Origin: Glycomyces sp. TRM65418
Lineage (GTDB): Bacteria; Actinomycetota; Actinomycetes; Mycobacteriales; Micromonosporaceae
Reading direction: 5' to 3'
Assembly (NCBI RefSeq): GCF_019710475.1
Contig: NZ_JAJFAX010000001.1
Location: 620,001-684,000 of the forward strand
Length of the DNA: 64,000 bases
Of this stretch, positions 1-64,000 are shown piece by piece. The stretch's first letter is position 1. Every line of letters starts with the position of its first letter. The notes under the pieces are model-generated. The model worked only from the letters and a program-made list of their open reading frames with translations. It ran no database searches and was not told the origin of the DNA. The translations under genes and the position numbers were made by a program.

Positions 1-219
1 GATCTTGGCGACGACCCAGCCGATGACGTAGGAGAGGAAGAGGGTCATGCCGGTGTTGACCATGGCTCCGGCCGCGCCGACGGCGAACGGTTTGGGGGCG
101 AGCTTGATCATGTCGCCGATGTTGCGCAGGCCTTCTCGGAGGATGCGGGGGTCTTCGGGACCGGCGAGGTCGTCGGTCCCGGCGTTTGGGCCTGCGGCGT
201 CGGCGGTGGACAGCGTCAT
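1..219 (-). CDS. ABC exporter, N-terminal part (truncated by window edge)
   Basis: Only the first 73 codons are present; the gene continues beyond base 1. It starts at an ATG at 219. After about 30 polar residues comes MIKLAPKPFAVGAAGAMVNT and a hydrophobic stretch ending SYVIGWVV, which fits the first transmembrane helix of a half-size ABC exporter with fused membrane and ATPase domains. That assignment rests on the look of this stretch; no ATPase motif is visible in the window. It follows hisF on the same strand but is separated from it by more than 1 kb of repeat-rich DNA, so it probably has its own promoter. Confidence 0.5.
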   Translation of the reverse strand, partial: MTLSTADAAGPNAGTDDLAGPEDPRILREGLRNIGDMIKLAPKPFAVGAAGAMVNTGMTLFLSYVIGWVVAKI

Positions 220-705
220 TGGGTCTCCGGTCGGGTGGGTGTCGTCCTGGGTCGCACGGGCTGTCGCGCGGGTCTTCCCGGCGGCATTGGCTAGCCGGGC
301 GGCAAGCAACCGTTAGCAATCATGCCTCGTGGGTGCGACGGACGCCAACCGCTTTCGGGATCGGGTGATCGTCTTCGGGTCGCGGTCGGAGGCGGGCGAA
401 CGGACGTGAGCGGTCTTCGATCCTGAAGCGCCCCGGAGACGTGAGCGATCCTCGATCCGGAAGTGCCCCCGGATCAACCGTGCCAGGCGGGTGCGACAGG
501 CGGTGCCATGCGTGACTTGCGGTGAGTGTGCAGGCGTTGCGGTGGGTGACAGCCATGCTCACCTGACCCGGTGGACCGTAGCGGCGAGACTCCCGCGCGG
601 GTACGACGAGCACCGGGCTTCACCGTCGGCGTCACCCGACCGTGGCATCCGGCGGGCGCGGCGCCGCCCGGCCGGGAATGGGGCCCCCGCTCATACAGAG
701 GCGCT
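220..705. other. Intergenic region without a gene; 35-bp repeat pair
   Basis: No reading frame here looks like a real protein. Two imperfect tandem copies of a 35-bp unit lie at 404-438 and 439-473; each begins ACGTGAGCG and ends near GCCCCCGG. The promoter of the leftward ABC gene should lie just right of 219, but no convincing box was seen. Confidence 0.5.
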
Positions 706-794
706 AGAGCCAGGGGTGCCAGCGCGAGAGGTGCCAGAGCCGGGGCGCCAGCGGGAGGGGTGCCAGAGCCAAGGGTGCCAGCGCGAGGGCGTCT
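706..794. repeat. Three tandem copies of a 29-30 bp unit
   Basis: Units begin AGAGCC at 706, 736 and 765 and carry GGTGCCAGCGCGAG or a close variant in the middle. Copies are imperfect. They lie in the non-coding block between hisF and the ABC gene. Confidence 0.75.
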
Positions 795-885
795 GCGCGG
801 TGAGCGGTCCCGGGGGCGCTCCTCGTCCAGAGGCCTCTGGTGATTGCCTCGGGTGGGGGCGGAAGCAGCCGGGGTGGCTATCCGG

Positions 886-1010
886 GGCTGCTCGTGGGGA
901 TGAGGGCCTGGCCGGCTCGAGCGCTCGTGAGGACGACGGCCCGGTTGGCTCGAGCGCTCCGTGAGGAGGACGGTCTGGCCGGCTCGAGCGCGCCGTGCTG
1001 CCGCGAGCGG
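886..1010. repeat. Tandem 33-34 bp units with GGCTCGAGCGC core
   Basis: GGCTCGAGCGC recurs at 914, 947 and 981, followed by a CGTGAGGACGAC-type segment. A more degenerate unit starts at 886. Periods are 33 and 34 bp, so this is a different family from the clusters on either side. Confidence 0.75.
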
Positions 1011-1068
1011 CTGGTGCAGCAGGGTGTCTCCCGCTGGTATGAGTCACGCCCCTCGCCCAGGGCATCCT

Positions 1069-1321
1069 GAGCGGATCAGGGGGCCCGCTTGCCGGGAAGG
1101 AGCGCGCTCAGCGGATCGGTGGCCCGCCGGCTCAGAGGGAGTGCCCTCAGCGGATCGGGTGACCCGCCGGCCTAGAGCGAGCGTGCCCAGCGACTCGCGT
1201 GGCCTGCTCGTCCGGAGCGAGGGGGCTCAGCGGATCGGGTGACCCGCCGGCCTAGAGCGAGCGTGCCCAGCGACTCGCGTGGCCTGCTCGTCCGGAGCGA
1301 GGGGGCTCAGCGGATCGGGTG
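1069..1321. repeat. Array of ~40-bp units running into the hisF 3' end
   Basis: About six and a half units of roughly 40 bp start near 1069, 1108, 1147, 1187, 1227, 1267 and 1307, each beginning CAGCGGATC or CAGCGACTC. Two adjacent 80-bp double units, 1146-1225 and 1226-1305, are identical. The last unit includes the final four codons and stop of hisF (CACCCGATCCGCTGA on the coding strand), so the repeat contains copies of the gene's tail. There are no unique spacers, so it is not a CRISPR array. Confidence 0.85.
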
Positions 1322-2068
1322 GCCTTCGTTCTTGAGCTCCTGTTTGACCTCGCCGATGCTCACGTCGCCGAAGTGGAAGATCGAGGCGGCGAGCACCGCG
1401 TCCGCGCCCGCGTCGACCGCGGGCGGGAAGTCGGCGGCCTTGCCCGCGCCGCCCGAGGCGATGAGCGGGAGGTCCACGGCCGCGCGCACGGCGGCGATCA
1501 GCGGGAGGTCGAAGCCGCTCTTCGTTCCGTCCGCGTCGATCGAGTTGAGGAGGATCTCCCCCGCGCCCAGCTCGGCCGCTTTCGCGCACCAGGCCACCGC
1601 GTCGATGCCGGTGCGCCGTCGGCCGCCGTGGGTCGTCACTTCCCAGCCGGAGTCGGTGTCCGCGCCTGAGGCGACGTCGGCCGAGAGCACCAGGACCTGG
1701 TTGCCGAACCGGTCGGCGATCTCGGCGATGACTTCCGGGCGGGCGATCGCGGCGGTGTTCACGCCGACCTTGTCGGCTCCGGCGCGCAGGAGCCGGTCGA
1801 CGTCTTCGGGGGTGCGGACGCCGCCGCCGACGGTGAGGGGGATGAAGACCTGTTCGGCGGTGCGCGCGACGACGTCCATCATCGTGCCGCGGTCGTCGGT
1901 CGAGGCGGTGACGTCGAGGAAGGTCAGCTCGTCGGCGCCGGCCGCGTCGTAGGCGGCGGCGAGTGCCACCGGGTCGCCCGCGTCGCGCAGGTTCTCGAAG
2001 TTGACGCCTTTGACGACCCGTCCGGCGTCCACGTCCAGGCAGGGGATCACACGCACCGCAACAGTCAC
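1307..2068 (-). CDS. hisF: Imidazole glycerol phosphate synthase cyclase subunit HisF
   Basis: HisF joins PRFAR and the ammonia released by HisH to give imidazole glycerol phosphate and AICAR in histidine biosynthesis. The 253 residues match the usual length of this beta/alpha barrel. The N-terminal catalytic Asp sits in [10 protein letters not shown] and the second in [12 protein letters not shown]; phosphate loops include [11 protein letters not shown]. The start is GTG at 2068 (product begins [10 protein letters not shown]). The rest of the pathway (hisD, C, B, H, priA) is about 50 kb away on the same strand, whereas hisF normally sits beside priA in actinomycetes. The stop codon and last codons lie inside a tandem repeat array. 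Confidence 0.97.
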
Positions 2069-2124
2069 GTGGTCAGCCTACCGTGCAGGTCGTTCGGTGG
2101 CGTGCGCCATATTCGCGCCTCGTT

Positions 2125-2140
2125 CTTGAACATGTTCAAG
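2125..2140. promoter_or_regulatory. Palindromic operator 1, probable TetR site
   Basis: CTTGAACATGTTCAAG is a perfect 16-bp palindrome. A second copy of its TTGAACATGTTCAA core lies 40 bp downstream, and a TetR-family gene ends the transcription unit that follows. Confidence 0.75.
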
Positions 2141-2164
2141 AGGGCGTGTAGCGTCAAGACCGGA

Positions 2165-2180
2165 GTTGAACATGTTCAAC
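2165..2180. promoter_or_regulatory. Palindromic operator 2, probable TetR site
   Basis: GTTGAACATGTTCAAC is a perfect palindrome sharing the 14-bp core of the upstream site. Centres are 40 bp apart, about four helical turns, so two dimers could bind the same face of the DNA. It lies 33 bp before the membrane protein start. Confidence 0.75.
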
Positions 2181-2213
2181 TGATTGACCGCCCGCAGAGA
2201 ACGGAGCACTGTC

Positions 2214-2618
2214 ATGGACTTGGCAGTCATCGGCTACATCGCCTACCTCCTCGTCGCCATCCCCCTCACCGTCTGGGTCGCCCGCACCCTCGGCGCCAAC
2301 GGCTACCACTTCATCAAGGACGTCTTCGCCGGCGACGAGCAGCTCGCCCACGCCGTGAACAGGCTCCTCCAGGTCGGCTTCTACCTCCTGAACTTCGGCT
2401 TCGTGGCGCTGTGGCTGCGCACCGCCGACCCGGTCCCCGACGCCCGCGGCGTCTTCGAGACCGTCGCCGTCAAGATCGGCGCCGTGCTCCTCGTCCTCGG
2501 GGTCCTCCACGTCCTCAACGTCATCGTGCTCAACGGCTTCCGCAAGCGCGCCCACGTCGACGCCCGCACCCTCGCCGCGCTGGAGCCGCCGCAGCGACCC
2601 CAGGCGCACGGGGCCTGA
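2214..2618 (+). CDS. Small membrane protein, TetR-controlled
   Basis: A 134-residue protein starting with ATG at 2214 after a GGAG ribosome site. Three hydrophobic segments are visible: residues about 3-20 (IGYIAYLLVAIPLTVWV), 52-68 (VGFYLLNFGFVALWL) and 82-103 (IGAVLLVLGVLHVLNVIVL). A conserved-looking NGYHFIKDVF segment links the first two. I do not know a function. It is followed after 19 bp by a TetR regulator, and both lie behind two copies of TTGAACATGTTCAA, so the pair is probably autoregulated and induced together when the regulator binds its ligand. Confidence 0.8.
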   Translation: MDLAVIGYIAYLLVAIPLTVWVARTLGANGYHFIKDVFAGDEQLAHAVNRLLQVGFYLLNFGFVALWLRTADPVPDARGVFETVAVKIGAVLLVLGVLHVLNVIVLNGFRKRAHVDARTLAALEPPQRPQAHGA

Positions 2619-2637
2619 CCCAAGTAGGATCGCCTCC

Positions 2638-3357
2638 GTGAGCGCTTCTGCTTCGGAATCCGAATCCGCCGACGCGGCCGCCCGCCCCTCGACCAAGGGC
2701 GAGCGGACGCGGCAGCGCATCATCGAGACCGCCCTCGACATGTTCGCCGAACGCGGCTACGACAAGACCACGATGCGCGCGATCGCCGCCGAGGCGGGGG
2801 TGTCCGTCGGCAACGCGTACTACTACTTCAAGTCCAAAGAGCACCTCATCCAGGGCTTCTACGAGCAGGCGACCATGCGCCACGCGGAGATCGCCCCCGG
2901 CATGCTCGAAGGCAAGGAGACGCTGGCCGAGCGGATCGAGGCGGCGCTGCTCGCCTGGCTCGACATCGCCGGGCCCTACCACGCGTTCGCGGGCCAGTTC
3001 TTCAGGAACGCCGCCGACCCCAGCAGTCCGCTGAGTCCGTTCTCGGACGAGTCCGCCGAGAGCCGCGACCGCGACATCGCCCTCTACCGGGAGGTGCTGG
3101 AGGGCTCGAAGACCAAGGTCCCCAAGGACATGGCCGACATCCTGCCCGAGATGCTGTGGCTGCACCAGATGGTGGTGGTCCTCTACTGGGTCTACGACGC
3201 CTCGCCCGGTCAGGAGAAGTCGCGCGAACTGGCTCGGCGCACCGCGCCGCTGGCCGCCCGCGTCGTGGCGCTCTCGCGTTTGAAGATCTTGCGGCCCTTG
3301 GTGAAGCAGGGCGAAGAGCTGGTCAGGGACTTCCTCATCACCCGCAAGCCCGAGTAG
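2638..3357 (+). CDS. TetR-family transcriptional regulator
   Basis: The 239-residue protein starts at GTG 2638. Residues about 20-70 form the TetR DNA-binding domain: RQRIIETALDMFAERGY followed by the helix-turn-helix TTMRAIAAEAGVSVGNAYYY and FKSKEHL. The rest is the helical ligand-binding and dimerisation domain and contains no recognisable catalytic motif. It most likely represses the upstream membrane protein gene and itself through the two palindromes at 2125-2180. The inducer cannot be inferred. Confidence 0.93.
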   Translation: MSASASESESADAAARPSTKGERTRQRIIETALDMFAERGYDKTTMRAIAAEAGVSVGNAYYYFKSKEHLIQGFYEQATMRHAEIAPGMLEGKETLAERIEAALLAWLDIAGPYHAFAGQFFRNAADPSSPLSPFSDESAESRDRDIALYREVLEGSKTKVPKDMADILPEMLWLHQMVVVLYWVYDASPGQEKSRELARRTAPLAARVVALSRLKILRPLVKQGEELVRDFLITRKPE

Positions 3358-3364
3358 GGCGGAA

Positions 3365-3410
3365 GCCGGTCGGGCCGACGGGACGTGACGGTCCCGCCGG
3401 CCCGACCGGC
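3365..3410. terminator. Bidirectional hairpin terminator
   Basis: GCCGGTCGGGCCG (3365-3377) pairs perfectly with CGGCCCGACCGGC (3398-3410), and the inner GGGAC/GTCCC extends the stem. It lies between the convergent tetR and conserved-hypothetical genes. Confidence 0.85.
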
Positions 3411-3430
3411 TGGTGCTTCCCGGGGGGCGG

Positions 3431-3841
3431 TCAGCAGTCGCGCAGTTCCGGCGACTGGTTGAGCAGCTGCCCGCGCGGGGAGATGAACTTGCGGTAGGTG
3501 TCCGAGTCGACCTCCGACAGCGGGAACGCCGCGATCCGGTGGCAGTTCTGGAACGCGAGCTTCACGCCGTAGTGGCGTTCGAGCGCGCCGCGCATCGAGT
3601 CCGACGCGAGGACCCGCAGCAGCTGCCCGCGGGCCTGCTCGTCCGGCGGCGGCGTGGTGTTGTCGGCGAACTGCGTCGAGCCGCTCGACGAGACGACCCC
3701 GTTCTTCAGGTCGTTCACGACCTTCGCGATGAGCTCCCACGCGTAGGGCAGCGACTGCTTCACGCAGTCGACGAAGTCGGCGTCGCCGACCTCTCCCGCC
3801 TCGGCCTTGTGGAGCAGGTCCGCAGAGACGTCAAGGGACAT
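3431..3841 (-). CDS. Conserved actinobacterial protein, SCO5389-like
   Basis: A soluble 136-residue protein. The start chosen is the ATG at 3841 (MSLDVSADLL) because AGGAGA lies six bases before it; a longer in-frame extension lacks a ribosome site. It carries VDCVKQSLPYAWE, PPPDEQARGQLLR and GVKLAFQNCHRIAAFP, motifs that I recall from a widely conserved actinobacterial family of unknown function (SCO5389 in Streptomyces). The CooC-like ATPase gene lies upstream on the same strand, separated by 130 bp. No function is proposed. Confidence 0.75.
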   Translation of the reverse strand: MSLDVSADLLHKAEAGEVGDADFVDCVKQSLPYAWELIAKVVNDLKNGVVSSSGSTQFADNTTPPPDEQARGQLLRVLASDSMRGALERHYGVKLAFQNCHRIAAFPLSEVDSDTYRKFISPRGQLLNQSPELRDC

Positions 3842-3971
3842 GCGTTCTCCTCTCGATTCGAATCGGTTCATTGTGCTCGGTTGCGGTGACCCTCCGCTGT
3901 CGGGAAATCGACGCAGAGGAGTCTCGGTTGCGCGAAGCGTCCGGCAGGGCCGCACGGCGCTGGGCGGCGCT

Positions 3972-4940
3972 TCAGACGGTCTGCGCGCGGAGCAGGTGCT
4001 CCCCGAGGACGTAGTCGGGCACGATCTGGTCGGCGAGGTCCATCCCGGCGCGGTCGTTCCCCCAGGCCAGGGCGGCCTTGCGGTGGAAGTCGTGCGCTTG
4101 GCGGGTGAACTTGGCCCAGTCCTTGCCGCTGCCGACGGCCCGTTCGCGGGCGGCGTCGACGACGGCGAGGTTCTCGGGTTCGAGCGCGTCGACGGGGCCG
4201 ACGCTGCCGCGTTCGGCGGCCTTGACGTATTTGGAGCGCGAGCACCAGCCGATGAGCGCGTCGCCGACGTGCTCGCGCAGGAACGCGACGTCGTCCTCGT
4301 CGTCGATCTTGTTGCCGATCACGGCGATGTCGACGTCGTAGTCCTCGGCGTAGCCGACGTACTGCTTGTAGACGCCGACGCTGCGGAGGGTCGGTTCGCA
4401 GACGAGGAAGGTGTGGTCGAAGCGGGTGAACATGCCGGAGGCGAAGGCTTCGGCGCCGGCCACCATGTCGACGACGACGAATTCGTCGGCGCCGTCGACG
4501 AGGTGGTTGAGCAGGAGTTCGACCGCGCCGACTTTGGAGTGGTAGCAGGCGACGCCGAGGTCGTCGTCGACGAAGCCGCCGGTGGCGGCGAAGCGGATGC
4601 CCTCGTGTTCGGTGAAGAGCGCGTCGAAGACGGGGTTCGATTCGCGGACGGTGAGCAGGCGCGAGCCGGGTCCGGGCGGCGTGGTCTTGAGCATGAGGTC
4701 GGCGGACGGGATGAGCGGGTTGGTGCCGCGCAGGTAGTCCTTGATGAGTCCCAGGTGCTCGCCGAGGACGGGGCCCATGGCGGCGGCTTCGGGGTCGAGG
4801 CCGAGCGCGGCGGCCAGGTGCTGGTTGATGTCGGCGTCGACGGCCATGACCGGGTGGCCGAGGGCCGCGGCGCGGCGTGCGAACAGCGAGGCCATCGTGG
4901 TCTTGCCGGAGCCGCCCTTGCCGACGAAGGCGAGTTTCAT
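3972..4940 (-). CDS. CooC/MinD-type P-loop ATPase
   Basis: The start is ATG at 4940, giving MKLAFVGKGGSGKTTMASLF, a deviant Walker A of the SIMIBI class at residues 6-14. Switch I-like AVDADINQHLAAAL follows, and VVVDMVAGAEAF is the Walker B/switch II region. In CooC-type proteins this fold drives metal-cofactor insertion; in MinD-type proteins it drives positioning. The 322-residue length is longer than classical CooC (about 260). No CO dehydrogenase or hydrogenase gene is nearby, so the substrate is unknown. Confidence 0.8.
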   Translation of the reverse strand: MKLAFVGKGGSGKTTMASLFARRAAALGHPVMAVDADINQHLAAALGLDPEAAAMGPVLGEHLGLIKDYLRGTNPLIPSADLMLKTTPPGPGSRLLTVRESNPVFDALFTEHEGIRFAATGGFVDDDLGVACYHSKVGAVELLLNHLVDGADEFVVVDMVAGAEAFASGMFTRFDHTFLVCEPTLRSVGVYKQYVGYAEDYDVDIAVIGNKIDDEDDVAFLREHVGDALIGWCSRSKYVKAAERGSVGPVDALEPENLAVVDAARERAVGSGKDWAKFTRQAHDFHRKAALAWGNDRAGMDLADQIVPDYVLGEHLLRAQTV

Positions 4941-5057
4941 TGCTGTGGTCCCCCACCAATTGAAAATGGTTGCTGATTTCAAATGGAGGGTAGCAGAGCC
5001 CGAATGTGACTGCGTCTCATACAAGCCGCCTCGTGCGGGACGCCGCGCGCAGCGCGA

Positions 5058-5089
5058 AGGGCCCCGCCGCGTCGCCGCGGCGGGGCCCT
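5058..5089. terminator. Strong terminator after gluD
   Basis: A perfect 14-bp stem, AGGGCCCCGCCGCG (5058-5071) with CGCGGCGGGGCCCT (5076-5089), closes a four-base TCGC loop. It lies 15 bp past the gluD stop in the direction of transcription. Confidence 0.9.
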
Positions 5090-5103
5090 GGTGTCCCGTG
5101 GGG

Positions 5104-6000
5104 CTAGTCGGTGACGGCTGCGGCCTCGACCTGCTGGACGCGCGCCAGCGGGGCCGCGGTCTTCTTGCGCAGCCGCCGCTCGGCGACGACCACCAGCTTC
5201 GAGAGGACGTACGCCAGCACGAAGTAGATGAACGCGGCGATGACGAGCGCCTGCAGGAACGAGTTGCCGTAGTCGCGGCCGACGATGCTGGCCGAGTGGA
5301 GCAGCTCGGGATAGGTGATGACGTAGCCCAGCGAAGTGTCCTTGAGGAGGATCACCAGCTGCGCCAGCACCGCCGGGAGCATGTTCCGCACCACCTGCGG
5401 CAGTACGACCAGGCGCTGCACCTGGCCGTGGCGCAGGCCGATCGCGTATCCGGCCATCGCCTGGCCCGGCGGCAGCGCCGCCACGCCCGCGCGCAGGATC
5501 TCGGCCAGGATGGCGCCGTTGTAGATCCCCAGGCCCAGCACCAGGAACGTCAGCCGGCGCGCGTCGTTGCTCCAGCCGAGCACGTCGGTGGTGAAGCCGA
5601 AGCGCCCGTCGATGGTGAAGGTGATCCAGATGAGGAGCACCAGCGGCACCGCGCGGAAGAACTGCACGTAGCCGGCGGACAGCCACCGGGTCGGCGCGAA
5701 CTGCGAGATCCGGCCGAAGCCGATGATCACGCCGAGGAGCAGCGCGAGGACCGAGCCGAGCGCGAACGCCAGGAGGGTGTCGAGGATCGCCGGGACCCAG
5801 GTGGTCTGGACGACGAGGATGTCCAGCGGGTTGGCCCACCGGGACTGCTCGAAGAAGCCCTCGGCGGCCAGTTGGACGCCGGCCAGGGCCAGGAGGCCCA
5901 GCAGGACGACCGCGGAGACGACGGAGGCGATGTTCGAGTTGCGCCGGCCCTTGGGGCCGAGCGCGTCGAACAGGACGGTGCTTTCGTTCGGTCTGCTCAT
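5104..6000 (-). CDS. gluD: Glutamate ABC transporter permease GluD
   Basis: This 298-residue membrane protein is one of two permeases of a polar amino acid importer. It has an N-terminal helix (residues about 25-45), then the His/Glu/Gln/Arg permease domain with five helices. The EAA loop that contacts the ATPase is visible as GYAIGLRHGQVQRLVVLPQV followed by RNMLPAV. The ATG start is at 6000. It is the last gene of the leftward gluABCD operon, 13 bp after gluC, and is followed by a strong hairpin. The gene order matches the Corynebacterium glutamate uptake operon, which is the basis for the name. Confidence 0.88.
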   Translation of the reverse strand: MSRPNESTVLFDALGPKGRRNSNIASVVSAVVLLGLLALAGVQLAAEGFFEQSRWANPLDILVVQTTWVPAILDTLLAFALGSVLALLLGVIIGFGRISQFAPTRWLSAGYVQFFRAVPLVLLIWITFTIDGRFGFTTDVLGWSNDARRLTFLVLGLGIYNGAILAEILRAGVAALPPGQAMAGYAIGLRHGQVQRLVVLPQVVRNMLPAVLAQLVILLKDTSLGYVITYPELLHSASIVGRDYGNSFLQALVIAAFIYFVLAYVLSKLVVVAERRLRKKTAAPLARVQQVEAAAVTD

Positions 6001-6013
6001 GAGTCGCCTGCTC

Positions 6014-6670
6014 TCATCGGACGAACGCGGCGCGCTTTTCAGCGAGCCGCACCAGGTAGCTGAGGACGAGGGCGATCAGCAGGTAGCTGACCGTGACGCC
6101 GATGATGACGCCCCAGAGGTCGAACTTGCTCTCCGGGTCCTCGATGAGGCGTCGCGCCCGGGCGGTCAGTTCCGCCACGCCGATCGCGAGCACCAGCGCG
6201 CTGTTCTTGACCAGCGCGATCAGGAGCGAGCCGAGCGGGGGGATGACGGCGCGGATGGCCTGCGGCATGATGACGGTGCCGAGGGACTGGCTGAAGGTCA
6301 GCCCGATCGAGCGGGCGGCCTCGGCCTGGCCCAGGGGGATCGAGTTGATGCCCGAGCGCATGGTCTCGCCGACGAACGCGCCGGTGTACATGCCGAGGCC
6401 GAGCAGGGCCCAGACCCAGTTCTCGGCCTTGATGCCGATCTGGGGCAGGCCGAAGAACATGATGATCAGGACGGCCAGGAGCGGCACGTTCCGGAACAGC
6501 TGCGTGTAGGCGTTGGCGGCCCAGCGCGCCGGGAGAGCGGGGCTCACGTGCATGACCACGAGGACCACGCCGATCACCAGGGCGATCGTGTAGCTGGCGA
6601 GGGTGACCCACACCGTGGTCCACATGCCCTTGAGCAGGGCGTCGGCCATGAGGTCGAAATTCTCGAACAA
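6014..6670 (-). CDS. gluC: Glutamate ABC transporter permease GluC
   Basis: The TTG at 6670 is preferred as start because GGAGGAG lies five bases before it; this gives 218 residues beginning with FENFDLMADALLKG. Five membrane helices are visible, and the EAA motif region reads AEAARSIGLTFSQSLGTVIM then PQAIRAVIPPLG. It pairs with GluD to form the heteromeric channel. Its start lies just past an intercistronic hairpin that separates it from gluB. Confidence 0.88.
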   Translation of the reverse strand: MFENFDLMADALLKGMWTTVWVTLASYTIALVIGVVLVVMHVSPALPARWAANAYTQLFRNVPLLAVLIIMFFGLPQIGIKAENWVWALLGLGMYTGAFVGETMRSGINSIPLGQAEAARSIGLTFSQSLGTVIMPQAIRAVIPPLGSLLIALVKNSALVLAIGVAELTARARRLIEDPESKFDLWGVIIGVTVSYLLIALVLSYLVRLAEKRAAFVR

Positions 6671-6688
6671 GCGGACTCCTCCATAAGG

Positions 6689-6727
6689 CGGGCGGTGGCG
6701 GCCGCGTGCAGCGGCCGCCACCGCCCG
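6689..6727. promoter_or_regulatory. Intercistronic 17-bp hairpin between gluB and gluC
   Basis: CGGGCGGTGGCGGCCGC (6689-6705) pairs perfectly with 6711-6727 around a five-base GTGCA loop. In many ABC importer operons a hairpin after the binding-protein gene stabilises the upstream message and reduces read-through, giving more binding protein than permease. That is the likely role here. Confidence 0.85.
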
Positions 6728-6744
6728 ACCGAACGGTTGCGGAC

Positions 6745-7689
6745 CTAGTAGCGGTTCGGGGCCGGGAGCTCGGCGGGCATGGGCATGCCGGCCGCGCCGA
6801 AGGTGAGGTTGAAGGCCTTCTCCCAGTCGCCGTTGGCGGTGGCCTCTTCGATCATGTCGTTGACGAACATGCGCGCGTCGGTCTCACCGAGCTTCATGCC
6901 GACGCCGTAGGGCTCGTCGGTGAAGATGTTCGCCGAGTCCAGGACGCGGAAGGCGTCCGGCTTGTCGACGGTGAAGCCGTAGAGGATGGTCTCGTCGGTG
7001 CTGACCGCGTCGGTCTGGCCGTTCTCCAGGGCCTGGGCGCAGGCGGCGTAGTCGGCGAGCGGCGTGATGTTCGCCTCGGGGTTCTCGGCCTCGAGGTTCG
7101 CGATCGAGCCGGAGCCTTCGGCGATGCAGACGTCCTTGCCGGCGAGGTCGGCGACCGAGTTGATGTCGGTGTTGTCGGCGGCGACCATGACGTTCTGGCC
7201 GGTCTCGAAGTACGGGCCGGCGAAGTCGAAGGACTCCAGGCGCTCGGGGTACATCGAGTAGGACGCGATGACCACGTCGACGGTGCCGTCGTTGATGTAG
7301 GTCTCGCGGTTCTGGGAGGTGGTCTCCACGAACTTCAGGTTCGCGTCGTCGCCCTCCTCGTCCACGGTGCCGAAGATGCGCTGCGCGAGCAGGCGCCCCA
7401 TCTCGGCGTCGAAGCCCTCGATCTTGCCCGTGGCGGTGTTCTTCTGGCCGATGAGCGGCTGGTCGAACTTGGAGCCGACGACGAGCACGCCCTTGTCCTC
7501 GATCTCCTTGATCAGGCCTTCGGGGATCTCCGAGGCCTGCTCCATCGAGTAGTCGCCGACGGACTCCTGCAGGCTCTCCTGCTCCTCGGCGTCCTGGCTG
7601 GCTTCACCGGAGCAGGCGGCGGCCAGGGCCATCGCCGCGGCGGCGACGGCCGCGGCGGCGACCCTGCGGCTTCTCTTGAAAGTGCGCAT
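6745..7689 (-). CDS. gluB: Glutamate-binding lipoprotein GluB
   Basis: The extracytoplasmic solute-binding protein of the importer. From the ATG at 7689 (GGAAACACC before it) a lipoprotein signal runs MRTFKRSRRV, an alanine-rich hydrophobic core and LAAAC, with the lipidated Cys at residue 26. The mature part has the SBP_bac_3 fold: KGVLVVGSKFDQPLIG, KIEGFDAEMGRLLA, and SQNRETYINDGTVDVVIASY. The length of 314 residues is normal. It lies between gluA and gluC and is followed by a hairpin likely to raise its expression relative to the permeases. Confidence 0.92.
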   Translation of the reverse strand: MRTFKRSRRVAAAAVAAAAMALAAACSGEASQDAEEQESLQESVGDYSMEQASEIPEGLIKEIEDKGVLVVGSKFDQPLIGQKNTATGKIEGFDAEMGRLLAQRIFGTVDEEGDDANLKFVETTSQNRETYINDGTVDVVIASYSMYPERLESFDFAGPYFETGQNVMVAADNTDINSVADLAGKDVCIAEGSGSIANLEAENPEANITPLADYAACAQALENGQTDAVSTDETILYGFTVDKPDAFRVLDSANIFTDEPYGVGMKLGETDARMFVNDMIEEATANGDWEKAFNLTFGAAGMPMPAELPAPNRY

Positions 7690-7736
7690 GGTGTTTCCTT
7701 TCCTCAAGGGGGCGGTCATCGTGGTGGTACGGGTGC

Positions 7737-8492
7737 TCAGTGGGACATGACCTTGGACAGGAAGTCCTGCGCGCGTTCGGTCTTCGGGTCGTCGAAGAAC
7801 TCGTCCGGCGTGGCGGTCTCGACGATCTGGCCCTCGGCCATGAACACGACCCGGTTGGCCGCGCGGCGGGCGAAGCCCATCTCGTGCGTGACCACGACCA
7901 TCGTCATGCCCTCGCGGGCGAGGTCCTGCATGACGTCGAGGACCTCGTTGATCATCTCGGGGTCGAGCGCGGAGGTCGGCTCGTCGAACATCATCAGCTT
8001 GGGGTCCATGGCCAGGCCGCGGGCGATCGCGACGCGCTGCTGCTGGCCGCCCGACAGCTGCGACGGGAACGCGTCGGCCTTCTCCGACATGCCCACGCGC
8101 TCCAGGAGCTGGCGGCCGCGGGCCTCGGCCTTGGCCTTGGACATGCGGCGCACCTTGATCGGGCCGAGCGTGATGTTCTGCAGCACGGTGAGGTGCGCGA
8201 ACAGGTTGAAGTGCTGGAAGACCATGCCGACGTCGGCGCGGAGGTTCGCGAGCGCGCGGCCCTCGGCCGGAAGCGGCTTGCCGTTGACCTCGATCGATCC
8301 TGAGTCGACGGTCTCGAGCCGGTTGATCGTGCGGCAGAGCGTCGACTTGCCGGAGCCGGAGGGTCCGATGAGGACCACCACCTCGCCGTCCTCCACGGTC
8401 AGGTCGATGTCCTTGAGCGCGTGCAGGTCGCCGAAGTACTTGTTGACGCCGGAGATGCTGACCATCGGTGCCTTCGGCTGCGTTGCTTCCAT
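7737..8492 (-). CDS. gluA: Glutamate ABC transporter ATPase GluA
   Basis: First gene of the leftward importer operon. It starts at ATG 8492 after AGGGACACGA and encodes 251 residues. Walker A is GPSGSGKSTL, the Q loop is FQHFNLFAHLTVLQN, the signature is LSGGQQQRVAIARGLA and Walker B is LMMFDEPTSALDPE, followed by the H-loop VVVTHEMGFAR. This is a textbook polar amino acid transport ATPase. The promoter should lie in the 249 bp shared with the divergent lipB gene. Confidence 0.93.
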   Translation of the reverse strand: MEATQPKAPMVSISGVNKYFGDLHALKDIDLTVEDGEVVVLIGPSGSGKSTLCRTINRLETVDSGSIEVNGKPLPAEGRALANLRADVGMVFQHFNLFAHLTVLQNITLGPIKVRRMSKAKAEARGRQLLERVGMSEKADAFPSQLSGGQQQRVAIARGLAMDPKLMMFDEPTSALDPEMINEVLDVMQDLAREGMTMVVVTHEMGFARRAANRVVFMAEGQIVETATPDEFFDDPKTERAQDFLSKVMSH

Positions 8493-8741
8493 TCGTGTCC
8501 CTGTTGTCGTGTAACCCTCGACTGGCGCGGGGCGAGCGGATCGGGCGTTGCGTACCTGGAAATAGTAGTGCGACAGGTCACGCAGGGTCCCCAGGGGCGG
8601 CCACAGCCGCAACTCGTCGGCAGTTGGGCAACATTTTCATAAAGAACGACTCGGGCGAAACGGGTGGGCGTCCCACCGGGAGAAGGTGACGCTCGCGGCG
8701 TCCGCTGGGCGCGGAGGCCCGGGGAGGATTATCGTCGATCC

Positions 8742-9413
8742 ATGAGCGCACCTGTGGGAACCGCGAGCGCCGACGCCGCGGGCATCACCGTCGAGAAGCG
8801 GGGCCTGGTCGACTACCAGGAGGCCTGGGACTACCAGAAGGAACTCCAGCAGCGGCGGATCGACGACGAGATCGGCGACACCGTCCTGCTCCTCCAGCAT
8901 CCGAGCGTGTACACCGCCGGGCGGCGGACCGAGACGTGGGCGCTGCCGCAGGATGGCACCCCCGTCGTCACGGTCGACCGCGGCGGCCAGATCACCTGGC
9001 ACGGGCCGGGCCAGATCGTGGGTTATCCGATCATCAAGCTGCGCAAGAAGAACGACATCGTCGGCTACGTGCGGCGGGTCGAGGACGCCGTCACGGCGGT
9101 CTGCCACGAGCTCGGGGTGACCTCGGCGCGGGGCCGGATGCGCGACCGCACGGGCGTGTGGCTCCCCGCCGACGACCAGGGGCCCGAGCGGAAGATCTGC
9201 GCGATCGGCGTGCGGGTCCGCTGGGCGACGACCATGCACGGGTTCGCGCTCAACTGCAACCCGGACATGAGCCATTGGGAGCGGATCGCGCCGTGCGCGA
9301 TCACCGACGCGGACGTGACGAGTCTCTCGCGCGAGCTCGGGCGCGAGGTCACCGTGGAGGAGGTCCTCCCGGTGGTCGAGAAGCACTTGGGGCTCCTGCT
9401 CGAACGGGACTAG
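8742..9413 (+). CDS. lipB: Octanoyltransferase LipB
   Basis: LipB moves octanoate from acyl carrier protein to the lipoyl domains of 2-oxoacid dehydrogenases and GcvH. The 223-residue protein has the family signature [17 protein letters not shown], the catalytic lysine in [11 protein letters not shown], the [10 protein letters not shown] strand and the acyl-acceptor cysteine in [14 protein letters not shown]. The ATG at 8742 is chosen with GGGGAGG upstream. lipA is not in the window. It converges on the hydrolase gene across a shared hairpin. Confidence 0.95.
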
Positions 9414-9423
9414 GGCGAAGGGG

Positions 9424-9455
9424 ACGGGCGCGGTCGGCGGGGCGGCCGCGCCCGT
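9424..9455. terminator. Terminator between lipB and hydrolase gene
   Basis: ACGGGCGCGG (9424-9433) pairs with CCGCGCCCGT (9446-9455) over a GC-rich 12-base loop. It lies between convergent genes. Confidence 0.7.
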
Positions 9456-9464
9456 TGCGCGTCC

Positions 9465-10844
9465 TCAGCAGGCGTCGTAGGCCTCGGGCTGCTCGTCGGC
9501 GAACTCGGGCGTCTGGTGGAGCAGGACCTTGAGGATGTTGTTCCAGGCGTCGGACTCGGGGTAGAAGATCTCCGAGTGGGAGTGGACGCCCTCGACCGGT
9601 TTCCCGGCGATGCCCTGTTCGGCGAGGCTGATCCCGTAGTCGTCCACGGCGTCGGGCGCGTCGGAGAGGCGGCCGGTGGCGAGGTTGCGGTTGCCGGGGA
9701 AGTCGTCGGGGTCGGCGCCGTGGCCGAGGAGCGGCACGTACGGCATGCCCTGGACGTACGAGATCGGGTCGCCGGGGCCGGTGATCGAGTAGCGGGGGCG
9801 GCACGGCTCGGTGTAGTCCTCGGGGCTGTAGACGTCGTTGCCCATGCCGGCCGAGGCGATGTGGAGGACCTGGTCGGCCGCGACGTCGTAGGTCTCGGCG
9901 TAGCCGATGACCGCGCCGCCGTAGGAGTGGCCGGCGAGGGTGAGCGGGGTGTCCGGGCCGATCTGGTTGCGCAGGTCGAACGTGAAGGCGGCGAGGCTCT
10001 CGGCGGCGACCTGGGACCAGGACGCCCAGGACTCCTCGATCCAGCCGGAGGGCCAGGAGGCGGCGGCCCAGACGACCACCGCGAGCTCGCCCTCGGAGGC
10101 GTCCACGAAGGACTTGGCGCGGTTGTAGTAGAGCTGGAAGTTCTCGCTGGAGAGGACCGCGGAGCCGCCGGGGACGAGGATCGCGACCTTCTCGGCGGTG
10201 TCGAGGTCGCCGACGACCTCGATCCAGGAGCCGTCGCCGTTGTTGTTGTACGGGTCGAGGTACAGGAAGTCGCGGTCGGCGCCGATGAGCGAGGCGAGCT
10301 CCTCGCGGGCGGGGCGTTCGGCGTCGTCGGTCCAGGGGCGGTCCGGGCTGTCGTAGGCGGTGGAGGCCGCGGTGGTGGCCTCGAGGACGAGCCGGTTCGC
10401 GGTGATGCGGGCGTCGAAGGGCGCGCCGGGCATCTCGGCGACGACCGAGGGGTAGAGGACGGCGAGCCAGGCGGTGGCCTCCTCGCCGAGGTGCTCGAAG
10501 AACGCGTTGACCTCGACCGGGTCGAGGTCGCCGTCGGCGTCGCGGAGGGCCGCGAGGGCGGCGCCGAGCTCGCCGGAGTCGGCGGTGGGCTCGGCGGCGA
10601 CGAGGGCGGCGGCGAGCGCGGGGTCGGCGAGGGCGGTGTTGAGGACGGTAGCCGGGTCGTCGCCGGTGACGGGGGCGTCGGCGCGCATGGCGACGAGTTC
10701 CTCGGCGGGCGCCGCGGGGAGGGCGGGGACGGGGTGCAGTTGGTCGGCTTCGGCCTCGCCCAGGCGGGCGAGGCCGGCGAAGTACACGAGCGCCAAAGCG
10801 GCGACGGCCGTGAGGACCGTCGCACGCCACCACCGGAATCTCAC
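9465..10844 (-). CDS. Membrane-anchored alpha/beta hydrolase, DUF1023-like
   Basis: The GTG start at 10844 gives 459 residues beginning with a single hydrophobic helix (residues about 8-24, RATVLTAVAALALVYFAG), so the enzyme part should face outward. The C-terminal half is an alpha/beta hydrolase with the nucleophile elbow TLAGHSYGGAVIG near residue 306, preceded by KVAILVPGGSAV. This arrangement is known from actinobacterial DUF1023 proteins. Candidate acid and histidine residues are less certain; VHSHSEIFYP near the C terminus could supply the His. The substrate is unknown. Confidence 0.75.
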   Translation of the reverse strand: MRFRWWRATVLTAVAALALVYFAGLARLGEAEADQLHPVPALPAAPAEELVAMRADAPVTGDDPATVLNTALADPALAAALVAAEPTADSGELGAALAALRDADGDLDPVEVNAFFEHLGEEATAWLAVLYPSVVAEMPGAPFDARITANRLVLEATTAASTAYDSPDRPWTDDAERPAREELASLIGADRDFLYLDPYNNNGDGSWIEVVGDLDTAEKVAILVPGGSAVLSSENFQLYYNRAKSFVDASEGELAVVVWAAASWPSGWIEESWASWSQVAAESLAAFTFDLRNQIGPDTPLTLAGHSYGGAVIGYAETYDVAADQVLHIASAGMGNDVYSPEDYTEPCRPRYSITGPGDPISYVQGMPYVPLLGHGADPDDFPGNRNLATGRLSDAPDAVDDYGISLAEQGIAGKPVEGVHSHSEIFYPESDAWNNILKVLLHQTPEFADEQPEAYDAC

Positions 10845-11033
10845 CGGGTCAGCCTAACCGAGGAGCGCCCCACGCGGCGACCGCTGCACCGTGTGAGGAC
10901 AGCCTCCGGGGCGTGCAAGCGGGGGGCACGGGGCGAGCCGCTGAGCGCCGTGGCGCCGGCCCCCGTGCGGACGCTGACGGGTGGTGCCGGTCGGGCCCGG
11001 GGTGCTCGGTGCCGCGGTTCGCGCCTGGGCCGT

Positions 11034-11825
11034 TCAGGCGGCGGTGGCGGTGTAGCGGTCGCCGTTGGCGGTGAGGGTCAGCGGGAGGCCGAAGGCCTTC
11101 GAGAGCGTCTCGGAGGTGAGCGCCGTCTCGATCGGGCCCGCGGCGATCACGCCGCCGCCGGAGAGGACCATCGCGTGCGTGAAGCCCGGCGGGATCTCCT
11201 CCACGTGGTGCGTCACCAGCACCAGCGCCGGAGCGGCCTCGTCCTTCGCGAGCCCGGCGAGCGTGGCCACCAGTGCCTCGCGGGCCCCCAGGTCGAGCCC
11301 GGCCGCGGGCTCGTCCAGCAGCAGCAGCTCCGGGTCGGTCATGAGCGCCCGGGCGATGAGCACCCGCTTGCGCTCGCCTTCGGAGAGGGTGCCGAACCGG
11401 CGGTCGGCGAGCTGCGCGACGCCGAGCCAGCGCAGCAGCGAGGCCGCGCGGTCGTCGTCCTCCGGGTCGTACTGCTCGCGCCAGCGGCCCATCATGCCCC
11501 AGGCGGCGGTGCGCACGACGTCGAAGGCCCGCTCGTCGTTGGGGATCGCGTCGGCGACCTGCGTCGTGGTCAGGCCGATGCGGGGGCGCAGCTCGAACAC
11601 GTCGACGCGTCCGAGGCGCTCGCCGAGGATCTCCACGACGCCGGAGGTCGGGTGGTTGCGGGCGGCCGCTAGGTTGAGCAGCGTCGTCTTCCCCGCACCG
11701 TTGGGGCCGAGGACGACCCACCGCTGGTCGGCGTCGACTTGCCAGTCGACGCCGTCGAGGAGCTGGTTGCCGCCGCGCCGGACGGTGACGCCGGACAGGT
11801 CGAGGACGCGTTCAGACTGAGCCAC
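11034..11825 (-). CDS. ABC transporter ATP-binding protein
   Basis: A stand-alone 263-residue ATPase from a GTG start at 11825. Walker A is GPNGAGKTTL, the signature is LSEGERKRVLIARAL (first Gly replaced by Glu) and Walker B is LLLLDEPAAGLD, then LVTHHVEEIPPG. No permease gene is on this strand next to it, so its partner is unclear. It diverges from the second ABC ATPase at 12102 and could share promoter DNA with it. Confidence 0.88.
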   Translation of the reverse strand: MAQSERVLDLSGVTVRRGGNQLLDGVDWQVDADQRWVVLGPNGAGKTTLLNLAAARNHPTSGVVEILGERLGRVDVFELRPRIGLTTTQVADAIPNDERAFDVVRTAAWGMMGRWREQYDPEDDDRAASLLRWLGVAQLADRRFGTLSEGERKRVLIARALMTDPELLLLDEPAAGLDLGAREALVATLAGLAKDEAAPALVLVTHHVEEIPPGFTHAMVLSGGGVIAAGPIETALTSETLSKAFGLPLTLTANGDRYTATAA

Positions 11826-11926
11826 GGGTCAATGAAACCACGGGGCTCGGACAGCCGGACGAGGGCGGGCCCGGCGGTGCGAGTACGACACACGGACGGA
11901 ACGGGGTCCCCGCGCGGCCGGCGCGG

Positions 11927-11954
11927 CGCCGCCGGACCGCGCGGTCCGGCGGCG
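11927..11954. promoter_or_regulatory. 28-bp perfect palindrome upstream of ABC operon
   Basis: The sequence centred on CCGCGCGG between 11940 and 11941 is self-complementary over 28 bp (arm GCCGCCGGACCGC at 11928-11940). It sits in the 276 bp between divergent ABC genes. It could act as a leader hairpin or an operator; which one is undecided. Confidence 0.45.
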
Positions 11955-12101
11955 GCCCCGGGCGATGCCCGCGCCGTGCAACGACGACGCGTGTCGCGGC
12001 GTCTGAAGAGAGGAAGGCCGAACGCGTCCCGCCGCCGGGAAGCGCTTCGGCGCCGCCCTGGCGGCCACCAGACCGTTGTCCCTGCGAACCGGAATGAGCA
12101 C

Positions 12102-13154
12102 ATGCCCCCCATCATCGAGATATCGGGGTTGAGGAAGACCTATTCGAGGGCCTTCCGTCAACCGCACCACGCGCTCGACGGCCTCGACCTCGAGGTGGCC
12201 CAAGGCCAGGTCCACGGTTTCCTGGGCCCGAACGGCTCCGGGAAGACCACGACCCTGCGGGCCCTGCTCGGCCTCATCGGCGTCGACGGCGGGACCATGC
12301 GGATCTTCGGCGAGGAGGTCCCGCACCGCCTGCCGGCCGTCATCCCCAGGATCGGGGCCGTGGTCGAGTCGCCGCAGTTCTTCAAGCACTGCTCCGGTCG
12401 GCTGACGCTGCAGCTGCTCGCCGAGAGCGCGGGCCTCCCGAAGACCCGCGTCGAGGAGGTCCTGGAGCAGGTCGGGCTGCGCGACGCGGCCAAAGCCGCC
12501 GTCAAGGGCTACTCGCTGGGCATGCGCCAGCGCCTCGCCGTCGCGCAGGCGCTGCTGAAGCAGCCGCAGCTGCTGATCCTGGACGAGCCCGCGAACGGCC
12601 TGGACCCGGCCGGGATCCACCACATGCGCGAGCTGCTGCAGTGGCTCGCGCACTCGCAGGGCGTGACGGTCGTGGTCAGCTCGCACCTGCTCTCCGAGGT
12701 GCAGCAGCTGTGCGACTCGATGACGATCGTCTCCAGGGGGCGGCGCATCGTGGACGGCAGCGTCGCCGAGATCATCGCCGGGCACGGCGGGACGAGCCTG
12801 ACCGTGCGCTTCCCGGACGCGGCCTCGCTGCCGCAGGCCGCCGAGGCCCTCGAAGCCGCCGAGGAGGCCCCGCCGGGCCTGGCGGCGTCGATCGACCAGG
12901 ACCGGCTCGTGGTCACGGGCGCGCCCGAGGCCGCGTGGGTCACGCGGGCCCTCGCCGACGCGGGGATCTACCTGTCAGAGCTGCGCGCCGAGACGAAGAA
13001 CCTGGAATCGGTGTTCCTGGAGCTGACCGGTACCGCGCCGGTCCCGGGCCAGACCGTCCAGATCGGGCAGTCGGTCGAGGTGCCGGCCGCGCCGGCGCCC
13101 GTCACGGCGCCGACCGAACCGGTGACCGCCACGACGGAAGGCGACCAGCAGTGA
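12102..13154 (+). CDS. ABC transporter ATP-binding protein (drug/lantibiotic-export type)
   Basis: The ATG at 12102 begins MPPIIEISGLRKTYSRAF; 350 residues follow. Walker A FLGPNGSGKTTTLRALLGL, signature YSLGMRQRLAVAQAL and Walker B LLILDEPANGLDP place it among the CcmA/BcrA-type ATPases that power exporters of peptides or drugs. The C-terminal 110 residues are an extension ending in a proline/alanine/threonine-rich tail. The permease gene overlaps its stop by four bases (GTGA), so the two are translationally coupled and form one transporter. Confidence 0.9.
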   Translation: MPPIIEISGLRKTYSRAFRQPHHALDGLDLEVAQGQVHGFLGPNGSGKTTTLRALLGLIGVDGGTMRIFGEEVPHRLPAVIPRIGAVVESPQFFKHCSGRLTLQLLAESAGLPKTRVEEVLEQVGLRDAAKAAVKGYSLGMRQRLAVAQALLKQPQLLILDEPANGLDPAGIHHMRELLQWLAHSQGVTVVVSSHLLSEVQQLCDSMTIVSRGRRIVDGSVAEIIAGHGGTSLTVRFPDAASLPQAAEALEAAEEAPPGLAASIDQDRLVVTGAPEAAWVTRALADAGIYLSELRAETKNLESVFLELTGTAPVPGQTVQIGQSVEVPAAPAPVTAPTEPVTATTEGDQQ

Positions 13155-14170
13155 ACCTGTACCGAGCCGAACTGCGGCGCATCGTCCGCCGCCGCTTGAC
13201 GATGGTGTTCGGGATCCTGGCCGCCGCGGGCGTGCTGGTCCTGACCGTGGCCATGTGGATCGCCTCCTCCCCCGGGCCGACGGAGGCCGACCTGGCCGCC
13301 GCGCAGGCGGAGGCCGACGCGCTGAACGCCGAGCACACCGACTTCAACGACTGCCTGGAAGACGAGCGGTACTTCGAGGAGAACGGCTACGACTGGGTCG
13401 AGTCGGACCCCGTCTACCAGGACATGACGCACGAGGAGCAGTGCGCCGCCATCACCGGCGCCTGGACCGCCGAAGACGTCATCTACACCTACTCGTTCGA
13501 CTTCGCCGCCGAGGGCCGCGTGATGCTGTTCGGCGTCGCCATCGTCGGCGGACTGCTCATGATGATGCTGGCCTCCTCGGCCATCGGCGCCGAATGGTCG
13601 AGCGGCAGCATGTCGAACCTGCTGGTGTGGCACCCGAACCGGTTGAAGGTCTGGGGCGCGAAGCTCGCCGCGGCGCTGACGCTCGGCGCGGTCGCCGTGG
13701 TCGCGCTCGTGATACTGGCCTTCGGGCTGCTGTACCTGACCTCGTCCGTGCGCGGCGAGCCCGGCGACCTGAACGCGGCCTGGTGGGGCGACACGCTCCC
13801 GCAACTGGCCAGGACCGTGGTCCTGACGCTCGGCATGACCGCGCTCGGCGCGTCGATGGCGATGCTGGGGCGGCACACCGCGATCGCGGGCGGCGTCATC
13901 GCCGGGTACCTCATCGTGGGCGAGATGCTGGTCCAGCTCATCTCGATCTGGCTGCCGATGGCGTTCCCCGAGCGGCTGTCGCTGTACACGTGGATCGGGG
14001 CGTGGATCATCGGGAGGACCGAGTTGTACGACTATCCCGAGAACGGCTACGCGTCGACGCCGGAGGTCATGGTCATCACCGCTACCGAGGCCGGGCTGCT
14101 GCTGGGCGCGATCGTCCTCGTGTTCGGCGCGCTGGCGACCTGGGCGTTCCAGAAGCGCGACGTGGCGTGA
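13151..14170 (+). CDS. ABC-2 type transporter permease
   Basis: The GTG at 13151 overlaps the upstream stop (GTGA). The 339-residue product has an N-terminal helix after NLYRAELRRIVRRR (residues about 18-38), a 90-residue extracytoplasmic acidic loop with two cysteines (FNDCLEDERYF and HEEQCAAITG), then five more helices. This is the layout of BcrB/NatB-like permeases. It partners the ATPase encoded just upstream. The paired cysteines in the external loop could form a disulfide. Confidence 0.85.
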   Translation: MNLYRAELRRIVRRRLTMVFGILAAAGVLVLTVAMWIASSPGPTEADLAAAQAEADALNAEHTDFNDCLEDERYFEENGYDWVESDPVYQDMTHEEQCAAITGAWTAEDVIYTYSFDFAAEGRVMLFGVAIVGGLLMMMLASSAIGAEWSSGSMSNLLVWHPNRLKVWGAKLAAALTLGAVAVVALVILAFGLLYLTSSVRGEPGDLNAAWWGDTLPQLARTVVLTLGMTALGASMAMLGRHTAIAGGVIAGYLIVGEMLVQLISIWLPMAFPERLSLYTWIGAWIIGRTELYDYPENGYASTPEVMVITATEAGLLLGAIVLVFGALATWAFQKRDVA

Positions 14171-14205
14171 GGGCACGTCACGCCGCCGCGTGACGGAGCA
14201 GCGCG

Positions 14206-14234
14206 ACGCCGCCCGCCCAGTTCGCGGGCGGCGT
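14206..14234. terminator. Terminator between ABC permease and ROK gene
   Basis: ACGCCGCCCGC (14206-14216) pairs with GCGGGCGGCGT (14224-14234), followed by TTT on the plus strand. It serves the convergent ends of both genes. Confidence 0.85.
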
Positions 14235-14269
14235 TTCGCGTCGGCGGCGAAGGACGGCCCGAACGGCGC

Positions 14270-15439
14270 TCAGTCGAAGAGGCTCTCGCGCACGGCGTCG
14301 AGGCCGTGGAGGATCGCGCCGCGCATGACCGGCTCGTCCTGGACCGCGCCCGCGACCACGCTCGGGTTCACCGGGGCGAGCTGGGAGGTCTGGGCGGCCA
14401 CGCGTCCGGCGAGCACCAGCCCGCCCGCGTAGCCGACCGGCCCGCCGAGGACGACCACGGTGGGGTCGAGGAGGACGCAGACGGCGACGATGCCGAGGGC
14501 GATGCCGCGCGCGATCTCGTCGAGGCAGGCCTCCCCGGCTTCGCCGGCGGCGATGGCGGCGGTGAGGACGTCCTCGGGTTCGGCGGCCGCGAAGCCGTGC
14601 TTCGCGCCGATCTCGATCACCGCGTCGCCGCCGATGACGCGCTGGTAGGAGCCCTTGGACAGGCGGGTGACGACGCCGCCGGTGGGCAGTTCGCCGCCGG
14701 GCACCGGCAGGAAGCCGATCTCCCCGGCCGCGCCGCTGGCGCCGCGGTAGAGCCGGCCGTTGAGGATGACGCCGAGGCCGAGGCCGCCGCCGAACCACGC
14801 GTACACGAAGTCCGTGGCCCCGCCCGCGCCGCCGGAGCGCTGCTCGGCGAGGCACGCGAGGTTGACGTCGTTCTCGATCGCGACCGGGGGCGCGAACTCC
14901 TCGTTGAGGGCGGTGCGCAGGCCCCGGTGCCAGGCCGGGAGGTTCCAGGAGAAGCCGATCTCGCCGCTGCCGGGGTCGATGACGCCGGGCGTGCCGAGCA
15001 CGATCCGCCGCACCTTGCCCATCTCGACGCCGGCGTCGGCCACGGAGTCGGTGACGACGCGGCGGACCACGGCCACCGGGTCGGCGGAGTTCTCGACGTC
15101 GATCTCGGCGCGGCCGACGATGCGGCCGGTGAAGTCGGCGCAGGCGCCCTTGGTGGTCACGGGCCCGACCTCGACGCCGACGACGTAGGTGAAGGTCGGG
15201 ACGGCGGCGTACAGCGAGGCGTTGGGGCCGCGCCCGCCGGACTTGGAGCCGACGACCTCGACCAGGCCGCGGCTCTGGAGCCGCTCCATCATCTGGGAGG
15301 CGGTGACCTTGGACATCGAGGTGCGCTCGGCGAGCTGGGCGCGGGTCTGGGGGCCGTCCTCGAGCAGGAGCTGCAGCGCCGCCTGGTCGTTGAGGACGCG
15401 CAGCAGCTTGGGCACCCCGGGGGTGTGGCTCTTCGGCAT
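14270..15439 (-). CDS. ROK-family transcriptional regulator
   Basis: The ATG at 15439 follows GGAGGAGAAGGAAG; the product has 389 residues. An N-terminal winged helix-turn-helix (ARAQLAERT..., SKVTASQMMERLQSRGLVE; residues about 30-75) precedes a ROK sugar-kinase-like domain with WFGGGLGLGVILNGRLYRG and ASGAAGEIGFLP. The usual ROK zinc motif CxCGxxGCxE is not present. The domain binds sugars or sugar phosphates in known members. No sugar operon adjoins it, so its target genes are unknown. Confidence 0.88.
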   Translation of the reverse strand: MPKSHTPGVPKLLRVLNDQAALQLLLEDGPQTRAQLAERTSMSKVTASQMMERLQSRGLVEVVGSKSGGRGPNASLYAAVPTFTYVVGVEVGPVTTKGACADFTGRIVGRAEIDVENSADPVAVVRRVVTDSVADAGVEMGKVRRIVLGTPGVIDPGSGEIGFSWNLPAWHRGLRTALNEEFAPPVAIENDVNLACLAEQRSGGAGGATDFVYAWFGGGLGLGVILNGRLYRGASGAAGEIGFLPVPGGELPTGGVVTRLSKGSYQRVIGGDAVIEIGAKHGFAAAEPEDVLTAAIAAGEAGEACLDEIARGIALGIVAVCVLLDPTVVVLGGPVGYAGGLVLAGRVAAQTSQLAPVNPSVVAGAVQDEPVMRGAILHGLDAVRESLFD

Positions 15440-15811
15440 TCGCACTTCCTTCTCCTCCGAGCCCACATTATCCACGGGGGCCCAGGGTCCACGGCCTCCG
15501 CTGGCGCGCGAGCGCCGCGCAGGTGAGCGATAACCCCCCTGAACGGCCGCGACGCCCCTGACGACCGCCGCCGCGGGCGCGCCGTCGCCGAACCCCCGGG
15601 TCAGGGTGCCGACCGCGGGCCTGCGGTACGGCGCGCAGCGGCCCGGCCCCTGTCCGCGACCCGCGCGGCGTCATCGGCCCTCGGGCCGCTCGGCCCGGCG
15701 GCGCCCCCGAGACCGGGACGTACTCGATGGCGACGTGGCCGACCGGGGCGCCGCACACGGTCGCCTGCGGCGGCCCCGCCCGCGGACCGGCCCGTCGGGC
15801 CGCCCTCGCGG
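15440..15811. other. Intergenic DNA, no gene seen
   Basis: GC-rich DNA between the ROK start and the duplicated gdh tail. Frames that stay open here have arginine/proline/alanine-rich products typical of GC bias. The only structure recognised is a hairpin at 15797-15818. Confidence 0.5.
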
Positions 15812-15818
15812 GCGGCCC
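15797..15818. terminator. gdh: Terminator of gdh, displaced by duplication
   Basis: GGGCCGCCC (15797-15805) pairs with GGGCGGCCC (15810-15818). Its 3' arm abuts the first 101-bp duplicate. Without the duplication it would lie 20 bp beyond the gdh stop; it is now 121 bp away. Confidence 0.65.
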
Positions 15819-16013
15819 GCTCATGCGGTCGCGCCGCTCAGTCGCCGTCGGTCTCGACCAGGCTCCTGATCTGGCGCAGCGAGACCGAGAGGACCGCGAG
15901 CTTCTCGTCGGAGCGGCCCGCTCATGCGGTCGCGCCGCTCAGTCGCCGTCGGTCTCGACCAGGCTCCTGATCTGGCGCAGCGAGACCGAGAGGACCGCGA
16001 GCTTCTCGTCGGA
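15812..16013. repeat. Exact 101-bp tandem duplication of the gdh 3' end
   Basis: 15812-15912 and 15913-16013 are identical and are followed by a third GCGGCCCG at 16014. The gene-proximal copy encodes the true C terminus (stop at 15939-15941); the distal copy is a non-coding echo with its own stop. The short GCGGCCCG at each junction suggests slippage or unequal crossing over. Confidence 0.93.
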
Positions 16014-19000
16014 GCGGCCCGCCTCGGCCAGCGCCTCGTGGATGCGCACCAGGTCGGCGGCGTTCCGCTCGGCCCACGAGTCGACCGCCTCGGCCGGGTC
16101 GGTGCCCGGTTTCGCCTGCAGCACACTGGTGGTCAGGCCCGCCATCGCGCCGTAGAGGTCGTAGCGCAGCGCCGAGCGCGCGAGGGTCTGCCACCGGTTC
16201 GTCCGCGGCAGCGCCGAGATCTGGTTGAGGAGCTCGTCGAGGTGCACGCGCGCGGCGATCCCGTAGTAGACCTCGGCGGTCTGCCCGAGGTCGGTCTCCA
16301 TGAGCCGCGCGCACTCCACGACGTCGACCAGGCCGAACCCGAAGATCGGCGCCGACGCGTCGCGTGCGAGCTCGGCGGGCATGCCCTGCTCCTCCAGCTC
16401 GTCGCAGAACCGCTCGAACCCGACCGCCTCGGAGTCGGTGAGCAGCTGCGGCAGCCGCGGCTGGAGCACGGCCAGGCCCGGGCGCAGCCGCTCGATCTCG
16501 GCGGCCACGTCGAGGTGGCCGCGCCGGTGCTGCACGAGCCAGCGCACGCCCCGGTCGAGGAGCCTGCGGATCACGAGCATCCCCGAGACCTGCGCCTCCT
16601 GCGGGGCCTGGTTGTCGAGCGCCTCGATGCGCTGCCACAGGCGGGGCAGGCCGAAGGCGTCGCGGATGATGACGTACGCGCGGATGACGTCGACGACGTC
16701 GGCGCCGGTCTCGTCGGCGATGCGGAACAGGAAGGTCGTGCCGGCGCGGTTGACCGCTTCGCCCACGACCGCGGTCGTGATGATCTCGCGGCGCAGCGGG
16801 TGCTCGGCCATGAGGTCGGCGTAGGGGTCGCGCAGCGGCGCCGGGAAGTACTCGCGCAGGACCGGCGCGGTCCAGTCCTCGTCGGGGAGCGCGGAGTCGA
16901 GCACGGCCCGCTTGGCCCAGATCTTCACGTACGACAGGAGCACCGCGAGCTCGGGTTCGGTGAGCGCGCCCTTGGCGGCGATGCGTTCCTTGAGCTGCTT
17001 GTCGCTGGGCAGGCCTTCGATCTCGCGGTCGAGGGCGACGGTCTTCTCCAGGTGCTTCATGAGTCTGATGTGGACGGGCAGGAGGCGGGTGTTGAGGCGC
17101 CGGGCGTTGGCGAGGGCCATGTTCTGCCCGTAGTTGTCGGCGAGCACCGCGTCGGCGACGGCGTCGGCCATGTCCATGAACAGCCGGTTGCGGCTGGCCG
17201 GGTCGATCCGGCCGGTGAGCGCGGCCGAGCGCAGCAGGATCTTGATGTTCACCTCGTGGTCGGAGGTGTCCACGCCCGCGGAGTTGTCGATGAAGTCGGT
17301 GGTGCAGCGCCCGCCGCGCCCGTCGGGGCCGCCCGACTGGGCGTACTCGATGCGCCCGAGCTGGGTGAAGCCGAGGTTGCCGCCCTCGCCCACGACCCGG
17401 CAGCGCAGCTGGTCGCCGTTGACGCGCACCGCGTCGTTGGCCTTGTCCCCCGCGTCGGCGTGGCTCTGGGCCGCGGACTTGACGTAGGTGCCGATGCCGC
17501 CGTTCCAGAGCAGGTCCACCGGGGCGGTGAGGATCGCGCGGATGAGCTCGGGCGGGGTCATGTCCTTGACGTCGGCGTCGATGCCGAGGGCGGTGCGAGC
17601 CTCGTCGGAGACCGGGATCGACTTGGCCGAGCGTTCCCACACGCCGCCGCCGGCGGAGATGAGCGCCGGGTCGTAGTCGGCCCAGGTCGAGCGCGGCAGG
17701 TCGAACAGGCGGCGGCGCTCGGCGTAGGAGGCGGCGGCGACCGGGTTGGGGTCGATGAAGATGTGCATGTGGTTGAACGCGGCCACGAGCCGGATGTGCT
17801 CGGAGAGCAGCATGCCGTTGCCGAAGACGTCGCCGGCCATGTCGCCGATGCCGACGACGGTGAAGTCCTGCGACTGCGTGTCGAGCCGCTCGGCCCTGAA
17901 GTGGCGCTTCACCGATTCCCAGGCGCCGCGGGCGGTGATGCCCATCTTCTTGTGGTCGTAGCCGACCGAGCCGCCGGAGGCGAACGCGTCGCCGAGCCAG
18001 AAGCCGTACTCGGCGGCGACGGCGTTGGCGATGTCGGAGAACGTCGCGGTGCCCTTGTCGGCGGCGACCACGAGGTACGGGTCGTCGGCGTCGTGGCGGA
18101 CCACGTCCGGCGGGGGCACGACGGTGTTGTCGGCGTCGCGGTTGTCGGTGATGTCGAGCAGCGCCGAGATGAACTCGCGGTAGCGGGCCACGCCCTCGGC
18201 CTGGAAGGCCGCCCGGTCGGCGAAGGCGGTGCGTTTGAGCACGAAGCCTCCCTTGGCGCCCACGGGCGTGATGACGGTGTTCTTGACCTCCTGGGCCTTG
18301 ACCAGGCCGAGGATCTCGGTGCGGAAGTCCTCCTTGCGGTCCGACCAGCGCAGGCCGCCGCGCGCGACGCGGCCGTAGCGCATGTGGACGCCCTCGAAGT
18401 TCGGGGAGTACACGAACACCTCGAACATGGGGCGGGGCCGGGGCAGGAAGTCGATGGACCGGGCGTCGAACTTGAACGCCACGTACTCCTTGGGGCGGCC
18501 CGAGGCGGCGCGCTGGAAGTAGGAGGTGCGCAGCGTCGAGCGGATCAGCGTGAGGAAGGCGCGGAGGATCCGGTCGGCGTCGAGGTTCGGCACCTCGGCG
18601 AGGCCCTCCGCGAGGGTCGCGTCGATGCGGGCGACGGCGGCGTCCCGGTCGGCGCCCACACGCGGGTCGAAGCGGGCCTCGAAGAGCCGCACCAGGTTCC
18701 CCGCGATCTCGGGGTACGCGCCCAGGGTGGAGGCGATGAAGTCCTGGGAGAACACGAACCCGCACTGGCGCAGGTACTTCGCGAGCGCGCGGAGCACCAC
18801 GACCTGCCGCCAGGTGAGCGCGGCGGTGATCACCAGCTCGTTGAACCGGTCCGATTCGGCCTCGCCGGTCCAGGCGGCGCGGAAGGCGTTCTCGAAGCGG
18901 ATGCGCTGCTGCGGGATCGGCTCGGCGGTCGCGACGGGCAGTTCGAGCTTGAAGTCGTGCAGGTGGATCGTGCCGTCGGCGCGTTCGATGTGGTACGGGC

Positions 19001-20828
19001 GCTCCTCGGAGACCTTGACGCCGAGGTGGCCCAGCACCGGCAGGGCCTCCGAGAGGCCGACGGGCTGGTCGAAGGCGTAGATCTTGAAGTGGACGTCGGC
19101 GTCGTCGCCGCCGCGGCGGAACAGCTGGAGCTCCATGTCGCCGGACTCGCGGAGCATCTCGAGTTTCGCGATGTCCTTGGCGGCGTCGATCGGCGAGTGC
19201 TCGGCCTTGTACGCGGCCGGGTAGGCGCCGGAGTAGGTCTGGTAGAGGTGGCGGGCCTGGCCCTCGCCGACGTGGTGGTCGAGCTGGAGGGCGAGGTCGG
19301 CGTCCCAGGAGCGGGTGGCGTCGGCGAGTTCGGCCTGGATCGCCTCGACGTCGACCGGCGGGTGGTCGGCGAACGGGTCGATGCGGACGACGAAGTGGAG
19401 GCGGGCGAGCACCGACTCGGTGACGCGGGCGTCGTAGTCGACGGCCGCGCCGTGGAGGCGGCGGCGCAGGATCTCCTCGATCTTCATCCGGTTCTCGGTG
19501 TTGTACCGGTCCCGGGGCAGGTAGACCAGGCAGGAGTAGAAGCGGCCGTAGACGTCCCGGCGGGCGAACAGGCGCAGGCGGCGGCGTCCGGCCAGGCGCA
19601 GCACGCCCATCGCGGTCGAGTACAGGTCGTCGGTGCGGGCCTGGAACAGCTCGTCGCGCGGGTAGGTCTCCAGGGCGGTGACCAGGTCTTTCCCGGAGTG
19701 GGAGGAGAGGGTGACGCCCGAGCGGGCGAGCACGTCCTGGACCTTGCGCCTGACGACGGGCAGCTCGGTGACCGAGGAGAGGTACGCGGCGGAGGTGAAC
19801 AGGCCGAGGAAGCGCAGCTCGCCGTCGGGTTCGCCGTTCGCGTCGAAGGTCTTGACGCCGATGTAGTCCATGAAGGACGTGCGGTGGACGGTGGAGCGGG
19901 CGTTGGACTTGGTGATGACCAGCAGGCGCTTCGCGCCGATCTGCGAGCGCGCGTCGGCGTTGAACGAGGCGATCGGCCGCGGCGCGGCCGGGGCCTTGCG
20001 CAGCAGGCCCAGGCCGGTCTCGGCGAGGGGCGTGAGCGCCTGGTCCTCGCCTTCGCCGGTGAGCTTGTATCGACGGAAGCCGAGGAACGTGAACTTGTCG
20101 TCGGCGAGCCAGCGCAGGAGTTCCACGGTGTCGTCGAGGTCCTTGGGGGGCACCGGCAGCGGGGCGGCGCCCTTGCCGCCCGAGGAGGCCTGGTCGAGTT
20201 CGTCGGCGATGGCGAGGGCCTTGGCGCGCATGGCCTGCCAGTCGGCGACGCACGCGCTCACGTCGGCGAGGACCGCGATGATCTCGGATTCGAGGGTCGC
20301 GAGGAACTCCGGGTCGGCGACCCGCTGCGTCTCGATGTGCATCCATGATTCGGCGTGGCCGCCGTCGGCGGGGGCCTCGAGCAGGGCGCCGTCCGCGTCG
20401 CGGCGGACCGGGACGATCGGGTGGACGAACACGGAGATGTCGATGCCGTGCTTGTTGAACATGCCGGTGAGGGAGTCCACGAGGAACGGGGAGTCGTCGC
20501 AGACGATGTCGACGCGGGTCGAGGAGGCGGCGTCGGGGCCTTCGGCGTCCTCGGGGCAGTCGAGTTCGAGGGCCACTTCGCCGGGCTTGCGGATCTCGGC
20601 CATGCGGCGGTGGTGGGCGGTGGTCTCGAGCAGCTGCTGGGCGCTGCGCCCGACGAGGTCGTCGTCGGCCACGAGGCTCCAGTAGAGCTCGACCAGTCTC
20701 GCCAGCGACTCGTCGGATCCGGCCAGGTCGGCCGCCTCGGTCAGGAGTTCCTCCCGGTCGGGGAGGGTCTCGCGGAACTCTTCGTCGCCGATGAACGCCA
20801 GCACGTCTCGATCTCCAGTCCGATTCAC
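15939..20828 (-). CDS. gdh: NAD-dependent glutamate dehydrogenase, large type
   Basis: This enzyme oxidises glutamate to 2-oxoglutarate and ammonium with NAD. At 1,629 residues it belongs to the 180-kDa class found in actinomycetes and proteobacteria. An N-terminal ACT-like regulatory half is followed by the catalytic core with ARGGLRWSDRKEDFRTEIL and TPVGAKGGFVLKR near residues 820-860 and the nucleotide-binding VVGIGDMAGDVFGNGML near 990. The start taken is GTG 20828, preceded by GAGGTGA; a second GTG at 20804 with GGAG is also possible. Its last 29 codons are duplicated downstream in a 101-bp repeat. Together with gluABCD in the same window it allows use of glutamate as carbon source. Confidence 0.95.
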   Translation of the reverse strand: MNRTGDRDVLAFIGDEEFRETLPDREELLTEAADLAGSDESLARLVELYWSLVADDDLVGRSAQQLLETTAHHRRMAEIRKPGEVALELDCPEDAEGPDAASSTRVDIVCDDSPFLVDSLTGMFNKHGIDISVFVHPIVPVRRDADGALLEAPADGGHAESWMHIETQRVADPEFLATLESEIIAVLADVSACVADWQAMRAKALAIADELDQASSGGKGAAPLPVPPKDLDDTVELLRWLADDKFTFLGFRRYKLTGEGEDQALTPLAETGLGLLRKAPAAPRPIASFNADARSQIGAKRLLVITKSNARSTVHRTSFMDYIGVKTFDANGEPDGELRFLGLFTSAAYLSSVTELPVVRRKVQDVLARSGVTLSSHSGKDLVTALETYPRDELFQARTDDLYSTAMGVLRLAGRRRLRLFARRDVYGRFYSCLVYLPRDRYNTENRMKIEEILRRRLHGAAVDYDARVTESVLARLHFVVRIDPFADHPPVDVEAIQAELADATRSWDADLALQLDHHVGEGQARHLYQTYSGAYPAAYKAEHSPIDAAKDIAKLEMLRESGDMELQLFRRGGDDADVHFKIYAFDQPVGLSEALPVLGHLGVKVSEERPYHIERADGTIHLHDFKLELPVATAEPIPQQRIRFENAFRAAWTGEAESDRFNELVITAALTWRQVVVLRALAKYLRQCGFVFSQDFIASTLGAYPEIAGNLVRLFEARFDPRVGADRDAAVARIDATLAEGLAEVPNLDADRILRAFLTLIRSTLRTSYFQRAASGRPKEYVAFKFDARSIDFLPRPRPMFEVFVYSPNFEGVHMRYGRVARGGLRWSDRKEDFRTEILGLVKAQEVKNTVITPVGAKGGFVLKRTAFADRAAFQAEGVARYREFISALLDITDNRDADNTVVPPPDVVRHDADDPYLVVAADKGTATFSDIANAVAAEYGFWLGDAFASGGSVGYDHKKMGITARGAWESVKRHFRAERLDTQSQDFTVVGIGDMAGDVFGNGMLLSEHIRLVAAFNHMHIFIDPNPVAAASYAERRRLFDLPRSTWADYDPALISAGGGVWERSAKSIPVSDEARTALGIDADVKDMTPPELIRAILTAPVDLLWNGGIGTYVKSAAQSHADAGDKANDAVRVNGDQLRCRVVGEGGNLGFTQLGRIEYAQSGGPDGRGGRCTTDFIDNSAGVDTSDHEVNIKILLRSAALTGRIDPASRNRLFMDMADAVADAVLADNYGQNMALANARRLNTRLLPVHIRLMKHLEKTVALDREIEGLPSDKQLKERIAAKGALTEPELAVLLSYVKIWAKRAVLDSALPDEDWTAPVLREYFPAPLRDPYADLMAEHPLRREIITTAVVGEAVNRAGTTFLFRIADETGADVVDVIRAYVIIRDAFGLPRLWQRIEALDNQAPQEAQVSGMLVIRRLLDRGVRWLVQHRRGHLDVAAEIERLRPGLAVLQPRLPQLLTDSEAVGFERFCDELEEQGMPAELARDASAPIFGFGLVDVVECARLMETDLGQTAEVYYGIAARVHLDELLNQISALPRTNRWQTLARSALRYDLYGAMAGLTTSVLQAKPGTDPAEAVDSWAERNAADLVRIHEALAEAGRSDEKLAVLSVSLRQIRSLVETDGD

Positions 20829-21015
20829 GTTCGGGCTCACCTCGTCGTGAGCCCTCTCCAGGCTAGATCCTAGGGGGCCGCCGGCGGTGTCGGCCGGGAC
20901 CACCGTCCACCCCTCAGGGTGCTCAGACGAGGACGCGGATACACCACTGTTGCCAGATTGGCGGTAGAGTGACGTCAAGGAACCACCGAGACTCCCCGAT
21001 TGCGAAGGCACCACC

Positions 21016-21621
21016 ATGGAACTGGTCGTCCTGCTCCTCATCATCGCAGCCGCGGTCGTCGGCTGGTGGCTGTGGCGCAAGAACTCCCGCAAGAACGAGC
21101 CGCGTCCCGCCCCCGCCCCGGTCGACCCGTTCGCCGACGCCGACACGGACGTGCTGCGCGGCGACCCGATGCGCCTCAAGGCCGCCGACCTGGTCGAGCT
21201 GTACGGCAAGACCCTCGCCGTGCGCGGCACCCTGCGCCTGTCGGAGGGCGACTACCACTGGTCGGAGCATTTCCTCGACACCGGCACGGGCGTCAAGCGC
21301 TGGCTGTCGGTCGAGGCCGACCCGGACCTCGAGCTGGTGCTGTGGGAGGAGATCGCCGACACCGAGCTCCAGCCCGGTCCGCGTGAACTCAGTCACGAGG
21401 GCGTGTCGTTCAAGTCGAACGAGAAGGGCAAGGCCCGGTACGTCAGCGAGGCCACGACGGGCCTGGCCCCCACCGGTACCCTGCGCTACCACGACTACGA
21501 GGGGCCGAACGGCCAGAAGCTCTCGTTCGAGGCCTTCGGCGACGACGCCAAGTGGGAGGTGGCGAAGGGGCTTACCCTGGACCGCAACCAGGTCACGATC
21601 TACCATCAGAGCGAGGCCTGA
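21016..21621 (+). CDS. DUF4178 membrane-anchored protein
   Basis: A 201-residue protein with one N-terminal helix (residues 2-20, ELVVLLLIIAAAVVGWWLW) followed by a basic KNSRKNE stop-transfer and a soluble beta-rich domain that contains GDYHWSEHFL and KRWLSVEADPDLELVLW, as in DUF4178. Function is unknown in the family. It is the first gene of a five-gene cluster that ends with a membrane spermidine-synthase-like enzyme, and it diverges from gdh across 187 bp. Confidence 0.8.
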   Translation: MELVVLLLIIAAAVVGWWLWRKNSRKNEPRPAPAPVDPFADADTDVLRGDPMRLKAADLVELYGKTLAVRGTLRLSEGDYHWSEHFLDTGTGVKRWLSVEADPDLELVLWEEIADTELQPGPRELSHEGVSFKSNEKGKARYVSEATTGLAPTGTLRYHDYEGPNGQKLSFEAFGDDAKWEVAKGLTLDRNQVTIYHQSEA

Positions 21622-21656
21622 CCCCCGCCGCCCGATCCGATCCCACGGAGCCCACG

Positions 21657-22208
21657 CTGATCGCTCACATCGAGGTGCCGTTCGTCGACGTCTCGGCCGC
21701 CTCGCTCACCTTCCGCCCCGACGCCCCCTCGATGCCGGTCCTCGACCACATGGAGCGCGACGCCGGGCCGCTGCGGCTGTCGCTGCGGCTGCTCGGCGCG
21801 AGCCACCAGGCGGTCGTCGCGACCCCTGACGGGCTCATCGCCGAGACCCTCGCCTACCGCTCCGACTTCGCCCCGGACCTGCCGGCGTCGTTCAGTCAGC
21901 GCGTCGGCTCCTGGCGCCACCGCTACGAGTGCGCCGTCGAGCGGCTCACGGTCCCCGAACTGCGCGACCGGGTCCGGGCCCTGCGCGACCGCGCGGTCAT
22001 GCGCACGGCCTCCCCGGACCTGCTGGTCGGCGTGTTCGGCGAGGACCCCGACGCGCTCACGGCCCTGGAGGTCACCGGCGCCGCGCCGCTGTCGTGGCGG
22101 ACCACCCACACGTACCCGCAGTACGGGGAGGTCGTGACGACCACCGGGACCGTGGTGCCGGTCGGCGCCGACACGCCCGGCGGCGGCGCGTCCGGCGGCC
22201 CCCTGTAG
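21657..22208 (+). CDS. DUF2617-family protein, probable CTG start
   Basis: A soluble protein of about 183 residues with DAGPLRLSLRLLGASHQAVV, a motif typical of DUF2617. There is no ATG, GTG or TTG in frame near the expected N terminus. The best start is CTG at 21657, six bases after GGAG, giving a product that begins LIAHIEVPFVD and matches the family's usual beginning as I recall it. The gene follows the DUF4178 gene by 35 bp. Its role is unknown; it recurs beside DUF4178, DUF4247, DUF350 and SpeE genes in actinomycetes. Confidence 0.7.
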   Translation: MIAHIEVPFVDVSAASLTFRPDAPSMPVLDHMERDAGPLRLSLRLLGASHQAVVATPDGLIAETLAYRSDFAPDLPASFSQRVGSWRHRYECAVERLTVPELRDRVRALRDRAVMRTASPDLLVGVFGEDPDALTALEVTGAAPLSWRTTHTYPQYGEVVTTTGTVVPVGADTPGGGASGGPL

Positions 22209-22265
22209 GGGCGGGCCGACCGTAAGCTGTACCGAATCCCCCGACAGACGACCCGAGGACCACCG

Positions 22266-22730
22266 ATGAGCTACGAGCAGCAGCCCCCTCCGACGCCGGC
22301 GTCGCGCGGCCTGAACTGGAAGCACGTGACGGCGATCGTCGTCGTGCTCGCGCTGTGCTGCGGCGGCGTGTTCCTGATGAACACGAACTTCTCGAACCCG
22401 AGCGACACCATCCGCAGCCACTACACGCGAGCGGCGAACCTGGACGAGGGCGGCGGCAGGGCCTACACCTCCAGCGCCTCCCCGGCCACGGTGGCCGACC
22501 AGATCGACGACGACGCCGAAGCCCGCTCGGAGCGCTCCTCGAACGGCGTGTACTACCTCCAGTACTCCAAGCACATCGTCGCGGTCTCGCCGTACAACGG
22601 CGGCTCGAAGATCCTGCTGCACGACTACCGCAGCGGCTACAACCACTACTCGTCCGTGTTCATCCTCTGGGGCTGGAGCTCCTCACCGCCCTCGCCGTTC
22701 CGCGGCGGCGGCCCCGGTTCCGGCAAATAA
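22266..22730 (+). CDS. DUF4247-like membrane protein
   Basis: A 154-residue protein with a short proline-rich cytoplasmic start, one helix at residues about 20-38 (HVTAIVVVLALCCGGVFLM) and an outward domain with tyrosine-rich GVYYLQYSKHIVAVSPY and YRSGYNHYSS. The C terminus is glycine-rich. The LALCC in the helix resembles a lipobox, but it starts too far from the N terminus for a clear call. Third gene of the DUF4178-SpeE cluster. Confidence 0.7.
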   Translation: MSYEQQPPPTPASRGLNWKHVTAIVVVLALCCGGVFLMNTNFSNPSDTIRSHYTRAANLDEGGGRAYTSSASPATVADQIDDDAEARSERSSNGVYYLQYSKHIVAVSPYNGGSKILLHDYRSGYNHYSSVFILWGWSSSPPSPFRGGGPGSGK

Positions 22731-22766
22731 CGCGATCCCGTCCCAGAGAAGGAAAGGCAGCCCATC

Positions 22767-23222
22767 ATGCTCGCACAGGTCCACAGTCAAGCCGAGGTCT
22801 TCGGAGGATTCGGCGGCGACGTCGTCGGCGCGCTCGCCTACAGCGTCATCGGCATCCTGCTGATGGCGCTCGGGTTCTTCATCGTCGACTGGCTCACCCC
22901 CGGGAAGCTCGGCGAGCTCATCTGGACCCTCCGCAACCGCAACGCCGCACTCCTGTTGTCCTCCAACCTCCTCGGCGTCGGCCTCATCGTGGTCGGCGCG
23001 ATCTGGGCCTCCGAGGGGAACCTCGTCCAAGGCGTGGTCTCGACGTTCGTGTTCGGCGTCATCGGCCTCGGGGCCATGGCGGTGGCGTTCCTCCTGCTCG
23101 ACCTGATCACCCCCGGGAAGCTGGGCGAGCTCGTCGTCCACGAGGAGCCGCACCCGGCCGTGTGGGTCAGCTCCGCGATGCACCTCGCACTGGGCGGGGT
23201 CATCGCGATGGCCTTGTCGTGA
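22767..23222 (+). CDS. DUF350 membrane protein
   Basis: The 151-residue protein has four hydrophobic helices in two similar halves: IVDWLTPGKLGELI closes the first helix pair of each half and LLDLITPGKLGELV the second. This internal duplication is characteristic of DUF350 (the YjfL family). The start is ATG at 22767 after AAGGAAAGG. It overlaps the following spe-like gene by four bases (GTGA), so the two proteins are likely made in step and probably act together in the membrane. Confidence 0.85.
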   Translation: MLAQVHSQAEVFGGFGGDVVGALAYSVIGILLMALGFFIVDWLTPGKLGELIWTLRNRNAALLLSSNLLGVGLIVVGAIWASEGNLVQGVVSTFVFGVIGLGAMAVAFLLLDLITPGKLGELVVHEEPHPAVWVSSAMHLALGGVIAMALS

Positions 23223-24799
23223 CCGCTGCGGTCACCCCGCGGCGAGACGAAGGCAGTCGGCGACGGGTCCGCTTGGCCCGAACCGGGCTGCTCGCCACCG
23301 CGTTCGCGGTCTCGGCGTGCGGCCTGGTGTACGAACTGGCGCTGATCACGTTGGGCGCCTACCTGGTCGGGAACACCGCCACGCAGGCGGCGATCGTGCT
23401 GAGCGTCATGGTGTTCGCGATGGGGCTGGGGGCGCTCGCGGCGAAGCCGCTGCGCCGCCGCCCGGCGGTGGCGTTCGCGGCGGTCGAGCTCTGCCTGGCG
23501 CTGCTGGGCGGGTTCAGCGTGATGCTGCTGTACGCGGCGTTCGCGTTCACGGACCTGTACAACCTGCCGCTGGTGGCCGTCGCGTTCGCGATCGGACTGC
23601 TCATCGGAGCCGAGATCCCGCTGCTCATGGAACTGCTCCAGCGCATCCGGGAGCAGGCGGCGGGCGCGGCGGTGGCCGATCTCAACGCGGCCGACTACCT
23701 GGGCGGCCTGCTCGGCGGCCTGGCGTTCCCGTTCCTGCTGCTGCCGGTCTTCGGGCAGATCCAGGGCGCCCTCCTGGTCGGCGCGGTCAACGCCGTCACC
23801 GGCGTGCTGCTGGTGTTCTGGCTGTTCCGCGACGACATGTCGACGATGACCAAGCAGCTCCTGGCCCTCGCCGCCGGGGCGACGGCGGTGCTGCTGGTGG
23901 CGGCGTTCCTCTACACCGACCGGTTCGAGACCTCGGCCCGCCAGGCCCTGTACTCGGCGCCGATCGTGTACTCCGAGGACTCGCAGTACCAGCAGATCGT
24001 GATGACCGAGGCGGCCTCGCCGTTCGGCGAGCAGGACCTGCGGCTGTACCTCAACGGCGACCTCCAGTTCTCCTCAGTGGACGAATACCGGTACCACGAG
24101 GCGCTCGTGCACCCGGCCATGGACGGCCCGCGCGAGCACGTCCTCGTCCTCGGCGGCGGCGACGGCCTCGCGGTGCGGGAGATCCTCCGCTACCCCGACG
24201 TCGAGACCGTCACCCTCGTCGACCTCGACGGCGCGGTGACCGACCTGGCGCGCGAGTTCGACGACCTCGTGGCCCTCAACGAGGACGCGCTCGACGACCC
24301 GCGCGTGACCGTGGTCAACGAGGACGCCTTCACGTGGCTGCGGCAGCAGACCGGGACGTGGGACGCGATCGTCGTCGACATGCCCGACCCCGACGCCACC
24401 GAGACCGCGAAGCTCTACTCGGTCGAGTTCTACGGGCTGGCGACCGGCCACCTCGGCGCGGGCGGCCGGATGGTCGTCCAGAGCGGCTCCCCGTACTTCG
24501 CCCCCAAGACGTTCTGGACCGTGGCGGCGACGCTCGAAGCGGCCGGATACGCGCCGAGCCCGTACTGGGTGTCGGTGCCGAGCTTCGGCGACTGGGGCTA
24601 CCACCTCGTGCAGGCCGGCGGCGAAGCGCCGGACCTGAGCCTGGACACCTCGGTCGGGCCGTTCCGGTCGCTCACCCCCGAGCTGATCGAGGCGGCGCAG
24701 GTCTTCCCGCCCGACCGGGCCCGGAGGGAGATGGAGCCGTCGACGCTCATGCGCCCGGTGATCCTGGAGATGGTCGAATCCGAGTGGAAGCACTACTGA
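23219..24799 (+). CDS. Membrane-bound spermidine synthase-like protein
   Basis: A 526-residue fusion. Residues about 15-240 form seven or so transmembrane helices (AVSACGLVYELALITLGAYL, LLIGAEIPLLMELLQ). Residues about 260-526 are a spermidine-synthase/methyltransferase fold with LVLGGGDGLAVREIL, VTLVDLDGAV and VVDMPDPDATE in place of the classical DxxDP. Such proteins transfer aminopropyl groups in characterised cytosolic relatives; the substrate of the membrane type is not established. It starts at GTG 23219 inside the DUF350 stop. A ureohydrolase lies 4 kb downstream. Confidence 0.85.
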   Translation: MTAAVTPRRDEGSRRRVRLARTGLLATAFAVSACGLVYELALITLGAYLVGNTATQAAIVLSVMVFAMGLGALAAKPLRRRPAVAFAAVELCLALLGGFSVMLLYAAFAFTDLYNLPLVAVAFAIGLLIGAEIPLLMELLQRIREQAAGAAVADLNAADYLGGLLGGLAFPFLLLPVFGQIQGALLVGAVNAVTGVLLVFWLFRDDMSTMTKQLLALAAGATAVLLVAAFLYTDRFETSARQALYSAPIVYSEDSQYQQIVMTEAASPFGEQDLRLYLNGDLQFSSVDEYRYHEALVHPAMDGPREHVLVLGGGDGLAVREILRYPDVETVTLVDLDGAVTDLAREFDDLVALNEDALDDPRVTVVNEDAFTWLRQQTGTWDAIVVDMPDPDATETAKLYSVEFYGLATGHLGAGGRMVVQSGSPYFAPKTFWTVAATLEAAGYAPSPYWVSVPSFGDWGYHLVQAGGEAPDLSLDTSVGPFRSLTPELIEAAQVFPPDRARREMEPSTLMRPVILEMVESEWKHY

Positions 24800-24850
24800 C
24801 CCGCCGGACTATCCTGGCGGTCCCCGCCCCGCACACCTCGAGGAACGACA

Positions 24851-25267
24851 TTGAGCACCCGGCAGCACCCCTATCTGATCCCCGTCCGACTGGGCACCGG
24901 CTTCTCGGTGCTGTACCTCGTCGCCGGCGGCCTCTTCCTCATCATCGCCCTGCTGACCATGCTCGCCGGAGCCGTCAGCTTCCACCTCGTCCTCGGGCCG
25001 CTGTTCCTGCTCATGGGCATCCTGTCGTTCTTCCGGCCCTATTGCGTGTACGACGCCGCCACCGGGGCGCTGCACCTGTACTCCCCGCTCGGGTTCCAGC
25101 TGCGCACGTACGGAGCCCCGAGGAACGAGCGCATCTACTTCGACCCCGCGAACGCGAAGGTCATGCGGGCGCTCCCGAACGGCAGGCAGCGCAAGGTGAC
25201 CATGGTCGGCGTGAACCGCGACGAGCTGGCCCGCATGCTCGCCGCGCTCCCGCAGCACCGGGCCTGA
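24851..25267 (+). CDS. Two-helix membrane protein
   Basis: The start is TTG at 24851 with AGGAACG before it; 138 residues follow. Two adjacent helices (residues about 15-60: FSVLYLVAGGLFLIIALLTM and LVLGPLFLLMGILSFF) are followed by a soluble C-terminal domain with RPYCVYDAATGALHLYSP, which resembles small bacterial PH-like modules. Function unknown. It lies 51 bp after the spe-like gene and may be the last gene of that operon. Confidence 0.7.
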   Translation: MSTRQHPYLIPVRLGTGFSVLYLVAGGLFLIIALLTMLAGAVSFHLVLGPLFLLMGILSFFRPYCVYDAATGALHLYSPLGFQLRTYGAPRNERIYFDPANAKVMRALPNGRQRKVTMVGVNRDELARMLAALPQHRA

Positions 25268-25408
25268 GACCGGGCCGGCGACTCGGACCTCACGCCGCAC
25301 TGCTTCCCGACGAGTGGCCGCCCGGCGCCGCAGCAGGTGATCGACGAGCCCCTCGACCCGATCGTGAGGCCCTCGCCGCCGAACGACCGGAGCCGATGCG
25401 GCCCCGTT

Positions 25409-26059
25409 TCAGGCGATCGAGGCGACCGCCGCCCGCAACGCGGTGATCTCCTCCGGGTCGGAGTAGCGGGCGACGGCGGCGATCTCGCCGATGTGGACCC
25501 GCTGCTCGGGCGGGAAGGCCGCGGCGACCGCCGCGGGGTCCTGCAGGAGCACCTTGTAGATCTCCAGGCCGGCCGCATAGAAGAGGTCGAGGAGCACGAG
25601 ATCGCCGGAGGCCCGCCGCATCACGTTGCCCGGATTGCGGTCGAGCCCGCCCCAGAACGGCACCTCGGCGCGCGCCTCGGCGTCCAACCGCTCCGCCTCC
25701 AGCCGCACCGCGGTGACCGGATCGGCCGGCAGGGCCGCGTCCCACCGCGCAACGACCCGCTCCGCGTCAGGACCGGCGGCGGGCAGCAGGAACTCCATGA
25801 CCGTGAGACGGCCCCCGCCGGGGAGCGCCGCGTCGAAGTCGATCCGCGGCAGCATCGGATGGTCGGCGAGGTTGCGGCACAAGCGCACGAAGACCCCGTA
25901 CGCGGGCTCGAACGCGCACACGCGGGCCACGCGGGCGCCGTCCGGCGATCGCCAGACCACGGCCCAGTCCCCCACTCCGCACACGTCCCACCCGGCGGCG
26001 AGCAGCCGACCGGCGGCCTCCCGATGCGTCGCACCGCGGAGTTCCTCGAGATTCACCAT
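25409..26059 (-). CDS. Kinase-fold (APH-like) protein
   Basis: The start chosen is ATG 26059 (MVNLEELRGATH), giving 216 residues. WAVVWRSPDGARVARVCAFE looks like the glycine-poor N lobe and LTVMEFLL the hinge; LDRNPGNVMRRASGDLVLLD corresponds to the catalytic and metal-binding loops of aminoglycoside phosphotransferase-like kinases (D-x-x-P-x-N then hhLhD). The protein is short for a full kinase (usually 260-300), and no lysine is obvious in the N lobe, so activity is uncertain. It might be a pseudokinase. No partner is apparent. Confidence 0.6.
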   Translation of the reverse strand: MVNLEELRGATHREAAGRLLAAGWDVCGVGDWAVVWRSPDGARVARVCAFEPAYGVFVRLCRNLADHPMLPRIDFDAALPGGGRLTVMEFLLPAAGPDAERVVARWDAALPADPVTAVRLEAERLDAEARAEVPFWGGLDRNPGNVMRRASGDLVLLDLFYAAGLEIYKVLLQDPAAVAAAFPPEQRVHIGEIAAVARYSDPEEITALRAAVASIA

Positions 26060-26104
26060 GCCCGGGAGCATAGGCGGCCCGGGCGGCATCGCGACACTCC
26101 ATTT

Positions 26105-26395
26105 CCGGCCGTCCTCATCGCCCGCCGCCTCGGGGCCCCGGCCGAGAACGACCGGATCGCCGAACTGCTCGCGTCCCGTCCGTTCGCGACGACCGACGGC
26201 CTGCGGGCCATGGCCCTGCGCACCCTCGACCGGCTCCGCGAGCCCGAGAGCGGCGAGTGGCACGAACGCCGGCTCGGAGTCGACGCGCTCGACCGGGTCC
26301 CGGCACTCCTGCCGCGACGTGCTCGCCGGCACCGCGACGGGACCGGCGAAGACCGACTGGCACGGAATGCCCCGCCGTGCGACGCCGTTGTGCGA
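26105..26395 (+). pseudogene. Possible coding remnant upstream of nmrA-like gene
   Basis: A stretch encoding RRLGAPAENDRIAELLASR and LRAMALRTLDRLREPESGEW has almost every third base G or C and reads like a real helical protein, but no start codon or ribosome site precedes it. A change of frame near 26305 leads into RDVLAGTATGPAKTDWHG. It may be the decayed end of a gene. The family is not recognised. Confidence 0.3.
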
Positions 26396-26428
26396 AAGGC
26401 AGGGTTTCGAGACGTTCAGGAGGCGACC

Positions 26429-27274
26429 ATGCCTATTCTGGTCACCGGAGCGACGGGGAACGTCGGCCGCCACCTGGTCGGGCAATTGGCCGCGGCCGGC
26501 CACCGCGTGCGGGCGCTGACCCGCGATCCGGACGCCGCCGCGTTCCCCGACGGCGTCGAGGCCGTCGGCGGCGACCTGGCCGACCCGTCGAGCCTGAAGG
26601 CGGCCTTCGACGGCGCCACCGCCGTGCATCTCCTGTCGAGCCACCAGCCGGCGAACGAACCGCCCGGGGCGGGGGAAGTGGCGTTGGCGCACGCCGGCGA
26701 ACTCCTGGCGATGGCCGAGCAGGCCGGGGTGCGGCGCGTGAGCGTGCTGTGGACCGGCGCCCAAGGACCGGTCGAGGAGGCCGCGAAGCAGAGCGGTCTG
26801 GAGTGGACGATCGTCCAGCCGGGCAACTTCATGGCGAACGCCCGGCTCTGGGCCGAGGACGTCCGCACCGAGGGCGTGGTGCGCGAACCGTTCGCGCAGG
26901 TGGCGCACTACGTGGTCCACGAGGCCGACATCGCCGCCGTCGCCGCCGCGGCGCTCACCGGCGAAGGCCACGCGGGCAAGGAGTACACCCTGGTCGGCCC
27001 GGAGGGGCTGACCGTCCCGCAGCAGGTCGCGATCCTGTCGCAGGCCGTGGGCCGCGAGATCCGCTACGAGGAGCTCACGGAGGAGCAGGCCGAGGACCGG
27101 ATGCGCGAGCTGGGCATGGGCGACGAGGACATCGACTTCATCGTCGGCTGGAACGCCGACCAGGCCAACGAGGACCGGCTCGCGGCCGAGGCGGCCGACA
27201 TCGCCGCGATCACGGGCCGCCCGCCCCGCGCCTTCGCGCAGTGGGCCGCCGAGCACGCCGACGCATTCCGTTGA
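26429..27274 (+). CDS. NmrA-like NAD(P)-binding oxidoreductase
   Basis: A 281-residue atypical short-chain dehydrogenase. The N-terminal dinucleotide site is MPILVTGATGNVGRHLVGQL, followed by RALTRDPDA and VEAVGGDLADPSSLKAAFDG; WTIVQPGNFMAN matches the NmrA/QOR2 group. Typical members reduce quinones or act as redox sensors; the substrate is unknown here. The ATG at 26429 has GGAGG eight bases upstream. It stands alone and converges on rtcB. Confidence 0.85.
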   Translation: MPILVTGATGNVGRHLVGQLAAAGHRVRALTRDPDAAAFPDGVEAVGGDLADPSSLKAAFDGATAVHLLSSHQPANEPPGAGEVALAHAGELLAMAEQAGVRRVSVLWTGAQGPVEEAAKQSGLEWTIVQPGNFMANARLWAEDVRTEGVVREPFAQVAHYVVHEADIAAVAAAALTGEGHAGKEYTLVGPEGLTVPQQVAILSQAVGREIRYEELTEEQAEDRMRELGMGDEDIDFIVGWNADQANEDRLAAEAADIAAITGRPPRAFAQWAAEHADAFR

Positions 27275-27430
27275 CCCGCATGGACGTCGTCGCGCTGCTG
27301 CGCCCGCTCGGGCGGCGGCTTCGGCGCCGGGCCGCCGCCCGATCGTGCGCAGCGGTCGTCGCGGGTCCGCGGCCAGGGGTGCACGGCCGCCCGGTCCCTG
27401 AGGGTCCGGACGGCCGCTCGGGTCCGCCGG

Positions 27431-28618
27431 TCAGCCCTTGACGCAGACGACCTGGCGCAGGCGGGCGACGATCTCGACGAGGTCGGACTGGGCGGCCATG
27501 ACCGCGTCGATGTCCTTGTAAGCGCCGGGGATCTCGTCGATGACGCCGGGGTCCTTGCGGCACTCGACGCCTTCGGTCTGGGCGATGAGGTCCTCGGCCG
27601 TGAAGCGCTTGCGCGCCGCGTTCCGGCTCATCTTCCGGCCCGCGCCGTGCGAGGCCGACTCGTAGGCCTCGCCCTTGCCGAGGCCGCGCACGATGAAGCT
27701 CGACGCGCCCATCGAGCCCGGGATGATCCCCATGTCCCCCAGCCCGGCGCGGATCGCCCCCTTGCGGGTGACGAGCAGGTCCTGGCCGTCATGGGTCTCC
27801 TCCGCCACGTAGTTGTGGTGGACGGAGACCTCGGTCTCGAAGCGGGCCTTGGGGAACCGCTTCTTGACGACCTGCCGGAGCAGCGCCATCATGACGGCCC
27901 GGTTGCGTCGGGCGTACTCCTGGGCCCAGAACAGGTCGCGCCGGTAGGCCTCCATCTGGGGCGTGTCGGCCACGAACACCGCCAGGTCCGGGTCGGGGAG
28001 GTCCGCGTTGTGCGGCAGTCCTTTCGCCTTCTCGATGTGGTGCTGCGCGAGGGCGTTGCCGACGTACCGGGAACCGGAGTGCAGCATCAGCCACACGCGC
28101 CCATCGTCAGATAGGCATACTTCTATGAAGTGGTTGCCTCCGCCCAGGGTCCCCAGCTGCTTCATCGTCTTCGCCTCGGTCCGGCGGGCCACCGGCTGCG
28201 CCAGTTCGTCGAAACCGGACCAGAACTCGTGCCAGCCGTGCAGGCCGGTCTTGAGGTGGCGGACGTCGACCGAGTTCTTGTGCATGGCCTGGCCGACCGG
28301 AATGGCGACCTCGATGGCCGAACGGAGCCGCCCGAGGTCGTCGGGCAGGTCTTCGGCGGTCAGCGAGGTCCGCTGCGCGGTCATGCCGCAGCCGATGTCG
28401 ACGCCGACCGCGGCGGGCGACACCGCGCCGCGCATGGCGATCACCGAGCCGACCGTCGCGCCGATGCCGTAGTGGACGTCGGGCATGACGGCCACGCCGT
28501 GCACCCACGGCAGCTTCGCGATGTTGTAGAGCTGTCCGAGCGCCTGCGGCTCGACCGTGTCGACGTCGCCCCACAGGCGGATCGGGGCCGCTTTCGATTG
28601 GAGGTCGGTGAAGGACAT
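27431..28618 (-). CDS. rtcB: RNA-splicing ligase RtcB
   Basis: RtcB joins 2',3'-cyclic phosphate (or 3'-phosphate) and 5'-OH RNA ends using GTP and manganese. The 395-residue protein has the Mn-binding VGVDIGCGM, LGGGNHFIEV, HSGSR and HHNYVAEE, and the guanylylated histidine in SASHGAGRKMSR. The start is ATG at 28618. No RtcA, RtcR or archease gene is adjacent. A run of A/T-ending codons (ATA GAA GTA TGC CTA TCT) follows the GGGNH motif, unlike the rest of the gene. Confidence 0.95.
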   Translation of the reverse strand: MSFTDLQSKAAPIRLWGDVDTVEPQALGQLYNIAKLPWVHGVAVMPDVHYGIGATVGSVIAMRGAVSPAAVGVDIGCGMTAQRTSLTAEDLPDDLGRLRSAIEVAIPVGQAMHKNSVDVRHLKTGLHGWHEFWSGFDELAQPVARRTEAKTMKQLGTLGGGNHFIEVCLSDDGRVWLMLHSGSRYVGNALAQHHIEKAKGLPHNADLPDPDLAVFVADTPQMEAYRRDLFWAQEYARRNRAVMMALLRQVVKKRFPKARFETEVSVHHNYVAEETHDGQDLLVTRKGAIRAGLGDMGIIPGSMGASSFIVRGLGKGEAYESASHGAGRKMSRNAARKRFTAEDLIAQTEGVECRKDPGVIDEIPGAYKDIDAVMAAQSDLVEIVARLRQVVCVKG

Positions 28619-28773
28619 GGAGGGACTCCCCTCAGAGGGTTCATTGTGGACAACCGGCCGAGTTGCGGGGTCAATGTTCCTACACCGAGTACCGAACGAT
28701 CAACACCTTTAGCGGGGCCGTTCGGGAGTCCGGCGCAGTCGCCGCCGCATGCGACGCCCGACGACGGGGGTTC

Positions 28774-29688
28774 CTATTGGAGCGCTTCTACGAGGAGGTC
28801 GGTGAGGGCCTTCGCGTACTCGCCGTCGGGGTCGTAGTCGGGGTCGAAGACCGTCAGGTCCATGCCGACGCAGCGGTCGTCGGCCGCGCACGTGGTGATG
28901 ATCTGGCTCAGCTCGCCGAAGGAGATCCCGCCCGGGGCCGGGCCGTCGACCGCCGGCATCACCGAGGGGTCGAGCACGTCGGCGTCCACGTGGAGCCAGA
29001 AGGTCGCCACCTCGCCGAGCGCGTCCAGCGCCCACTCGGCGCTGCGGCCGACACCGTTGGCGCGCAGGTCGGGGACGGTGCGCATCGCGACCCCGGTGGC
29101 CCCGAGCTCGACCCGGTGCGGGTCGTCGGCGCGCAGGCCGAGCAGGACCAGGTGATCGGTGTCCACATAGGGCCGCAGGCCGCCGATGTCGGTGAGGTCG
29201 GGCTGGCCGCGTCCCGTGGCGAGCGCGAGCTCCTCGGCCGCGGCGGCGCCGACGTACTGGGAGTTGCCGGGGTGGCGGAAGTCGGAGTGGGCGTCGATGA
29301 AGACGAGGCCGCGGTCTTGCCGGTCGCGTTCGGTGCGGCGGCGGGCGGCGAGGGCCGGGCCGAGAAGGATCGAGCAGTCGCCGCCGAGGACGAGCGGGAA
29401 GCGCCGCTCCTGCCACAGGCGCTCCACGCGGTCGGCGAGGCGGCGGGTGTACTCGGCGATGGCCTTCGCCTGGCCCACGCCGTCGCCGGGACGCCACGAG
29501 GACGCATCGAAGCGCGGCGGGGTGAGGCACCCGGCGTCGACGGCGTTCAGCCGGGAGAGGAGCCGGTGGTCGCGCAGCGCGCCGGGGGCCTTGGCGCAGC
29601 CGGGCACGGTGCTGGGAGTGGGCGGCCGGAGGCCGAGGTTCGAGGGCGCGTCGAGGATCGCGATGCGCCTCGATCGAGTCGCTGGCAA
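28774..29688 (-). CDS. Arginase/agmatinase-family ureohydrolase
   Basis: A 304-residue dimanganese hydrolase of the family that releases urea from guanidino compounds. Metal motifs are IDAHSDFRHPG and LHVDADVLDPSVMP. The first motif reads GGDCS where arginases and agmatinases have GGDHS, so one metal ligand His is replaced by Cys. The start is TTG at 29688 behind GGAGGTGAGCG. Substrate choice between arginine, agmatine and others cannot be made. It is 4 kb from a spermidine-synthase-like gene, so a role in polyamine supply is possible but not shown. Confidence 0.82.
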   Translation of the reverse strand: MPATRSRRIAILDAPSNLGLRPPTPSTVPGCAKAPGALRDHRLLSRLNAVDAGCLTPPRFDASSWRPGDGVGQAKAIAEYTRRLADRVERLWQERRFPLVLGGDCSILLGPALAARRRTERDRQDRGLVFIDAHSDFRHPGNSQYVGAAAAEELALATGRGQPDLTDIGGLRPYVDTDHLVLLGLRADDPHRVELGATGVAMRTVPDLRANGVGRSAEWALDALGEVATFWLHVDADVLDPSVMPAVDGPAPGGISFGELSQIITTCAADDRCVGMDLTVFDPDYDPDGEYAKALTDLLVEALQ

Positions 29689-29784
29689 CGCTCACCTCCT
29701 CCCACCGCCGGACAGGCCCTAGCTTGTCACAGGGAGCCGCTCCGGCACCAGGCTTGGAAAGCGGATCTCCTCTCCACCGAACGG

Positions 29785-29823
29785 CCGAACCTCCACGTCA
29801 CGGGGTGTGACGCGGAGGTTCGG
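29785..29823. terminator. Terminator after the CnoX-like gene
   Basis: CCGAACCTCC (29785-29794) pairs with GGAGGTTCGG (29814-29823), and CGTCAC/GTGACG extends the stem inward across one mismatch. It starts 15 bp beyond the gene's stop. Confidence 0.85.
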
Positions 29824-29838
29824 ATTCGTCGTATCCGC

Positions 29839-30735
29839 TTAGAAGAGGACGGCGCTGAGCTTGCGGCGGGCCTTCGCCACCGCCGGGTCGTCGACCCCTG
29901 CCACGGTGAACAGCTCGACGAGGCGCTTGCGCACCCGCTCCCGGTCGTCGCCGAAGTTCTTGGCGACCAAGGCGATGAGCCGGTCGTAGGCGGCCTCGGC
30001 CTGGCCCGAGAGGAGCTGGAGGTCGGCCGCGGCGAGCGCCTTGTCGATGTCGTCGGGGTTGGCGTCGGCGACGGCGACGGCGTCCTCCGGCAGGGCCCCG
30101 ACGCGCCGCAGCATCCGCACCTGCGCGAGCCCGGCCTCGGCCTCGGCGGAGGCCGGGTGGTTCTTGAGGTACTTGTCGTAGGCGGCCTCGGCCGCGTCGA
30201 GGTTGCCCTCGACCATGTGGTTCTCGGCGGCGGCCAGCTCGGGGTCGACCGGCTGGGCCACGTCGAGCCCCGCGGCCTGGGTGATGCGGCCGATCCACTG
30301 GCGCAGGGCCTGCTCGGTCTGCGGGCCCTGGAGCAGGTCGAGCGGGCGGCCCTCGGCGAGCGCGACGACGGCCGGGAGCGCCTGGAGCTGGAGCGCGGCG
30401 GCGAGCTGCTGGTTCTGGAGGACGTCGGCCTTGGCGAGGACCCACGCGCCGTTCGCCTCGGCGGCGAGGCGCTGGAGGACGTCGCGGACCTGGAGGCTCT
30501 CGGGGACCTGGTCGGCCCAGAAGGCGACGACGACGAGCGTCTGGAGGGAGCGTTCGAGCACCTCGCTCTGGACGGTCCCATCGGTGACGTCGATGACGAC
30601 GACGCCGGCGCCGCCGCCCGGCGCAGGGTGCTGGTGCGCCGGTGCGGCCTGCTGCTGTTGTTGCTGCTGCGCGGCGGCGGCGAGGGTGCTGAGGTCGACG
30701 CCTCCGGAGAATCGTGACGGTACCTGGTCGCTCAT
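29839..30735 (-). CDS. CnoX/YbbN-like thioredoxin-fold TPR protein
   Basis: The 298-residue protein has a disordered start with a run of seven glutamines (residues about 23-29), a thioredoxin fold (residues about 45-155) and a C-terminal TPR-like helical part. The active-site position reads FWADQVPESLQ, so both cysteines of CxxC are missing and it cannot act as a disulfide reductase. In Escherichia coli the related CnoX protects substrates and passes them to chaperonins; the same holdase role is inferred here. It follows rnhA by 72 bp on the same strand. Confidence 0.8.
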   Translation of the reverse strand: MSDQVPSRFSGGVDLSTLAAAAQQQQQQQAAPAHQHPAPGGGAGVVVIDVTDGTVQSEVLERSLQTLVVVAFWADQVPESLQVRDVLQRLAAEANGAWVLAKADVLQNQQLAAALQLQALPAVVALAEGRPLDLLQGPQTEQALRQWIGRITQAAGLDVAQPVDPELAAAENHMVEGNLDAAEAAYDKYLKNHPASAEAEAGLAQVRMLRRVGALPEDAVAVADANPDDIDKALAAADLQLLSGQAEAAYDRLIALVAKNFGDDRERVRKRLVELFTVAGVDDPAVAKARRKLSAVLF

Positions 30736-30807
30736 GGTGGTGATTCTTCCATTCTCATCGGGGTTCCGAGCCGGGGGCCGGTGGCGGTGTGGGCCGGGCG
30801 GCGCGCC

Positions 30808-31272
30808 TCAGCGGCGTCCGGCGGCCTCGTCGCGGCCCTTGCAGGCGAGCCGGTCGGCCCGCTCGTTGCCGGGGTCGCCGGCGTGGCCCTTGACCCAGCG
30901 CCAGTCGACCTGGTGGCGGGCGGCGGCCTCGTCGAGCCGCCGCCACAGGTCGGCGTTCTTGACCGGTTCCTTCTTGGCGTTGATCCAGCCGTTGCGCTTC
31001 CAGCCGTTCATCCAGGTCATGATGCCGTTGCGGACGTACGAGGAGTCGGTGTAGAGCACGACGTCCATGGGGCGCTTGAGGGTCTCGAGGGCCTGGATGG
31101 CGGCCATGAGCTCCATGCGGTTGTTGGTGGTGGCCTTCTCCGCGCCGTACAGCTCCTTCTCGTGCTCGCCCCACTTCAGGTACACGCCCCAGCCCCCGGG
31201 GCCGGGGTTGCCGGAGCACGCCCCGTCGGTGTAGATGACGGCGGTGTCCTCGTTCGCGTCCGGTTTCGGCAT
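30808..31272 (-). CDS. rnhA: Ribonuclease HI
   Basis: Cleaves RNA in RNA-DNA hybrids with magnesium. The four acidic residues are in [36 protein letters not shown] and GNERADRLA, with the catalytic histidine in VKGHAGD. The length of 154 residues is typical of RNase HI without accessory domains. It starts at ATG 31272, ten bases after the TMEM165-family gene, and is probably expressed from the same message and its riboswitch. Confidence 0.95.
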
Positions 31273-31282
31273 GACCGCCAGC

Positions 31283-31867
31283 TTAGTCCGCCAGCGCGGT
31301 CACGGCTTCGACGCCCAGCAGGACGCCGATCACGAGGAAGAGTCCGGAGGAGACGTAGCGGATGACCTTCTCGGGGATGCGCCTGGCGACCCAGGCGCCG
31401 GCGAACACGGCGAGGAGGTCGGCGGCGAGCATCCCGGCGGTGCCGCCGAGCCAGACGGCCCAGGGGTTGTAGCTGGATCCCAGGCCCATGGCGACGATCA
31501 TGGTCTTGTCGCCGAACTCGGCGAGGAACATGGCGGCGATGACGGTGAGCAGGCCGGAGCGGCGTTCTTTGACGTGGAGGTCGTCGTCCTCTTCCCGGCC
31601 GCCGCGCAGGCCCCAGAGGCCGAAGCCGATGAAGAGGATCGCGGCCGCGAGGCGGATCCAGTCGGTGGGGAGCAGGTTGCCGGCGACGGCGCCGACGCCG
31701 ACGGAGAGGCCGATGAGGGCGCCGATGGCGATGACGAGGCCGAGGATGACCGATCGCAGTCGGTACTTGGTGGCGAAGGTGAGGGCCATGAGCTGGCTCT
31801 TGTCGCCCATCTCGCCGACGAAGACCAAGCCGAAGCTGATCGCGGCTGCGCCCAGGAATGCGTCCAT
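31283..31867 (-). CDS. TMEM165/GDT1-family cation exporter (manganese)
   Basis: A 194-residue protein of six helices with two copies of the family motif ExGDK[ST]: [11 protein letters not shown] in the first half and [11 protein letters not shown] in the second, separated by an acidic loop. Members exchange Mn or Ca for protons. The ATG at 31867 follows GGAGG. A yybP-ykoY aptamer in the leader strongly supports manganese export as the role. The gene is followed immediately by rnhA. Confidence 0.92.
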
Positions 31868-31939
31868 GTGAGGGTGGTCCTCCCAGTGTCGGGGCCGGGA
31901 GGAGGGAAGACGGCGCCCTCGACCCGGCCGTACGGCCTT

Positions 31940-32042
31940 GGTCGAAGGTCTCGCTCGCCTCAACGTTCTGAGGCCGTGCGGCCGGGTCTCCGAGGAGGCC
32001 AGTGTGTCGACCGCAGCGTTGGGAGCTACTCCCCTTCTGCGG
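31940..32042 (-). ncRNA. yybP-ykoY manganese riboswitch
   Basis: Read leftwards, the RNA has AAGGGGAGTAGC (32036 to 32025) and GAGCGAGACCTT (31956 to 31945), the two conserved blocks of the yybP-ykoY family. AAGG and CCTT can close the basal stem, and GC-rich hairpins lie between the blocks. It is about 75 bp upstream of a TMEM165-family exporter, a class often controlled by this Mn-sensing aptamer. A GGCCGTACGGCC palindrome downstream may belong to the expression platform. Confidence 0.88.
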
Positions 32043-32052
32043 TGGCAACTAT

Positions 32053-32084
32053 ACGCCGGGACGGCCCGCGGGCCGTCCCGGCGT
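32053..32084. terminator. Terminator of the MFS gene
   Basis: A 32-bp perfect palindrome (arm ACGCCGGGACGGCCCG) ends 6 bp past the MFS stop and could also insulate the riboswitch operon. Confidence 0.85.
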
Positions 32085-32090
32085 GGTGGG

Positions 32091-33329
32091 TCACACAGTC
32101 GCGGTGGCGGGCGGCTTCGTTTCGGCGGGAGCCGCGGTGGGTCGGTTCAGCAAGCGGCGCATGGTGGTCGGTCCGGCCAGGGCGATGACGACCGCGAGGG
32201 CGGCCGGGACGGCGAGGCCGCCGGTGAGGCCGGTGGCCTCGCCGATGTAGCCGATGGCGGCGGGGCCCAGGAGGAGTCCGGTGGAGCCGGACATGGAGAT
32301 GAGGGCGATGTTGGACGGTGAGCCGCCGGCGGCGCCGACGGCGCTGAAGAGGACCGGGACGATGACGGCGATGCCGCTGCCGGCGAGGAGCCATCCCGTC
32401 CAGGCGAGGGGAAGGCCGCCGGCTGCGCCGTTGAACGAGACGGCGCTGACGAGGACGAGGGCGTAGCCGGCGGCGGCCAGGGCGCCCGCGGCGAGGAGGG
32501 TGCGGGCGGGGCCGAGCTTCGCGCGGATGGGGTCGCCGAAGAGCCGGAACACGGTCATGGCGCAGGCGAAGACGGTGTAGGAGAGCGGCGCGAGGGCGTC
32601 GTCGGCGCCGAGGACGTTGGCGGCGTGGAGGTTGGCCCAGTCGATGGCGCCGGACTCGACGAGGTGGCCGCCGAGGCCGAGCACGAACAGCGCGGTGAGG
32701 AGCACGAAGCCGATGCGGCGCCCGGGGGCGCCGCTGCTGCCGCCGGAGTTGTCTCGACCCGGGGGCGGCAGCAGCGGACGTGTGGACACGGCCATCGCGA
32801 CGGTGCCGATGATCGCGACGGCGATGAGGATGGCCTGGTTGCCGAGGCCCAGGCCGAGGCCGAGGGAGGTGAGGGCGCCGGCGGCGGCGCCGCCGAGGCT
32901 CCAGAGGCCGTGGAAGGCCGAGATGATGGGCCGTCCGTAGCGCTGTTCGAGTTCGACCGAGTGGGCGTTGATGCCGACTTCGATGACGCCGACGCCGACG
33001 CCGTAGAGGGCGGCGGCCGCGAGGAGCGTGCCGTAGTCGGCGGCGAACGCGGGCGCGAGGAGGACGAGCTGGGTGGCCGGGCCGGCCCACAGGAGGAGTT
33101 TGCGGGTGGTGACGCGGTCGGCGATGCGGCCGGTGACGGCCATGGTGGCGAGGCCGACGAGCTGGATGAGGAGGAGGGCGGTGCCGAGCCGCGCTTCGCC
33201 GAGGCCGAGGCGGGCGTCGACGCCGGGGAGGGCGGCGGCCCAGGCGCCCATGACGAAGCCGGAGGTGGCGAACGCGCCGTGGAGGCCGATGCGGGCGCGG
33301 CGAAGGGCGAGCGGTTCCAGGGAGTGCAA
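32091..33329 (-). CDS. MFS transporter, ROK-controlled
   Basis: A 412-residue major facilitator with about 12 helices, loop 2-3 motif GRIADRVTTRKLL and a long central loop near residue 205 rich in glycine and serine. The TTG at 33329 is taken as the start because AAGGA precedes it by seven bases. It belongs to the sugar/drug exporter-like group (FucP/YbjJ type) by overall look; the substrate is not known. It diverges from a ROK regulator, and inverted repeats between them suggest sugar-dependent control. Confidence 0.82.
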   Translation of the reverse strand: MHSLEPLALRRARIGLHGAFATSGFVMGAWAAALPGVDARLGLGEARLGTALLLIQLVGLATMAVTGRIADRVTTRKLLLWAGPATQLVLLAPAFAADYGTLLAAAALYGVGVGVIEVGINAHSVELEQRYGRPIISAFHGLWSLGGAAAGALTSLGLGLGLGNQAILIAVAIIGTVAMAVSTRPLLPPPGRDNSGGSSGAPGRRIGFVLLTALFVLGLGGHLVESGAIDWANLHAANVLGADDALAPLSYTVFACAMTVFRLFGDPIRAKLGPARTLLAAGALAAAGYALVLVSAVSFNGAAGGLPLAWTGWLLAGSGIAVIVPVLFSAVGAAGGSPSNIALISMSGSTGLLLGPAAIGYIGEATGLTGGLAVPAALAVVIALAGPTTMRRLLNRPTAAPAETKPPATATV

Positions 33330-33359
33330 GTGACGGTCCTTATGAGCGCGGGAAGTTTT

Positions 33360-33376
33360 TGTTCTCGATAAGAACA
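33360..33376. promoter_or_regulatory. Inverted repeat, probable ROK operator 1
   Basis: TGTTCT-N5-AGAACA is a perfect inverted repeat in the unusually AT-rich DNA between the divergent MFS and ROK genes. Confidence 0.65.
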
Positions 33377-33407
33377 TAACAAGGCGGCAGCTCCTCGTCA
33401 ATGATTT

Positions 33408-33424
33408 TGTTCCGAGTGAATACA
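33408..33424. promoter_or_regulatory. Inverted repeat, probable ROK operator 2
   Basis: TGTTCC-N5-AATACA has the same size and spacing as the site 48 bp upstream, with a weaker right arm. It lies 29 bp before the ROK start. Confidence 0.5.
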
Positions 33425-33452
33425 TAAATCTTCCGGCTGGCATAATCCGTCC

Positions 33453-34619
33453 ATGCCCCAGACGATGACCAGCGCCGATCTCCGGGTCCACAACCAGATC
33501 CGGCTGCTGCGCGCCGTGCACGACGCCGCCGAGCCGTTCACCAGGGCCGAGGCCGCCCGGCTGCTCGGCATCGGGCGCAACACCGCCGCCGCGCTGGTCG
33601 GCGAGCTGGAGCGGGCGCGGCTGCTGCACGAGGTCCCGGCCGAGTCGGGCGCACGCGGACGGCCGACGACGATGCTGGTCCCCCATCCCGAAGGGCCCGT
33701 GGCGTTCGCGGTCGACTTCAGGGAGGACTCGTGGACGCTCGCGTCGGTGGAGCTGGGCGGCGCGATCACCGAATTGGAGGCGGCCGAGCACGACCGGACC
33801 CCCGCGGTGTTCGCGGCGATCCGCGCGGCCGTCGCCCGCCACGAGACCCCGCGGCTCGCCGTGCTCGGCTTCGCCACGTCGGGACCGATCCGCGACGGGC
33901 ACCGACTGCACATCTCGCACCTGGGATGGGACGAGGTCGAACTGAACGAGCTCGTCGGCGACGACTGGCCGGCGACGGTGATCGACAACGACGCGCGCCT
34001 CGCCGGGCTGGCCGAGTCGCGCCGTGGCGCGTTGCGGGGCATGGGAACCGCGATGCACTTCCACATCGACTTCGACATCGGCGGGACCCTGCTGCTGGAC
34101 GGCGACGCCCAGAGAGGGGCCCATCGCATCGCCGGGGAGTTCGGCCACATGCCGCTCACCGGCTCCCCGCTGGCGTGCATGTGCGGGGTTCGGGGCTGCT
34201 GGAGCCTGGACGTGGGCGCGAACGCGCTGGTACGCCGGTTCGGCGGGGAACCGGGCTACGGCACGGGGCGGGAGCTGGCGCAGGAGGTCCTGCGGCGAGC
34301 CGAAGCCGGCGACCCCGAGGCGGTGTCCGCTCTGGACGACAACGCGGCGGCGCTCGGCAGGGGCCTGGGAGCGCTGGCGAACGCCCTGGACCCGGAGGCG
34401 ATCAGCCTGTCGGGCATGGGCGTCGACCTGATCCGGTTGCGTCGCCCCCTGATCGAAGCGCAGTGCGCCGAGGGCCTGATGGCCTTCAGAAGAGACGAAC
34501 CACCGACGATCATGGCCGGAACGGTCGGCGAGCAGGGGCCCCTGCGAGGCGCGGCGGAAATGGCCTGGGACGCGATCCTCGACCCCGATCGACTCCGGGA
34601 GCGCCTGCATTCGGGATGA
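33453..34619 (+). CDS. ROK-family transcriptional repressor
   Basis: The 388-residue protein has an N-terminal winged helix-turn-helix (AEAARLLGIGRNTAAALVGE) and a ROK domain with FDIGGTLLLDGDAQRGAHRI and the zinc motif CMCGVRGCW (CxCGxxGC with Trp at the final position in place of the more usual acidic residue). The start is ATG 33453. It is divergent from an MFS transporter gene and probably represses both through the TGTTC inverted repeats, releasing on binding a sugar. Confidence 0.88.
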   Translation: MPQTMTSADLRVHNQIRLLRAVHDAAEPFTRAEAARLLGIGRNTAAALVGELERARLLHEVPAESGARGRPTTMLVPHPEGPVAFAVDFREDSWTLASVELGGAITELEAAEHDRTPAVFAAIRAAVARHETPRLAVLGFATSGPIRDGHRLHISHLGWDEVELNELVGDDWPATVIDNDARLAGLAESRRGALRGMGTAMHFHIDFDIGGTLLLDGDAQRGAHRIAGEFGHMPLTGSPLACMCGVRGCWSLDVGANALVRRFGGEPGYGTGRELAQEVLRRAEAGDPEAVSALDDNAAALGRGLGALANALDPEAISLSGMGVDLIRLRRPLIEAQCAEGLMAFRRDEPPTIMAGTVGEQGPLRGAAEMAWDAILDPDRLRERLHSG

Positions 34620-34843
34620 CGGCGGCCGGTCGGCCGCGCTCCTCCAGCGTCGTGTCCGACCGGTCAGCGCTCCTCGGGGATCGGAAGGGCCCCGGCGAAG
34701 TCGGGGCTTCGCCCGACCCAGGTGCCGAGCGAGGCGGCGGAGGCCGGCGCGCGGGCGTCCAGGGGGTCCCTCCGCCGAAGCCTCGGGGAGGCGCGGGCAG
34801 CGGACTCGCCTGCCCGACCCCATGCCCCTGGGGCGCGCGACGG

Positions 34844-34879
34844 CGGGCGGGGAGGAGCCTCTTCGCCCCTCCCCGCCCG
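34844..34879. terminator. Terminator of araBDA
   Basis: CGGGCGGGGAGG (34844-34855) pairs with CCTCCCCGCCCG (34868-34879) around a 12-base loop, 20 bp past the araA stop. Confidence 0.88.
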
Positions 34880-34898
34880 TGTCGCCTTGCGGTGCCCG

Positions 34899-36395
34899 CT
34901 AGATGCCGCCCTCGAGGTGGTGGTAGACCTGGTTCCAGCGGAGCTGCTGCTTGAACTCGTTCGCGGTGGTGCCTTCGCCGATGGTCACCAGTTCGATGCC
35001 GGCGATCTCGGCGAAGTCCTCCATGACCTCGCGACCGAAGGCCTGCGTGAACGCGGTGTGGTGCGGGCCGCCCGCGGTCAGCCAGGCCTCGGCCGAGGTC
35101 TGGAGGTCCGGGCGGGGCTCCCACACGGCGCGCGCCACCGGCAGGTTCGGCAGGTCCTGCTCGGGCTCGACCGTGTCGACCTCGTTGGCCACCAGGCGCA
35201 GGCGCGTCCCGAGGTCCATCAGGCCCACGGTGATCGCCGGGCCGGGCGGGGCGGTGAAGACCAGGCGCACCGGGTCCTCCTTGCCGCCGATCCCCAGCGG
35301 GTGGATCTCGCACTTGGGCTTCTCCGACGCGATCGTCGGGCACACCTCGAGCATGTGCGCGCCGAGGATCTGCGGGGACTCCGCCCCCAGGTTGTAGGTG
35401 TAGTCCTCCATGAAGGACGTGCCGCCCGGAAGGCCTTGGGCCATGACCTTCATGAGCCGCACCAGGACCGAGGTCTTCCAGTCGCCCTCGCCGCCGAAGC
35501 CGTAGCCGTCGGCCATGAGGCGCTGCACCGCGATGCCCGGGAGCTGCTTGAGCGCGCCCAGGTCCTCGAAGGTGTCCGTGAACGCCTTCGCGCCGTGCTC
35601 CTCCAGAATGGACCGCAGGCCCAGCTCGATGCGGGCGGCGTCGCGCAGCGACTCGTGCCGCTCACCGCCGGCGCGCAGCTCGGGCACGACGTCGTAGGCG
35701 TCCTCGTACTCGGCGACCAGGCCGTCGACGGCCTTGTCCTCGATCTCGGCGACGCGCTCGGCGAGCTCGTTGATCCCGTACGTGTTCACCTCGACACCGA
35801 GGCGGATCTGCGCCTCGACCTTGTCGCCCTCGGTCACGCCGACATGGCGCATGTTGTCGCCGAAGCGGACCAGCTTGAGGTTCTGGACCTCGTTCCAGCC
35901 CAAGGCGGCGCGCGACCAGGCGCCGACGCGCCGCTGGACCTTCTCGTCGGCCCAGTGGCCCACGATGGTCTTGCGGCGGTGGCGCATCCGCGTGAGCATG
36001 TAGCCGAACTCGCGGTCGCCGTGGGCGGCCTGGTTCAGGTTCATGAAGTCCATGTCGATGTCGGCCCACGGCAGGTCGCGGTTGTGCTGGGTGTGCAGGT
36101 GCAGCAGCGGCTTCTGCAGCACCCCGAGCCCGGCGATCCACATCTTCGAGGGCGAGAACGTGTGCATCCAGGCGATCACGCCGATGCACTCGTCAGCGGC
36201 GTTGGCCTCCAGCATCACCCGCTTGATCTCGTCCGGCGTGGTGAGCACCGGCTTGGCGACCACCGTCACCGGGATCGAGGCGGCGCCGTCGAGCCCGGCG
36301 ACGATCTCGGCCGAGTTCCGGGCGACCTGGTCGATCGCCTCGGGGCCGTAGAGGTGCTGGCTGCCGGTGACGAACCACAGTTCCTTGGTTTCCAT
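34899..36395 (-). CDS. araA: L-arabinose isomerase
   Basis: Converts L-arabinose to L-ribulose with manganese. The 498 residues begin [16 protein letters not shown] and include [17 protein letters not shown] and [10 protein letters not shown], all hallmarks of AraA. The metal ligands are expected in the [12 protein letters not shown] and SFMEDYTY segments. It is the third gene of the leftward araB-araD-araA operon, four bases after araD, and is followed by a strong hairpin. Confidence 0.97.
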
Positions 36396-36398
36396 TGC

Positions 36399-37088
36399 TT
36401 ACTGCTCCTTGGGGGACGGCTGCTGGCCGTAGACGTTCTGGTAGCGGTCGTAGAGCTTGTCGATGTCCGCTTGAGGGATCGGCACCGGCTCGCCGAGCTG
36501 GCGGGAGATGTGGACGGTGCGCGCCACGTCCTCGGCCATCACCGCGGCCTTGACGGCGGCCTTCGGGTCCTTGCCGATCGTGAACACGCCGTGGTTCTGC
36601 ATGATCACCGCCGGGGAGCGGTGCCCCGCGAGGGTCTCCACGATGCCCTTGCCGATGGCGTCGGACCCGATGAGCGCGAACGGGCCCAACGGGATCTCGC
36701 CGCCGAACTCGTCGGCCATCGCCGTGAGGACGCACGGGATCGGCTCGGCGCGCGCGGCCCAAGCGGTCGCGTAGGGGCTGTGCGTGTGGACCACGCCGCC
36801 GACCTCGGGCATCCGCTGGTAGACCTCGTTGTGGCTCTCGGCGTCCGAAGAGGGCGCCAGGTCGCCGGCGAGGACCTCGCCTTCGAGGTCGGTGACGACC
36901 ATCAGATCGGGCGTGAGGTCGTCGTAGGAGACGCCGCTGGGCTTGATGACGATGAGGTCGGTGCCCGGGACGCGGCCTGAGACGTTCCCGCTGGTCCAGG
37001 TGACCAGGCCCCAGCGCAGGAGCTCGGCGTGGAGCGAGCAGACCCGCTCCTTCATCTCCTCGACGGCGGGAGTCGTTCGGAAGGTCAT
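36399..37088 (-). CDS. araD: L-ribulose-5-phosphate 4-epimerase
   Basis: Zinc-dependent class II aldolase-fold epimerase giving D-xylulose 5-phosphate. Over its 229 residues the substrate loop TSGNVSGRVPGTDLIVIKPS, the zinc histidines in VVHTHSPYATAW and the IMQNHGVFTIG strand are all present. It starts at ATG 37088, 49 bp after araB. Confidence 0.95.
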   Translation of the reverse strand: MTFRTTPAVEEMKERVCSLHAELLRWGLVTWTSGNVSGRVPGTDLIVIKPSGVSYDDLTPDLMVVTDLEGEVLAGDLAPSSDAESHNEVYQRMPEVGGVVHTHSPYATAWAARAEPIPCVLTAMADEFGGEIPLGPFALIGSDAIGKGIVETLAGHRSPAVIMQNHGVFTIGKDPKAAVKAAVMAEDVARTVHISRQLGEPVPIPQADIDKLYDRYQNVYGQQPSPKEQ

Positions 37089-37137
37089 GCGGTTGCTCCT
37101 GTTCGGGGAAGCGGGCGGGTCGGAACGGACGGGAGCC

Positions 37138-38802
37138 TCACTTGGCGGCCTCCGTGGCGATCCGGTGCAGGGTGTGCAGGGCCTTGGAGCCGCCGCGGCC
37201 GAAGTGGTCGTGCACTTCCTCGTAGACGGCGTACAGCTCGTCGTAGGCGTCGGCGCGGGCCTGGTCGGGGACGTAGGCGTTGCGTTCGATCTTGCCCATG
37301 GCCTCCGAGGCCGCGTAGATGTCCGGGTAGACCCCGGCGGCGACGGCGGCGTGGATGGCCGAGCCGAGGGCCGGGCCCTGCTCGGAGGTGAGCACGGTGA
37401 TCGGCATGCGCAGCACGTCCGCGTAGGTCTGCATGAGCCACCGGTTCTTCAGCAGGCCGCCGGCGGCGACGAACTCCTCGATCGGGACGCCCGACTTCGT
37501 GAGCGTCTCGACGATCATGCGGGTGCCGAAGGCCGTGGCCTCCACCAGCGCGCGGTAGATCTCCTCCGGCTTGGTCTGGAGGCCCAGGCCGAGGATGACA
37601 CCGTGCAGGTCGTGGTCGACCAGGACCGAGCGGTTGCCCGAGTGCCAGTCGAGCGCGACCAGGCCGTGCGCGCCGACCGGCTGCTCGGCGGCGAGCTCGG
37701 TCAGGTACTGGTGGATCGAGACGCCGCGCTTGTCGGCCTCCTCGGCGTAGGAGCCGGGGACGCCGTTCTTGGTGAACCACGCGAAGATGTCGCCCACGCC
37801 GGACTGCCCGGCCTCGTAGCCCCACAGGCCCGGGGTGATCCCGTCGCGGACCACGCCGCACATGCCGGGGGCCTCGGTCAGGTGCTCACCGTTGACGACG
37901 TGGCAGGTGCTCGTGCCCATGATGGCGACGAGCTTGCCAGGGCCGACGGCCTTGCCGGAGGCGGCCGTGACGTGCGCGTCGACGTTGCCGACGGCGACGA
38001 CGGTGCCGACGTTCAGGCCCGTCCAGGCGGCGGCCTGCTCGGTGATCTCGCCGGCCTTGTCCCCCAGGCCCGACAGCGGGTGCTCCATCTTGGCGTTGAA
38101 GTCGGCGAACTCGGGGTTGAGCGCGGCCAGGTACTCGCGCGAGGGGCGCTTGCCGTCCTGGACGATGCCCTTGTAGCCGGCGGTGCAGACGTTGCGCGTC
38201 TCCTGGCCGCACAGCTGCCACACGATCCAGTCGGCGGCTTCGATCCAGCGGTCGGCGCGGGCGTAGACCTCCGGGTCCTCCTCGAGGACCTGCAGGCCCT
38301 TGGCGTAGGCCCACTCCGAGGAGATCTTGCCGCCGTAGCGCGGCAGCCACGTCTCGCCGCGCTCGGCCGCGACCGCGTTGATGCGGTCGGCCTGGCCCTG
38401 GGCGGCGTGGTGCTTCCACAGCTTCGGCCACGCGTGGGGGCGCTCGGCGAGGTCGTCGAGCTCGCACAGCGGGGTGCCGTCGGCGGTGGTCGGGAGGATC
38501 GTGCACGCGGTGAAGTCGGTGGCCACGCCGACCACCTGGTCCGGGCTCACGCCGGATGCCGCCAGCGCGGCGGGGACGGCGTTGCGGAGCACGTCGACCC
38601 AGTCCTGGGGCGACTGGAGCGCCCAGCTGCGCGGCAGGCGGACGCCGGAGCCGGGGAGGGTCTCCTCGATGGCGCCGTGGGCGTACACGTGCTCGGCGCT
38701 GGCCAGCTCGCGCCCGTCGGCTACGGAAGCGACGACGACCCGTCCGGAGAGGGTGCCGAAGTCGATCCCGATCGCAACGGCATCGTTGTCGCTGCCAGTC
38801 AT
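37138..38802 (-). CDS. araB: Ribulokinase
   Basis: FGGY-family kinase that phosphorylates L-ribulose. The 554-residue protein shows the ATP-binding start VAIGIDFGTLSGRVVVA, the VVGVATDFTACTILP strand, and FVAAGGLLKNRWLMQTYADV, where FGGY kinases carry their C-terminal signature. It is the first gene of araBDA. A near-palindrome, GTGACCGTTCAC, 33 bp upstream of its ATG is the likely operator. No AraR gene is adjacent. Confidence 0.95.
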   Translation of the reverse strand: MTGSDNDAVAIGIDFGTLSGRVVVASVADGRELASAEHVYAHGAIEETLPGSGVRLPRSWALQSPQDWVDVLRNAVPAALAASGVSPDQVVGVATDFTACTILPTTADGTPLCELDDLAERPHAWPKLWKHHAAQGQADRINAVAAERGETWLPRYGGKISSEWAYAKGLQVLEEDPEVYARADRWIEAADWIVWQLCGQETRNVCTAGYKGIVQDGKRPSREYLAALNPEFADFNAKMEHPLSGLGDKAGEITEQAAAWTGLNVGTVVAVGNVDAHVTAASGKAVGPGKLVAIMGTSTCHVVNGEHLTEAPGMCGVVRDGITPGLWGYEAGQSGVGDIFAWFTKNGVPGSYAEEADKRGVSIHQYLTELAAEQPVGAHGLVALDWHSGNRSVLVDHDLHGVILGLGLQTKPEEIYRALVEATAFGTRMIVETLTKSGVPIEEFVAAGGLLKNRWLMQTYADVLRMPITVLTSEQGPALGSAIHAAVAAGVYPDIYAASEAMGKIERNAYVPDQARADAYDELYAVYEEVHDHFGRGGSKALHTLHRIATEAAK

Positions 38803-38835
38803 AGCGGCCTCCTAGGGGATGCTCGTTCAACAGAA

Positions 38836-38847
38836 GTGACCGTTCAC
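38836..38847. promoter_or_regulatory. Candidate ara operator
   Basis: GTGACCGTTCAC is a near-perfect inverted repeat of the kind bound by LacI- or GntR-family sugar regulators, close upstream of araB. Confidence 0.45.
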
Positions 38848-39082
38848 ATACGCGTGGTCCACCCGCGCGGAACGGCCGTAGGCACACTGGTGGATCCCCC
38901 ACAACCTAACGCATTCGCAGGTCCGGCACCACCTGCGGTCAGGCGTTCGCCGGAATATTCCGGACATGACGCCCCGTTGCGACCGCCTCCGCGCCTTGGT
39001 GAAGGGACCCAGTGTGACGGAAGCGACTCTCCGGGCCGCGGACCAGTGGCCTCACCCCGGGCGGCCGTCCGCGAGGACGGCG

Positions 39083-39108
39083 GTTACACGGGAAGCCGGC
39101 CGGGGTAT
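39083..39108 (+). promoter_or_regulatory. SigB/SigF-type promoter of SDR gene
   Basis: GTTA at 39083, 16-base spacer, GGGTAT at 39103; compare GTTT-N15-GGGTA in neighbouring units. It lies about 55 bp before the ATG. Confidence 0.55.
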
Positions 39109-39162
39109 CCGGCGGTCGGGCCCGGCCGAAGGGCGGCCGGGTGGAGCAGGAAGGACGAGCCA

Positions 39163-40008
39163 ATGGGCAAGCCGGGACAGCAGCAGGAACGACCGGGCTA
39201 CACCGAGGCGATGACTCCGGAGCCCAAGGACTCCATGGAGGGTTACGAGGGTCGCGGCCTCCTCAAGGACCGCCGGGCGCTCATCACGGGCGGCGACTCC
39301 GGGATCGGCCGGGCGGTCGCCGTCGCGTTCGCGAAGGAGGGCGCCGACGTCGCCATCGCCTACCTGGAGGAGCAGGAGGACGCCGAGCGCACCGCCGAAC
39401 TGGTCGAGGCCGAGCGCCGCCAGTGCGTCCTGCTGCCGGGCGACCTCGGGAACCGCGAGCACTGCCGAGAGGTCGTGGACCAGACGGTCAAGGGCCTCGG
39501 CGGGCTCGACGTGCTGGTGAACAACATCGCCTATCAGAAGCCGGCCGAGCGGCCCGAGGACATCAGCGACGAGCAGTGGGAGCACACGTTCAACATCAAC
39601 ATGCACAGCTTCCACCGGGTGACCAACGCCGCGCTCCCGCACATGGGCGAGGGCAGTGCGATCGTCAACTGCGCGTCGGTGAACGGCCTGCGGGGCAACA
39701 AGACCCTCATCGACTACTCGGCGACCAAGGGCGCGATCATCGCCTGGACGTACTCGATGGCGCAGGCGCTCGCGCCGCGCGGCATCCGCGTCAACTGCGT
39801 CGCCCCGGGTCCGGTGTGGACGCCGCTGATCCCGTCGACGCTCCCGGAGGACCATGTCGAGGGCTTCGGCGAGCAGGTGCCGATGGGCCGCCCGGCCGAG
39901 CCGGACGAACTGGCGCCCTCGTTCGTGTTCCTGGCCGCGAACCGGATGTCGTCGTACATCACCGGCGAGGTCATCGCCGCCCTCGGCGGCGAGACCATGC
40001 CGGACTGA
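39163..40008 (+). CDS. SDR oxidoreductase, general stress protein 39 type
   Basis: A 281-residue classical short-chain dehydrogenase with an N-terminal extension (residues 1-40, PGYTEAMTPEPKDSMEGYEG) that is typical of the Bacillus GSP39/YghA group. Cofactor motif ALITGGDSGIGRAVAVAFA, structural VLVNNIAYQKP (usual NNAG altered), and the catalytic Tyr-Lys in DYSATKGAIIAWTYSMA with an upstream Ser in NCASVNG. The start is ATG 39163. A SigB-type promoter precedes it, in keeping with a stress role. Confidence 0.9.
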   Translation: MGKPGQQQERPGYTEAMTPEPKDSMEGYEGRGLLKDRRALITGGDSGIGRAVAVAFAKEGADVAIAYLEEQEDAERTAELVEAERRQCVLLPGDLGNREHCREVVDQTVKGLGGLDVLVNNIAYQKPAERPEDISDEQWEHTFNINMHSFHRVTNAALPHMGEGSAIVNCASVNGLRGNKTLIDYSATKGAIIAWTYSMAQALAPRGIRVNCVAPGPVWTPLIPSTLPEDHVEGFGEQVPMGRPAEPDELAPSFVFLAANRMSSYITGEVIAALGGETMPD

Positions 40009-40020
40009 GCGTCCCGCGCG

Positions 40021-40054
40021 TTCGCGCCGCAGCCCGTGTCGGCTGCGGCGCGAA
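40021..40054. terminator. Terminator of the SDR gene
   Basis: TTCGCGCCGCAGCC (40021-40034) pairs perfectly with GGCTGCGGCGCGAA (40041-40054) across a six-base loop, 12 bp past the stop. Confidence 0.9.
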
Positions 40055-40056
40055 GT

Positions 40057-40153
40057 CGTGCGGCGTGCGGCGTCCGGCGTCCGGCGTCCGGCGTCCGGCG
40101 TCCGGCGTCCGGCGTCCGGCGTCCGGCGTCCGGCGTCCGGCGTCCGGCGTCCG
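40057..40153. repeat. Heptamer tandem repeat CGTCCGG
   Basis: Two variant units CGTGCGG at 40057 and 40064 are followed by eleven perfect CGTCCGG units (40071-40147) and a partial one. The tract begins three bases after a terminator hairpin. Seven-base units shift frame each time, so it is not coding. Confidence 0.95.
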
Positions 40154-40254
40154 AAGACTGTCGCACCCCTGTGTCGGGGTTGCGACCGGGGGCCGGCGAT
40201 GTCCGATTCGCCGGGACCCTCCGTTCACCTTCAAGCAGAGGCCGATCCGGACAG

Positions 40255-40290
40255 GGGCGGACCGGCGGGCCATGGCCCGCCGGTCCGCCC
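40255..40290. terminator. Bidirectional terminator, 36-bp palindrome
   Basis: GGGCGGACCGGCGGGC (40255-40270) pairs perfectly with 40275-40290 around CATG. It lies 13 bp from the end of the leftward DUF3618-like gene. Confidence 0.88.
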
Positions 40291-40303
40291 TCGCCGCGTC
40301 GCC

Positions 40304-40900
40304 TCAGCGGTGCATGAAGCGACGCACGCCCTTCTTGCGTCTCCCGCCCACGGCCGAAGAGGCGGAGCCGAGGAGGTCCTTCACCTCGCCCCAGCGGCGG
40401 TGGGCGGCCTTCCGCATGGCCTTGCGGCGCTTCGCGGCGGCCTTGGCCGTCGCTCTGCGGCGGCGCTCGCTCGCCTTGATGGCGTCCATCGCGGCCTGCC
40501 GGGCGGCGTCCTTCGTGGACTGGCGGTGCCCGCGGGCGATGCCCATCCCCACGATCGCCGCCGTCGCCGCGCCCACCGTCGCGACCGCGACCGTGAACGG
40601 GTGGCGGCGCACCGGGGCGAAGGGGCCGTGCGCGTGCGCGGCGTCCGGGTCGATCCCCAGGCGCTCGCGCAGCTGGATCACCGAGGCGTTGACCCGCTCA
40701 CGGGTCCGCTCGGCGTCCTGGCGGAGGTCGTCCGTGGACTTGCGCTGGTCCGCCTCCGCGTCCTCGATCGCCCAGTCGTGCTGGCGAACGAGGTTCTCCT
40801 CCTCCCGAGTCCGGTAATCCGGCGCCATCGGGGGAGAGGGCGCGAATCCGGCGCCCGGCGGAGCCGCCATCGGCGGCGGGACCGTCCAGCCACTGGTCAT
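40304..40900 (-). CDS. DUF3618-like membrane protein
   Basis: A 198-residue protein with a proline-rich start, a charged coiled-coil-like stretch (EADQRKSTDDLRQDAERTRE, RVNASVIQLRERLG) that matches DUF3618, one helix at residues about 110-130 (TVAVATVGAATAAIVGMGIA) and a strongly basic C-terminal tail rich in Lys and Arg. The ATG at 40900 overlaps the upstream stop (ATGA) and has GGGAGG before it. DUF3618 and holin-like genes usually travel together. The basic tail could bind nucleic acid or lipid head groups. Confidence 0.75.
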   Translation of the reverse strand: MTSGWTVPPPMAAPPGAGFAPSPPMAPDYRTREEENLVRQHDWAIEDAEADQRKSTDDLRQDAERTRERVNASVIQLRERLGIDPDAAHAHGPFAPVRRHPFTVAVATVGAATAAIVGMGIARGHRQSTKDAARQAAMDAIKASERRRRATAKAAAKRRKAMRKAAHRRWGEVKDLLGSASSAVGGRRKKGVRRFMHR

Positions 40901-41439
40901 CGGTCCATCCTCCCTTGCAGGGCCCGGGCGTCGTCCCGGGCGTGTTCCATCGTCTCCTCGGGGACCGGCGGCATGGCTCGACGCAGCATCGACCGGCCGA
41001 TCAGCGCCATGATGCCCGCGATGATGAACAGCGCGGCACCGACGATGAGGGCCGAAGCCCACGCCGGCATCATGAGCGCCAGCGCCAGGAGCGCCGCCCC
41101 CGCGAACGCGGCCCCGCCGTAGACCGCCATCACGCCGGCGACGGCGAACATGCCGCCGCCCGCGGCGCCCTTCTTGGCCTTGTCCGCGACCTCGCGGGCG
41201 GCCAGCTGGGCTTCCACGCGGGCCAGGTGCGCCACCTGCGACGTCAGGTCGCCGACGATCGCGCCGACGGAGCGGTCCTGGTCGTCCCAGTCGTGGCGGC
41301 CGCGGCCGCCGGTCCAGCCGCGCTTACGGCCCCGATCGGACCATTCTCGTGTGTCGTGGTCGGCATCGGCCCATTCGCCGCGGTGCTCGCGTTCGGCCTC
41401 GCGCATCGCCCGGGCCTCGGGGTCGTGTCGAACCTCCAT
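40897..41439 (-). CDS. Holin superfamily III-like (DUF1469) membrane protein
   Basis: The ATG at 41439 (GAGGTGAGGAC upstream) gives 180 residues: a charged, Asp/Arg-rich N-terminal 60 residues, then the Phage_holin_3_6 pattern IVGDLTSQVAHLARVEAQLA and two helices (FAVAGVMAVYGGAAFAGAAL and ALIVGAALFIIAGIMALIG). Despite the name, chromosomal members are not phage genes and occur in stress regulons. Middle gene of a three-gene leftward operon. Confidence 0.8.
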   Translation of the reverse strand: MEVRHDPEARAMREAEREHRGEWADADHDTREWSDRGRKRGWTGGRGRHDWDDQDRSVGAIVGDLTSQVAHLARVEAQLAAREVADKAKKGAAGGGMFAVAGVMAVYGGAAFAGAALLALALMMPAWASALIVGAALFIIAGIMALIGRSMLRRAMPPVPEETMEHARDDARALQGRMDR

Positions 41440-41462
41440 GTCCTCACCTCTCTCCACCGGGC

Positions 41463-41795
41463 TCAAGAGCGCCGCTTCAGGGCGCGCTCGAGCTCGGCCT
41501 TGTTCATCTTGGAACGGCCTTCGATGTTCTTTCGGCGGGCTTCCTCGTAAAGCTGGTCTTTGGTGCGGCCTTTGGGGCCGGAGTGGGACCGCTTGCCGCC
41601 TCGCTTCGAGGACGACATGTCCTTCGTCGAAGTGCGGCTCGCCGTCTTGGTCTCGCCCTTGCGGGCGCGTTCCTTGTTGACGGTGCGAGCGGCGATCTCC
41701 TCGGCTCGGTCCTCCTCGGTGCCGCGCTCCTTCGCCTGATCTCGGATGTGCCGGTATTGGCGTTCTTCCTTGTCAGTCCAGTGCTGCTGTGGCAT
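41463..41795 (-). CDS. Rho_N-like small basic protein ('plasmid stabilization' family)
   Basis: A hydrophilic 110-residue protein. The first half has KERGTEEDRAEEIAARTVN, the middle a Ser/Thr/Lys-rich linker, and the last 40 residues the SAP-like Rho N-terminal fold GRTKDQLYEEARRKNIEGRS followed by KMNKAELERAL, which binds nucleic acid in relatives. Database names such as plasmid stabilization protein are inherited and unsupported. It heads the operon with the holin-like and DUF3618-like genes and has a SigB-type promoter upstream. Confidence 0.78.
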   Translation of the reverse strand: MPQQHWTDKEERQYRHIRDQAKERGTEEDRAEEIAARTVNKERARKGETKTASRTSTKDMSSSKRGGKRSHSGPKGRTKDQLYEEARRKNIEGRSKMNKAELERALKRRS

Positions 41796-41846
41796 GGCCC
41801 CTCACCTCCACGGTGTCCGTTTTCGGCCAGGTCCGATGGGGATCGG

Positions 41847-41871
41847 GTTCCCCGCCCGGCTCGGCGGAAAC
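41847..41871 (-). promoter_or_regulatory. SigB/SigF-type promoter of the Rho_N/holin operon
   Basis: On the minus strand GTTT (41871-41868), 15-base spacer, GGGAAC (41852-41847). Spacing equals that of the P450 promoter on the other strand 23 bp away. Confidence 0.6.
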
Positions 41872-41893
41872 CTCGCGTACGGGCGCGGCGGCC

Positions 41894-41918
41894 GTTTCCG
41901 GTGGCAGACGGCGGGTAC
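41894..41918 (+). promoter_or_regulatory. SigB/SigF-type promoter of the P450 gene
   Basis: GTTT at 41894, exactly 15 bases, GGGTAC at 41913; the ATG is 28 bp downstream of the -10 box. Full match to the GTTT-N15-GGGTA consensus. Confidence 0.75.
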
Positions 41919-41945
41919 CCGGTCGCGAGCCGAGGGAGGGGACCC

Positions 41946-43364
41946 ATGGAAGACGCCGCACCGGTCGCGAGCAGGCACGAGACGATCCAGATCGGACTGC
42001 GGGCGATCCTGCCCGCGTTCGCGGGCGGGGCGGTCAAGCGACGCCGCGTGCCGATGGCGCTGGCCGAGCGCTTCCAGGCCGATCGGGCGGCCATCAGGCT
42101 GCTCACGCGCCTGCGGGAGCGGCACGGCCCCGGGCCGCTGCGGCTGCGCGTCCCCAAGCGCTCGGTGGCCGTGGTGCTCGCGCCCGGAGACGTGGGACGG
42201 CTGCTGCGGGAATCGCCCGAGCCGTTCACGCCCGACAGCGTGGAGAAGCACGCCGCGTTGGGCAAGTTCCAGCCGCACGGGGTGCTCATCTCGCGCGGGC
42301 CCGAGCGGGCCGCGCGCCGCAACTGGAACGAGGCCGTGCTCGAACAGCACCGGCCCTTGCACCACCTCGCCCCGGCACTGCTGCCGGTGCTGAACGAGGA
42401 GGTCGACCGGCTCACCGAGACCGTGGACCGGCGGCGCGAACTCGACTGGCGCCGGTTCGATCAGGCGTGGCAGCGGACCGTGCGGCTGCTCGTGTTCGGC
42501 GAGCCCGCTCGCGAGGACCGGGAGCTGATCGCCGCCCTCGACTCGCTGCGCCGCAGCGGCAACTGGGCGTATCTCGGCCGCCCGAGGACCCGCGCGCGTG
42601 CGGCCTTCGCGGCGCGGCTGCGCCGGGCCCTCGCGGAGGCCGGGCCGGGCACCCTGGCCGAGGCCATCCGCGACGAGGCGTCGAACGGCGCGGTGCATCC
42701 CGAAGACCAGGTGGCGCACTGGCTGTTCGCGTTCGACGCGGCCGGGATCGCCGTCGCGCGCACCCTCGCGGTCCTCGCCGTCCACCCCGGACACCGGCTG
42801 GCGGCGCTGAACGAGCTGGCCGCCGAGGACCCCGCCGAGCCGGCCGAGCTGCCGTTCCTGCGCGCCTGCGTGCTCGAGTCGCTCCGGCTCTGGCCGACCA
42901 CGCCGCTGATCCTGCGCGACAGCACCGCCGAGACCCGCTGGGGCGCGACACGCCTCCCCGCGGGCACCTCGTTCGTCGTCTACACGCCGCTGTTCCACCG
43001 GGACCCGGCGCGCCCGTACGCCGACCGGTTCGCCCCGGACATCTGGCTCGATGGCACGGCGCGGGAGGACCCCTCGCTCGTCCCGTTCAGCGGCGGGCCC
43101 GCGCGCTGCCCCGGCCGGAACCTGGCGCTCTTCTGCGCCACCGGCGCGCTCGCGCGGCTGCTGCGCGAACGCGAGTGGCGCCTGACCTCGCCGAGCCCGC
43201 TGTACACCGGCAGGCCGGCCCCGGCGACGTTGGACCACTTCGGCCTGGCGTTCCGTCCCGAGCCGGCCCGGCAGCCGCTGCTCGGCGCCGCCCCGCACGG
43301 GGATGCCAACCGGCACAGCACTTCCCGTGCAACAGGCACGCATACTTCCGCGGCCTCCGGGTAG
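41946..43364 (+). CDS. Cytochrome P450
   Basis: A 472-residue P450. The K-helix ExxR is in CVLESLRLWPTTPLILRDS (near residue 311), and the heme-binding loop PFSGGPARCPGRNLALF places the cysteine ligand near residue 388. The I helix reads FAFDAAGIAVARTL, so the usual acid-Thr pair for proton delivery is missing, as in P450s that rearrange peroxides or use peroxide. No ferredoxin or reductase gene is near. The ATG at 41946 follows GGAGGGG. A SigB-type promoter immediately upstream suggests stress induction. Substrate unknown. Confidence 0.9.
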   Translation: MEDAAPVASRHETIQIGLRAILPAFAGGAVKRRRVPMALAERFQADRAAIRLLTRLRERHGPGPLRLRVPKRSVAVVLAPGDVGRLLRESPEPFTPDSVEKHAALGKFQPHGVLISRGPERAARRNWNEAVLEQHRPLHHLAPALLPVLNEEVDRLTETVDRRRELDWRRFDQAWQRTVRLLVFGEPAREDRELIAALDSLRRSGNWAYLGRPRTRARAAFAARLRRALAEAGPGTLAEAIRDEASNGAVHPEDQVAHWLFAFDAAGIAVARTLAVLAVHPGHRLAALNELAAEDPAEPAELPFLRACVLESLRLWPTTPLILRDSTAETRWGATRLPAGTSFVVYTPLFHRDPARPYADRFAPDIWLDGTAREDPSLVPFSGGPARCPGRNLALFCATGALARLLREREWRLTSPSPLYTGRPAPATLDHFGLAFRPEPARQPLLGAAPHGDANRHSTSRATGTHTSAASG

Positions 43365-43459
43365 CCACTTTCGGCAAGCGAGGCTTGCGAGGGAATTCCT
43401 CCGGTGCGGCGCGGTCGGTAGTAGAGGGCTACCGCGTCGAGTCGGCGGGAAACACACGA

Positions 43460-43497
43460 GAACGGCGCTCCGGAGAATCCGTCCCGGAGCGCCGTTC
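43460..43497. terminator. Bidirectional terminator, P450/DUF4383
   Basis: GAACGGCGCTCCGG (43460-43473) pairs perfectly with CCGGAGCGCCGTTC (43484-43497) between convergent genes. Confidence 0.9.
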
Positions 43498-43508
43498 CAC
43501 GTCTCCCC

Positions 43509-44036
43509 TCAGCGCGCCGCGCCTCGGTTCGTCTCGCCGAAGTCGCCTTCGCCGCGGGCCTCGCTCTCCTTGGGGAGCGTGCGCGGCATCAACAGGCCGA
43601 GCAGGAGCACCAGGATGCCCAAGCCCAGGTGCAGCAGTGCGATCGGCCAGTTCGAGGGCAGGAAGTCCGCGGTGGAGGAGTCCGGGACGATGAGGCCGTA
43701 CAGGCCCAGGAGGGCGAAGAACACCCCGCCGGTGATCAGGTACCGCACCGAGGCGCCCACCATCCAGCCCATGATCAGACCGGTCACGCCGTAGACGAGG
43801 TGGAGGAGGTTGGTGAGGACCGAGACTTCGAAGACCCCGAAGAGCTCGGCGGTCGTGTCGTTCCCCGCGAAGCTGATCCCCGAGAAGCCCGGGGTGAACA
43901 GCGGGATGAAGCCCATCACGCCGAGGAGGAGGAAGAGCCATCCCGCCGCGGTCGCGCCCTGCTGGACGGCGGTGGTGCGGCGGCGCTCGGGTTCCCACCA
44001 ATGGTGGCCGGTGGTGGATCTCGGTTGCTCCTTCAT
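43509..44036 (-). CDS. DUF4383 membrane protein
   Basis: From the ATG at 44036 (GGGAGGG upstream) 175 residues: a polar start with HHWWEPERRR, then four helices (GWLFLLLGVMGFIPLF, VLTNLLHLVYGVTGLIMGWM, YLITGGVFFALLGLYGLIV, WPIALLHLGLGILVLLLGLL). The NLLHLVYGVTGL motif and the overall layout match DUF4383. Function unknown; family members are often stress- or dormancy-induced. A SigB-like promoter lies about 110 bp upstream, back to back with that of the transketolase gene. Confidence 0.83.
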   Translation of the reverse strand: MKEQPRSTTGHHWWEPERRRTTAVQQGATAAGWLFLLLGVMGFIPLFTPGFSGISFAGNDTTAELFGVFEVSVLTNLLHLVYGVTGLIMGWMVGASVRYLITGGVFFALLGLYGLIVPDSSTADFLPSNWPIALLHLGLGILVLLLGLLMPRTLPKESEARGEGDFGETNRGAAR

Positions 44037-44145
44037 CGTTCCCTCCCGTGGTTCGCCGGAGTAGAAGCGCACCGCCGCGCCCGCGTATGGGCATCCAATC
44101 GGGCGAGACGGCGCGCCGCGAGCCACTCGGACCCGCAGCGGAGGG

Positions 44146-44170
44146 ATACCCCTCAGGACCGCCGCGACAC
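44146..44170 (-). promoter_or_regulatory. SigB/SigF-type promoter of DUF4383 gene
   Basis: Minus strand GTGT (44170-44167), 15-base spacer, GGGTAT (44151-44146). It is divergent from and four bases away from the transketolase promoter. Confidence 0.55.
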
Positions 44171-44173
44171 CCG

Positions 44174-44198
44174 GTTTCGCGCCCCTGCCCGGGGGTAG
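44174..44198 (+). promoter_or_regulatory. SigB/SigF-type promoter of transketolase gene
   Basis: GTTT at 44174, 15 bases, GGGTAG at 44193; the GTG start is 48 bp downstream of the -10 box. Confidence 0.7.
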
Positions 44199-44245
44199 CC
44201 CACGCATTCAGGAGCCTGAACCCGTGAACCCCAGCAGGAGGAGCC

Positions 44246-46087
44246 GTGAGCGTCATCGAGGCACGCACCAGCGAGATCGCCGAACTCGGGCAGCAGTTGC
44301 GGGTGGACGCGGTGCGGGCGTCGGCCCGGGCCGGCTCGGGGCACCCCACCTCGTCCATGTCCGCCGCCGACCTCATGGCCGCACTGCTGGCCGGACACCT
44401 GCACTACGACTTCGAGCACCCGCACCTGCCGGGGAACGACCGGCTCGTGTTCTCCAAGGGACACGCCTCGCCGCTGCTGTACGCGATGCTGCACGCGGCG
44501 GGCGTCATCGACGAGGAGCATCTGCTCACCTACCGCCGGCTCGGTTCGGACCTGGAAGGGCACCCCACGCCGCGACTGCCGTGGGTCGACGTCGCCACGG
44601 GCTCCCTCGGGCAGGGGCTCCCGATCGGCGTCGGCATGGCGCTCGGGGCCCGCCTCACCGGCTCGCCCGCCCGGGTGTGGGTACTGTGCGGGGACGGCGA
44701 GATCGCCGAGGGCTCCGTGTGGGAGGCCTTCGCGGCCGCCGACGACTTCGGCCTCGGGAACCTGTGCGCGATCATCGACGTCAACCGGCTCGGCCAGACC
44801 GGGCCCACCCGCTACGGATGGGACACCACCAAGTACGCCGCCCAGATCGGCTCCTTCGGCTGGCAGGTCATCGAGATCGACGGCCACGACCCGGCTCAGA
44901 TCGACCGGGCGTACGCCCAGGCCGAGGCCGAGAACTCCCGGCCGACCGCGATCCTGGCGCGCACCAAGAAGGGCAAGGGCGTCGCCGCCGCCGAGGACAA
45001 GGAGGGCCTGCACGGCAAGCCGCTCGACGAGGCCGAGAAGGCCGTCGTCGAGCTGGGGGGCGTCCGCGACGCCCGCGTCCAGGTCAAGGGACCGCGGTCG
45101 AGCGAGCCGCTGCCGGCGCGCCCCGCGCAGCCCGTCACCCTGCCGTCGTTCCCGGTCGGCACCAGCGCGGCCACCAGGGACGGCTTCGGCGCGGCCCTGG
45201 AAGCGCTCGGCGAGGCCAACCCGAACGTGGTGGTCGTCGACGGCGAGGTCGCCGACTCCACCCGGACGGCCGAGTTCGCGAAGGCCTTCCCGAACCGCTT
45301 CTTCGAGTGCTACATCGCCGAGCAGCAGATGATCGGCACGGCCGTGGGGCTGCAGACGCAGGGGTGGATCCCCTACGCCTCCACGTTCGCCGCGTTCCTC
45401 ACCCGAGCGCAGGACTTCCTGCGCATGGCCGCCATCAGCGGCGCGGACCTGCGCGTCGTGGGCTCGCACGCGGGCGTCTCGATCGGCCAGGACGGGCCGA
45501 GCCAGATGGGCCTCGAAGACCTCGCCATGATGCGCCTGCTGTGGCGCAGCGTGGTGCTGTACCCGTGCGACGCCAACCAGTGCGCGCAGCTGACGGCCAC
45601 CATGGCCGAGCTGCCGGGCATCAGCTACCTGCGGACGACGCGCGCCGAGACGCCGGTGATCTACCGGTCCGACGAGCAGTTCCCCGTGGGCGGCAGCCGC
45701 ACGCTCGTCAGCTCGCCGCACGACAAGGTCACGATCGTCGCCGCCGGGATCACCGTCTCGGAGAGCCTGACCGCCGCCGAGCGCCTCGCGGACGAGGGCA
45801 TCCCGGTGCGCGTCATCGACGCCTACTCGGTCAAGCCGCTCGACGCCGCGACGATCCGCCAGGCCGCCGCCGACACCGGCCGCCTGCTCACCGTCGAGGA
45901 CCACTGGCCCGTCGGCGGGCTCGGCGACGCCGTCCTCGAAGCCGTCGCCGGGCAGGTCCCCGACATGCGGTACACGAAGCTCGCCGTCCGCGGCATGCCC
46001 GGCTCCGCCGGGACGAAGGAGCAGCTCGCCAACGCCGGCATCGACGCGGCCGCGATCATTCGGGCCGCGCAGCGCCTGGTCCCGTGA
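44246..46087 (+). CDS. Transketolase (short, stress-linked paralogue)
   Basis: A 613-residue thiamine-diphosphate enzyme with both halves in one chain: the TPP motif VLCGDGEIAEGSVWE through IIDVNRL, LVFSKGHASPLLY, and the C-terminal pyrimidine domain with ECYIAEQQMIGTAVGL and HAGVSIGQDGPSQMGLED. It is shorter than housekeeping transketolases (about 660-700) and resembles TKTL-type and DXS-like variants. GTG start at 44246 behind AGGAGGAG. No pentose-phosphate genes adjoin it; a SigB-type promoter does, so it may rebalance sugar phosphates under stress. Confidence 0.88.
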   Translation: MSVIEARTSEIAELGQQLRVDAVRASARAGSGHPTSSMSAADLMAALLAGHLHYDFEHPHLPGNDRLVFSKGHASPLLYAMLHAAGVIDEEHLLTYRRLGSDLEGHPTPRLPWVDVATGSLGQGLPIGVGMALGARLTGSPARVWVLCGDGEIAEGSVWEAFAAADDFGLGNLCAIIDVNRLGQTGPTRYGWDTTKYAAQIGSFGWQVIEIDGHDPAQIDRAYAQAEAENSRPTAILARTKKGKGVAAAEDKEGLHGKPLDEAEKAVVELGGVRDARVQVKGPRSSEPLPARPAQPVTLPSFPVGTSAATRDGFGAALEALGEANPNVVVVDGEVADSTRTAEFAKAFPNRFFECYIAEQQMIGTAVGLQTQGWIPYASTFAAFLTRAQDFLRMAAISGADLRVVGSHAGVSIGQDGPSQMGLEDLAMMRLLWRSVVLYPCDANQCAQLTATMAELPGISYLRTTRAETPVIYRSDEQFPVGGSRTLVSSPHDKVTIVAAGITVSESLTAAERLADEGIPVRVIDAYSVKPLDAATIRQAAADTGRLLTVEDHWPVGGLGDAVLEAVAGQVPDMRYTKLAVRGMPGSAGTKEQLANAGIDAAAIIRAAQRLVP

Positions 46088-46095
46088 GAAGTGGC

Positions 46096-46119
46096 GTAAT
46101 CCCTGCGAACGCTGGGTAC
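46096..46119 (+). promoter_or_regulatory. Possible SigB/SigF-type promoter of CBS gene
   Basis: GGGTAC at 46114 is a good -10 box; the -35 region (GTAA, 14-base spacer) is weak. Only tentative. Confidence 0.35.
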
Positions 46120-46183
46120 CCGAACGATACTCATGGGGACGGCGCGATGAAGGAGCAGTGACGCGATGAAGGAGAGGAACAGC

Positions 46184-46600
46184 ATGGCGACCGCACGCGA
46201 TCTGATGCACCCGGGCGTGACCTGCGTGCAGAGCAACGACACCGCCGGGAACGCGGCGCGGCTCATGGCCGAGCTGGACGTCGGCGCGCTGCCGATCTGC
46301 GGCGCCGAGGACAACAAGATCAAGGGCATGGTCACCGACAGGGACCTCGTGCTCGAGGTCATGGCCACCGGCCAGGACCCGGAGACGTTCACCGTCGACC
46401 GGCTCCCTCAAGGCCACCTGATCCTCGCGGACGCGAACGAGGACGCCGAGAACGTCATCGCCAAGATGAAGGAGCACCAGATCAACCGGGTGCCCGTCAT
46501 CGACGAGGGCAGGCTCGTCGGCATCATCTCGATCAGGGACGTCTCGCTCCGGATGCCGCAGTCGGTCACCGGGGACGTCGTGGACTCGATCAAGTCCTGA
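46184..46600 (+). CDS. CBS-domain pair protein, HRP1-like
   Basis: A 138-residue protein made of two CBS domains: residues about 6-60 (ATARDLMHPGVTCVQSNDTA, IKGMVTDRDLVLEVMA) and 75-135 (NRVPVIDEGRLVGIISIRDV). Such pairs bind adenine nucleotides; the mycobacterial HRP1 is hypoxia-induced. The ATG at 46184 is chosen for the AAGGAGAGG before it. The sequence GCGATGAAGGAG occurs twice just upstream (46144 and 46163), with a four-codon MKEQ frame in the first copy. Confidence 0.88.
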   Translation: MATARDLMHPGVTCVQSNDTAGNAARLMAELDVGALPICGAEDNKIKGMVTDRDLVLEVMATGQDPETFTVDRLPQGHLILADANEDAENVIAKMKEHQINRVPVIDEGRLVGIISIRDVSLRMPQSVTGDVVDSIKS

Positions 46601-46729
46601 CATCGGCCCCAGGGCCCGAAGACCACCGGGGGGTGGAGCGCCGTCGCGGCATCGCCGCGGCGGCGCTGTCTTCGTGCGCACCGCCTGGCCGACCGCTCCC
46701 CGATGGACGCCTGCTCGTGGAGGACCGCT

Positions 46730-47410
46730 TCACGCGGCCGTGCCGTGCCGCAGCATCTCGGCGGCGTGGCGCAGGTCCACGAGGAACTCCGCGAACGCGT
46801 CCCTGCGGTCGGATTCGCGCAGCCGCGCCACCGATTCCGGCCGCATGGTCACCATGACCCGCAGGTTCCGGCGCAGCTCGGGCGCGGCCAGGAGGTGGAC
46901 CACGCCGCGGTGGGCGCTCACCTGGAACTCGGCCCCGAGCAGCGAGTGCGCCGCCGTCCCGCCCAGGCAGATCACGAGTTCCGGGTCGATCGTGTTCAAC
47001 TCGGCGAGCAGCCACGGCCGGCAGGCCTCCCGCTCGCCGCGGGAGGGCTTGAGCCGCACCCGACGCCCGACCGACGCACCGTGCGTCGTGGTCCCGACCC
47101 GCACGAACTTGTAATGCTTGACCGCATAGGTCCGGTACACCTGGGCGGGGTCGATCCCGGCCTGTTCGAGCGCGCCGTCGAGCAGCTCCCCCGCCTCGTC
47201 GGCGTACGGCCTGCCCTCGTGGTCCTCGACCGAGCCGGGCTGCTCCCCCACGACGACGACCCGGGACCGCTCGTCGCCCGCCCCGAACACGGTCCGCTCG
47301 GCGGCCTGGAACAGGGGGCAGCCCTCGCAGTCCGAGGCGGCCTCCCGCAGTCGTTCCAGGCCGCCCGCCGGCGGCACGAAGCGCTGGGCGCCCGTGGTCC
47401 GCGTCGTCAT
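46730..47410 (-). CDS. UdgX-like uracil-DNA glycosylase homologue with altered active site
   Basis: A 226-residue family-4/UdgX fold starting at ATG 47410 (GAGGAGGACCGAC upstream). The four iron-sulfur cysteines are kept (C28, C31, C130, C149) with VVVGEQPGSVEDHEGRPY as motif A. The loop that carries the covalent His in UdgX (RRIHKxP type) reads RRVRLKPSRGE, and the HPSS motif near the C terminus reads MRPESVARL at 189-197. Both catalytic histidines are therefore replaced. It may bind DNA or damage without excising uracil. It diverges from a hemerythrin gene. Confidence 0.8.
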   Translation of the reverse strand: MTTRTTGAQRFVPPAGGLERLREAASDCEGCPLFQAAERTVFGAGDERSRVVVVGEQPGSVEDHEGRPYADEAGELLDGALEQAGIDPAQVYRTYAVKHYKFVRVGTTTHGASVGRRVRLKPSRGEREACRPWLLAELNTIDPELVICLGGTAAHSLLGAEFQVSAHRGVVHLLAAPELRRNLRVMVTMRPESVARLRESDRRDAFAEFLVDLRHAAEMLRHGTAA

Positions 47411-47451
47411 GTCGGTCCTCCTCGGTCTCACGTGGAGAGACGAGTACCCGC

Positions 47452-47476
47452 GTTTGCCCAGCACTACCCCGGGTAC
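47452..47476 (+). promoter_or_regulatory. SigB/SigF-type promoter of hemerythrin gene
   Basis: GTTT at 47452, 15 bases, GGGTAC at 47471; the ATG is 42 bp beyond the -10 box. On the other strand a GGGTAC (47449-47444) could serve the UdgX-like gene, but its -35 is poor. Confidence 0.72.
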
Positions 47477-47517
47477 GCCCCACCGACCGCACCGAGCCGA
47501 TCACATCTGGAGGACCG

Positions 47518-48084
47518 ATGGCGGCTGCCGAGCAGAACACCGACCTGATCGAAGTGATCCTCAAGGACCACCGCGAAGTCGAGGCGGCCTTCGTGGAACT
47601 GGAAGAGCGCACCGGAGATCCCCGGGCCCGCAAGGACCTCGTCGACCACGTGATCGCCGAGCTGGTCCGCCACTCCGTGGCCGAGGAGCAGTTCATGTAC
47701 CCCGCGGCGAGGTCGCGCCTGCCCGACGGCGACGACATCGTCGACCACGAGCTCCAGGAGCACGCCGAGGCCGAAGAGGTCATGAAGCGGCTCGAAGGGC
47801 TCGGCCCCGACGACCCGCAGTTCGAGCCGCTCCTCAAGCAGCTCATGGACGACATCCGCCACCACATCTCCGAGGAGGAGGGCGATCTGCTGCCGCGGCT
47901 CAAGGCGGCCTGTGACCGCAAGGAACTCCAAGAGCTCGGGCACAAGGTCGCGGTGGCCAAGGAGTTCGCGCCGACCCGGCCCCACCCGCACGCCCCCGAC
48001 ACGCCGCCGGGGAACCTCATCCTCGGCCCCGGCGTGGGCTTCATCGACAAGATCCGCGACACTCTGAGCCATCGCGAAGTCTGA
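47518..48084 (+). CDS. Hemerythrin HHE-domain protein
   Basis: A 188-residue four-helix di-iron protein. Ligand-bearing segments are ILKDHREVEAAFVELEE, LVRHSVAEEQFMYPAA, HELQEHAEAEEVMK and IRHHISEEEGDLLPRL, as in actinobacterial HHE proteins linked to peroxide and oxygen stress. The last 45 residues are a proline/histidine-rich tail (PTRPHPHAPD). ATG 47518 has GGAGG seven bases upstream. A SigB-type promoter precedes it. Confidence 0.9.
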   Translation: MAAAEQNTDLIEVILKDHREVEAAFVELEERTGDPRARKDLVDHVIAELVRHSVAEEQFMYPAARSRLPDGDDIVDHELQEHAEAEEVMKRLEGLGPDDPQFEPLLKQLMDDIRHHISEEEGDLLPRLKAACDRKELQELGHKVAVAKEFAPTRPHPHAPDTPPGNLILGPGVGFIDKIRDTLSHREV

Positions 48085-48092
48085 TACGCGAA

Positions 48093-48126
48093 CCGGAGCG
48101 GCGGGCCCTTCGGCCCGCCGCTCCGG
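48093..48126. terminator. Bidirectional terminator, hemerythrin/sigma factor
   Basis: CCGGAGCGGCGGGCC (48093-48107) pairs perfectly over 15 bp with 48112-48126 around a CTTC tetraloop. Confidence 0.93.
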
Positions 48127-48224
48127 CGTGGTGCTCCGTATGTGTCGTCAATGTGCTCCGCCGGTTCCCCGCGGGCCGCGTGAACGGCGTCAGCGGAGGA
48201 TCGGCACCGGGCAATCGGTCCTCA

Positions 48225-49022
48225 TCAGACGGATGACTGTTCCAGTCCGTCCCGCAGGTCCTCCAAGGTGCGGTGGAGGAGCCGGGAGACGTGCATCTGG
48301 GAGATGCCCACTTCCTCGGCGATCTGCGTCTGCGTCATGTCGCCGTAGTACCGCAGCGCCAGAATCTTGCGCTCCCGCTGCGGCAGCTCCTGAATGAGCG
48401 GCACCAGCGACTCGTGGTTCTCCACGAGTTCGAGCGCGGCGTCCTCCTCGCCCACGGACTCGGCGAGCGTCGTGCGCTCCTCGTCCGCGAACGGCGGCTC
48501 GTCGAGGGAGACCGCACGGTAGGCCTGCCGGGCCTCGTAGCCCTCCTGCACCTCCTCGACGGTGATGCCGAGGTGCTCGGCCATCTCCTCGTCGGTCGGC
48601 GGCCGACCCAGCCGCTGCGAGAGCTCGCCGCCTGCCTGGTTCAGCGAGATGCGCAGTTCTTGGAGGCGACGCGGCACGCGCATCGGCCAGCTCGTGTCGC
48701 GGAAGTGCCGGCGCACTTCGCCCATGACCGTCGGAACCGCATAGGAGAGGAACTCCGCCCCCTGGTCGGGGTCGAAGCGGTCGACCGCGTGGATGAGGCC
48801 CACCGAAGCGACCTGCACGAGGTCGTCCTTGGCGATGCCCTTGCCGGCGAATCGCTGCGCGATGTGCTCGGCCAGCGGGAGGTGCCCGGTGACCAGTCGT
48901 TCTCGGATCTCCGCTCGTCGCGGATCGCCCTCGTCGTACGAGGCCATCTCGCGGAACAGCGGGGCCAAGTGGCCGTATTCGTCCGAACCTTGGCGCTTGC
49001 CTTCTGATCTTTTGTCTGCCAT
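48225..49022 (-). CDS. SigB/SigF-type RNA polymerase sigma factor
   Basis: A 265-residue group-3 sigma factor. Region 2 runs LVTGHLPLAEHIAQRFAGKG to FDPDQGAEFLSYAVPTVMGE; the following MRVPRRLQELRISLNQ starts region 3; region 4 is QTQIAEEVGISQMHVSRLLH. ATG 49022 is chosen with GGAGGGCGATCGC before it. No anti-sigma (RsbW-like) or anti-anti-sigma gene adjoins it, which is unusual. It borders a 10-kb set of genes with GTTT-N15-GGGTA promoters and is the natural candidate to read them. Confidence 0.92.
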   Translation of the reverse strand: MADKRSEGKRQGSDEYGHLAPLFREMASYDEGDPRRAEIRERLVTGHLPLAEHIAQRFAGKGIAKDDLVQVASVGLIHAVDRFDPDQGAEFLSYAVPTVMGEVRRHFRDTSWPMRVPRRLQELRISLNQAGGELSQRLGRPPTDEEMAEHLGITVEEVQEGYEARQAYRAVSLDEPPFADEERTTLAESVGEEDAALELVENHESLVPLIQELPQRERKILALRYYGDMTQTQIAEEVGISQMHVSRLLHRTLEDLRDGLEQSSV

Positions 49023-49271
49023 GCGATCGCCCTCCTGCCCTAGTGGACATCGGTTGAAGCATGTTGCCCCTTTCGGAGCCTGACGCTTCTCATTGTAGGA
49101 CTGTTTGCGGGCTGCGGGCAAGAATGAAGAGGTAAATTCCGGGAGGCAAAGGGGACATCGTAACTTTGCGGGACACATACCCCGATATGTTGTTATAACA
49201 GGTCATGAGGATGCCCATTCGAGGCCATACCTAAACCTCCAGCTGTGCCGCCCGTCACTGTTATCTGCAAC
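49023..49271. promoter_or_regulatory. Leader of the sigma factor gene with TGTTATAACA palindrome
   Basis: This AT-richer stretch holds a perfect 10-bp palindrome TGTTATAACA at 49191-49200 and, on the minus strand, GGGTAT (49183-49178) with an imperfect upstream box. Autoregulation is possible but not clear. Confidence 0.35.
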
Positions 49272-49295
49272 ATCGTTGGGGCGCAAGGCCAACGA

Positions 49296-51044
49296 TCAGA
49301 TGCCGGTCGTCTCGCGGTACTCGCCCCACTCCTCGCGCAGGGTGCCGCAGATCTCCCCCAGCGTCGCCTCGGCGCGCGCCGCCGCCAGGATCGGCTCCAC
49401 GAGGTTCGCGGTGCCCCGCGAAGCGTCGCGGATGTCGGCCAGCGCGCGCTCGACGGCGGCGTTGTCGCGGGTCGAGCGCCGTTCGGCGAGCACGGCCCGC
49501 TGCCCCTGCTCGATGTCGCCGGAGATGCGGAGGATCTCCAGTTCGGGCGTGACGGTGTCGTGGAGCTCGGTGACGCCGACGATGTGCTTGGTGCCGTCCT
49601 CCAGCTGCCGCTGGTAGGTGAAGGCGGCCTCGGCGATCTCGGCGTTGAACCAGCCCTCCTCGATGCCGCGGAGGATGCCGGAGGTGACGGGGCCGATCTC
49701 GTGGCGGCGCTCGCCGGCGGCCTCGGCGCTCATCACCTCGCGCGCGACGGCGGCGGGGTCGTCCCCCGACTCGCCGCCGAGGGCGAGGATCTGGAGGAAG
49801 AGCTGTTCGGCCTCGGCCTCGACGCGGTCGGTGAGGGCCTCGACGTACCAGGAGCCGCCGAGCGGGTCGGCGACGTTGACGACGCCGGTCTCGTCGCGCA
49901 GCACCGCCTGGGTGCGCAGGGCGATCTCGGCGGCCTGGTCGGTCGGGAGGGCGAGGGTCTCGTCGAGTGCGTTGGTGTGCAAGGAGTTCGTGCCGCCGAG
50001 GATCGCGGCGAGCGCTTCGACGGCGGTGCGCACGACGTTGTTGTAGGGCTGCTGCGCGGTGAGGGAGACGCCGGCGGTCTGGGTGTGGAAGCGGAGCCAC
50101 TGGGCGCGGTCGGTCTGGGCGCCGTAGACGTCGCGCATCCACTTGGCCCAGATCCGGCGGGCGGCGCGGAACTTGGCGATCTCCTCGAAGAAGTCGAGGT
50201 GCGCGTCGAAGAAGAACGAGAGGCCGGGCGCGAAGCGGTCGACGTCGAGCCCGCGCGAGAGACCGAGCTCCACATAGGAGAAGCCGTCGGCGAGGGTGAA
50301 CGCGAGTTCCTGCGCGGCGGTGGACCCGGCCTCACGGATGTGGTAGCCGGAGACCGAGAGCGGCTTGTAGCGCGGGAGGTGCTCGGCGCAGTAGGCCATG
50401 AGGTCGCCGATGAGGCGCAAGTGCGGCTCGGGCGGGAACAGCCACTCCTTCTGGGCGATGTACTCCTTGTGGATGTCCGTCTGGAGCGTGCCGTCGAGCT
50501 TGCCGATGTCGACGCCCTGGCGTTCGGCCGCGGCGAGGTACATGCAGAAGATGGGCACCGCGGGACCGGAGATGGTCATCGACGTGGTGACGGCGCCGAG
50601 GTCGATGCCGTCGAAGAGGCGGTCCATGTCGGCCGTGGAGTCGATGGCGACGCCGCAGTGGCCGACCTCGCCGAGCGCGGCGGGCTCGTCGGAGTCACGG
50701 CCCATGAGGGTGGGCATGTCGAAGGCGACGGAGAGGCCGCCGCCGCCCGCGCCGAGGAGCATCTTGTAGCGGGCGTTGGTCTGCTCGGCGTTGCCGAAGC
50801 CGGAGAACTGGCGGATGGTCCAGGCCCGGCCGCGGTAGCCGGTCGGGTAGAGCCCGCGGGTGAAGGGGTACTCGCCGGGCCAGCCGATGCGGTCCATGCG
50901 GGGGTCGGCGACGCCTTCGGGCGGACCGTAGACCGGTTCGGTCTCCAGTCCCGAGAGCGTCGTGAAGTCGGCTTCGCGTTTGGCGGCCGACGCGTAGCGC
51001 TTGGCCCAACGCTCACGTCCTTGGGCGATCGACTCAGCGTCCAC
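49296..51044 (-). CDS. Acyl-CoA mutase large subunit, methylmalonyl-CoA mutase family
   Basis: A 582-residue B12-dependent mutase catalytic subunit from GTG 51044 (GAGGTG upstream). The barrel carries YPTGYRGRAWTIRQFSGFGN, LSVAFDMPTLMGRDSD and SVSGYHIREAGSTAAQELAF. No cobalamin-binding DxHxxG domain follows, so a separate small subunit must exist elsewhere. It could act on methylmalonyl-, isobutyryl- or a related acyl-CoA. A perfect TetR-type palindrome lies 95 bp upstream. Confidence 0.88.
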   Translation of the reverse strand: MDAESIAQGRERWAKRYASAAKREADFTTLSGLETEPVYGPPEGVADPRMDRIGWPGEYPFTRGLYPTGYRGRAWTIRQFSGFGNAEQTNARYKMLLGAGGGGLSVAFDMPTLMGRDSDEPAALGEVGHCGVAIDSTADMDRLFDGIDLGAVTTSMTISGPAVPIFCMYLAAAERQGVDIGKLDGTLQTDIHKEYIAQKEWLFPPEPHLRLIGDLMAYCAEHLPRYKPLSVSGYHIREAGSTAAQELAFTLADGFSYVELGLSRGLDVDRFAPGLSFFFDAHLDFFEEIAKFRAARRIWAKWMRDVYGAQTDRAQWLRFHTQTAGVSLTAQQPYNNVVRTAVEALAAILGGTNSLHTNALDETLALPTDQAAEIALRTQAVLRDETGVVNVADPLGGSWYVEALTDRVEAEAEQLFLQILALGGESGDDPAAVAREVMSAEAAGERRHEIGPVTSGILRGIEEGWFNAEIAEAAFTYQRQLEDGTKHIVGVTELHDTVTPELEILRISGDIEQGQRAVLAERRSTRDNAAVERALADIRDASRGTANLVEPILAAARAEATLGEICGTLREEWGEYRETTGI

Positions 51045-51139
51045 GGTGACACCTCACTTTTGGCTCGGCTGGTTTACGGCTCGCAAGCAGTGCCATGACT
51101 GCTCGGTGGAAGCCACGGTCCGACTCACGCCCCATACTA

Positions 51140-51155
51140 CTGAACGATCGTTCAG
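51140..51155. promoter_or_regulatory. Perfect TetR-type palindrome upstream of mutase
   Basis: CTGAACGATCGTTCAG is a 16-bp perfect palindrome of the form bound by TetR-family regulators. No tetR gene is adjacent, and it differs from the sites at 2125-2180. Confidence 0.65.
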
Positions 51156-51262
51156 GCGCACAGGATCGCAAGCGCCTTCCGCGCGGTCTTGTGCCTCCGG
51201 GAGCGCGACCTCGGGGCCGGGGCCCGGCAGGGCCGTGTTCGGGAGCCCCGAGCCGTCGATCG

Positions 51263-51289
51263 GCGAAGCCGACGCTGCGTCGGCTTCGC
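51263..51289. terminator. Terminator of the his operon
   Basis: GCGAAGCCGACG (51263-51274) pairs perfectly with CGTCGGCTTCGC (51278-51289) around CTG, 39 bp beyond the ridA-like stop. Confidence 0.85.
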
Positions 51290-51328
51290 GCGCGGTGCCG
51301 CAGGGCATCGGCGGATGCCTGCGGGCCG

Positions 51329-51724
51329 TCAGTCCCGCCAGGCGCGGAAGGCCTCCAACTCCACGGCCACCATCTGGCCGGGGTGGAACAGGCCGTTCAC
51401 GATGACGACCGTGGCGGTCGGCTTGACGACGCCGAAGAACTCGCCGTGGACGCGGCCCACCGGGTCGGCGTGGACCGGGTCGGTGACATAGAGGCGGGAG
51501 CGCACCACGTCCGAGACTCCGGCTCCGGCGTGGACCATCGCGTCCAGCGCGGTCCGGAAGGCCTCGCGCGCCTGACCGGCGGCGTCGCCCGCCAGATGCG
51601 GCCGCGCCTCCACGTCGGCCGTGCAGGCGCTGGTCACGACCAGCGGCCCCACCGCGACGGCGCGCGAGTAGCCGTAGAGCTGCGCCCATGGCCCGGTCTC
51701 CGGTACCCGTTCGACCAACGCCAT
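51329..51724 (-). CDS. RidA-family protein
   Basis: A 131-residue member of the Rid/YjgF family. Ends in VKPTATVVIVNGLFHPGQMV, where RidA proper has a catalytic Arg before the P-G/A-R-segment; here that arginine is not evident, so imine deaminase activity is uncertain. It is 16 bp after priA, the last gene of the his operon before a strong hairpin. A Rid protein at this point is common in actinomycetes. Confidence 0.82.
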   Translation of the reverse strand: MALVERVPETGPWAQLYGYSRAVAVGPLVVTSACTADVEARPHLAGDAAGQAREAFRTALDAMVHAGAGVSDVVRSRLYVTDPVHADPVGRVHGEFFGVVKPTATVVIVNGLFHPGQMVAVELEAFRAWRD

Positions 51725-51740
51725 GCGCGCCTCCCCGTGG

Positions 51741-52469
51741 TTACAGTCCCTGCAACAGGTTCAACGCCTCAGCGACCGTGAAGTTACGCTCGTACAGCGC
51801 GGTTCCCACGATCGCGCCTTCCACGCCCATCCCCGTCAGGCCCGCCAGCGCGCGGAGGTCTGCAAGCGAGGACACCCCGCCCGAGGCGATCACGGGCTTG
51901 TCGGTGGCCTCGCAGACCGAACGCAGCAGGTCGAGGTTCGGGCCCGAGAGCATCCCGTCGCTGTTCACGTCGGTCACGACGTACCGCTCGCATCCCGCGC
52001 GCTCCAGGCGCTCGAGGGTCTCGAAGAGCTCCCCGCCCTCGCGGGTCCAGCCGCGTGCGGCGAGGCGCCCGCCCTTGACGTCGAGGCCGATGGCGACGCG
52101 GTCGCCGTATTCGCCGCAGACGCGGTCGCACCACTCGGGGTGCTCGAGCGCGGCGGTGCCGATGTTGACGCGGCGGGCCCCGGAGTCCAAGGCCCGCTTG
52201 AGGGTCTCGTCGTCGCGGATGCCGCCGGAGACCTCCACCTGCATGTCGACCTTGGACACGACCTCGGCGAGCAGCTCGTGGTTGGTGCCGCGCCCGAAGG
52301 CCGCGTCGAGGTCCACGAGGTGCAGCCATTCGGCGCCCTGGCGCTGCCATTCGAGGGCCGCTTCGAGCGGGTCCCCGTACTGCTTGCCGGAGCCCGCGAC
52401 GCCCTGGACGAGTTGGACGGCCTTGCCGCCGGTGACGTCGACGGCGGGCAGAAGTTGGAGTCGGCTCAT
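51741..52469 (-). CDS. priA: PriA: phosphoribosyl isomerase A (HisA/TrpF)
   Basis: A beta/alpha barrel of 242 residues that isomerises ProFAR in histidine biosynthesis; in actinomycetes lacking trpF it also isomerises PRA for tryptophan. Catalytic aspartates are in [13 protein letters not shown] and [15 protein letters not shown]; the Arg-bearing loop includes [11 protein letters not shown]. The start, ATG 52469, overlaps the hisH stop. hisF is not next to it. Confidence 0.93.
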
Positions 52470-53122
52470 TTCAATCCCTTGATCCAGTTGGACAGCAGCG
52501 CGTACCCGGCGTCGCCGGACTTCTCGGGGTGGAACTGGGTCGCGGCCACGGAGCCGCGTTCCACGGCGGCGACGAACGGCTCGTCGTGGGAGCAGATCGC
52601 GGCCAGCGCGCCCGGCGGCACGGTCTTGGCGGCGTAGGAGTGCACGAAGTAGAAGCGCTCGGCGGGGTCGACGCCCGCGAACAGGCGCATCCCCTCGGCG
52701 GCCTCGACGGTGTTCCAGCCCATGTGCGGGATGCGCTGGGCCGCGAGGAGTTCCACGCGGCCTTCGAAGACGCCGACGCCGCGCGTGCGCACGCCGTGCT
52801 CGATGCCCTCTTCGAAGAGCACCTGCTCGCCGACGCAGATGCCGAGCACGGGCGCCTCGGCGGCGGCGCGTTCGCGGATCACGGTGTCGAGGCCGTGCTC
52901 GAGGACGCCCTCCATGCAGGCGGCGTAGGCGCCCACGCCGGGCACGACGAGGCCGTCGGCGCGGCGGGCGGCGTCGAGGTCGCCGGTGAGCGTCACGTCG
53001 CCGCCGGCGCGCTGCAGGGCGCGGAAGGCGGAGCGGAGGTTCCCCGAGCCGTAGTCGAACAGGGCCACCGTAGGTCGGCGGGAGCTCCGCTGGGCGGGGC
53101 GACGGGCGTGGGCCTGGGTCAC
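52466..53122 (-). CDS. hisH: Imidazole glycerol phosphate synthase glutaminase subunit HisH
   Basis: Class I glutaminase that feeds ammonia to HisF. The nucleophile Cys is in [14 protein letters not shown], and the His-Glu pair in [18 protein letters not shown] and FYFVHSY are also family motifs. 218 residues from a GTG start at 53122. It overlaps priA by four bases and follows a small membrane protein gene by nine bases. Confidence 0.95.
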
Positions 53123-53131
53123 GACGGTCTC

Positions 53132-53290
53132 CTACCCGTAGATCATGTAGACGCCGCCGAGGAAGGCGGCGAGCGCCACCACCGCGACGGCGATCGAGGC
53201 GGCGTACTTCTCGCTCTTGCGCAGGCTCAGGGAGCCGCCGAGGAGGATCCCGGCGACCGCCATGAGCAGGATCGGCCCGGCGTAGCTCAC
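53132..53290 (-). CDS. 52-residue membrane protein inside the his operon
   Basis: A short gene lying between hisB and hisH. GTG 53290 overlaps the hisB stop (GTGA) and the frame closes at TAG 53132. The product has two hydrophobic segments, [19 protein letters not shown] and [20 protein letters not shown], joined by a basic RKSEKYA turn: a helical hairpin. No function is known. The overlap with hisB and the clean frame argue that it is expressed. Confidence 0.78.
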
Positions 53291-53895
53291 AGCACGCCCT
53301 TGGTCGAGGGGATGTCGGTGCCGTCGACGCGGGTGGCGTACTTCAGCGCCCGGGCGAGGGCCTTGAACTGGGCCTCGATCACGTGGTGCGCGTCGGGCTT
53401 CTGGCCCGGGTTCGCGGCGCGGAGCACGGTGACGTGCAGGCAGATCCGCGCGTGGTACGCGAAGGACTCGAGGATGTGGCGGGTCATCGAGGTCGGGTAG
53501 TCGGTGTTGATCATCGGCGCGATGTCCATCGGCTCCTCGTGGACCATGTACGGGCGGCCCGAGAGGTCCACGACGGCGCGCGCGAGCACCTCGTCGAGCG
53601 GCACGGAGGCGTCCGCGAAGCGGACGATGCCGGCCTTGTCCCCCATGGCCTCGGCGAAGGCCTGGCCCAGGGCGATCGCGGTGTCCTCCATGGTGTGGTG
53701 GGCGTCGATGTGCAGGTCGCCCTTGACGGCGATCTTGAGGTCGAAGCCGCCGTGCTTGCCGAGCTGGTGGAGCATGTGGTCGTAGAAGCCGACGCCGGTG
53801 GCGATGTCGACGACCTTCTCGGCGCCGTCGAGGTCGACGTAGACGTCGACGCTGGTCTCGCCGGTGGTGCGGACGATGTGCGCGGTGCGGCTCAC
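53287..53895 (-). CDS. hisB: Imidazoleglycerol-phosphate dehydratase HisB
   Basis: A 202-residue monofunctional dehydratase (no phosphatase domain). The manganese-binding repeats are [14 protein letters not shown] with [16 protein letters not shown], and [20 protein letters not shown] 53895 overlaps the hisC stop by four bases and has GGAG upstream. A much longer open frame continues to the right, but it is only the antisense-free frame of hisC. Confidence 0.96.
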
Positions 53896-55046
53896 GGTTG
53901 TTGCTCCTGTTGCAGTTCGGTGGCGCTGTCGAACAGTTCGGGTCGTTGCTCCATCGCGGTGTCGAACGCGTCGAGGACCGCGGTGGTCTCCTCCTCGGTC
54001 CCGGCGGTGATCCGCAGCCGGCCGGGGAGGCCGACGTCGCGGATGAGGACGCCCTGGTCGAGGATCGCGCGCCATACGGCCGCCGCGTCGCGCAGGCCGC
54101 CGACGAGCACGAAGTTCGCGTCGGAGTCGGCGACGGGCAGTCCCTTGGCGCGCAGGTTCTTCACGATGCGGTCGCGCTGGTGCTTGAGTTCGTCCACCTC
54201 GGCCTGGAGCTGCGGCGCGCAGGCGAGCGCGCCGCGGGCGGCGGCCTGGGTGATGCTCGAGAGGTGGTACGGCAGGCGGACCAGGAGCAGCTTCTCGACC
54301 AGTTCGGGGTCGGCGGCGAGGTAGCCGACGCGGGCGCCGGCGAACGCGAAGGCCTTGCTCATGGTGCGGGTGACCACGAGGCGCCGTCGGCCCTCCAGGC
54401 GGTTCAGGGCGGTCGAGCGCGGGTCGCGGGCGAACTCGGCGTAGGCCTCGTCGACGATCACGATGCCGCGGGCGGCCTCGTAGGCGGCGTCGATGACGTC
54501 GGCGTCGAGCGCGGTCCCGGTCGGGTTGTTCGGCGAGACCAGGAAGACCAGGTCGGGGTCGTGCTCGACGACGGCCTCGCGCACGTAGGCGGGGCTGAGC
54601 GTGTAGTCGGCCTCGCGCCCGGCGTCCACGAACGCGGTGCCGGTGCCGCGGGCGAGCAGCGGGTGCATCGAGTACGAGGGCATGAAGCCCAGCACGGTGC
54701 GGCCCGGTCCGCCGAAGGCCTGGAGCAGCTGCTGCAGGATCTCGTTGGAGCCGTTGGCGGCCCACACGTGGTCGGCGGTGAGGCCGTGGCCCAGATACGA
54801 CGCCAGATCCGTTCGCAGCGCCACGGCGTCGCGGTCGGGGTAGCGGTTGAGGCCACGCAGCTCTCGCCCGATGAACTCGGCCACGACGGCGGCCACGTCC
54901 TCGGGGATCGCGTAGGCGTTCTCGTTGGTGTTCAGCTGGACCGGGACGTCGAGTTGCGGTGCCCCGTAAGGCGACTGGCCGCGAAGGTCGTCGCGGAGCA
55001 GGGACTCGATCTCGCTCTCCCGGCCGCGAGTGGACTCGGTGCTCAT
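53892..55046 (-). CDS. hisC: Histidinol-phosphate aminotransferase HisC
   Basis: PLP-dependent class I/II aminotransferase, 384 residues from ATG 55046, which overlaps the hisD stop (ATGA). The Schiff-base lysine is in [17 protein letters not shown], with [11 protein letters not shown] and IVDEAYAEF as cofactor-contacting segments and LNTNENAY near the start. The open frame runs on into hisD sequence and should not be read as a fusion. Confidence 0.96.
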
Positions 55047-56353
55047 TTCGCCTCGAATCGGGCCGCGACGGCTTCGCCGTGGGAAGGGAGGTCCTCGGAG
55101 TTCGCGAACGCGACGACGTCCGCCGCGACGACTTCGAGGGCCTCGCGCGAGTAGTCGATGATGTGGACGCCGCGAAGGAACGTGTGCACGCTGAGCCCGG
55201 CCGAGTGGCGGGCGCACCCGCCGGTCGGGAGGACGTGGTTGGACCCGGCGCAGTAGTCGCCGAGGGAGACCGGCGAGTACGCGCCGACGAAGATCGCCCC
55301 CGCGTTGCGGATGCGCAGGGCCACCTCGCGGGCGTTCGCGGTCTGGATCTCCAGGTGCTCGGCAGCGTAGGCGTCCGCGACGACGACGGCCTCGTCGATC
55401 CCGGAGACGAGGATCGTTCCGGACTGCTCCCCCGCCAGGGCGGTCAGGATGCGCTCGGCGTGCCGCGTCTCGGGCGCACGGCGCTCGAGCTCGGCGTCGA
55501 CGGCGTCGGCCAGCTCGGGCGAGTCGGTGATGAGCACCGAGGCGGCGGCCGGGTCGTGCTCGGCCTGGCTGATGAGGTCGACCGCGACGTGGGCCGGGTC
55601 GGCGGTCGCGTCGGCGATGACGGCGATCTCGGTGGTCCCCGCCTCGGCGTCGATGCCGACGAGGCCGCGCACGGCCCGCTTGGCGGCGGTGACGTAGATG
55701 TTCCCCGGGCCCGTGATCATGTCCACGGGCTCGCACTCCTCGGTCCCGTAGGTGAACATGCCGATGGCGGCGGGGCCGCCGACGGCGTACACCTCGTCGA
55801 TGCCGAGCAGCCCGGCGACCGCGAGGATGCCCTGGTCGGGCAGGCCGCCGTTGGTCTTCTGCGCCGGGGAGGCGAGCGCGATCGAGCCGACGCCGGCGAT
55901 CTGGGCCGGGACGGCGTTCATGATCACGGAGGAGGCGAGCACGGCGAGACCGCCGGGCGCGTACAGGCCGACGCGGCCCACGGGCAGGTACCGCTCGGTG
56001 ACGGTGCCGCCGGGGGCGACCTCGGTGACGACCTCGGGGAGGCGCTGGGCCTCGTGAGCGAGGCGCACCCGGTCGATCGCGGTCCGGTAGGCGCGGCGCA
56101 GGTCCGGGTCGAGTTCGTCGACGGCGGTCTTGATCGCGGCGTCGGGTACGCGCAGGTGCTCCAGGCGCACGCCGTCGAAGCGCTCGACGATCTCCACGAC
56201 CGCGGCGGTCCCGCGATGGGCGATGTCGTCGATGAGCGGTTGGACCGAGCGCAGGGCTTCGGTGACGTCGAAGGCCGCGCGCGGCATCAGTTCCCGCAGC
56301 GCGCGGGACTGGTAGCCGGCTACTTCTCCTGAAAGGTCGATGCGTCTGAGCAC
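55043..56353 (-). CDS. hisD: Histidinol dehydrogenase HisD
   Basis: Oxidises L-histidinol to histidine in two NAD-dependent steps. The 436 residues include [38 protein letters not shown], the zinc-site histidines in LISQAEHDP and the C-terminal [20 protein letters not shown]. The start is GTG 56353. It is the first gene of the leftward operon hisD-C-B-small-H-priA-rid. Confidence 0.97.
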
Positions 56354-56398
56354 GGTCCAAGCGTAGTCACCCGCTTGTCCAGCTCAAAAGGCATACCG

Positions 56399-57178
56399 CT
56401 ATTCGGGAGCGTCCGTTCGAAGACTGGGCCGACGTGACCAACCTGCGCAGACGGTGTAAGTGAAGGTCGCGGCGAGCGCCATGACGGCGAGGGCCCCGAG
56501 CTGGAGGAATCCGAGGGCCTCTGTGAAGTTGCCGACCTGTATGGCGCGCCACGCGGCGGCGGGGTCGAGCTCGACGAACAGCACCGACGGCGGCCGCCAC
56601 ATGTGCGAGCCCACGGGGGCGCGCTCCACGGCGTCCCAGAACTGCTGCCACTCGTGCGCGCCGATCTTCCAGGCCACGACCTGGCATGCGATCGAGCCGA
56701 TGACCAGGCCGAGGAGGACGATCGGGCCGCGGCTGCGGCTCATGGCGCCCCAGGCGAGGGCCGCGGCGACGATGCCGAAGACCAGGCCGATCGCGGCGAA
56801 GATGAGATCGCCCTCGACGAACTGGCGGGGATAGGTCTCCACGGAGGCCCAGCCGCCGTCGAGGACCACGTACTCGACGCGGGGCGTGACGATCTGCCAG
56901 AGCATCGCGAACGGCAACCCCAGGGCGGTGAGGATCACGGCGAGGATTCCCGAGGCGAGCAGATCGCGCCCGACGGTCCGTTCGGAGCGGCCGCGGCGGC
57001 CGGAGACGTGCGAATCGTAAGTGGTGCCCCGGCGCGGCGCCACGGCCGCGCCGGACCGGTCCGCGCGGTCGTCCGGGCGGAGGTCCACGGTGCCCTCCGC
57101 GTCGTCGGCACGGAGATCGACGGTGTGATCCCCGTCCTCCGGACGGAGGTTCACGGTGCGCTCGGCGTCGTCTGTCAC
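56399..57178 (-). CDS. DUF2567-like membrane protein
   Basis: A 259-residue protein from GTG 57178. The first 50 residues hold three near-repeats of the form TV[ND]LR[PA][ED]D, rich in Asp and Glu, then an Arg-rich patch. Four helices follow (residues about 75-97, 125-145, 153-172, 220-243). The section YVVLDGGWASVETYPRQFVE between helices 1 and 2 resembles DUF2567 proteins of actinobacteria. Function unknown. It is just upstream of hisD on the same strand. Confidence 0.7.
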   Translation of the reverse strand: MTDDAERTVNLRPEDGDHTVDLRADDAEGTVDLRPDDRADRSGAAVAPRRGTTYDSHVSGRRGRSERTVGRDLLASGILAVILTALGLPFAMLWQIVTPRVEYVVLDGGWASVETYPRQFVEGDLIFAAIGLVFGIVAAALAWGAMSRSRGPIVLLGLVIGSIACQVVAWKIGAHEWQQFWDAVERAPVGSHMWRPPSVLFVELDPAAAWRAIQVGNFTEALGFLQLGALAVMALAATFTYTVCAGWSRRPSLRTDAPE

Positions 57179-57251
57179 GCCTGGAATCCTGCCACAGCGG
57201 TGCACGCCTCCGATAGGGATGTGCACGGGCGGTCGGTGCGTACGGCGCTCG

Positions 57252-58349
57252 TTACAGCCCGTCGACGATCGTCGCGGCGGCCTCGAACCAGGCCGCGCGG
57301 GTCTCCGGACGCAGCGCCGAGAACTCGATCTTCGCTCCCGGCTCCAGTGACGGGTCGTACGGGACGACCGCGCAGGCGCGGGTGCGCTGCGCGAAATGCC
57401 GCTGGAGGTCGTTCAGGAGCGGCCCCGGATTCGGCGTCGGCATCGACAGCAGCGTCACCGCGTTCTTGACGAGCTCGCCGTAACCGCCCTCTTCGAGGTG
57501 GTCGAGCATCCAGTCCGCGGAGAACGCCGCGTCCTCGCGCGGCACCGTGGTGACCACGAGCCGGTCGACCGAGGAGACCACGGTGCGCCAGTTCGGCGAC
57601 TCGACGTTGTTGCCGGTGTCGATGCAGACGAGGTTGTGCGTGCGGGTGAGGATGTCGAGCACCCGCAGCACGGTGGTCGGGTCGAGGCGGCGCTGCAGCT
57701 TCGGGTCCTCGTCGCCGGCGAGCACGTCGAAGGAGCCGTCGGAGGAGTGGCGCAGGAACTCGTCGAGGTGCTCGGGCAGGTGGACGCCGGCGGCCTCGAC
57801 CTGGTCGAGGTGCTCCACGAGGTGGCGGATGGTGCGGCCGTGGCGGGCCGACCCGGCCCGCAGGCCGAGGGTGCCGCGCAGTTCGTTGTCGTCCCAGGCG
57901 ATCACGCCGCCGCCGCGGGCGGTGCCCATCGCGGCCGCGGACAGCACCGTGGCGGTGGTCTTGTGGACGCCGCCTTTCGGGTTGATGAAGGCGATGACGC
58001 GGCTGCGGCCCAGGTCGCGGCGGAGGCGCTGGAGCGCGACCGGACTGGGCTCGGCGTACTGCGGCCGCTGCCGCGGCTGCGGCGGGAGGCCCTGCTGCAC
58101 CGGCGCGCGCAGCTGCGCCGGGCTCGGCGGGGTCTGCGTGGCGACGGGAGGACGGCGGCCGGCGGTGGGCACCGAATAGTGCGCCTGGCCCGGCGGCGGC
58201 CCGACGGGCGGCGAGGGCGGATAGGACTCGCGCGGCGGAGGCGTCGGGGTCTGCTGGGCACCGCCGGCGCGGCCGCGGCCGCGACCCAGGAGCTTCTGCC
58301 ACCTCGACCCGTCGGATCGGTCGTTGTTCCAAGCTTCGGGCGTGTTCAT
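57252..58349 (-). CDS. MinD/ParA-like ATPase with proline-rich N terminus
   Basis: A 365-residue protein from ATG 58349 (GAGGAGG upstream). Residues about 30-105 are proline/glutamine-rich and disordered. The ATPase part begins RVIAFINPKGGVHKTTATVL; the KGGxHKTT Walker A has His where ParA/MinD has Gly, which I recall as typical of an actinobacterial subgroup found near type VII secretion genes. NLVCIDTGNNVESPNW is the Walker B region. No ESX gene is in the window, so the partner is unknown. Confidence 0.82.
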   Translation of the reverse strand: MNTPEAWNNDRSDGSRWQKLLGRGRGRAGGAQQTPTPPPRESYPPSPPVGPPPGQAHYSVPTAGRRPPVATQTPPSPAQLRAPVQQGLPPQPRQRPQYAEPSPVALQRLRRDLGRSRVIAFINPKGGVHKTTATVLSAAAMGTARGGGVIAWDDNELRGTLGLRAGSARHGRTIRHLVEHLDQVEAAGVHLPEHLDEFLRHSSDGSFDVLAGDEDPKLQRRLDPTTVLRVLDILTRTHNLVCIDTGNNVESPNWRTVVSSVDRLVVTTVPREDAAFSADWMLDHLEEGGYGELVKNAVTLLSMPTPNPGPLLNDLQRHFAQRTRACAVVPYDPSLEPGAKIEFSALRPETRAAWFEAAATIVDGL

Positions 58350-58623
58350 GCGCAACCTCCTCTCGGGCGGACCAATCTGCGGCTCGCGCCATCGCGACTT
58401 CCGCGAGCCATGAGCCGGACTCGGTCACCCCGAGTCGACTCGATCTTCGCCACCCCGACCGGAATCCATTACCACCCGCGACTATTAGAACACAACGATC
58501 CCTCAAGGCCCGTTGCGAATCGCGGGCCGAGACGACCCGGGGGTGAGGTGTGCGTTACGCCCGCCGCGACAGTGCCGCGGACGCTGCATCGAAGTCTAGT
58601 GGAAGTTCCAGCCTAGTGCCTTC

Positions 58624-59574
58624 TCAAGCGTCCGACCGCAGCCGCGCCAAGGCCGTGTCGAGGTCTTCGGGGTAATCACTCGTGAAGGTGACCGGCCGGC
58701 CCGTCGCCGGGTGCGCGAACTCGAGCCGGTACGCGTGCAGCCACTGCCTGGTCAATCCGAGCCGCTCGGCCAGGGTAGGGTCCGCGCCGTACGTCAGGTC
58801 GCCCGCGAGCGGGTGGCCGAGAGCGGCCATGTGGACTCGGATCTGGTGGGTCCGGCCGGTCTCCAGGCCGATGTCCAAGAGGGACGCGCCCGGGAAGACC
58901 TCGATCGTGTCGTAGTGGGTGACGCTGGGCTTGCCGTCGGCCACGACCGCCCACTTGTAGTCGTGGCGCGGATGCCGCCCGATCGGCGCGTCCACCGTCC
59001 CCGACAGCGGGTCGGGGTGCCCCTGCGCCACGGCCCGGTACCGCTTCGCGACCCGGCGCTCCTTGAAGGCGCGCTTGAGCTCCGAATAGGCGGACTCGCT
59101 CTTGGCGACCACCATCAGGCCCGAGGTGCCCACGTCCAGGCGGTGCACGATGCCCTGGCGCTCGTCCGGGCCGTGGCTGGAGACCCGGTACCCGGCGGCG
59201 GCGAGCCCGCCGGTGACGGTGGGGCCCGACCAGCCCGGGCTCGGGTGCGCGGCCACGCCCACGGGCTTGGACACCACCACGATGTCGTCGTCGTCGAAGA
59301 CCACGTCGAGGCCCTCGACCGGCTCGGCGGCCTGGACGCGCACGTCCTCCGGCGGCGGCGGGAGCACCACTTCGAGCCAGGCGCCGGCGGTCACCCGCTC
59401 GGACTTGGTGGCGCACGGGGCGCCGTCGACGAGCACCTCCCCCGCCGCGACCAGCTCGGCGGCCACGGTGCGGGACAGGCCCAGCAGGCGCGAGACGACC
59501 TGGTCGATGCGCTGTCCCTCGAAGCCCTCGGGGATCGGCAGCGAGCGGGTCTGCCGCGCGGCGAGATCGCTCAT
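58624..59574 (-). CDS. rluD: 23S rRNA pseudouridine synthase, RluD family
   Basis: A 316-residue enzyme with an N-terminal S4 RNA-binding domain (residues about 17-70, [20 protein letters not shown]) and the RluA/RluD catalytic core; the essential Asp is in [18 protein letters not shown], with [19 protein letters not shown] downstream. ATG 59574 overlaps the lspA stop (ATGA) and has AAGGAGG before it. The lspA-rluD pair is widespread. Confidence 0.94.
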
Positions 59575-60176
59575 GCCGCGACCTCCTTCGCGCTGCTCTT
59601 GCGGGATTCGGGCGAGAAGCCGTGGCCCGTCAGCTCCAGCAGCACGATGAGCACCACGCCGCAGCACAGCGCCGAGTCGGCGATGTTGAAGATCGGGAAG
59701 ACCTCCGCGTACGGCGCGAAGACGCTGATGAAGTCCACGACGTGGCCGTGCGCGAACCCCGGCTCGCGGAAGTACCGGTCGATGAGGTTCCCGGCCGCGC
59801 CGCCGAGCACCAGCCCGATCGCGATCGACCAGGCCGGATAGACGATCCTGCGCGAGAGGACGATCAGGAAGACCACCACCGCCGAGGCGATGACCGTGAA
59901 GATCCACGTGTAGTCCGCGCCGAGGCTGAAGGCCGCGCCCGAGTTCCAGGTGAGGCTCAGGTAGACGAGTCCCCCGAGGATCCGCACCGGCTCCCGCGGG
60001 TCCAGGTTCGCCTCGGCCAAGGCCTTGGTCCACTGGTCCAGGCCGACCGCGAACGCCGCGATCGCCAGTGCCGCGATCATGAGGCCGGGCCGGCGCTGGG
60101 GCCGGTCGGGTGTCTCAGGGGCGGTCTCGTCGGTGCCCGATCCGTCGGCGGTCTCGGGGTGCGTGTCCTCGCTCAG
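59571..60176 (-). CDS. lspA: Lipoprotein signal peptidase LspA, probable CTG start
   Basis: Aspartyl protease that removes the signal peptide of lipidated prolipoproteins such as GluB. Catalytic aspartates are in [12 protein letters not shown] and [11 protein letters not shown]; four helices are visible. A 40-residue acidic N-terminal tail precedes helix 1. The best start is CTG at 60176: GGAGGAG lies five bases before it and CTGA overlaps the upstream stop. A TTG at 60200 lacks a ribosome site. Confidence 0.88.
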
Positions 60177-60700
60177 CGTCGCTCCTCCAGCTGTTTGCAA
60201 CTGACGCAGAGGGTAGCCGACGGGAACGCGGCCAACCGCGCCGCCGGGATCGCTTTACCGCACTTCTCACAGAATCCGTACCCGCCCTCGTCGAGGCGCT
60301 CGAGCGCGTGGCTGACCTGGCGGATGCGCTCGGAGATCGCTCCCGCCACGGCGACCTCGTGCTCGTGCTCGACGGTCTTGGAACCGGAGTCGATCTGGTC
60401 GTCCCCGGCGGTGTCGCTCAGCCGCTCGCGCTGGGCGAGCGCGATCGAGTCGGTGTAACGCTGCTGCTCGTCGATCAGCTCGTCGAGCCGCTCCTTCAGG
60501 GCGGCGCGCAGCTCGGCCTGCTCGGTTTCGGTGCGCAACTGCTGGACCTCGGTCTCCTCGGCGACGGCCGGTTCGGGCTTCGCGGCCTTCACCGCCTTCT
60601 TGGCGGCCGGTTTCACTCCGCTCTCGGACGCCGGCTTCGCGGTCTTCTTCGCCGCCGCCTTCTTCGCGGCCTGCTTCTGGGTCTTCTTCGCTGGACTCAT
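60173..60700 (-). CDS. TraR/DksA-type zinc-finger protein with histone-like tail
   Basis: A 175-residue protein from ATG 60700. The first 45 residues are Lys/Ala/Pro-rich (KKTQKQAAKKAAAKKTAKPA), like histone H1 tails. A coiled coil (residues about 50-110) and the C4 zinc finger FCEKCGKAIPAARLAAFPSA with CVSCK at the end follow. DksA relatives enter the RNA polymerase secondary channel. The conserved DxxDxA tip of DksA is not clear here. It is translationally linked to lspA. Confidence 0.88.
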   Translation of the reverse strand: MSPAKKTQKQAAKKAAAKKTAKPASESGVKPAAKKAVKAAKPEPAVAEETEVQQLRTETEQAELRAALKERLDELIDEQQRYTDSIALAQRERLSDTAGDDQIDSGSKTVEHEHEVAVAGAISERIRQVSHALERLDEGGYGFCEKCGKAIPAARLAAFPSATLCVSCKQLEERR

Positions 60701-60979
60701 GACGCGCCTCTGGAGGGGGTCGGCTCGGGTTCCGGTGGCGTCGGAGCACGGCGAGACCGCGGCTGCGGCCCGCTTCGGGTGTTCGGCATCGCGGCTCCCG
60801 GAATCGCATTCTCCTGACGGCCTCGTCGGAACGAGGACATTGCGCGACGGGGCCCGCTCAGGCGGGCACCAGCCGCGCAATTAAGCACACAGGATACGCA
60901 ACACCTGCAATGAGGTCAATTACTTCGGGAACTTGCGTCCGAACTGGGCGTCATCTCCTCGGAGGGGCGAGGGTCGCGG

Positions 60980-61603
60980 TCATCGCCCGCCGACGGGCGC
61001 CATGAGCAGCCGCGACACCGGCTCGCAGAGGGCGCAGGGCGTGAAACCCAGTTCGAGGGCCTCGGCCACCGGCAGCGGCTCGTGCTCGCGTCCGGACAGG
61101 TGGGCGCACGCCGTGTGGTGGAAGCGGGGGCGGCCGTCGACGACGACGACCTCGGCGTCCAGGCGCATCAGGGCCGCGGCCTCGACGCGGGTCATGCGCT
61201 GCTCGGCCGGCTCGTCGGACGTCGGATCCGGGGCGCGGTGGCCGGCGCGGCTCCCCGCACGGGTCTGGCGCGGCGGGACGTCCTCGAACCTGATCTCCGG
61301 ATCGCGGTCGACCGCATAGTCCGTGGGCTCGAAGACCTTGCCTTCGAGGAGGGGCAGTTCGGTGGTCGGGGTGTCGTCGAGCCCGATCCGGCGGAACTGC
61401 TGGGTGTCGTCGTCGGAGCGGGTCTGCCGCGGGACGACGCGCGGGCGCTTGGCGCCTCGGCCCCGGATCCCTGCGTACAGCGCGACCCCGGCTGCGAGGC
61501 TCGCCGCCATGGACGAGACCAGCAAGTGGTCGTTCCCGGTGATCATGCCGGTGAGCAGCAAGACCGCCGCGATGACGAGGATCAGCAGGCTGCTGACGAT
61601 CAC
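60980..61603 (-). CDS. Conserved membrane-anchored actinobacterial protein
   Basis: A 207-residue protein from GTG 61603 (GGGGAGG upstream). Two helices at the start (SSLLILVIAAVLLLTGMITG and LLVSSMAASLAAGVALYAGI) are followed by an acidic linker and a C-terminal domain with VVVVDGRPRFHHTACAHLSG and ELGFTPCALCEPVSRLL, whose His and Cys residues could bind zinc. No function is known. It lies between divIVA and the traR-like gene, where some actinomycetes carry ileS. Confidence 0.75.
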   Translation of the reverse strand: MIVSSLLILVIAAVLLLTGMITGNDHLLVSSMAASLAAGVALYAGIRGRGAKRPRVVPRQTRSDDDTQQFRRIGLDDTPTTELPLLEGKVFEPTDYAVDRDPEIRFEDVPPRQTRAGSRAGHRAPDPTSDEPAEQRMTRVEAAALMRLDAEVVVVDGRPRFHHTACAHLSGREHEPLPVAEALELGFTPCALCEPVSRLLMAPVGGR

Positions 61604-61695
61604 GTCGAGTCCTCCCCTGCGCGAGGTGCGGGGCCCTCGCGCGGTCCTTCGCGGTCCTCGTCGAGGACCGCGGCATCGTTAACGCATGGTGCGGC

Positions 61696-61728
61696 GGTGA
61701 GGGCAGCGGCAGAACCGGTGCCCTCACC
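61696..61728. terminator. Distal hairpin after divIVA
   Basis: GGTGAGGGCA (61696-61705) pairs with TGCCCTCACC (61719-61728). It may help end divIVA transcription or lie in the leader of the next gene. Confidence 0.5.
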
Positions 61729-61812
61729 CGCTCACCTTGCTTAACGAGGCGATCCCCGTTCAGGTTATGGCTCGGGAGGGGACTGATATGACTGTCTCCC
61801 AAGCCGTACCGT

Positions 61813-61832
61813 GGCCGGGCCCATGCCCGGCC
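61813..61832. terminator. Terminator of divIVA
   Basis: GGCCGGGC (61813-61820) pairs with GCCCGGCC (61825-61832) around CCAT, 20 bp past the stop. Confidence 0.75.
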
Positions 61833-61852
61833 GGTCCGGGGAGCGGCAGGGG

Positions 61853-62800
61853 CTAGCCTCGGCCGCCCTGCATCACGAACGCCGATCGCGTGCCCGTGCG
61901 CTCGTTCGCCTGCTGCTGCTCGACCTCCTCGAAGGTCTCCTCGTCAGTGCGGCTCTGCTGACCGTTGAGATCGCGTAGTTGGCTCTCGAGGTAGAGCTTC
62001 AGCCGGGTCCGGTACTCGCGCTCGAAGGTCTTCAGTTCCTCGATGTTGCGCAGCAGCGAGGAGCGGGACTCCTCGAGCTGGCCGATGACCTTCTGACGCT
62101 CCTGCTCGGCTTCCATCTCCATGCGCTCGGCCTTGTCGCGGGCCTGGCCCACCAGGTCCTCGGCGGCGGTGCGGGCCTCGGTGACCATCGTCTCGGCCTC
62201 GCGCTGGGCGTCGGTGAGCATGGTCTTCGACTCGCGCTGCGCCTGCGAGACCATGGTCTGCGACTCGCGCTGGGCCTCGGACACCATCGACTGGGCCTCG
62301 CGCTGCGCCTCGCCGAGCAGGGTGTCGGCCTCCCGGCGGGAGTCCTCCAGGTGCTCGTCGGCGGTGCGCTGGGCGACCATGAGGAGGCGCAGGGCCTCCT
62401 GCTCGCCGCCGGCGGCGGGGGCGGACGCGTCCTGCTGCGGTCCGCGCTGCGCCAGCTCCTGCTGGAGTTGCTGCGCCTGCTGCTGAGCGGCGACCATCTG
62501 CTGGTGCATCTCGTGCAGCTCGGCGTCGAGCTCCTGGAGCTGCTGCTCCATGGCGTGCTTCTCACGCTGCACCCGGTCGAGTGCGGCGGCCATCTCGGCG
62601 TGGTCGGCGGCTCCGGGGGGAGCACCGGCGCGGAGGCTTTCGAGCTGAGCCCGAAGCTCGCCGTTCTCGTCGCTGAGGCGGGCGAGTTCTCGCTCGACCT
62701 CATCGAGGAAACCGTCGACCTCGTCCTCGTCGTATCCGCGCTTTCCGAGCATGGGTTTCTTGAACGTGACGTTGTGAACGTCTGCTGGGGTCAGCGGCAT
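61853..62800 (-). CDS. divIVA: Polar growth protein DivIVA/Wag31
   Basis: Organises tip growth and septal/polar cell-wall synthesis. The 315-residue protein begins [20 protein letters not shown] and [19 protein letters not shown], the membrane-curvature-sensing domain, followed by a glutamine-rich linker and long coiled coils. Residues about 160-215 hold five 11-residue repeats of the type AQRExxxMVSE, visible in the DNA as 33-bp units (62166-62330). ATG 62800 follows AAGGAG. yggT and sepF lie upstream in the usual order. Confidence 0.96.
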
Positions 62801-62882
62801 TCGAAACTCCTTCTCAGCTGTTCGCCTGGCGCACAAGGCCGCTCAACACGATAGCCGTGTCTCGCACCCCCGCCCCGAGCTG

Positions 62883-63176
62883 CTAGGAGATCTGTCTCCC
62901 GATGATGAAGTCCATCAGGATCCAGACGATCAGGAGCAGCGCCAGGAACGCCAGATCAATCGATACAGTACCAAGCCTGAGAGGGGGAATCACCTTCCTC
63001 AGCCCCTTCAGGGGAGGGTCGGTCACGCTGTAGACCGTCTCCAGGAGCGCCGCGGCCCTCGGGCCGGGCTCCCAGCGGCGGGAGAACTGCACCACGACGC
63101 TGGACACCAGGCGGGCGAGCAGGAACAGGTAGAAAGCGAAGAGCGCCAGATAGATCAGCTGCAGTGCCAGGTTCAC
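62883..63176 (-). CDS. yggT: YggT-family membrane protein
   Basis: A 97-residue protein with two hydrophobic segments (residues about 3-25 and 72-92), the family's FSRRWEPGPRAAALLETVY and VTDPPLKGLRKVIPPLRLG between them. It begins with GTG 63176, 22 bp after sepF. YggT proteins accompany sepF and divIVA in nearly all actinobacteria and are thought to help membrane or division-site organisation. Confidence 0.92.
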   Translation of the reverse strand: MNLALQLIYLALFAFYLFLLARLVSSVVVQFSRRWEPGPRAAALLETVYSVTDPPLKGLRKVIPPLRLGTVSIDLAFLALLLIVWILMDFIIGRQIS

Positions 63177-63198
63177 GGTTCGCAGTGTATCCCTCAGG

Positions 63199-63798
63199 TC
63201 AGGACTGGTTGAAGAACCCGCCCTCGGCGATCTTGGCCTTGTCCTCGGCGGTCACCTGAACGTGCGGCGGCGAGAGCAAGAACACGCGATTGGTCACCCG
63301 CTCGAACGAGCCGCGGGTTCCGAAGATCAGCCCCGCGGCGAAGTCGACCAGTCGCTTGGCGTCGGCCTCCTCCATCTCCGAGAGGTTCATGATCACCGGC
63401 GTGCCGTCGCGGTAGCGCTCGCCGATGGTGCGCGCCTCGTTGTACGTGGTCGGGTGGAGGGTGGTGATCCGGTAGTTCGCGGGGGACTCCTCCTCGGCCG
63501 GGACCGGGCGCACGGGGGCCGGGTCGGCCAGGGCGAGGTTGTCGCGCGTGAGGCTGTCCCGCGTCGCGTGCTCGCGGGAGAGGGGGGTGACCGAACCGGA
63601 GCCGCGGTTCAGCTGGCGGACCGGACTGCGGTCCTCGGCGGCGCGGCCGACTCGGCCGGTGGTGCGCTGCGCGCCCCGCACCCGCGGGGGCGTCTGCTCC
63701 TCGGCGAACTCGTCGTTCTCTTCGTAACCGTTGTAGCCGCGATCGTCCTCGTCCTCGATGAGGCCGAGCCACACGCCTGCCTTCCGCATCGCGCCCAT
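63199..63798 (-). CDS. sepF: Cell division protein SepF
   Basis: Membrane anchor and bundler of FtsZ. The 199-residue protein starts [19 protein letters not shown], the amphipathic membrane-binding helix, followed by a disordered linker and the C-terminal FtsZ-binding domain (about residues 105-190) with [20 protein letters not shown] and [20 protein letters not shown], then FLLSPPHV. The ATG at 63798 has GGAGG upstream. Confidence 0.95.
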
Positions 63799-64000
63799 CG
63801 ATCGTGCTCCCTCCTCGGGCCGCCCCTGGTGAGTCAGGTACGCGGTCTCATCCTAGCGCCGACTCCTTACACGGATGTGTTTTTGCCCGACTCAACCACT
63901 GCCGCCGCGCCCGTTGTCCGCCACTTCCGCCCCATACCTTACGCCATCGGTTCACGTTCGCCGAGCACGTTTCTGCCGAGTCTGACCATTGTGGCCCCAG
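63799..64000. other. Region upstream of sepF, no gene seen
   Basis: About 200 bp at the window end. No convincing reading frame or hairpin was found; the sepF promoter probably lies here. Confidence 0.4.

What the first reader, a model, noticed from the sequence alone, without database searches (positions are those of the whole stretch)
39083..49200. A 10-kb stress island read from GTTT-N15-GGGTA promoters, with its sigma factor at the edge
Between the ara operon and the mutase gene, GTTT-N15-GGGTAC or a close form lies upstream of the P450 (41894-41918), Rho_N/holin operon (41847-41871, minus), transketolase (44174-44198), DUF4383 (44146-44170, minus) and hemerythrin (47452-47476) genes; weaker forms precede the SDR and CBS genes. 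The -10/-35 spacing is exactly 15 in the five best cases. This consensus is known for SigB/SigF-type sigma factors, and one is encoded at 48225-49022. The gene set (GSP39-like SDR, HHE protein, CBS pair, holin-like/DUF3618, P450, UdgX-like, short transketolase) looks like one regulon gathered in one place. No anti-sigma gene is present locally.
Basis: partly seen in the sequence, partly recalled or inferred. Interest (0 to 1): 0.75.

Follow-up and report, generated by a model that had tools for sequence, protein, structure and literature searches.

The report
Stress-promoter island beside its sigma gene
In a soil bacterium of the genus Glycomyces, a run of about ten neighbouring genes, probably for stress protection, carries copies of one on-switch sequence that related species keep nearly letter for letter, next to a gene for the kind of protein that reads such switches; the kind of switch is known, but so compact a gathering is a good test case for how bacteria bring co-regulated genes together.

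Summary
All five best boxes are at the stated coordinates with 15-base spacers. A matrix built only from relatives' boxes finds 6 strong sites in the 10.2-kb interval, each 28-110 bp before a gene, none in the other 53.8 kb of the window and 3 in 400 kb of sampled genome. Nineteen related loci (18 Glycomyces, one MAG) keep much of the gene set beside a SigB/SigF-type sigma gene. At the transketolase gene -35 and -10 are invariant in 18 of 18 while surrounding DNA is about 60% alike. In other genera homologues of three of the genes are scattered yet often carry the box. So this is very probably a SigB/SigF-type regulon gathered around an autoregulated sigma gene. The kind is known: the M. smegmatis SigF regulon clusters near sigF. 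Different here: no anti-sigma gene nearby, although two sigma paralogues elsewhere in the genome sit beside MEDS-HATPase genes, and back-to-back promoters with a 3-bp gap. Some island genes, above all the CBS genes, mostly lack a box. Which of three sigmas reads the boxes is untested.

The parts
39083..39108 (+). SigB-type box GTTA-N16-GGGTAT before the SDR gene
   Evidence: score 15.2; 10 of 10 loci examined keep GGGTA with a degenerate -35
39163..40008 (+).
40304..40900 (-).
   Evidence: 0 families; no own box in 8 of 8 called leaders
40897..41439 (-). Holin-X family (PF07332) protein, second gene of the operon
41463..41795 (-).
   Evidence: 0 families
41847..41871 (-). SigB-type box GTTT-N15-GGGAAC before the RhoN-like operon
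   Evidence: score 16.6; GTTT-N15/16-GGGAA in 16 of 16 loci examined
41894..41918 (+). SigB-type box GTTT-N15-GGGTAC before the P450 gene
   Evidence: score 19.5; box in 4 of 4 loci with P450
41946..43364 (+). Cytochrome P450 (PF00067), optional island gene
   Evidence: present in 4 of 20 loci
43509..44036 (-). DUF4383 membrane protein
44146..44170 (-). SigB-type box GTGT-N15-GGGTAT before DUF4383, back to back with the transketolase box (3-bp gap between -35 tetramers)
   Evidence: score 17.6; 12 of 12 loci examined; gap 3 in 9 of 13
44174..44198 (+). SigB-type box GTTT-N15-GGGTAG before the transketolase gene
   Evidence: score 18.3; exact motif (N15 or N16) in 18 of 18 loci
44246..46087 (+). 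Short transketolase (NF004559, 916.7 bits, over cut-off)
46094..46119 (+). Weak box GCGT-N16-GGGTAC before the CBS gene
   Evidence: score 11.8; box >=12 in only 6 of 24 CBS leaders
46166..46600 (+). CBS-pair protein
46730..47410 (-). UdgX-like uracil-DNA glycosylase superfamily protein
   Evidence: TIGR03914 171.7 bits, below cut-off 189.95
47444..47469 (-). Weak box ending GGGTAC before UdgX, overlapping the hemerythrin box on the other strand
   Evidence: score 9.7; GTGT-type boxes in 4 of 8 loci with UdgX, GGGTAY alone in the other 4
47452..47476 (+). SigB-type box GTTT-N15-GGGTAC before the hemerythrin gene
   Evidence: score 16.4; exact in 12 of 18 loci, 1 degenerate, 5 none
47518..48084 (+). 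Hemerythrin HHE protein
48225..49022 (-). SigB/SigF/SigG-family sigma factor, 265 aa
49092..49121 (-). Housekeeping-like element TTGCCC-N18-TACAAT before the sigma gene
   Evidence: such an element in 13 of 18 loci (8% in shuffles)
49211..49236 (-). Degenerate SigB-type box GTTT-N16-GGGCAT before the sigma gene (candidate autoregulation)
   Evidence: score 12.4; box at the same place in 10 of 18 loci (0.5% in shuffles)

Best explanation
This is a general-stress regulon of the actinobacterial SigB/SigF kind, gathered into a 10-kb island next to an autoregulated sigma gene in Glycomyces. Proposed working: a housekeeping-like promoter gives basal sigma; when a signal frees or raises SigB-type sigma, RNA polymerase carrying it starts transcription at each box, including the one before the sigma gene, which closes a positive loop. 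The products (transketolase, SDR, hemerythrin, P450, UdgX-like and small membrane proteins; catalase-like and DUF2267 proteins in some relatives) fit redox, desiccation and DNA-damage protection. The back-to-back transketolase/DUF4383 promoters, 3 bp apart, probably cannot be occupied at once, so the two genes would share initiation. Shown: boxes, conservation, enrichment, synteny, paralogues. Inferred: transcription from the boxes, stress induction, autoregulation, and which of three sigma paralogues is the main reader.
For: Enrichment. Footprint: -35/-10 column identity 1.00/1.00 at transketolase and DUF4383 against 0.59-0.68 around them. Sigma and island side by side in 19 related loci. Boxed leaders 89 of 147 inside against 0 of 73 outside the island (score >=15; the matrix was trained on boxes of these same genes, so the inside figure is partly circular). 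Box before the sigma gene in 10 of 18. Sigma over the SigBFG cut-off. Box genes elsewhere in the genome include CsbD, PRC-barrel, YetF and LigD-polymerase genes. Same forms, including GTTT-N16-GGGCA listed for sigF, in the M. smegmatis SigF regulon (PMC4694148 Table 1).
Against: No transcription data. The sigma box is GGGCA in this genome, and 8 of 18 loci show no sigma box. Five species lack both hemerythrin and sigma boxes. CBS genes are boxed in only 6 of 24, and second CBS genes present in five relatives have none. Several genes with boxes elsewhere in the genome are not typical stress genes. Paralogous sigmas have the same core recognition helix. Homologues of the sigma in other genera have no box (0 of 20).
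Confidence: 0.85

Rival explanations
1. The boxes are real SigB-type promoters but are read mainly by the two MEDS-linked paralogues (C32 and C33); the island sigma is a minor or specialised copy that merely lies near them.
For: The helix SQMHVSRLL is identical in all 43 sigmas aligned, and the 30-residue stretch around region 2.4 differs at only one or two places among the three own sigmas. Clade L007-L009, L011, L012 lacks the sigma and hemerythrin boxes but keeps the transketolase box, and the RhoN-operon and DUF4383 boxes where those genes were found. Cross-recognition among nine SigB homologues is shown in S. coelicolor (PMC8346170).
Against: 13 non-island sigma loci of Glycomyces have 3 boxes in 248 kb, against 91 in 153 kb for the islands of 19 relatives (training boxes included). 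A box precedes the island sigma in 10 of 18 loci.
Confidence: 0.3
2. The cluster is plain inherited synteny and the boxes are individually selected; nearness to the sigma gene has no function.
For: In other genera homologues of transketolase (8 of 11), SDR (10 of 28) and the RhoN-like gene (7 of 24) carry boxes without this island, so membership in the regulon does not need the cluster. Second CBS genes in five islands carry no box.
Against: Box density is raised around SigB-type sigma genes in other genera (16 in 377 kb against 2 in 390 kb around the mutase gene, one-sided p 0.006; reversed-sequence control 0 and 4; at the strictest threshold 7 against 2, p 0.11, not significant). Of seven island genes with no counterpart in the window, six carry boxes.
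Confidence: 0.35
3. The sequences are not sigma promoters but sites of another DNA-binding regulator, or a compositional accident.
For: No expression data; GGG-rich words are common in high-GC DNA.
Against: Two-part motif with fixed spacing and orientation, invariant across species at transketolase, 28-110 bp before starts, absent before the flanking mutase gene (0 of 18), and of the same forms as SigF promoters listed for M. smegmatis.
Confidence: 0.04

Closest known systems
Mycobacterium smegmatis SigF regulon and its cluster near sigF (MSMEG_1758-1804)
   Same: Same box forms (GTTT-N15/16-GGGTA, GGGAA, GGGCA; GTGT), a P450 and hemerythrin genes among SigF-dependent genes, 28 Table 1 rows (in the part I read) within MSMEG_1758-1804, and sigF (MSMEG_1804) itself listed with GTTT-N16-GGGCA (PMC4694148: passages; section 9 part 1 of 2)
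   Different: There sigF is co-transcribed with its anti-sigma gene rsbW (PMC7693655, passages) and its listed box is 1001 bp upstream; here no anti-sigma gene lies nearby and the box stands about 200 bp before the sigma gene. Gene content seems to overlap only partly; most M. smegmatis entries are unnamed and were not compared.
Streptomyces coelicolor SigB homologues (nine) and their promoters
   Same: Family, promoter type (GTTT or GNNT -35, GGG-A -10), several paralogues with overlapping specificity, sigH autoregulated and sigB partly self-dependent (PMC8346170, passages and section 8)
   Different: Those sigB and sigH genes lie in operons with rsb/ush regulators; no comparable gathering of targets is mentioned in what I read.
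Bacillus subtilis SigB general stress response
   Same: Promoter consensus GTTTAA-N12-14-GGG(A/T)A(A/T); housekeeping plus SigB promoters on the sigma operon (as told in PMC8346170)
   Different: Bacillus has one SigB, controlled by the RsbW/RsbV partner switch; the operon layout is recalled, not looked up.

Membership tests
SigB/SigF/SigG sigma family (TIGR02980) | Score over the curated cut-off | tested here: met
   289.3 bits against 234.35
Mycobacterial-type SigF (PRK07122, NF005514) | Score over the curated cut-off | tested here: not met
   340.2 bits against 372: do not name it SigF
Bacillus-type SigB equivalog (TIGR02941) | Score over the curated cut-off | tested here: not met
   176.2 bits against 315
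SigB/SigF-type promoter | GTTT/GNNT, 14-16 base spacer, GGG(T/A)A | tested here: met
   Six sites >=15 and weaker ones before the sigma, CBS and UdgX genes
SigB/SigF-type regulon | Transcription depends on the sigma factor | not testable with these tools
   No expression data for this organism
Autoregulated sigma gene | Own-type promoter before the sigma gene, shown to be active | tested here: inconclusive
   Box in 10 of 18 loci; GGGCA form in the window. Activity cannot be tested here
Partner-switch (RsbW/RsbV) module | Anti-sigma HATPase gene beside the sigma gene | tested here: not met
   No PF13581 match in the window; no MEDS-type match among called genes of the 19 island loci. But the identical sigma copy at the mutase locus of G. 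arizonensis is followed by a MEDS-HATPase-like and a STAS-like gene

The most novel reading that the evidence does not exclude
An autoregulated sigma copy that no longer sits beside an anti-sigma gene has, in steps, drawn a once scattered stress regulon into one island around itself. New genes tend to be kept there when they carry or gain its box, and nearness to the sigma gene speeds or sharpens induction. The back-to-back promoters would make the transketolase/DUF4383 pair compete for polymerase at one shared site.
Probability: 0.18. Interest if true: 0.65.

Novelty: new member of a known kind. Interest (0 to 1): 0.45.

Why it matters
It is an unusually clean natural case of a sigma regulon collected next to a sigma gene of the right type, with promoters readable base by base in about twenty species, other genera where homologues of some of the same genes are scattered but often boxed, and sister sigma copies in the same genus that did not gather targets. 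That makes it possible to test why co-regulated but separately transcribed genes cluster. It also suggests that small proteins of unknown role (DUF4383, RhoN-like, Holin-X, DUF2267) are general-stress proteins.

Tried and rejected
Rejected: the GTTT-N14-GGGTA match at 60193 as a member; it lies in the zinc-finger end of a DksA/TraR-type gene and is letter-identical in 8 of the 9 relatives whose hits were shown in the capped list. Rejected: a structured-RNA reading; Rfam found 0 matches in the window at gathering scores. Rejected: calling the sigma SigF or SigB (cut-offs not met). Little result from papers: Glycomyces with 'sigma factor' and 'regulon' found 1 unrelated paper; clustering of regulons, 31 papers, 12 listed, nothing on point in the listing; 'MEDS domain' occurred in none of the 12 listed of 434 papers; one further search on SigF-dependent genes gave 5 papers, of which I read passages of one.

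Limits: the gene caller is my own codon-usage script. It called no genes in L048 and L081, missed the sigma gene in L013 and the RhoN-like gene in L226, and called few genes in L230, so counts based on it are approximate. The matrix was trained on relatives' boxes found with patterns that I chose, so inside-island counts for relatives are not independent. In one search, three L017 leaders before the sigma gene were counted as inside because no mutase gene is on that contig, and the L015 sigma (cut by the contig end) was not scored; one search scored the sigma upstream in 18 of 20 loci for the same reasons. One search was an earlier version that stopped with an error.

Sampling: one search was given 12 transketolase loci (11 scored), 28 SDR loci, 25 RhoN-like loci (one, L141, is of the same genus and is left out of my 7 of 24), 27 mutase loci and 27 sigma loci (20 scored; matches beginning beyond residue 25 were dropped); homologues further down the lists were not given. 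The 20 sigma regions are about every fifth row of the list, with short contigs skipped and a few picks shifted; two of them (L249, L251) I already knew to lie near a RhoN-like gene: without them 12 boxes remain of 16.

Full report
What was checked. The window lies at C1:620001-684000 of a 5.09-Mb, 37-contig genome. The sigma protein is up to 94% identical to Glycomyces orthologues, and 30 of the 32 loci found with it are Glycomyces, so I treat the organism as a Glycomyces; the record itself is unnamed. Three are exact GTTT-N15-GGGTA; the RhoN-operon box is GTTT-N15-GGGAAC and the DUF4383 box is GTGT-N15-GGGTAT.

More than chance. In the window the exact N15 pattern occurs 3 times against 0.02 expected. 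In the own genome GTTT-N14-16-GGGTA occurs 15 times, its reversal 7 times. By my addition over the 21 genomes the totals are 384 and 177. A weight matrix made from 84 boxes of relatives, without the window, gives 6 sites of score 15 or more in the island, none in the rest of the window and 3 in 400 kb of sampled genome. All 6 lie 28-110 bp before the start of a gene.

Conservation. The related-loci scan returned 32 loci. Nineteen of them hold much of the island next to a close sigma orthologue; 16 of the 19 show it between the mutase and the ara kinase gene, the other three are cut or lack one of these. Gene content varies: P450 in 4 of 20 loci with the window, UdgX in 8. Upstream of transketolase the exact motif is present in 18 of 18 (17 relatives and the window); DUF4383 has GTGT-N15-GGGTA in 12 of 12; the RhoN-like operon has GTTT-N15/16-GGGAA in 16 of 16; SDR has a degenerate -35 with GGGTA in 10 of 10; hemerythrin has the exact motif in 12 of 18. 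Controls: the mutase gene 0 of 18, the ara kinase gene 2 of 17 loose matches. Column identity at transketolase is 1.00 in -35 and -10, 0.64 in the spacer and 0.59 elsewhere; for hemerythrin it is 0.69, 0.78, 0.53 and 0.48. Each promoter tends to keep its own variant across species (GTTT/GGGTA, GTGT/GGGTA, GTTT/GGGAA, GTTA-like/GGGTA; mostly N15, N16 in 9 of the 10 sigma boxes), which suggests selected strengths rather than drift around one consensus (inference).

Island logic. Counting called transcription-unit leaders in the 20 loci, 89 of 147 inside the island have a box of score 15 or more, against 0 of 73 outside; at score 12 it is 101 of 147 against 3 of 73. The inside figure is partly circular, since the matrix was trained on these relatives. 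Of seven island genes without a counterpart in the window six carry boxes: DUF2267-like in L002, L004, L014 and L019, a second SDR and a catalase-like gene in L014; the exception is an alcohol dehydrogenase-like gene in L017 (the DUF2267 family was confirmed for the L019 gene; catalase and dehydrogenase named from sequence by recall). A second hemerythrin gene in L004 is boxed too. Against this, five relatives (L014-L017, L019) have a second CBS gene with no box; CBS genes as a whole are boxed in 6 of 24 and DUF3618 in 0 of 8. Some of these may be read from the promoter of the gene before them (inference).

The sigma gene. Ten of 18 loci have a box starting 198-220 bp before the sigma start (shuffles 0.5%) and 13 of 18 have a TTG-N-TA housekeeping-like element about 100 bp before it (shuffles 8%). 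In this window the box reads GTTT-N16-GGGCAT. GTTT-N16-GGGCA is the form listed for sigF in M. smegmatis (PMC4694148, Table 1). Clade L007, L008, L009, L011, L012 lacks both the sigma box and the hemerythrin box.

Promoter geometry. The -35 tetramers of the divergent transketolase and DUF4383 promoters are 3 bp apart in 9 of 13 loci, 4 in one, and 15 to 23 in three. Two polymerases should not fit there together (inference). The hemerythrin box and the weak UdgX box overlap on opposite strands in this window.

Regulators. The own genome holds three SigBFG proteins over cut-off. The two others are flanked by proteins with a MEDS sensory domain and a HATPase_c_2 domain (Pfam run on two of the three); the island sigma has no HATPase_c_2 match within the window. 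Seven paralogue loci of relatives show the MEDS neighbours as well; four others (L026, L027, L029, L030) show none. The core of region 4.2 (SQMHVSRLL) is identical in all 43 sigmas aligned, and the stretch around region 2.4 differs at one or two places among the three own sigmas, so overlapping specificity is expected. In G. arizonensis an identical sigma copy at the mutase locus is followed by a MEDS-HATPase-like gene and a STAS-like gene (named from sequence), while the island copy lies at a contig end.

Origin. In other genera of the family (as the tool groups them) transketolase homologues carry a box in 8 of 11, SDR in 10 of 28, RhoN-like in 7 of 24, the mutase in 1 of 27 and sigma homologues in 0 of 20. 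One outside genome (G033) has SDR, a catalase-like gene and transketolase close together, each boxed, with a RhoN-like gene that is not boxed; its only sigma match at the threshold used lies about 2 Mb away. Around 20 sampled SigB-type sigma genes of other genera there are 16 boxes in 377 kb, against 2 in 390 kb around the mutase gene (one-sided p 0.006; reversed-sequence control 0 and 4; at the strictest threshold 7 against 2, p 0.11). The window's island has 5.9 per 10 kb, the islands of relatives 6.0 (training boxes included), the 13 other Glycomyces sigma loci 0.12. So regulon membership of some genes is probably older than the island, and gathering is weak elsewhere and extreme here (inference).

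Comparison. The kind is known. The M. smegmatis SigF regulon uses the same boxes and 28 Table 1 rows (in part 1 of section 9, the part I read) fall in MSMEG_1758-1804, next to sigF; that table also lists a P450 and hemerythrin genes. In S. coelicolor nine SigB homologues cross-recognise promoters (PMC8346170, passages and section 8). PMC7693655 was seen in passages only. I found no paper on such an island in Glycomyces; the search was one query in an open-access library.

Verdict. 'Its sigma factor' is likely, but shared readership is open. Novelty is modest; the value lies in how testable the system is.

Noticed in passing
window 40057-40153: Tandem array of about 14 copies of the heptamer CGTCCGG between the convergent SDR and DUF3618-like genes.
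   Followed up: no
window 60193-60216: A GTTT-N14-GGGTA match, letter-identical in 8 of the 9 relatives shown in a capped list, lies inside the C4 zinc-finger end of a DksA/TraR-type gene: coding conservation, not a promoter.
   Followed up: partly
L054 6065-9397; L055 6937-8798: The two other SigB-type sigma genes of this genome are flanked by MEDS-HATPase genes (two at C32, one at C33), an arrangement seen at seven paralogue loci of relatives; likely sensor anti-sigma factors.
   Followed up: partly
L013 10001-12208 and L015 1-756: G. arizonensis has two copies of the island-type sigma with no difference in the tree, one beside the mutase gene with MEDS-HATPase-like and STAS-like genes, one at the island.
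   Followed up: partly
L228, L229: In two other genera a sigma gene 47% identical to the C32 copy lies near boxed genes: RhoN-like in L228, hemerythrin in L229, and others named only by eye; hints at repeated gathering. The RhoN-like gene of L229 is not boxed.
   Followed up: partly
L058 16995-17020; L052 2975-2999 and 4054-4079; L053 3017-3042: Boxes elsewhere in the genome (scores 13.9 to 20.5) precede a CsbD gene, PRC-barrel and YetF genes and a LigD-polymerase gene, typical SigB/SigF-type targets by recall; other box hits precede less typical genes.
   Followed up: partly
window 15939-20804: A 1621-aa large NAD-glutamate dehydrogenase gene.
   Followed up: no
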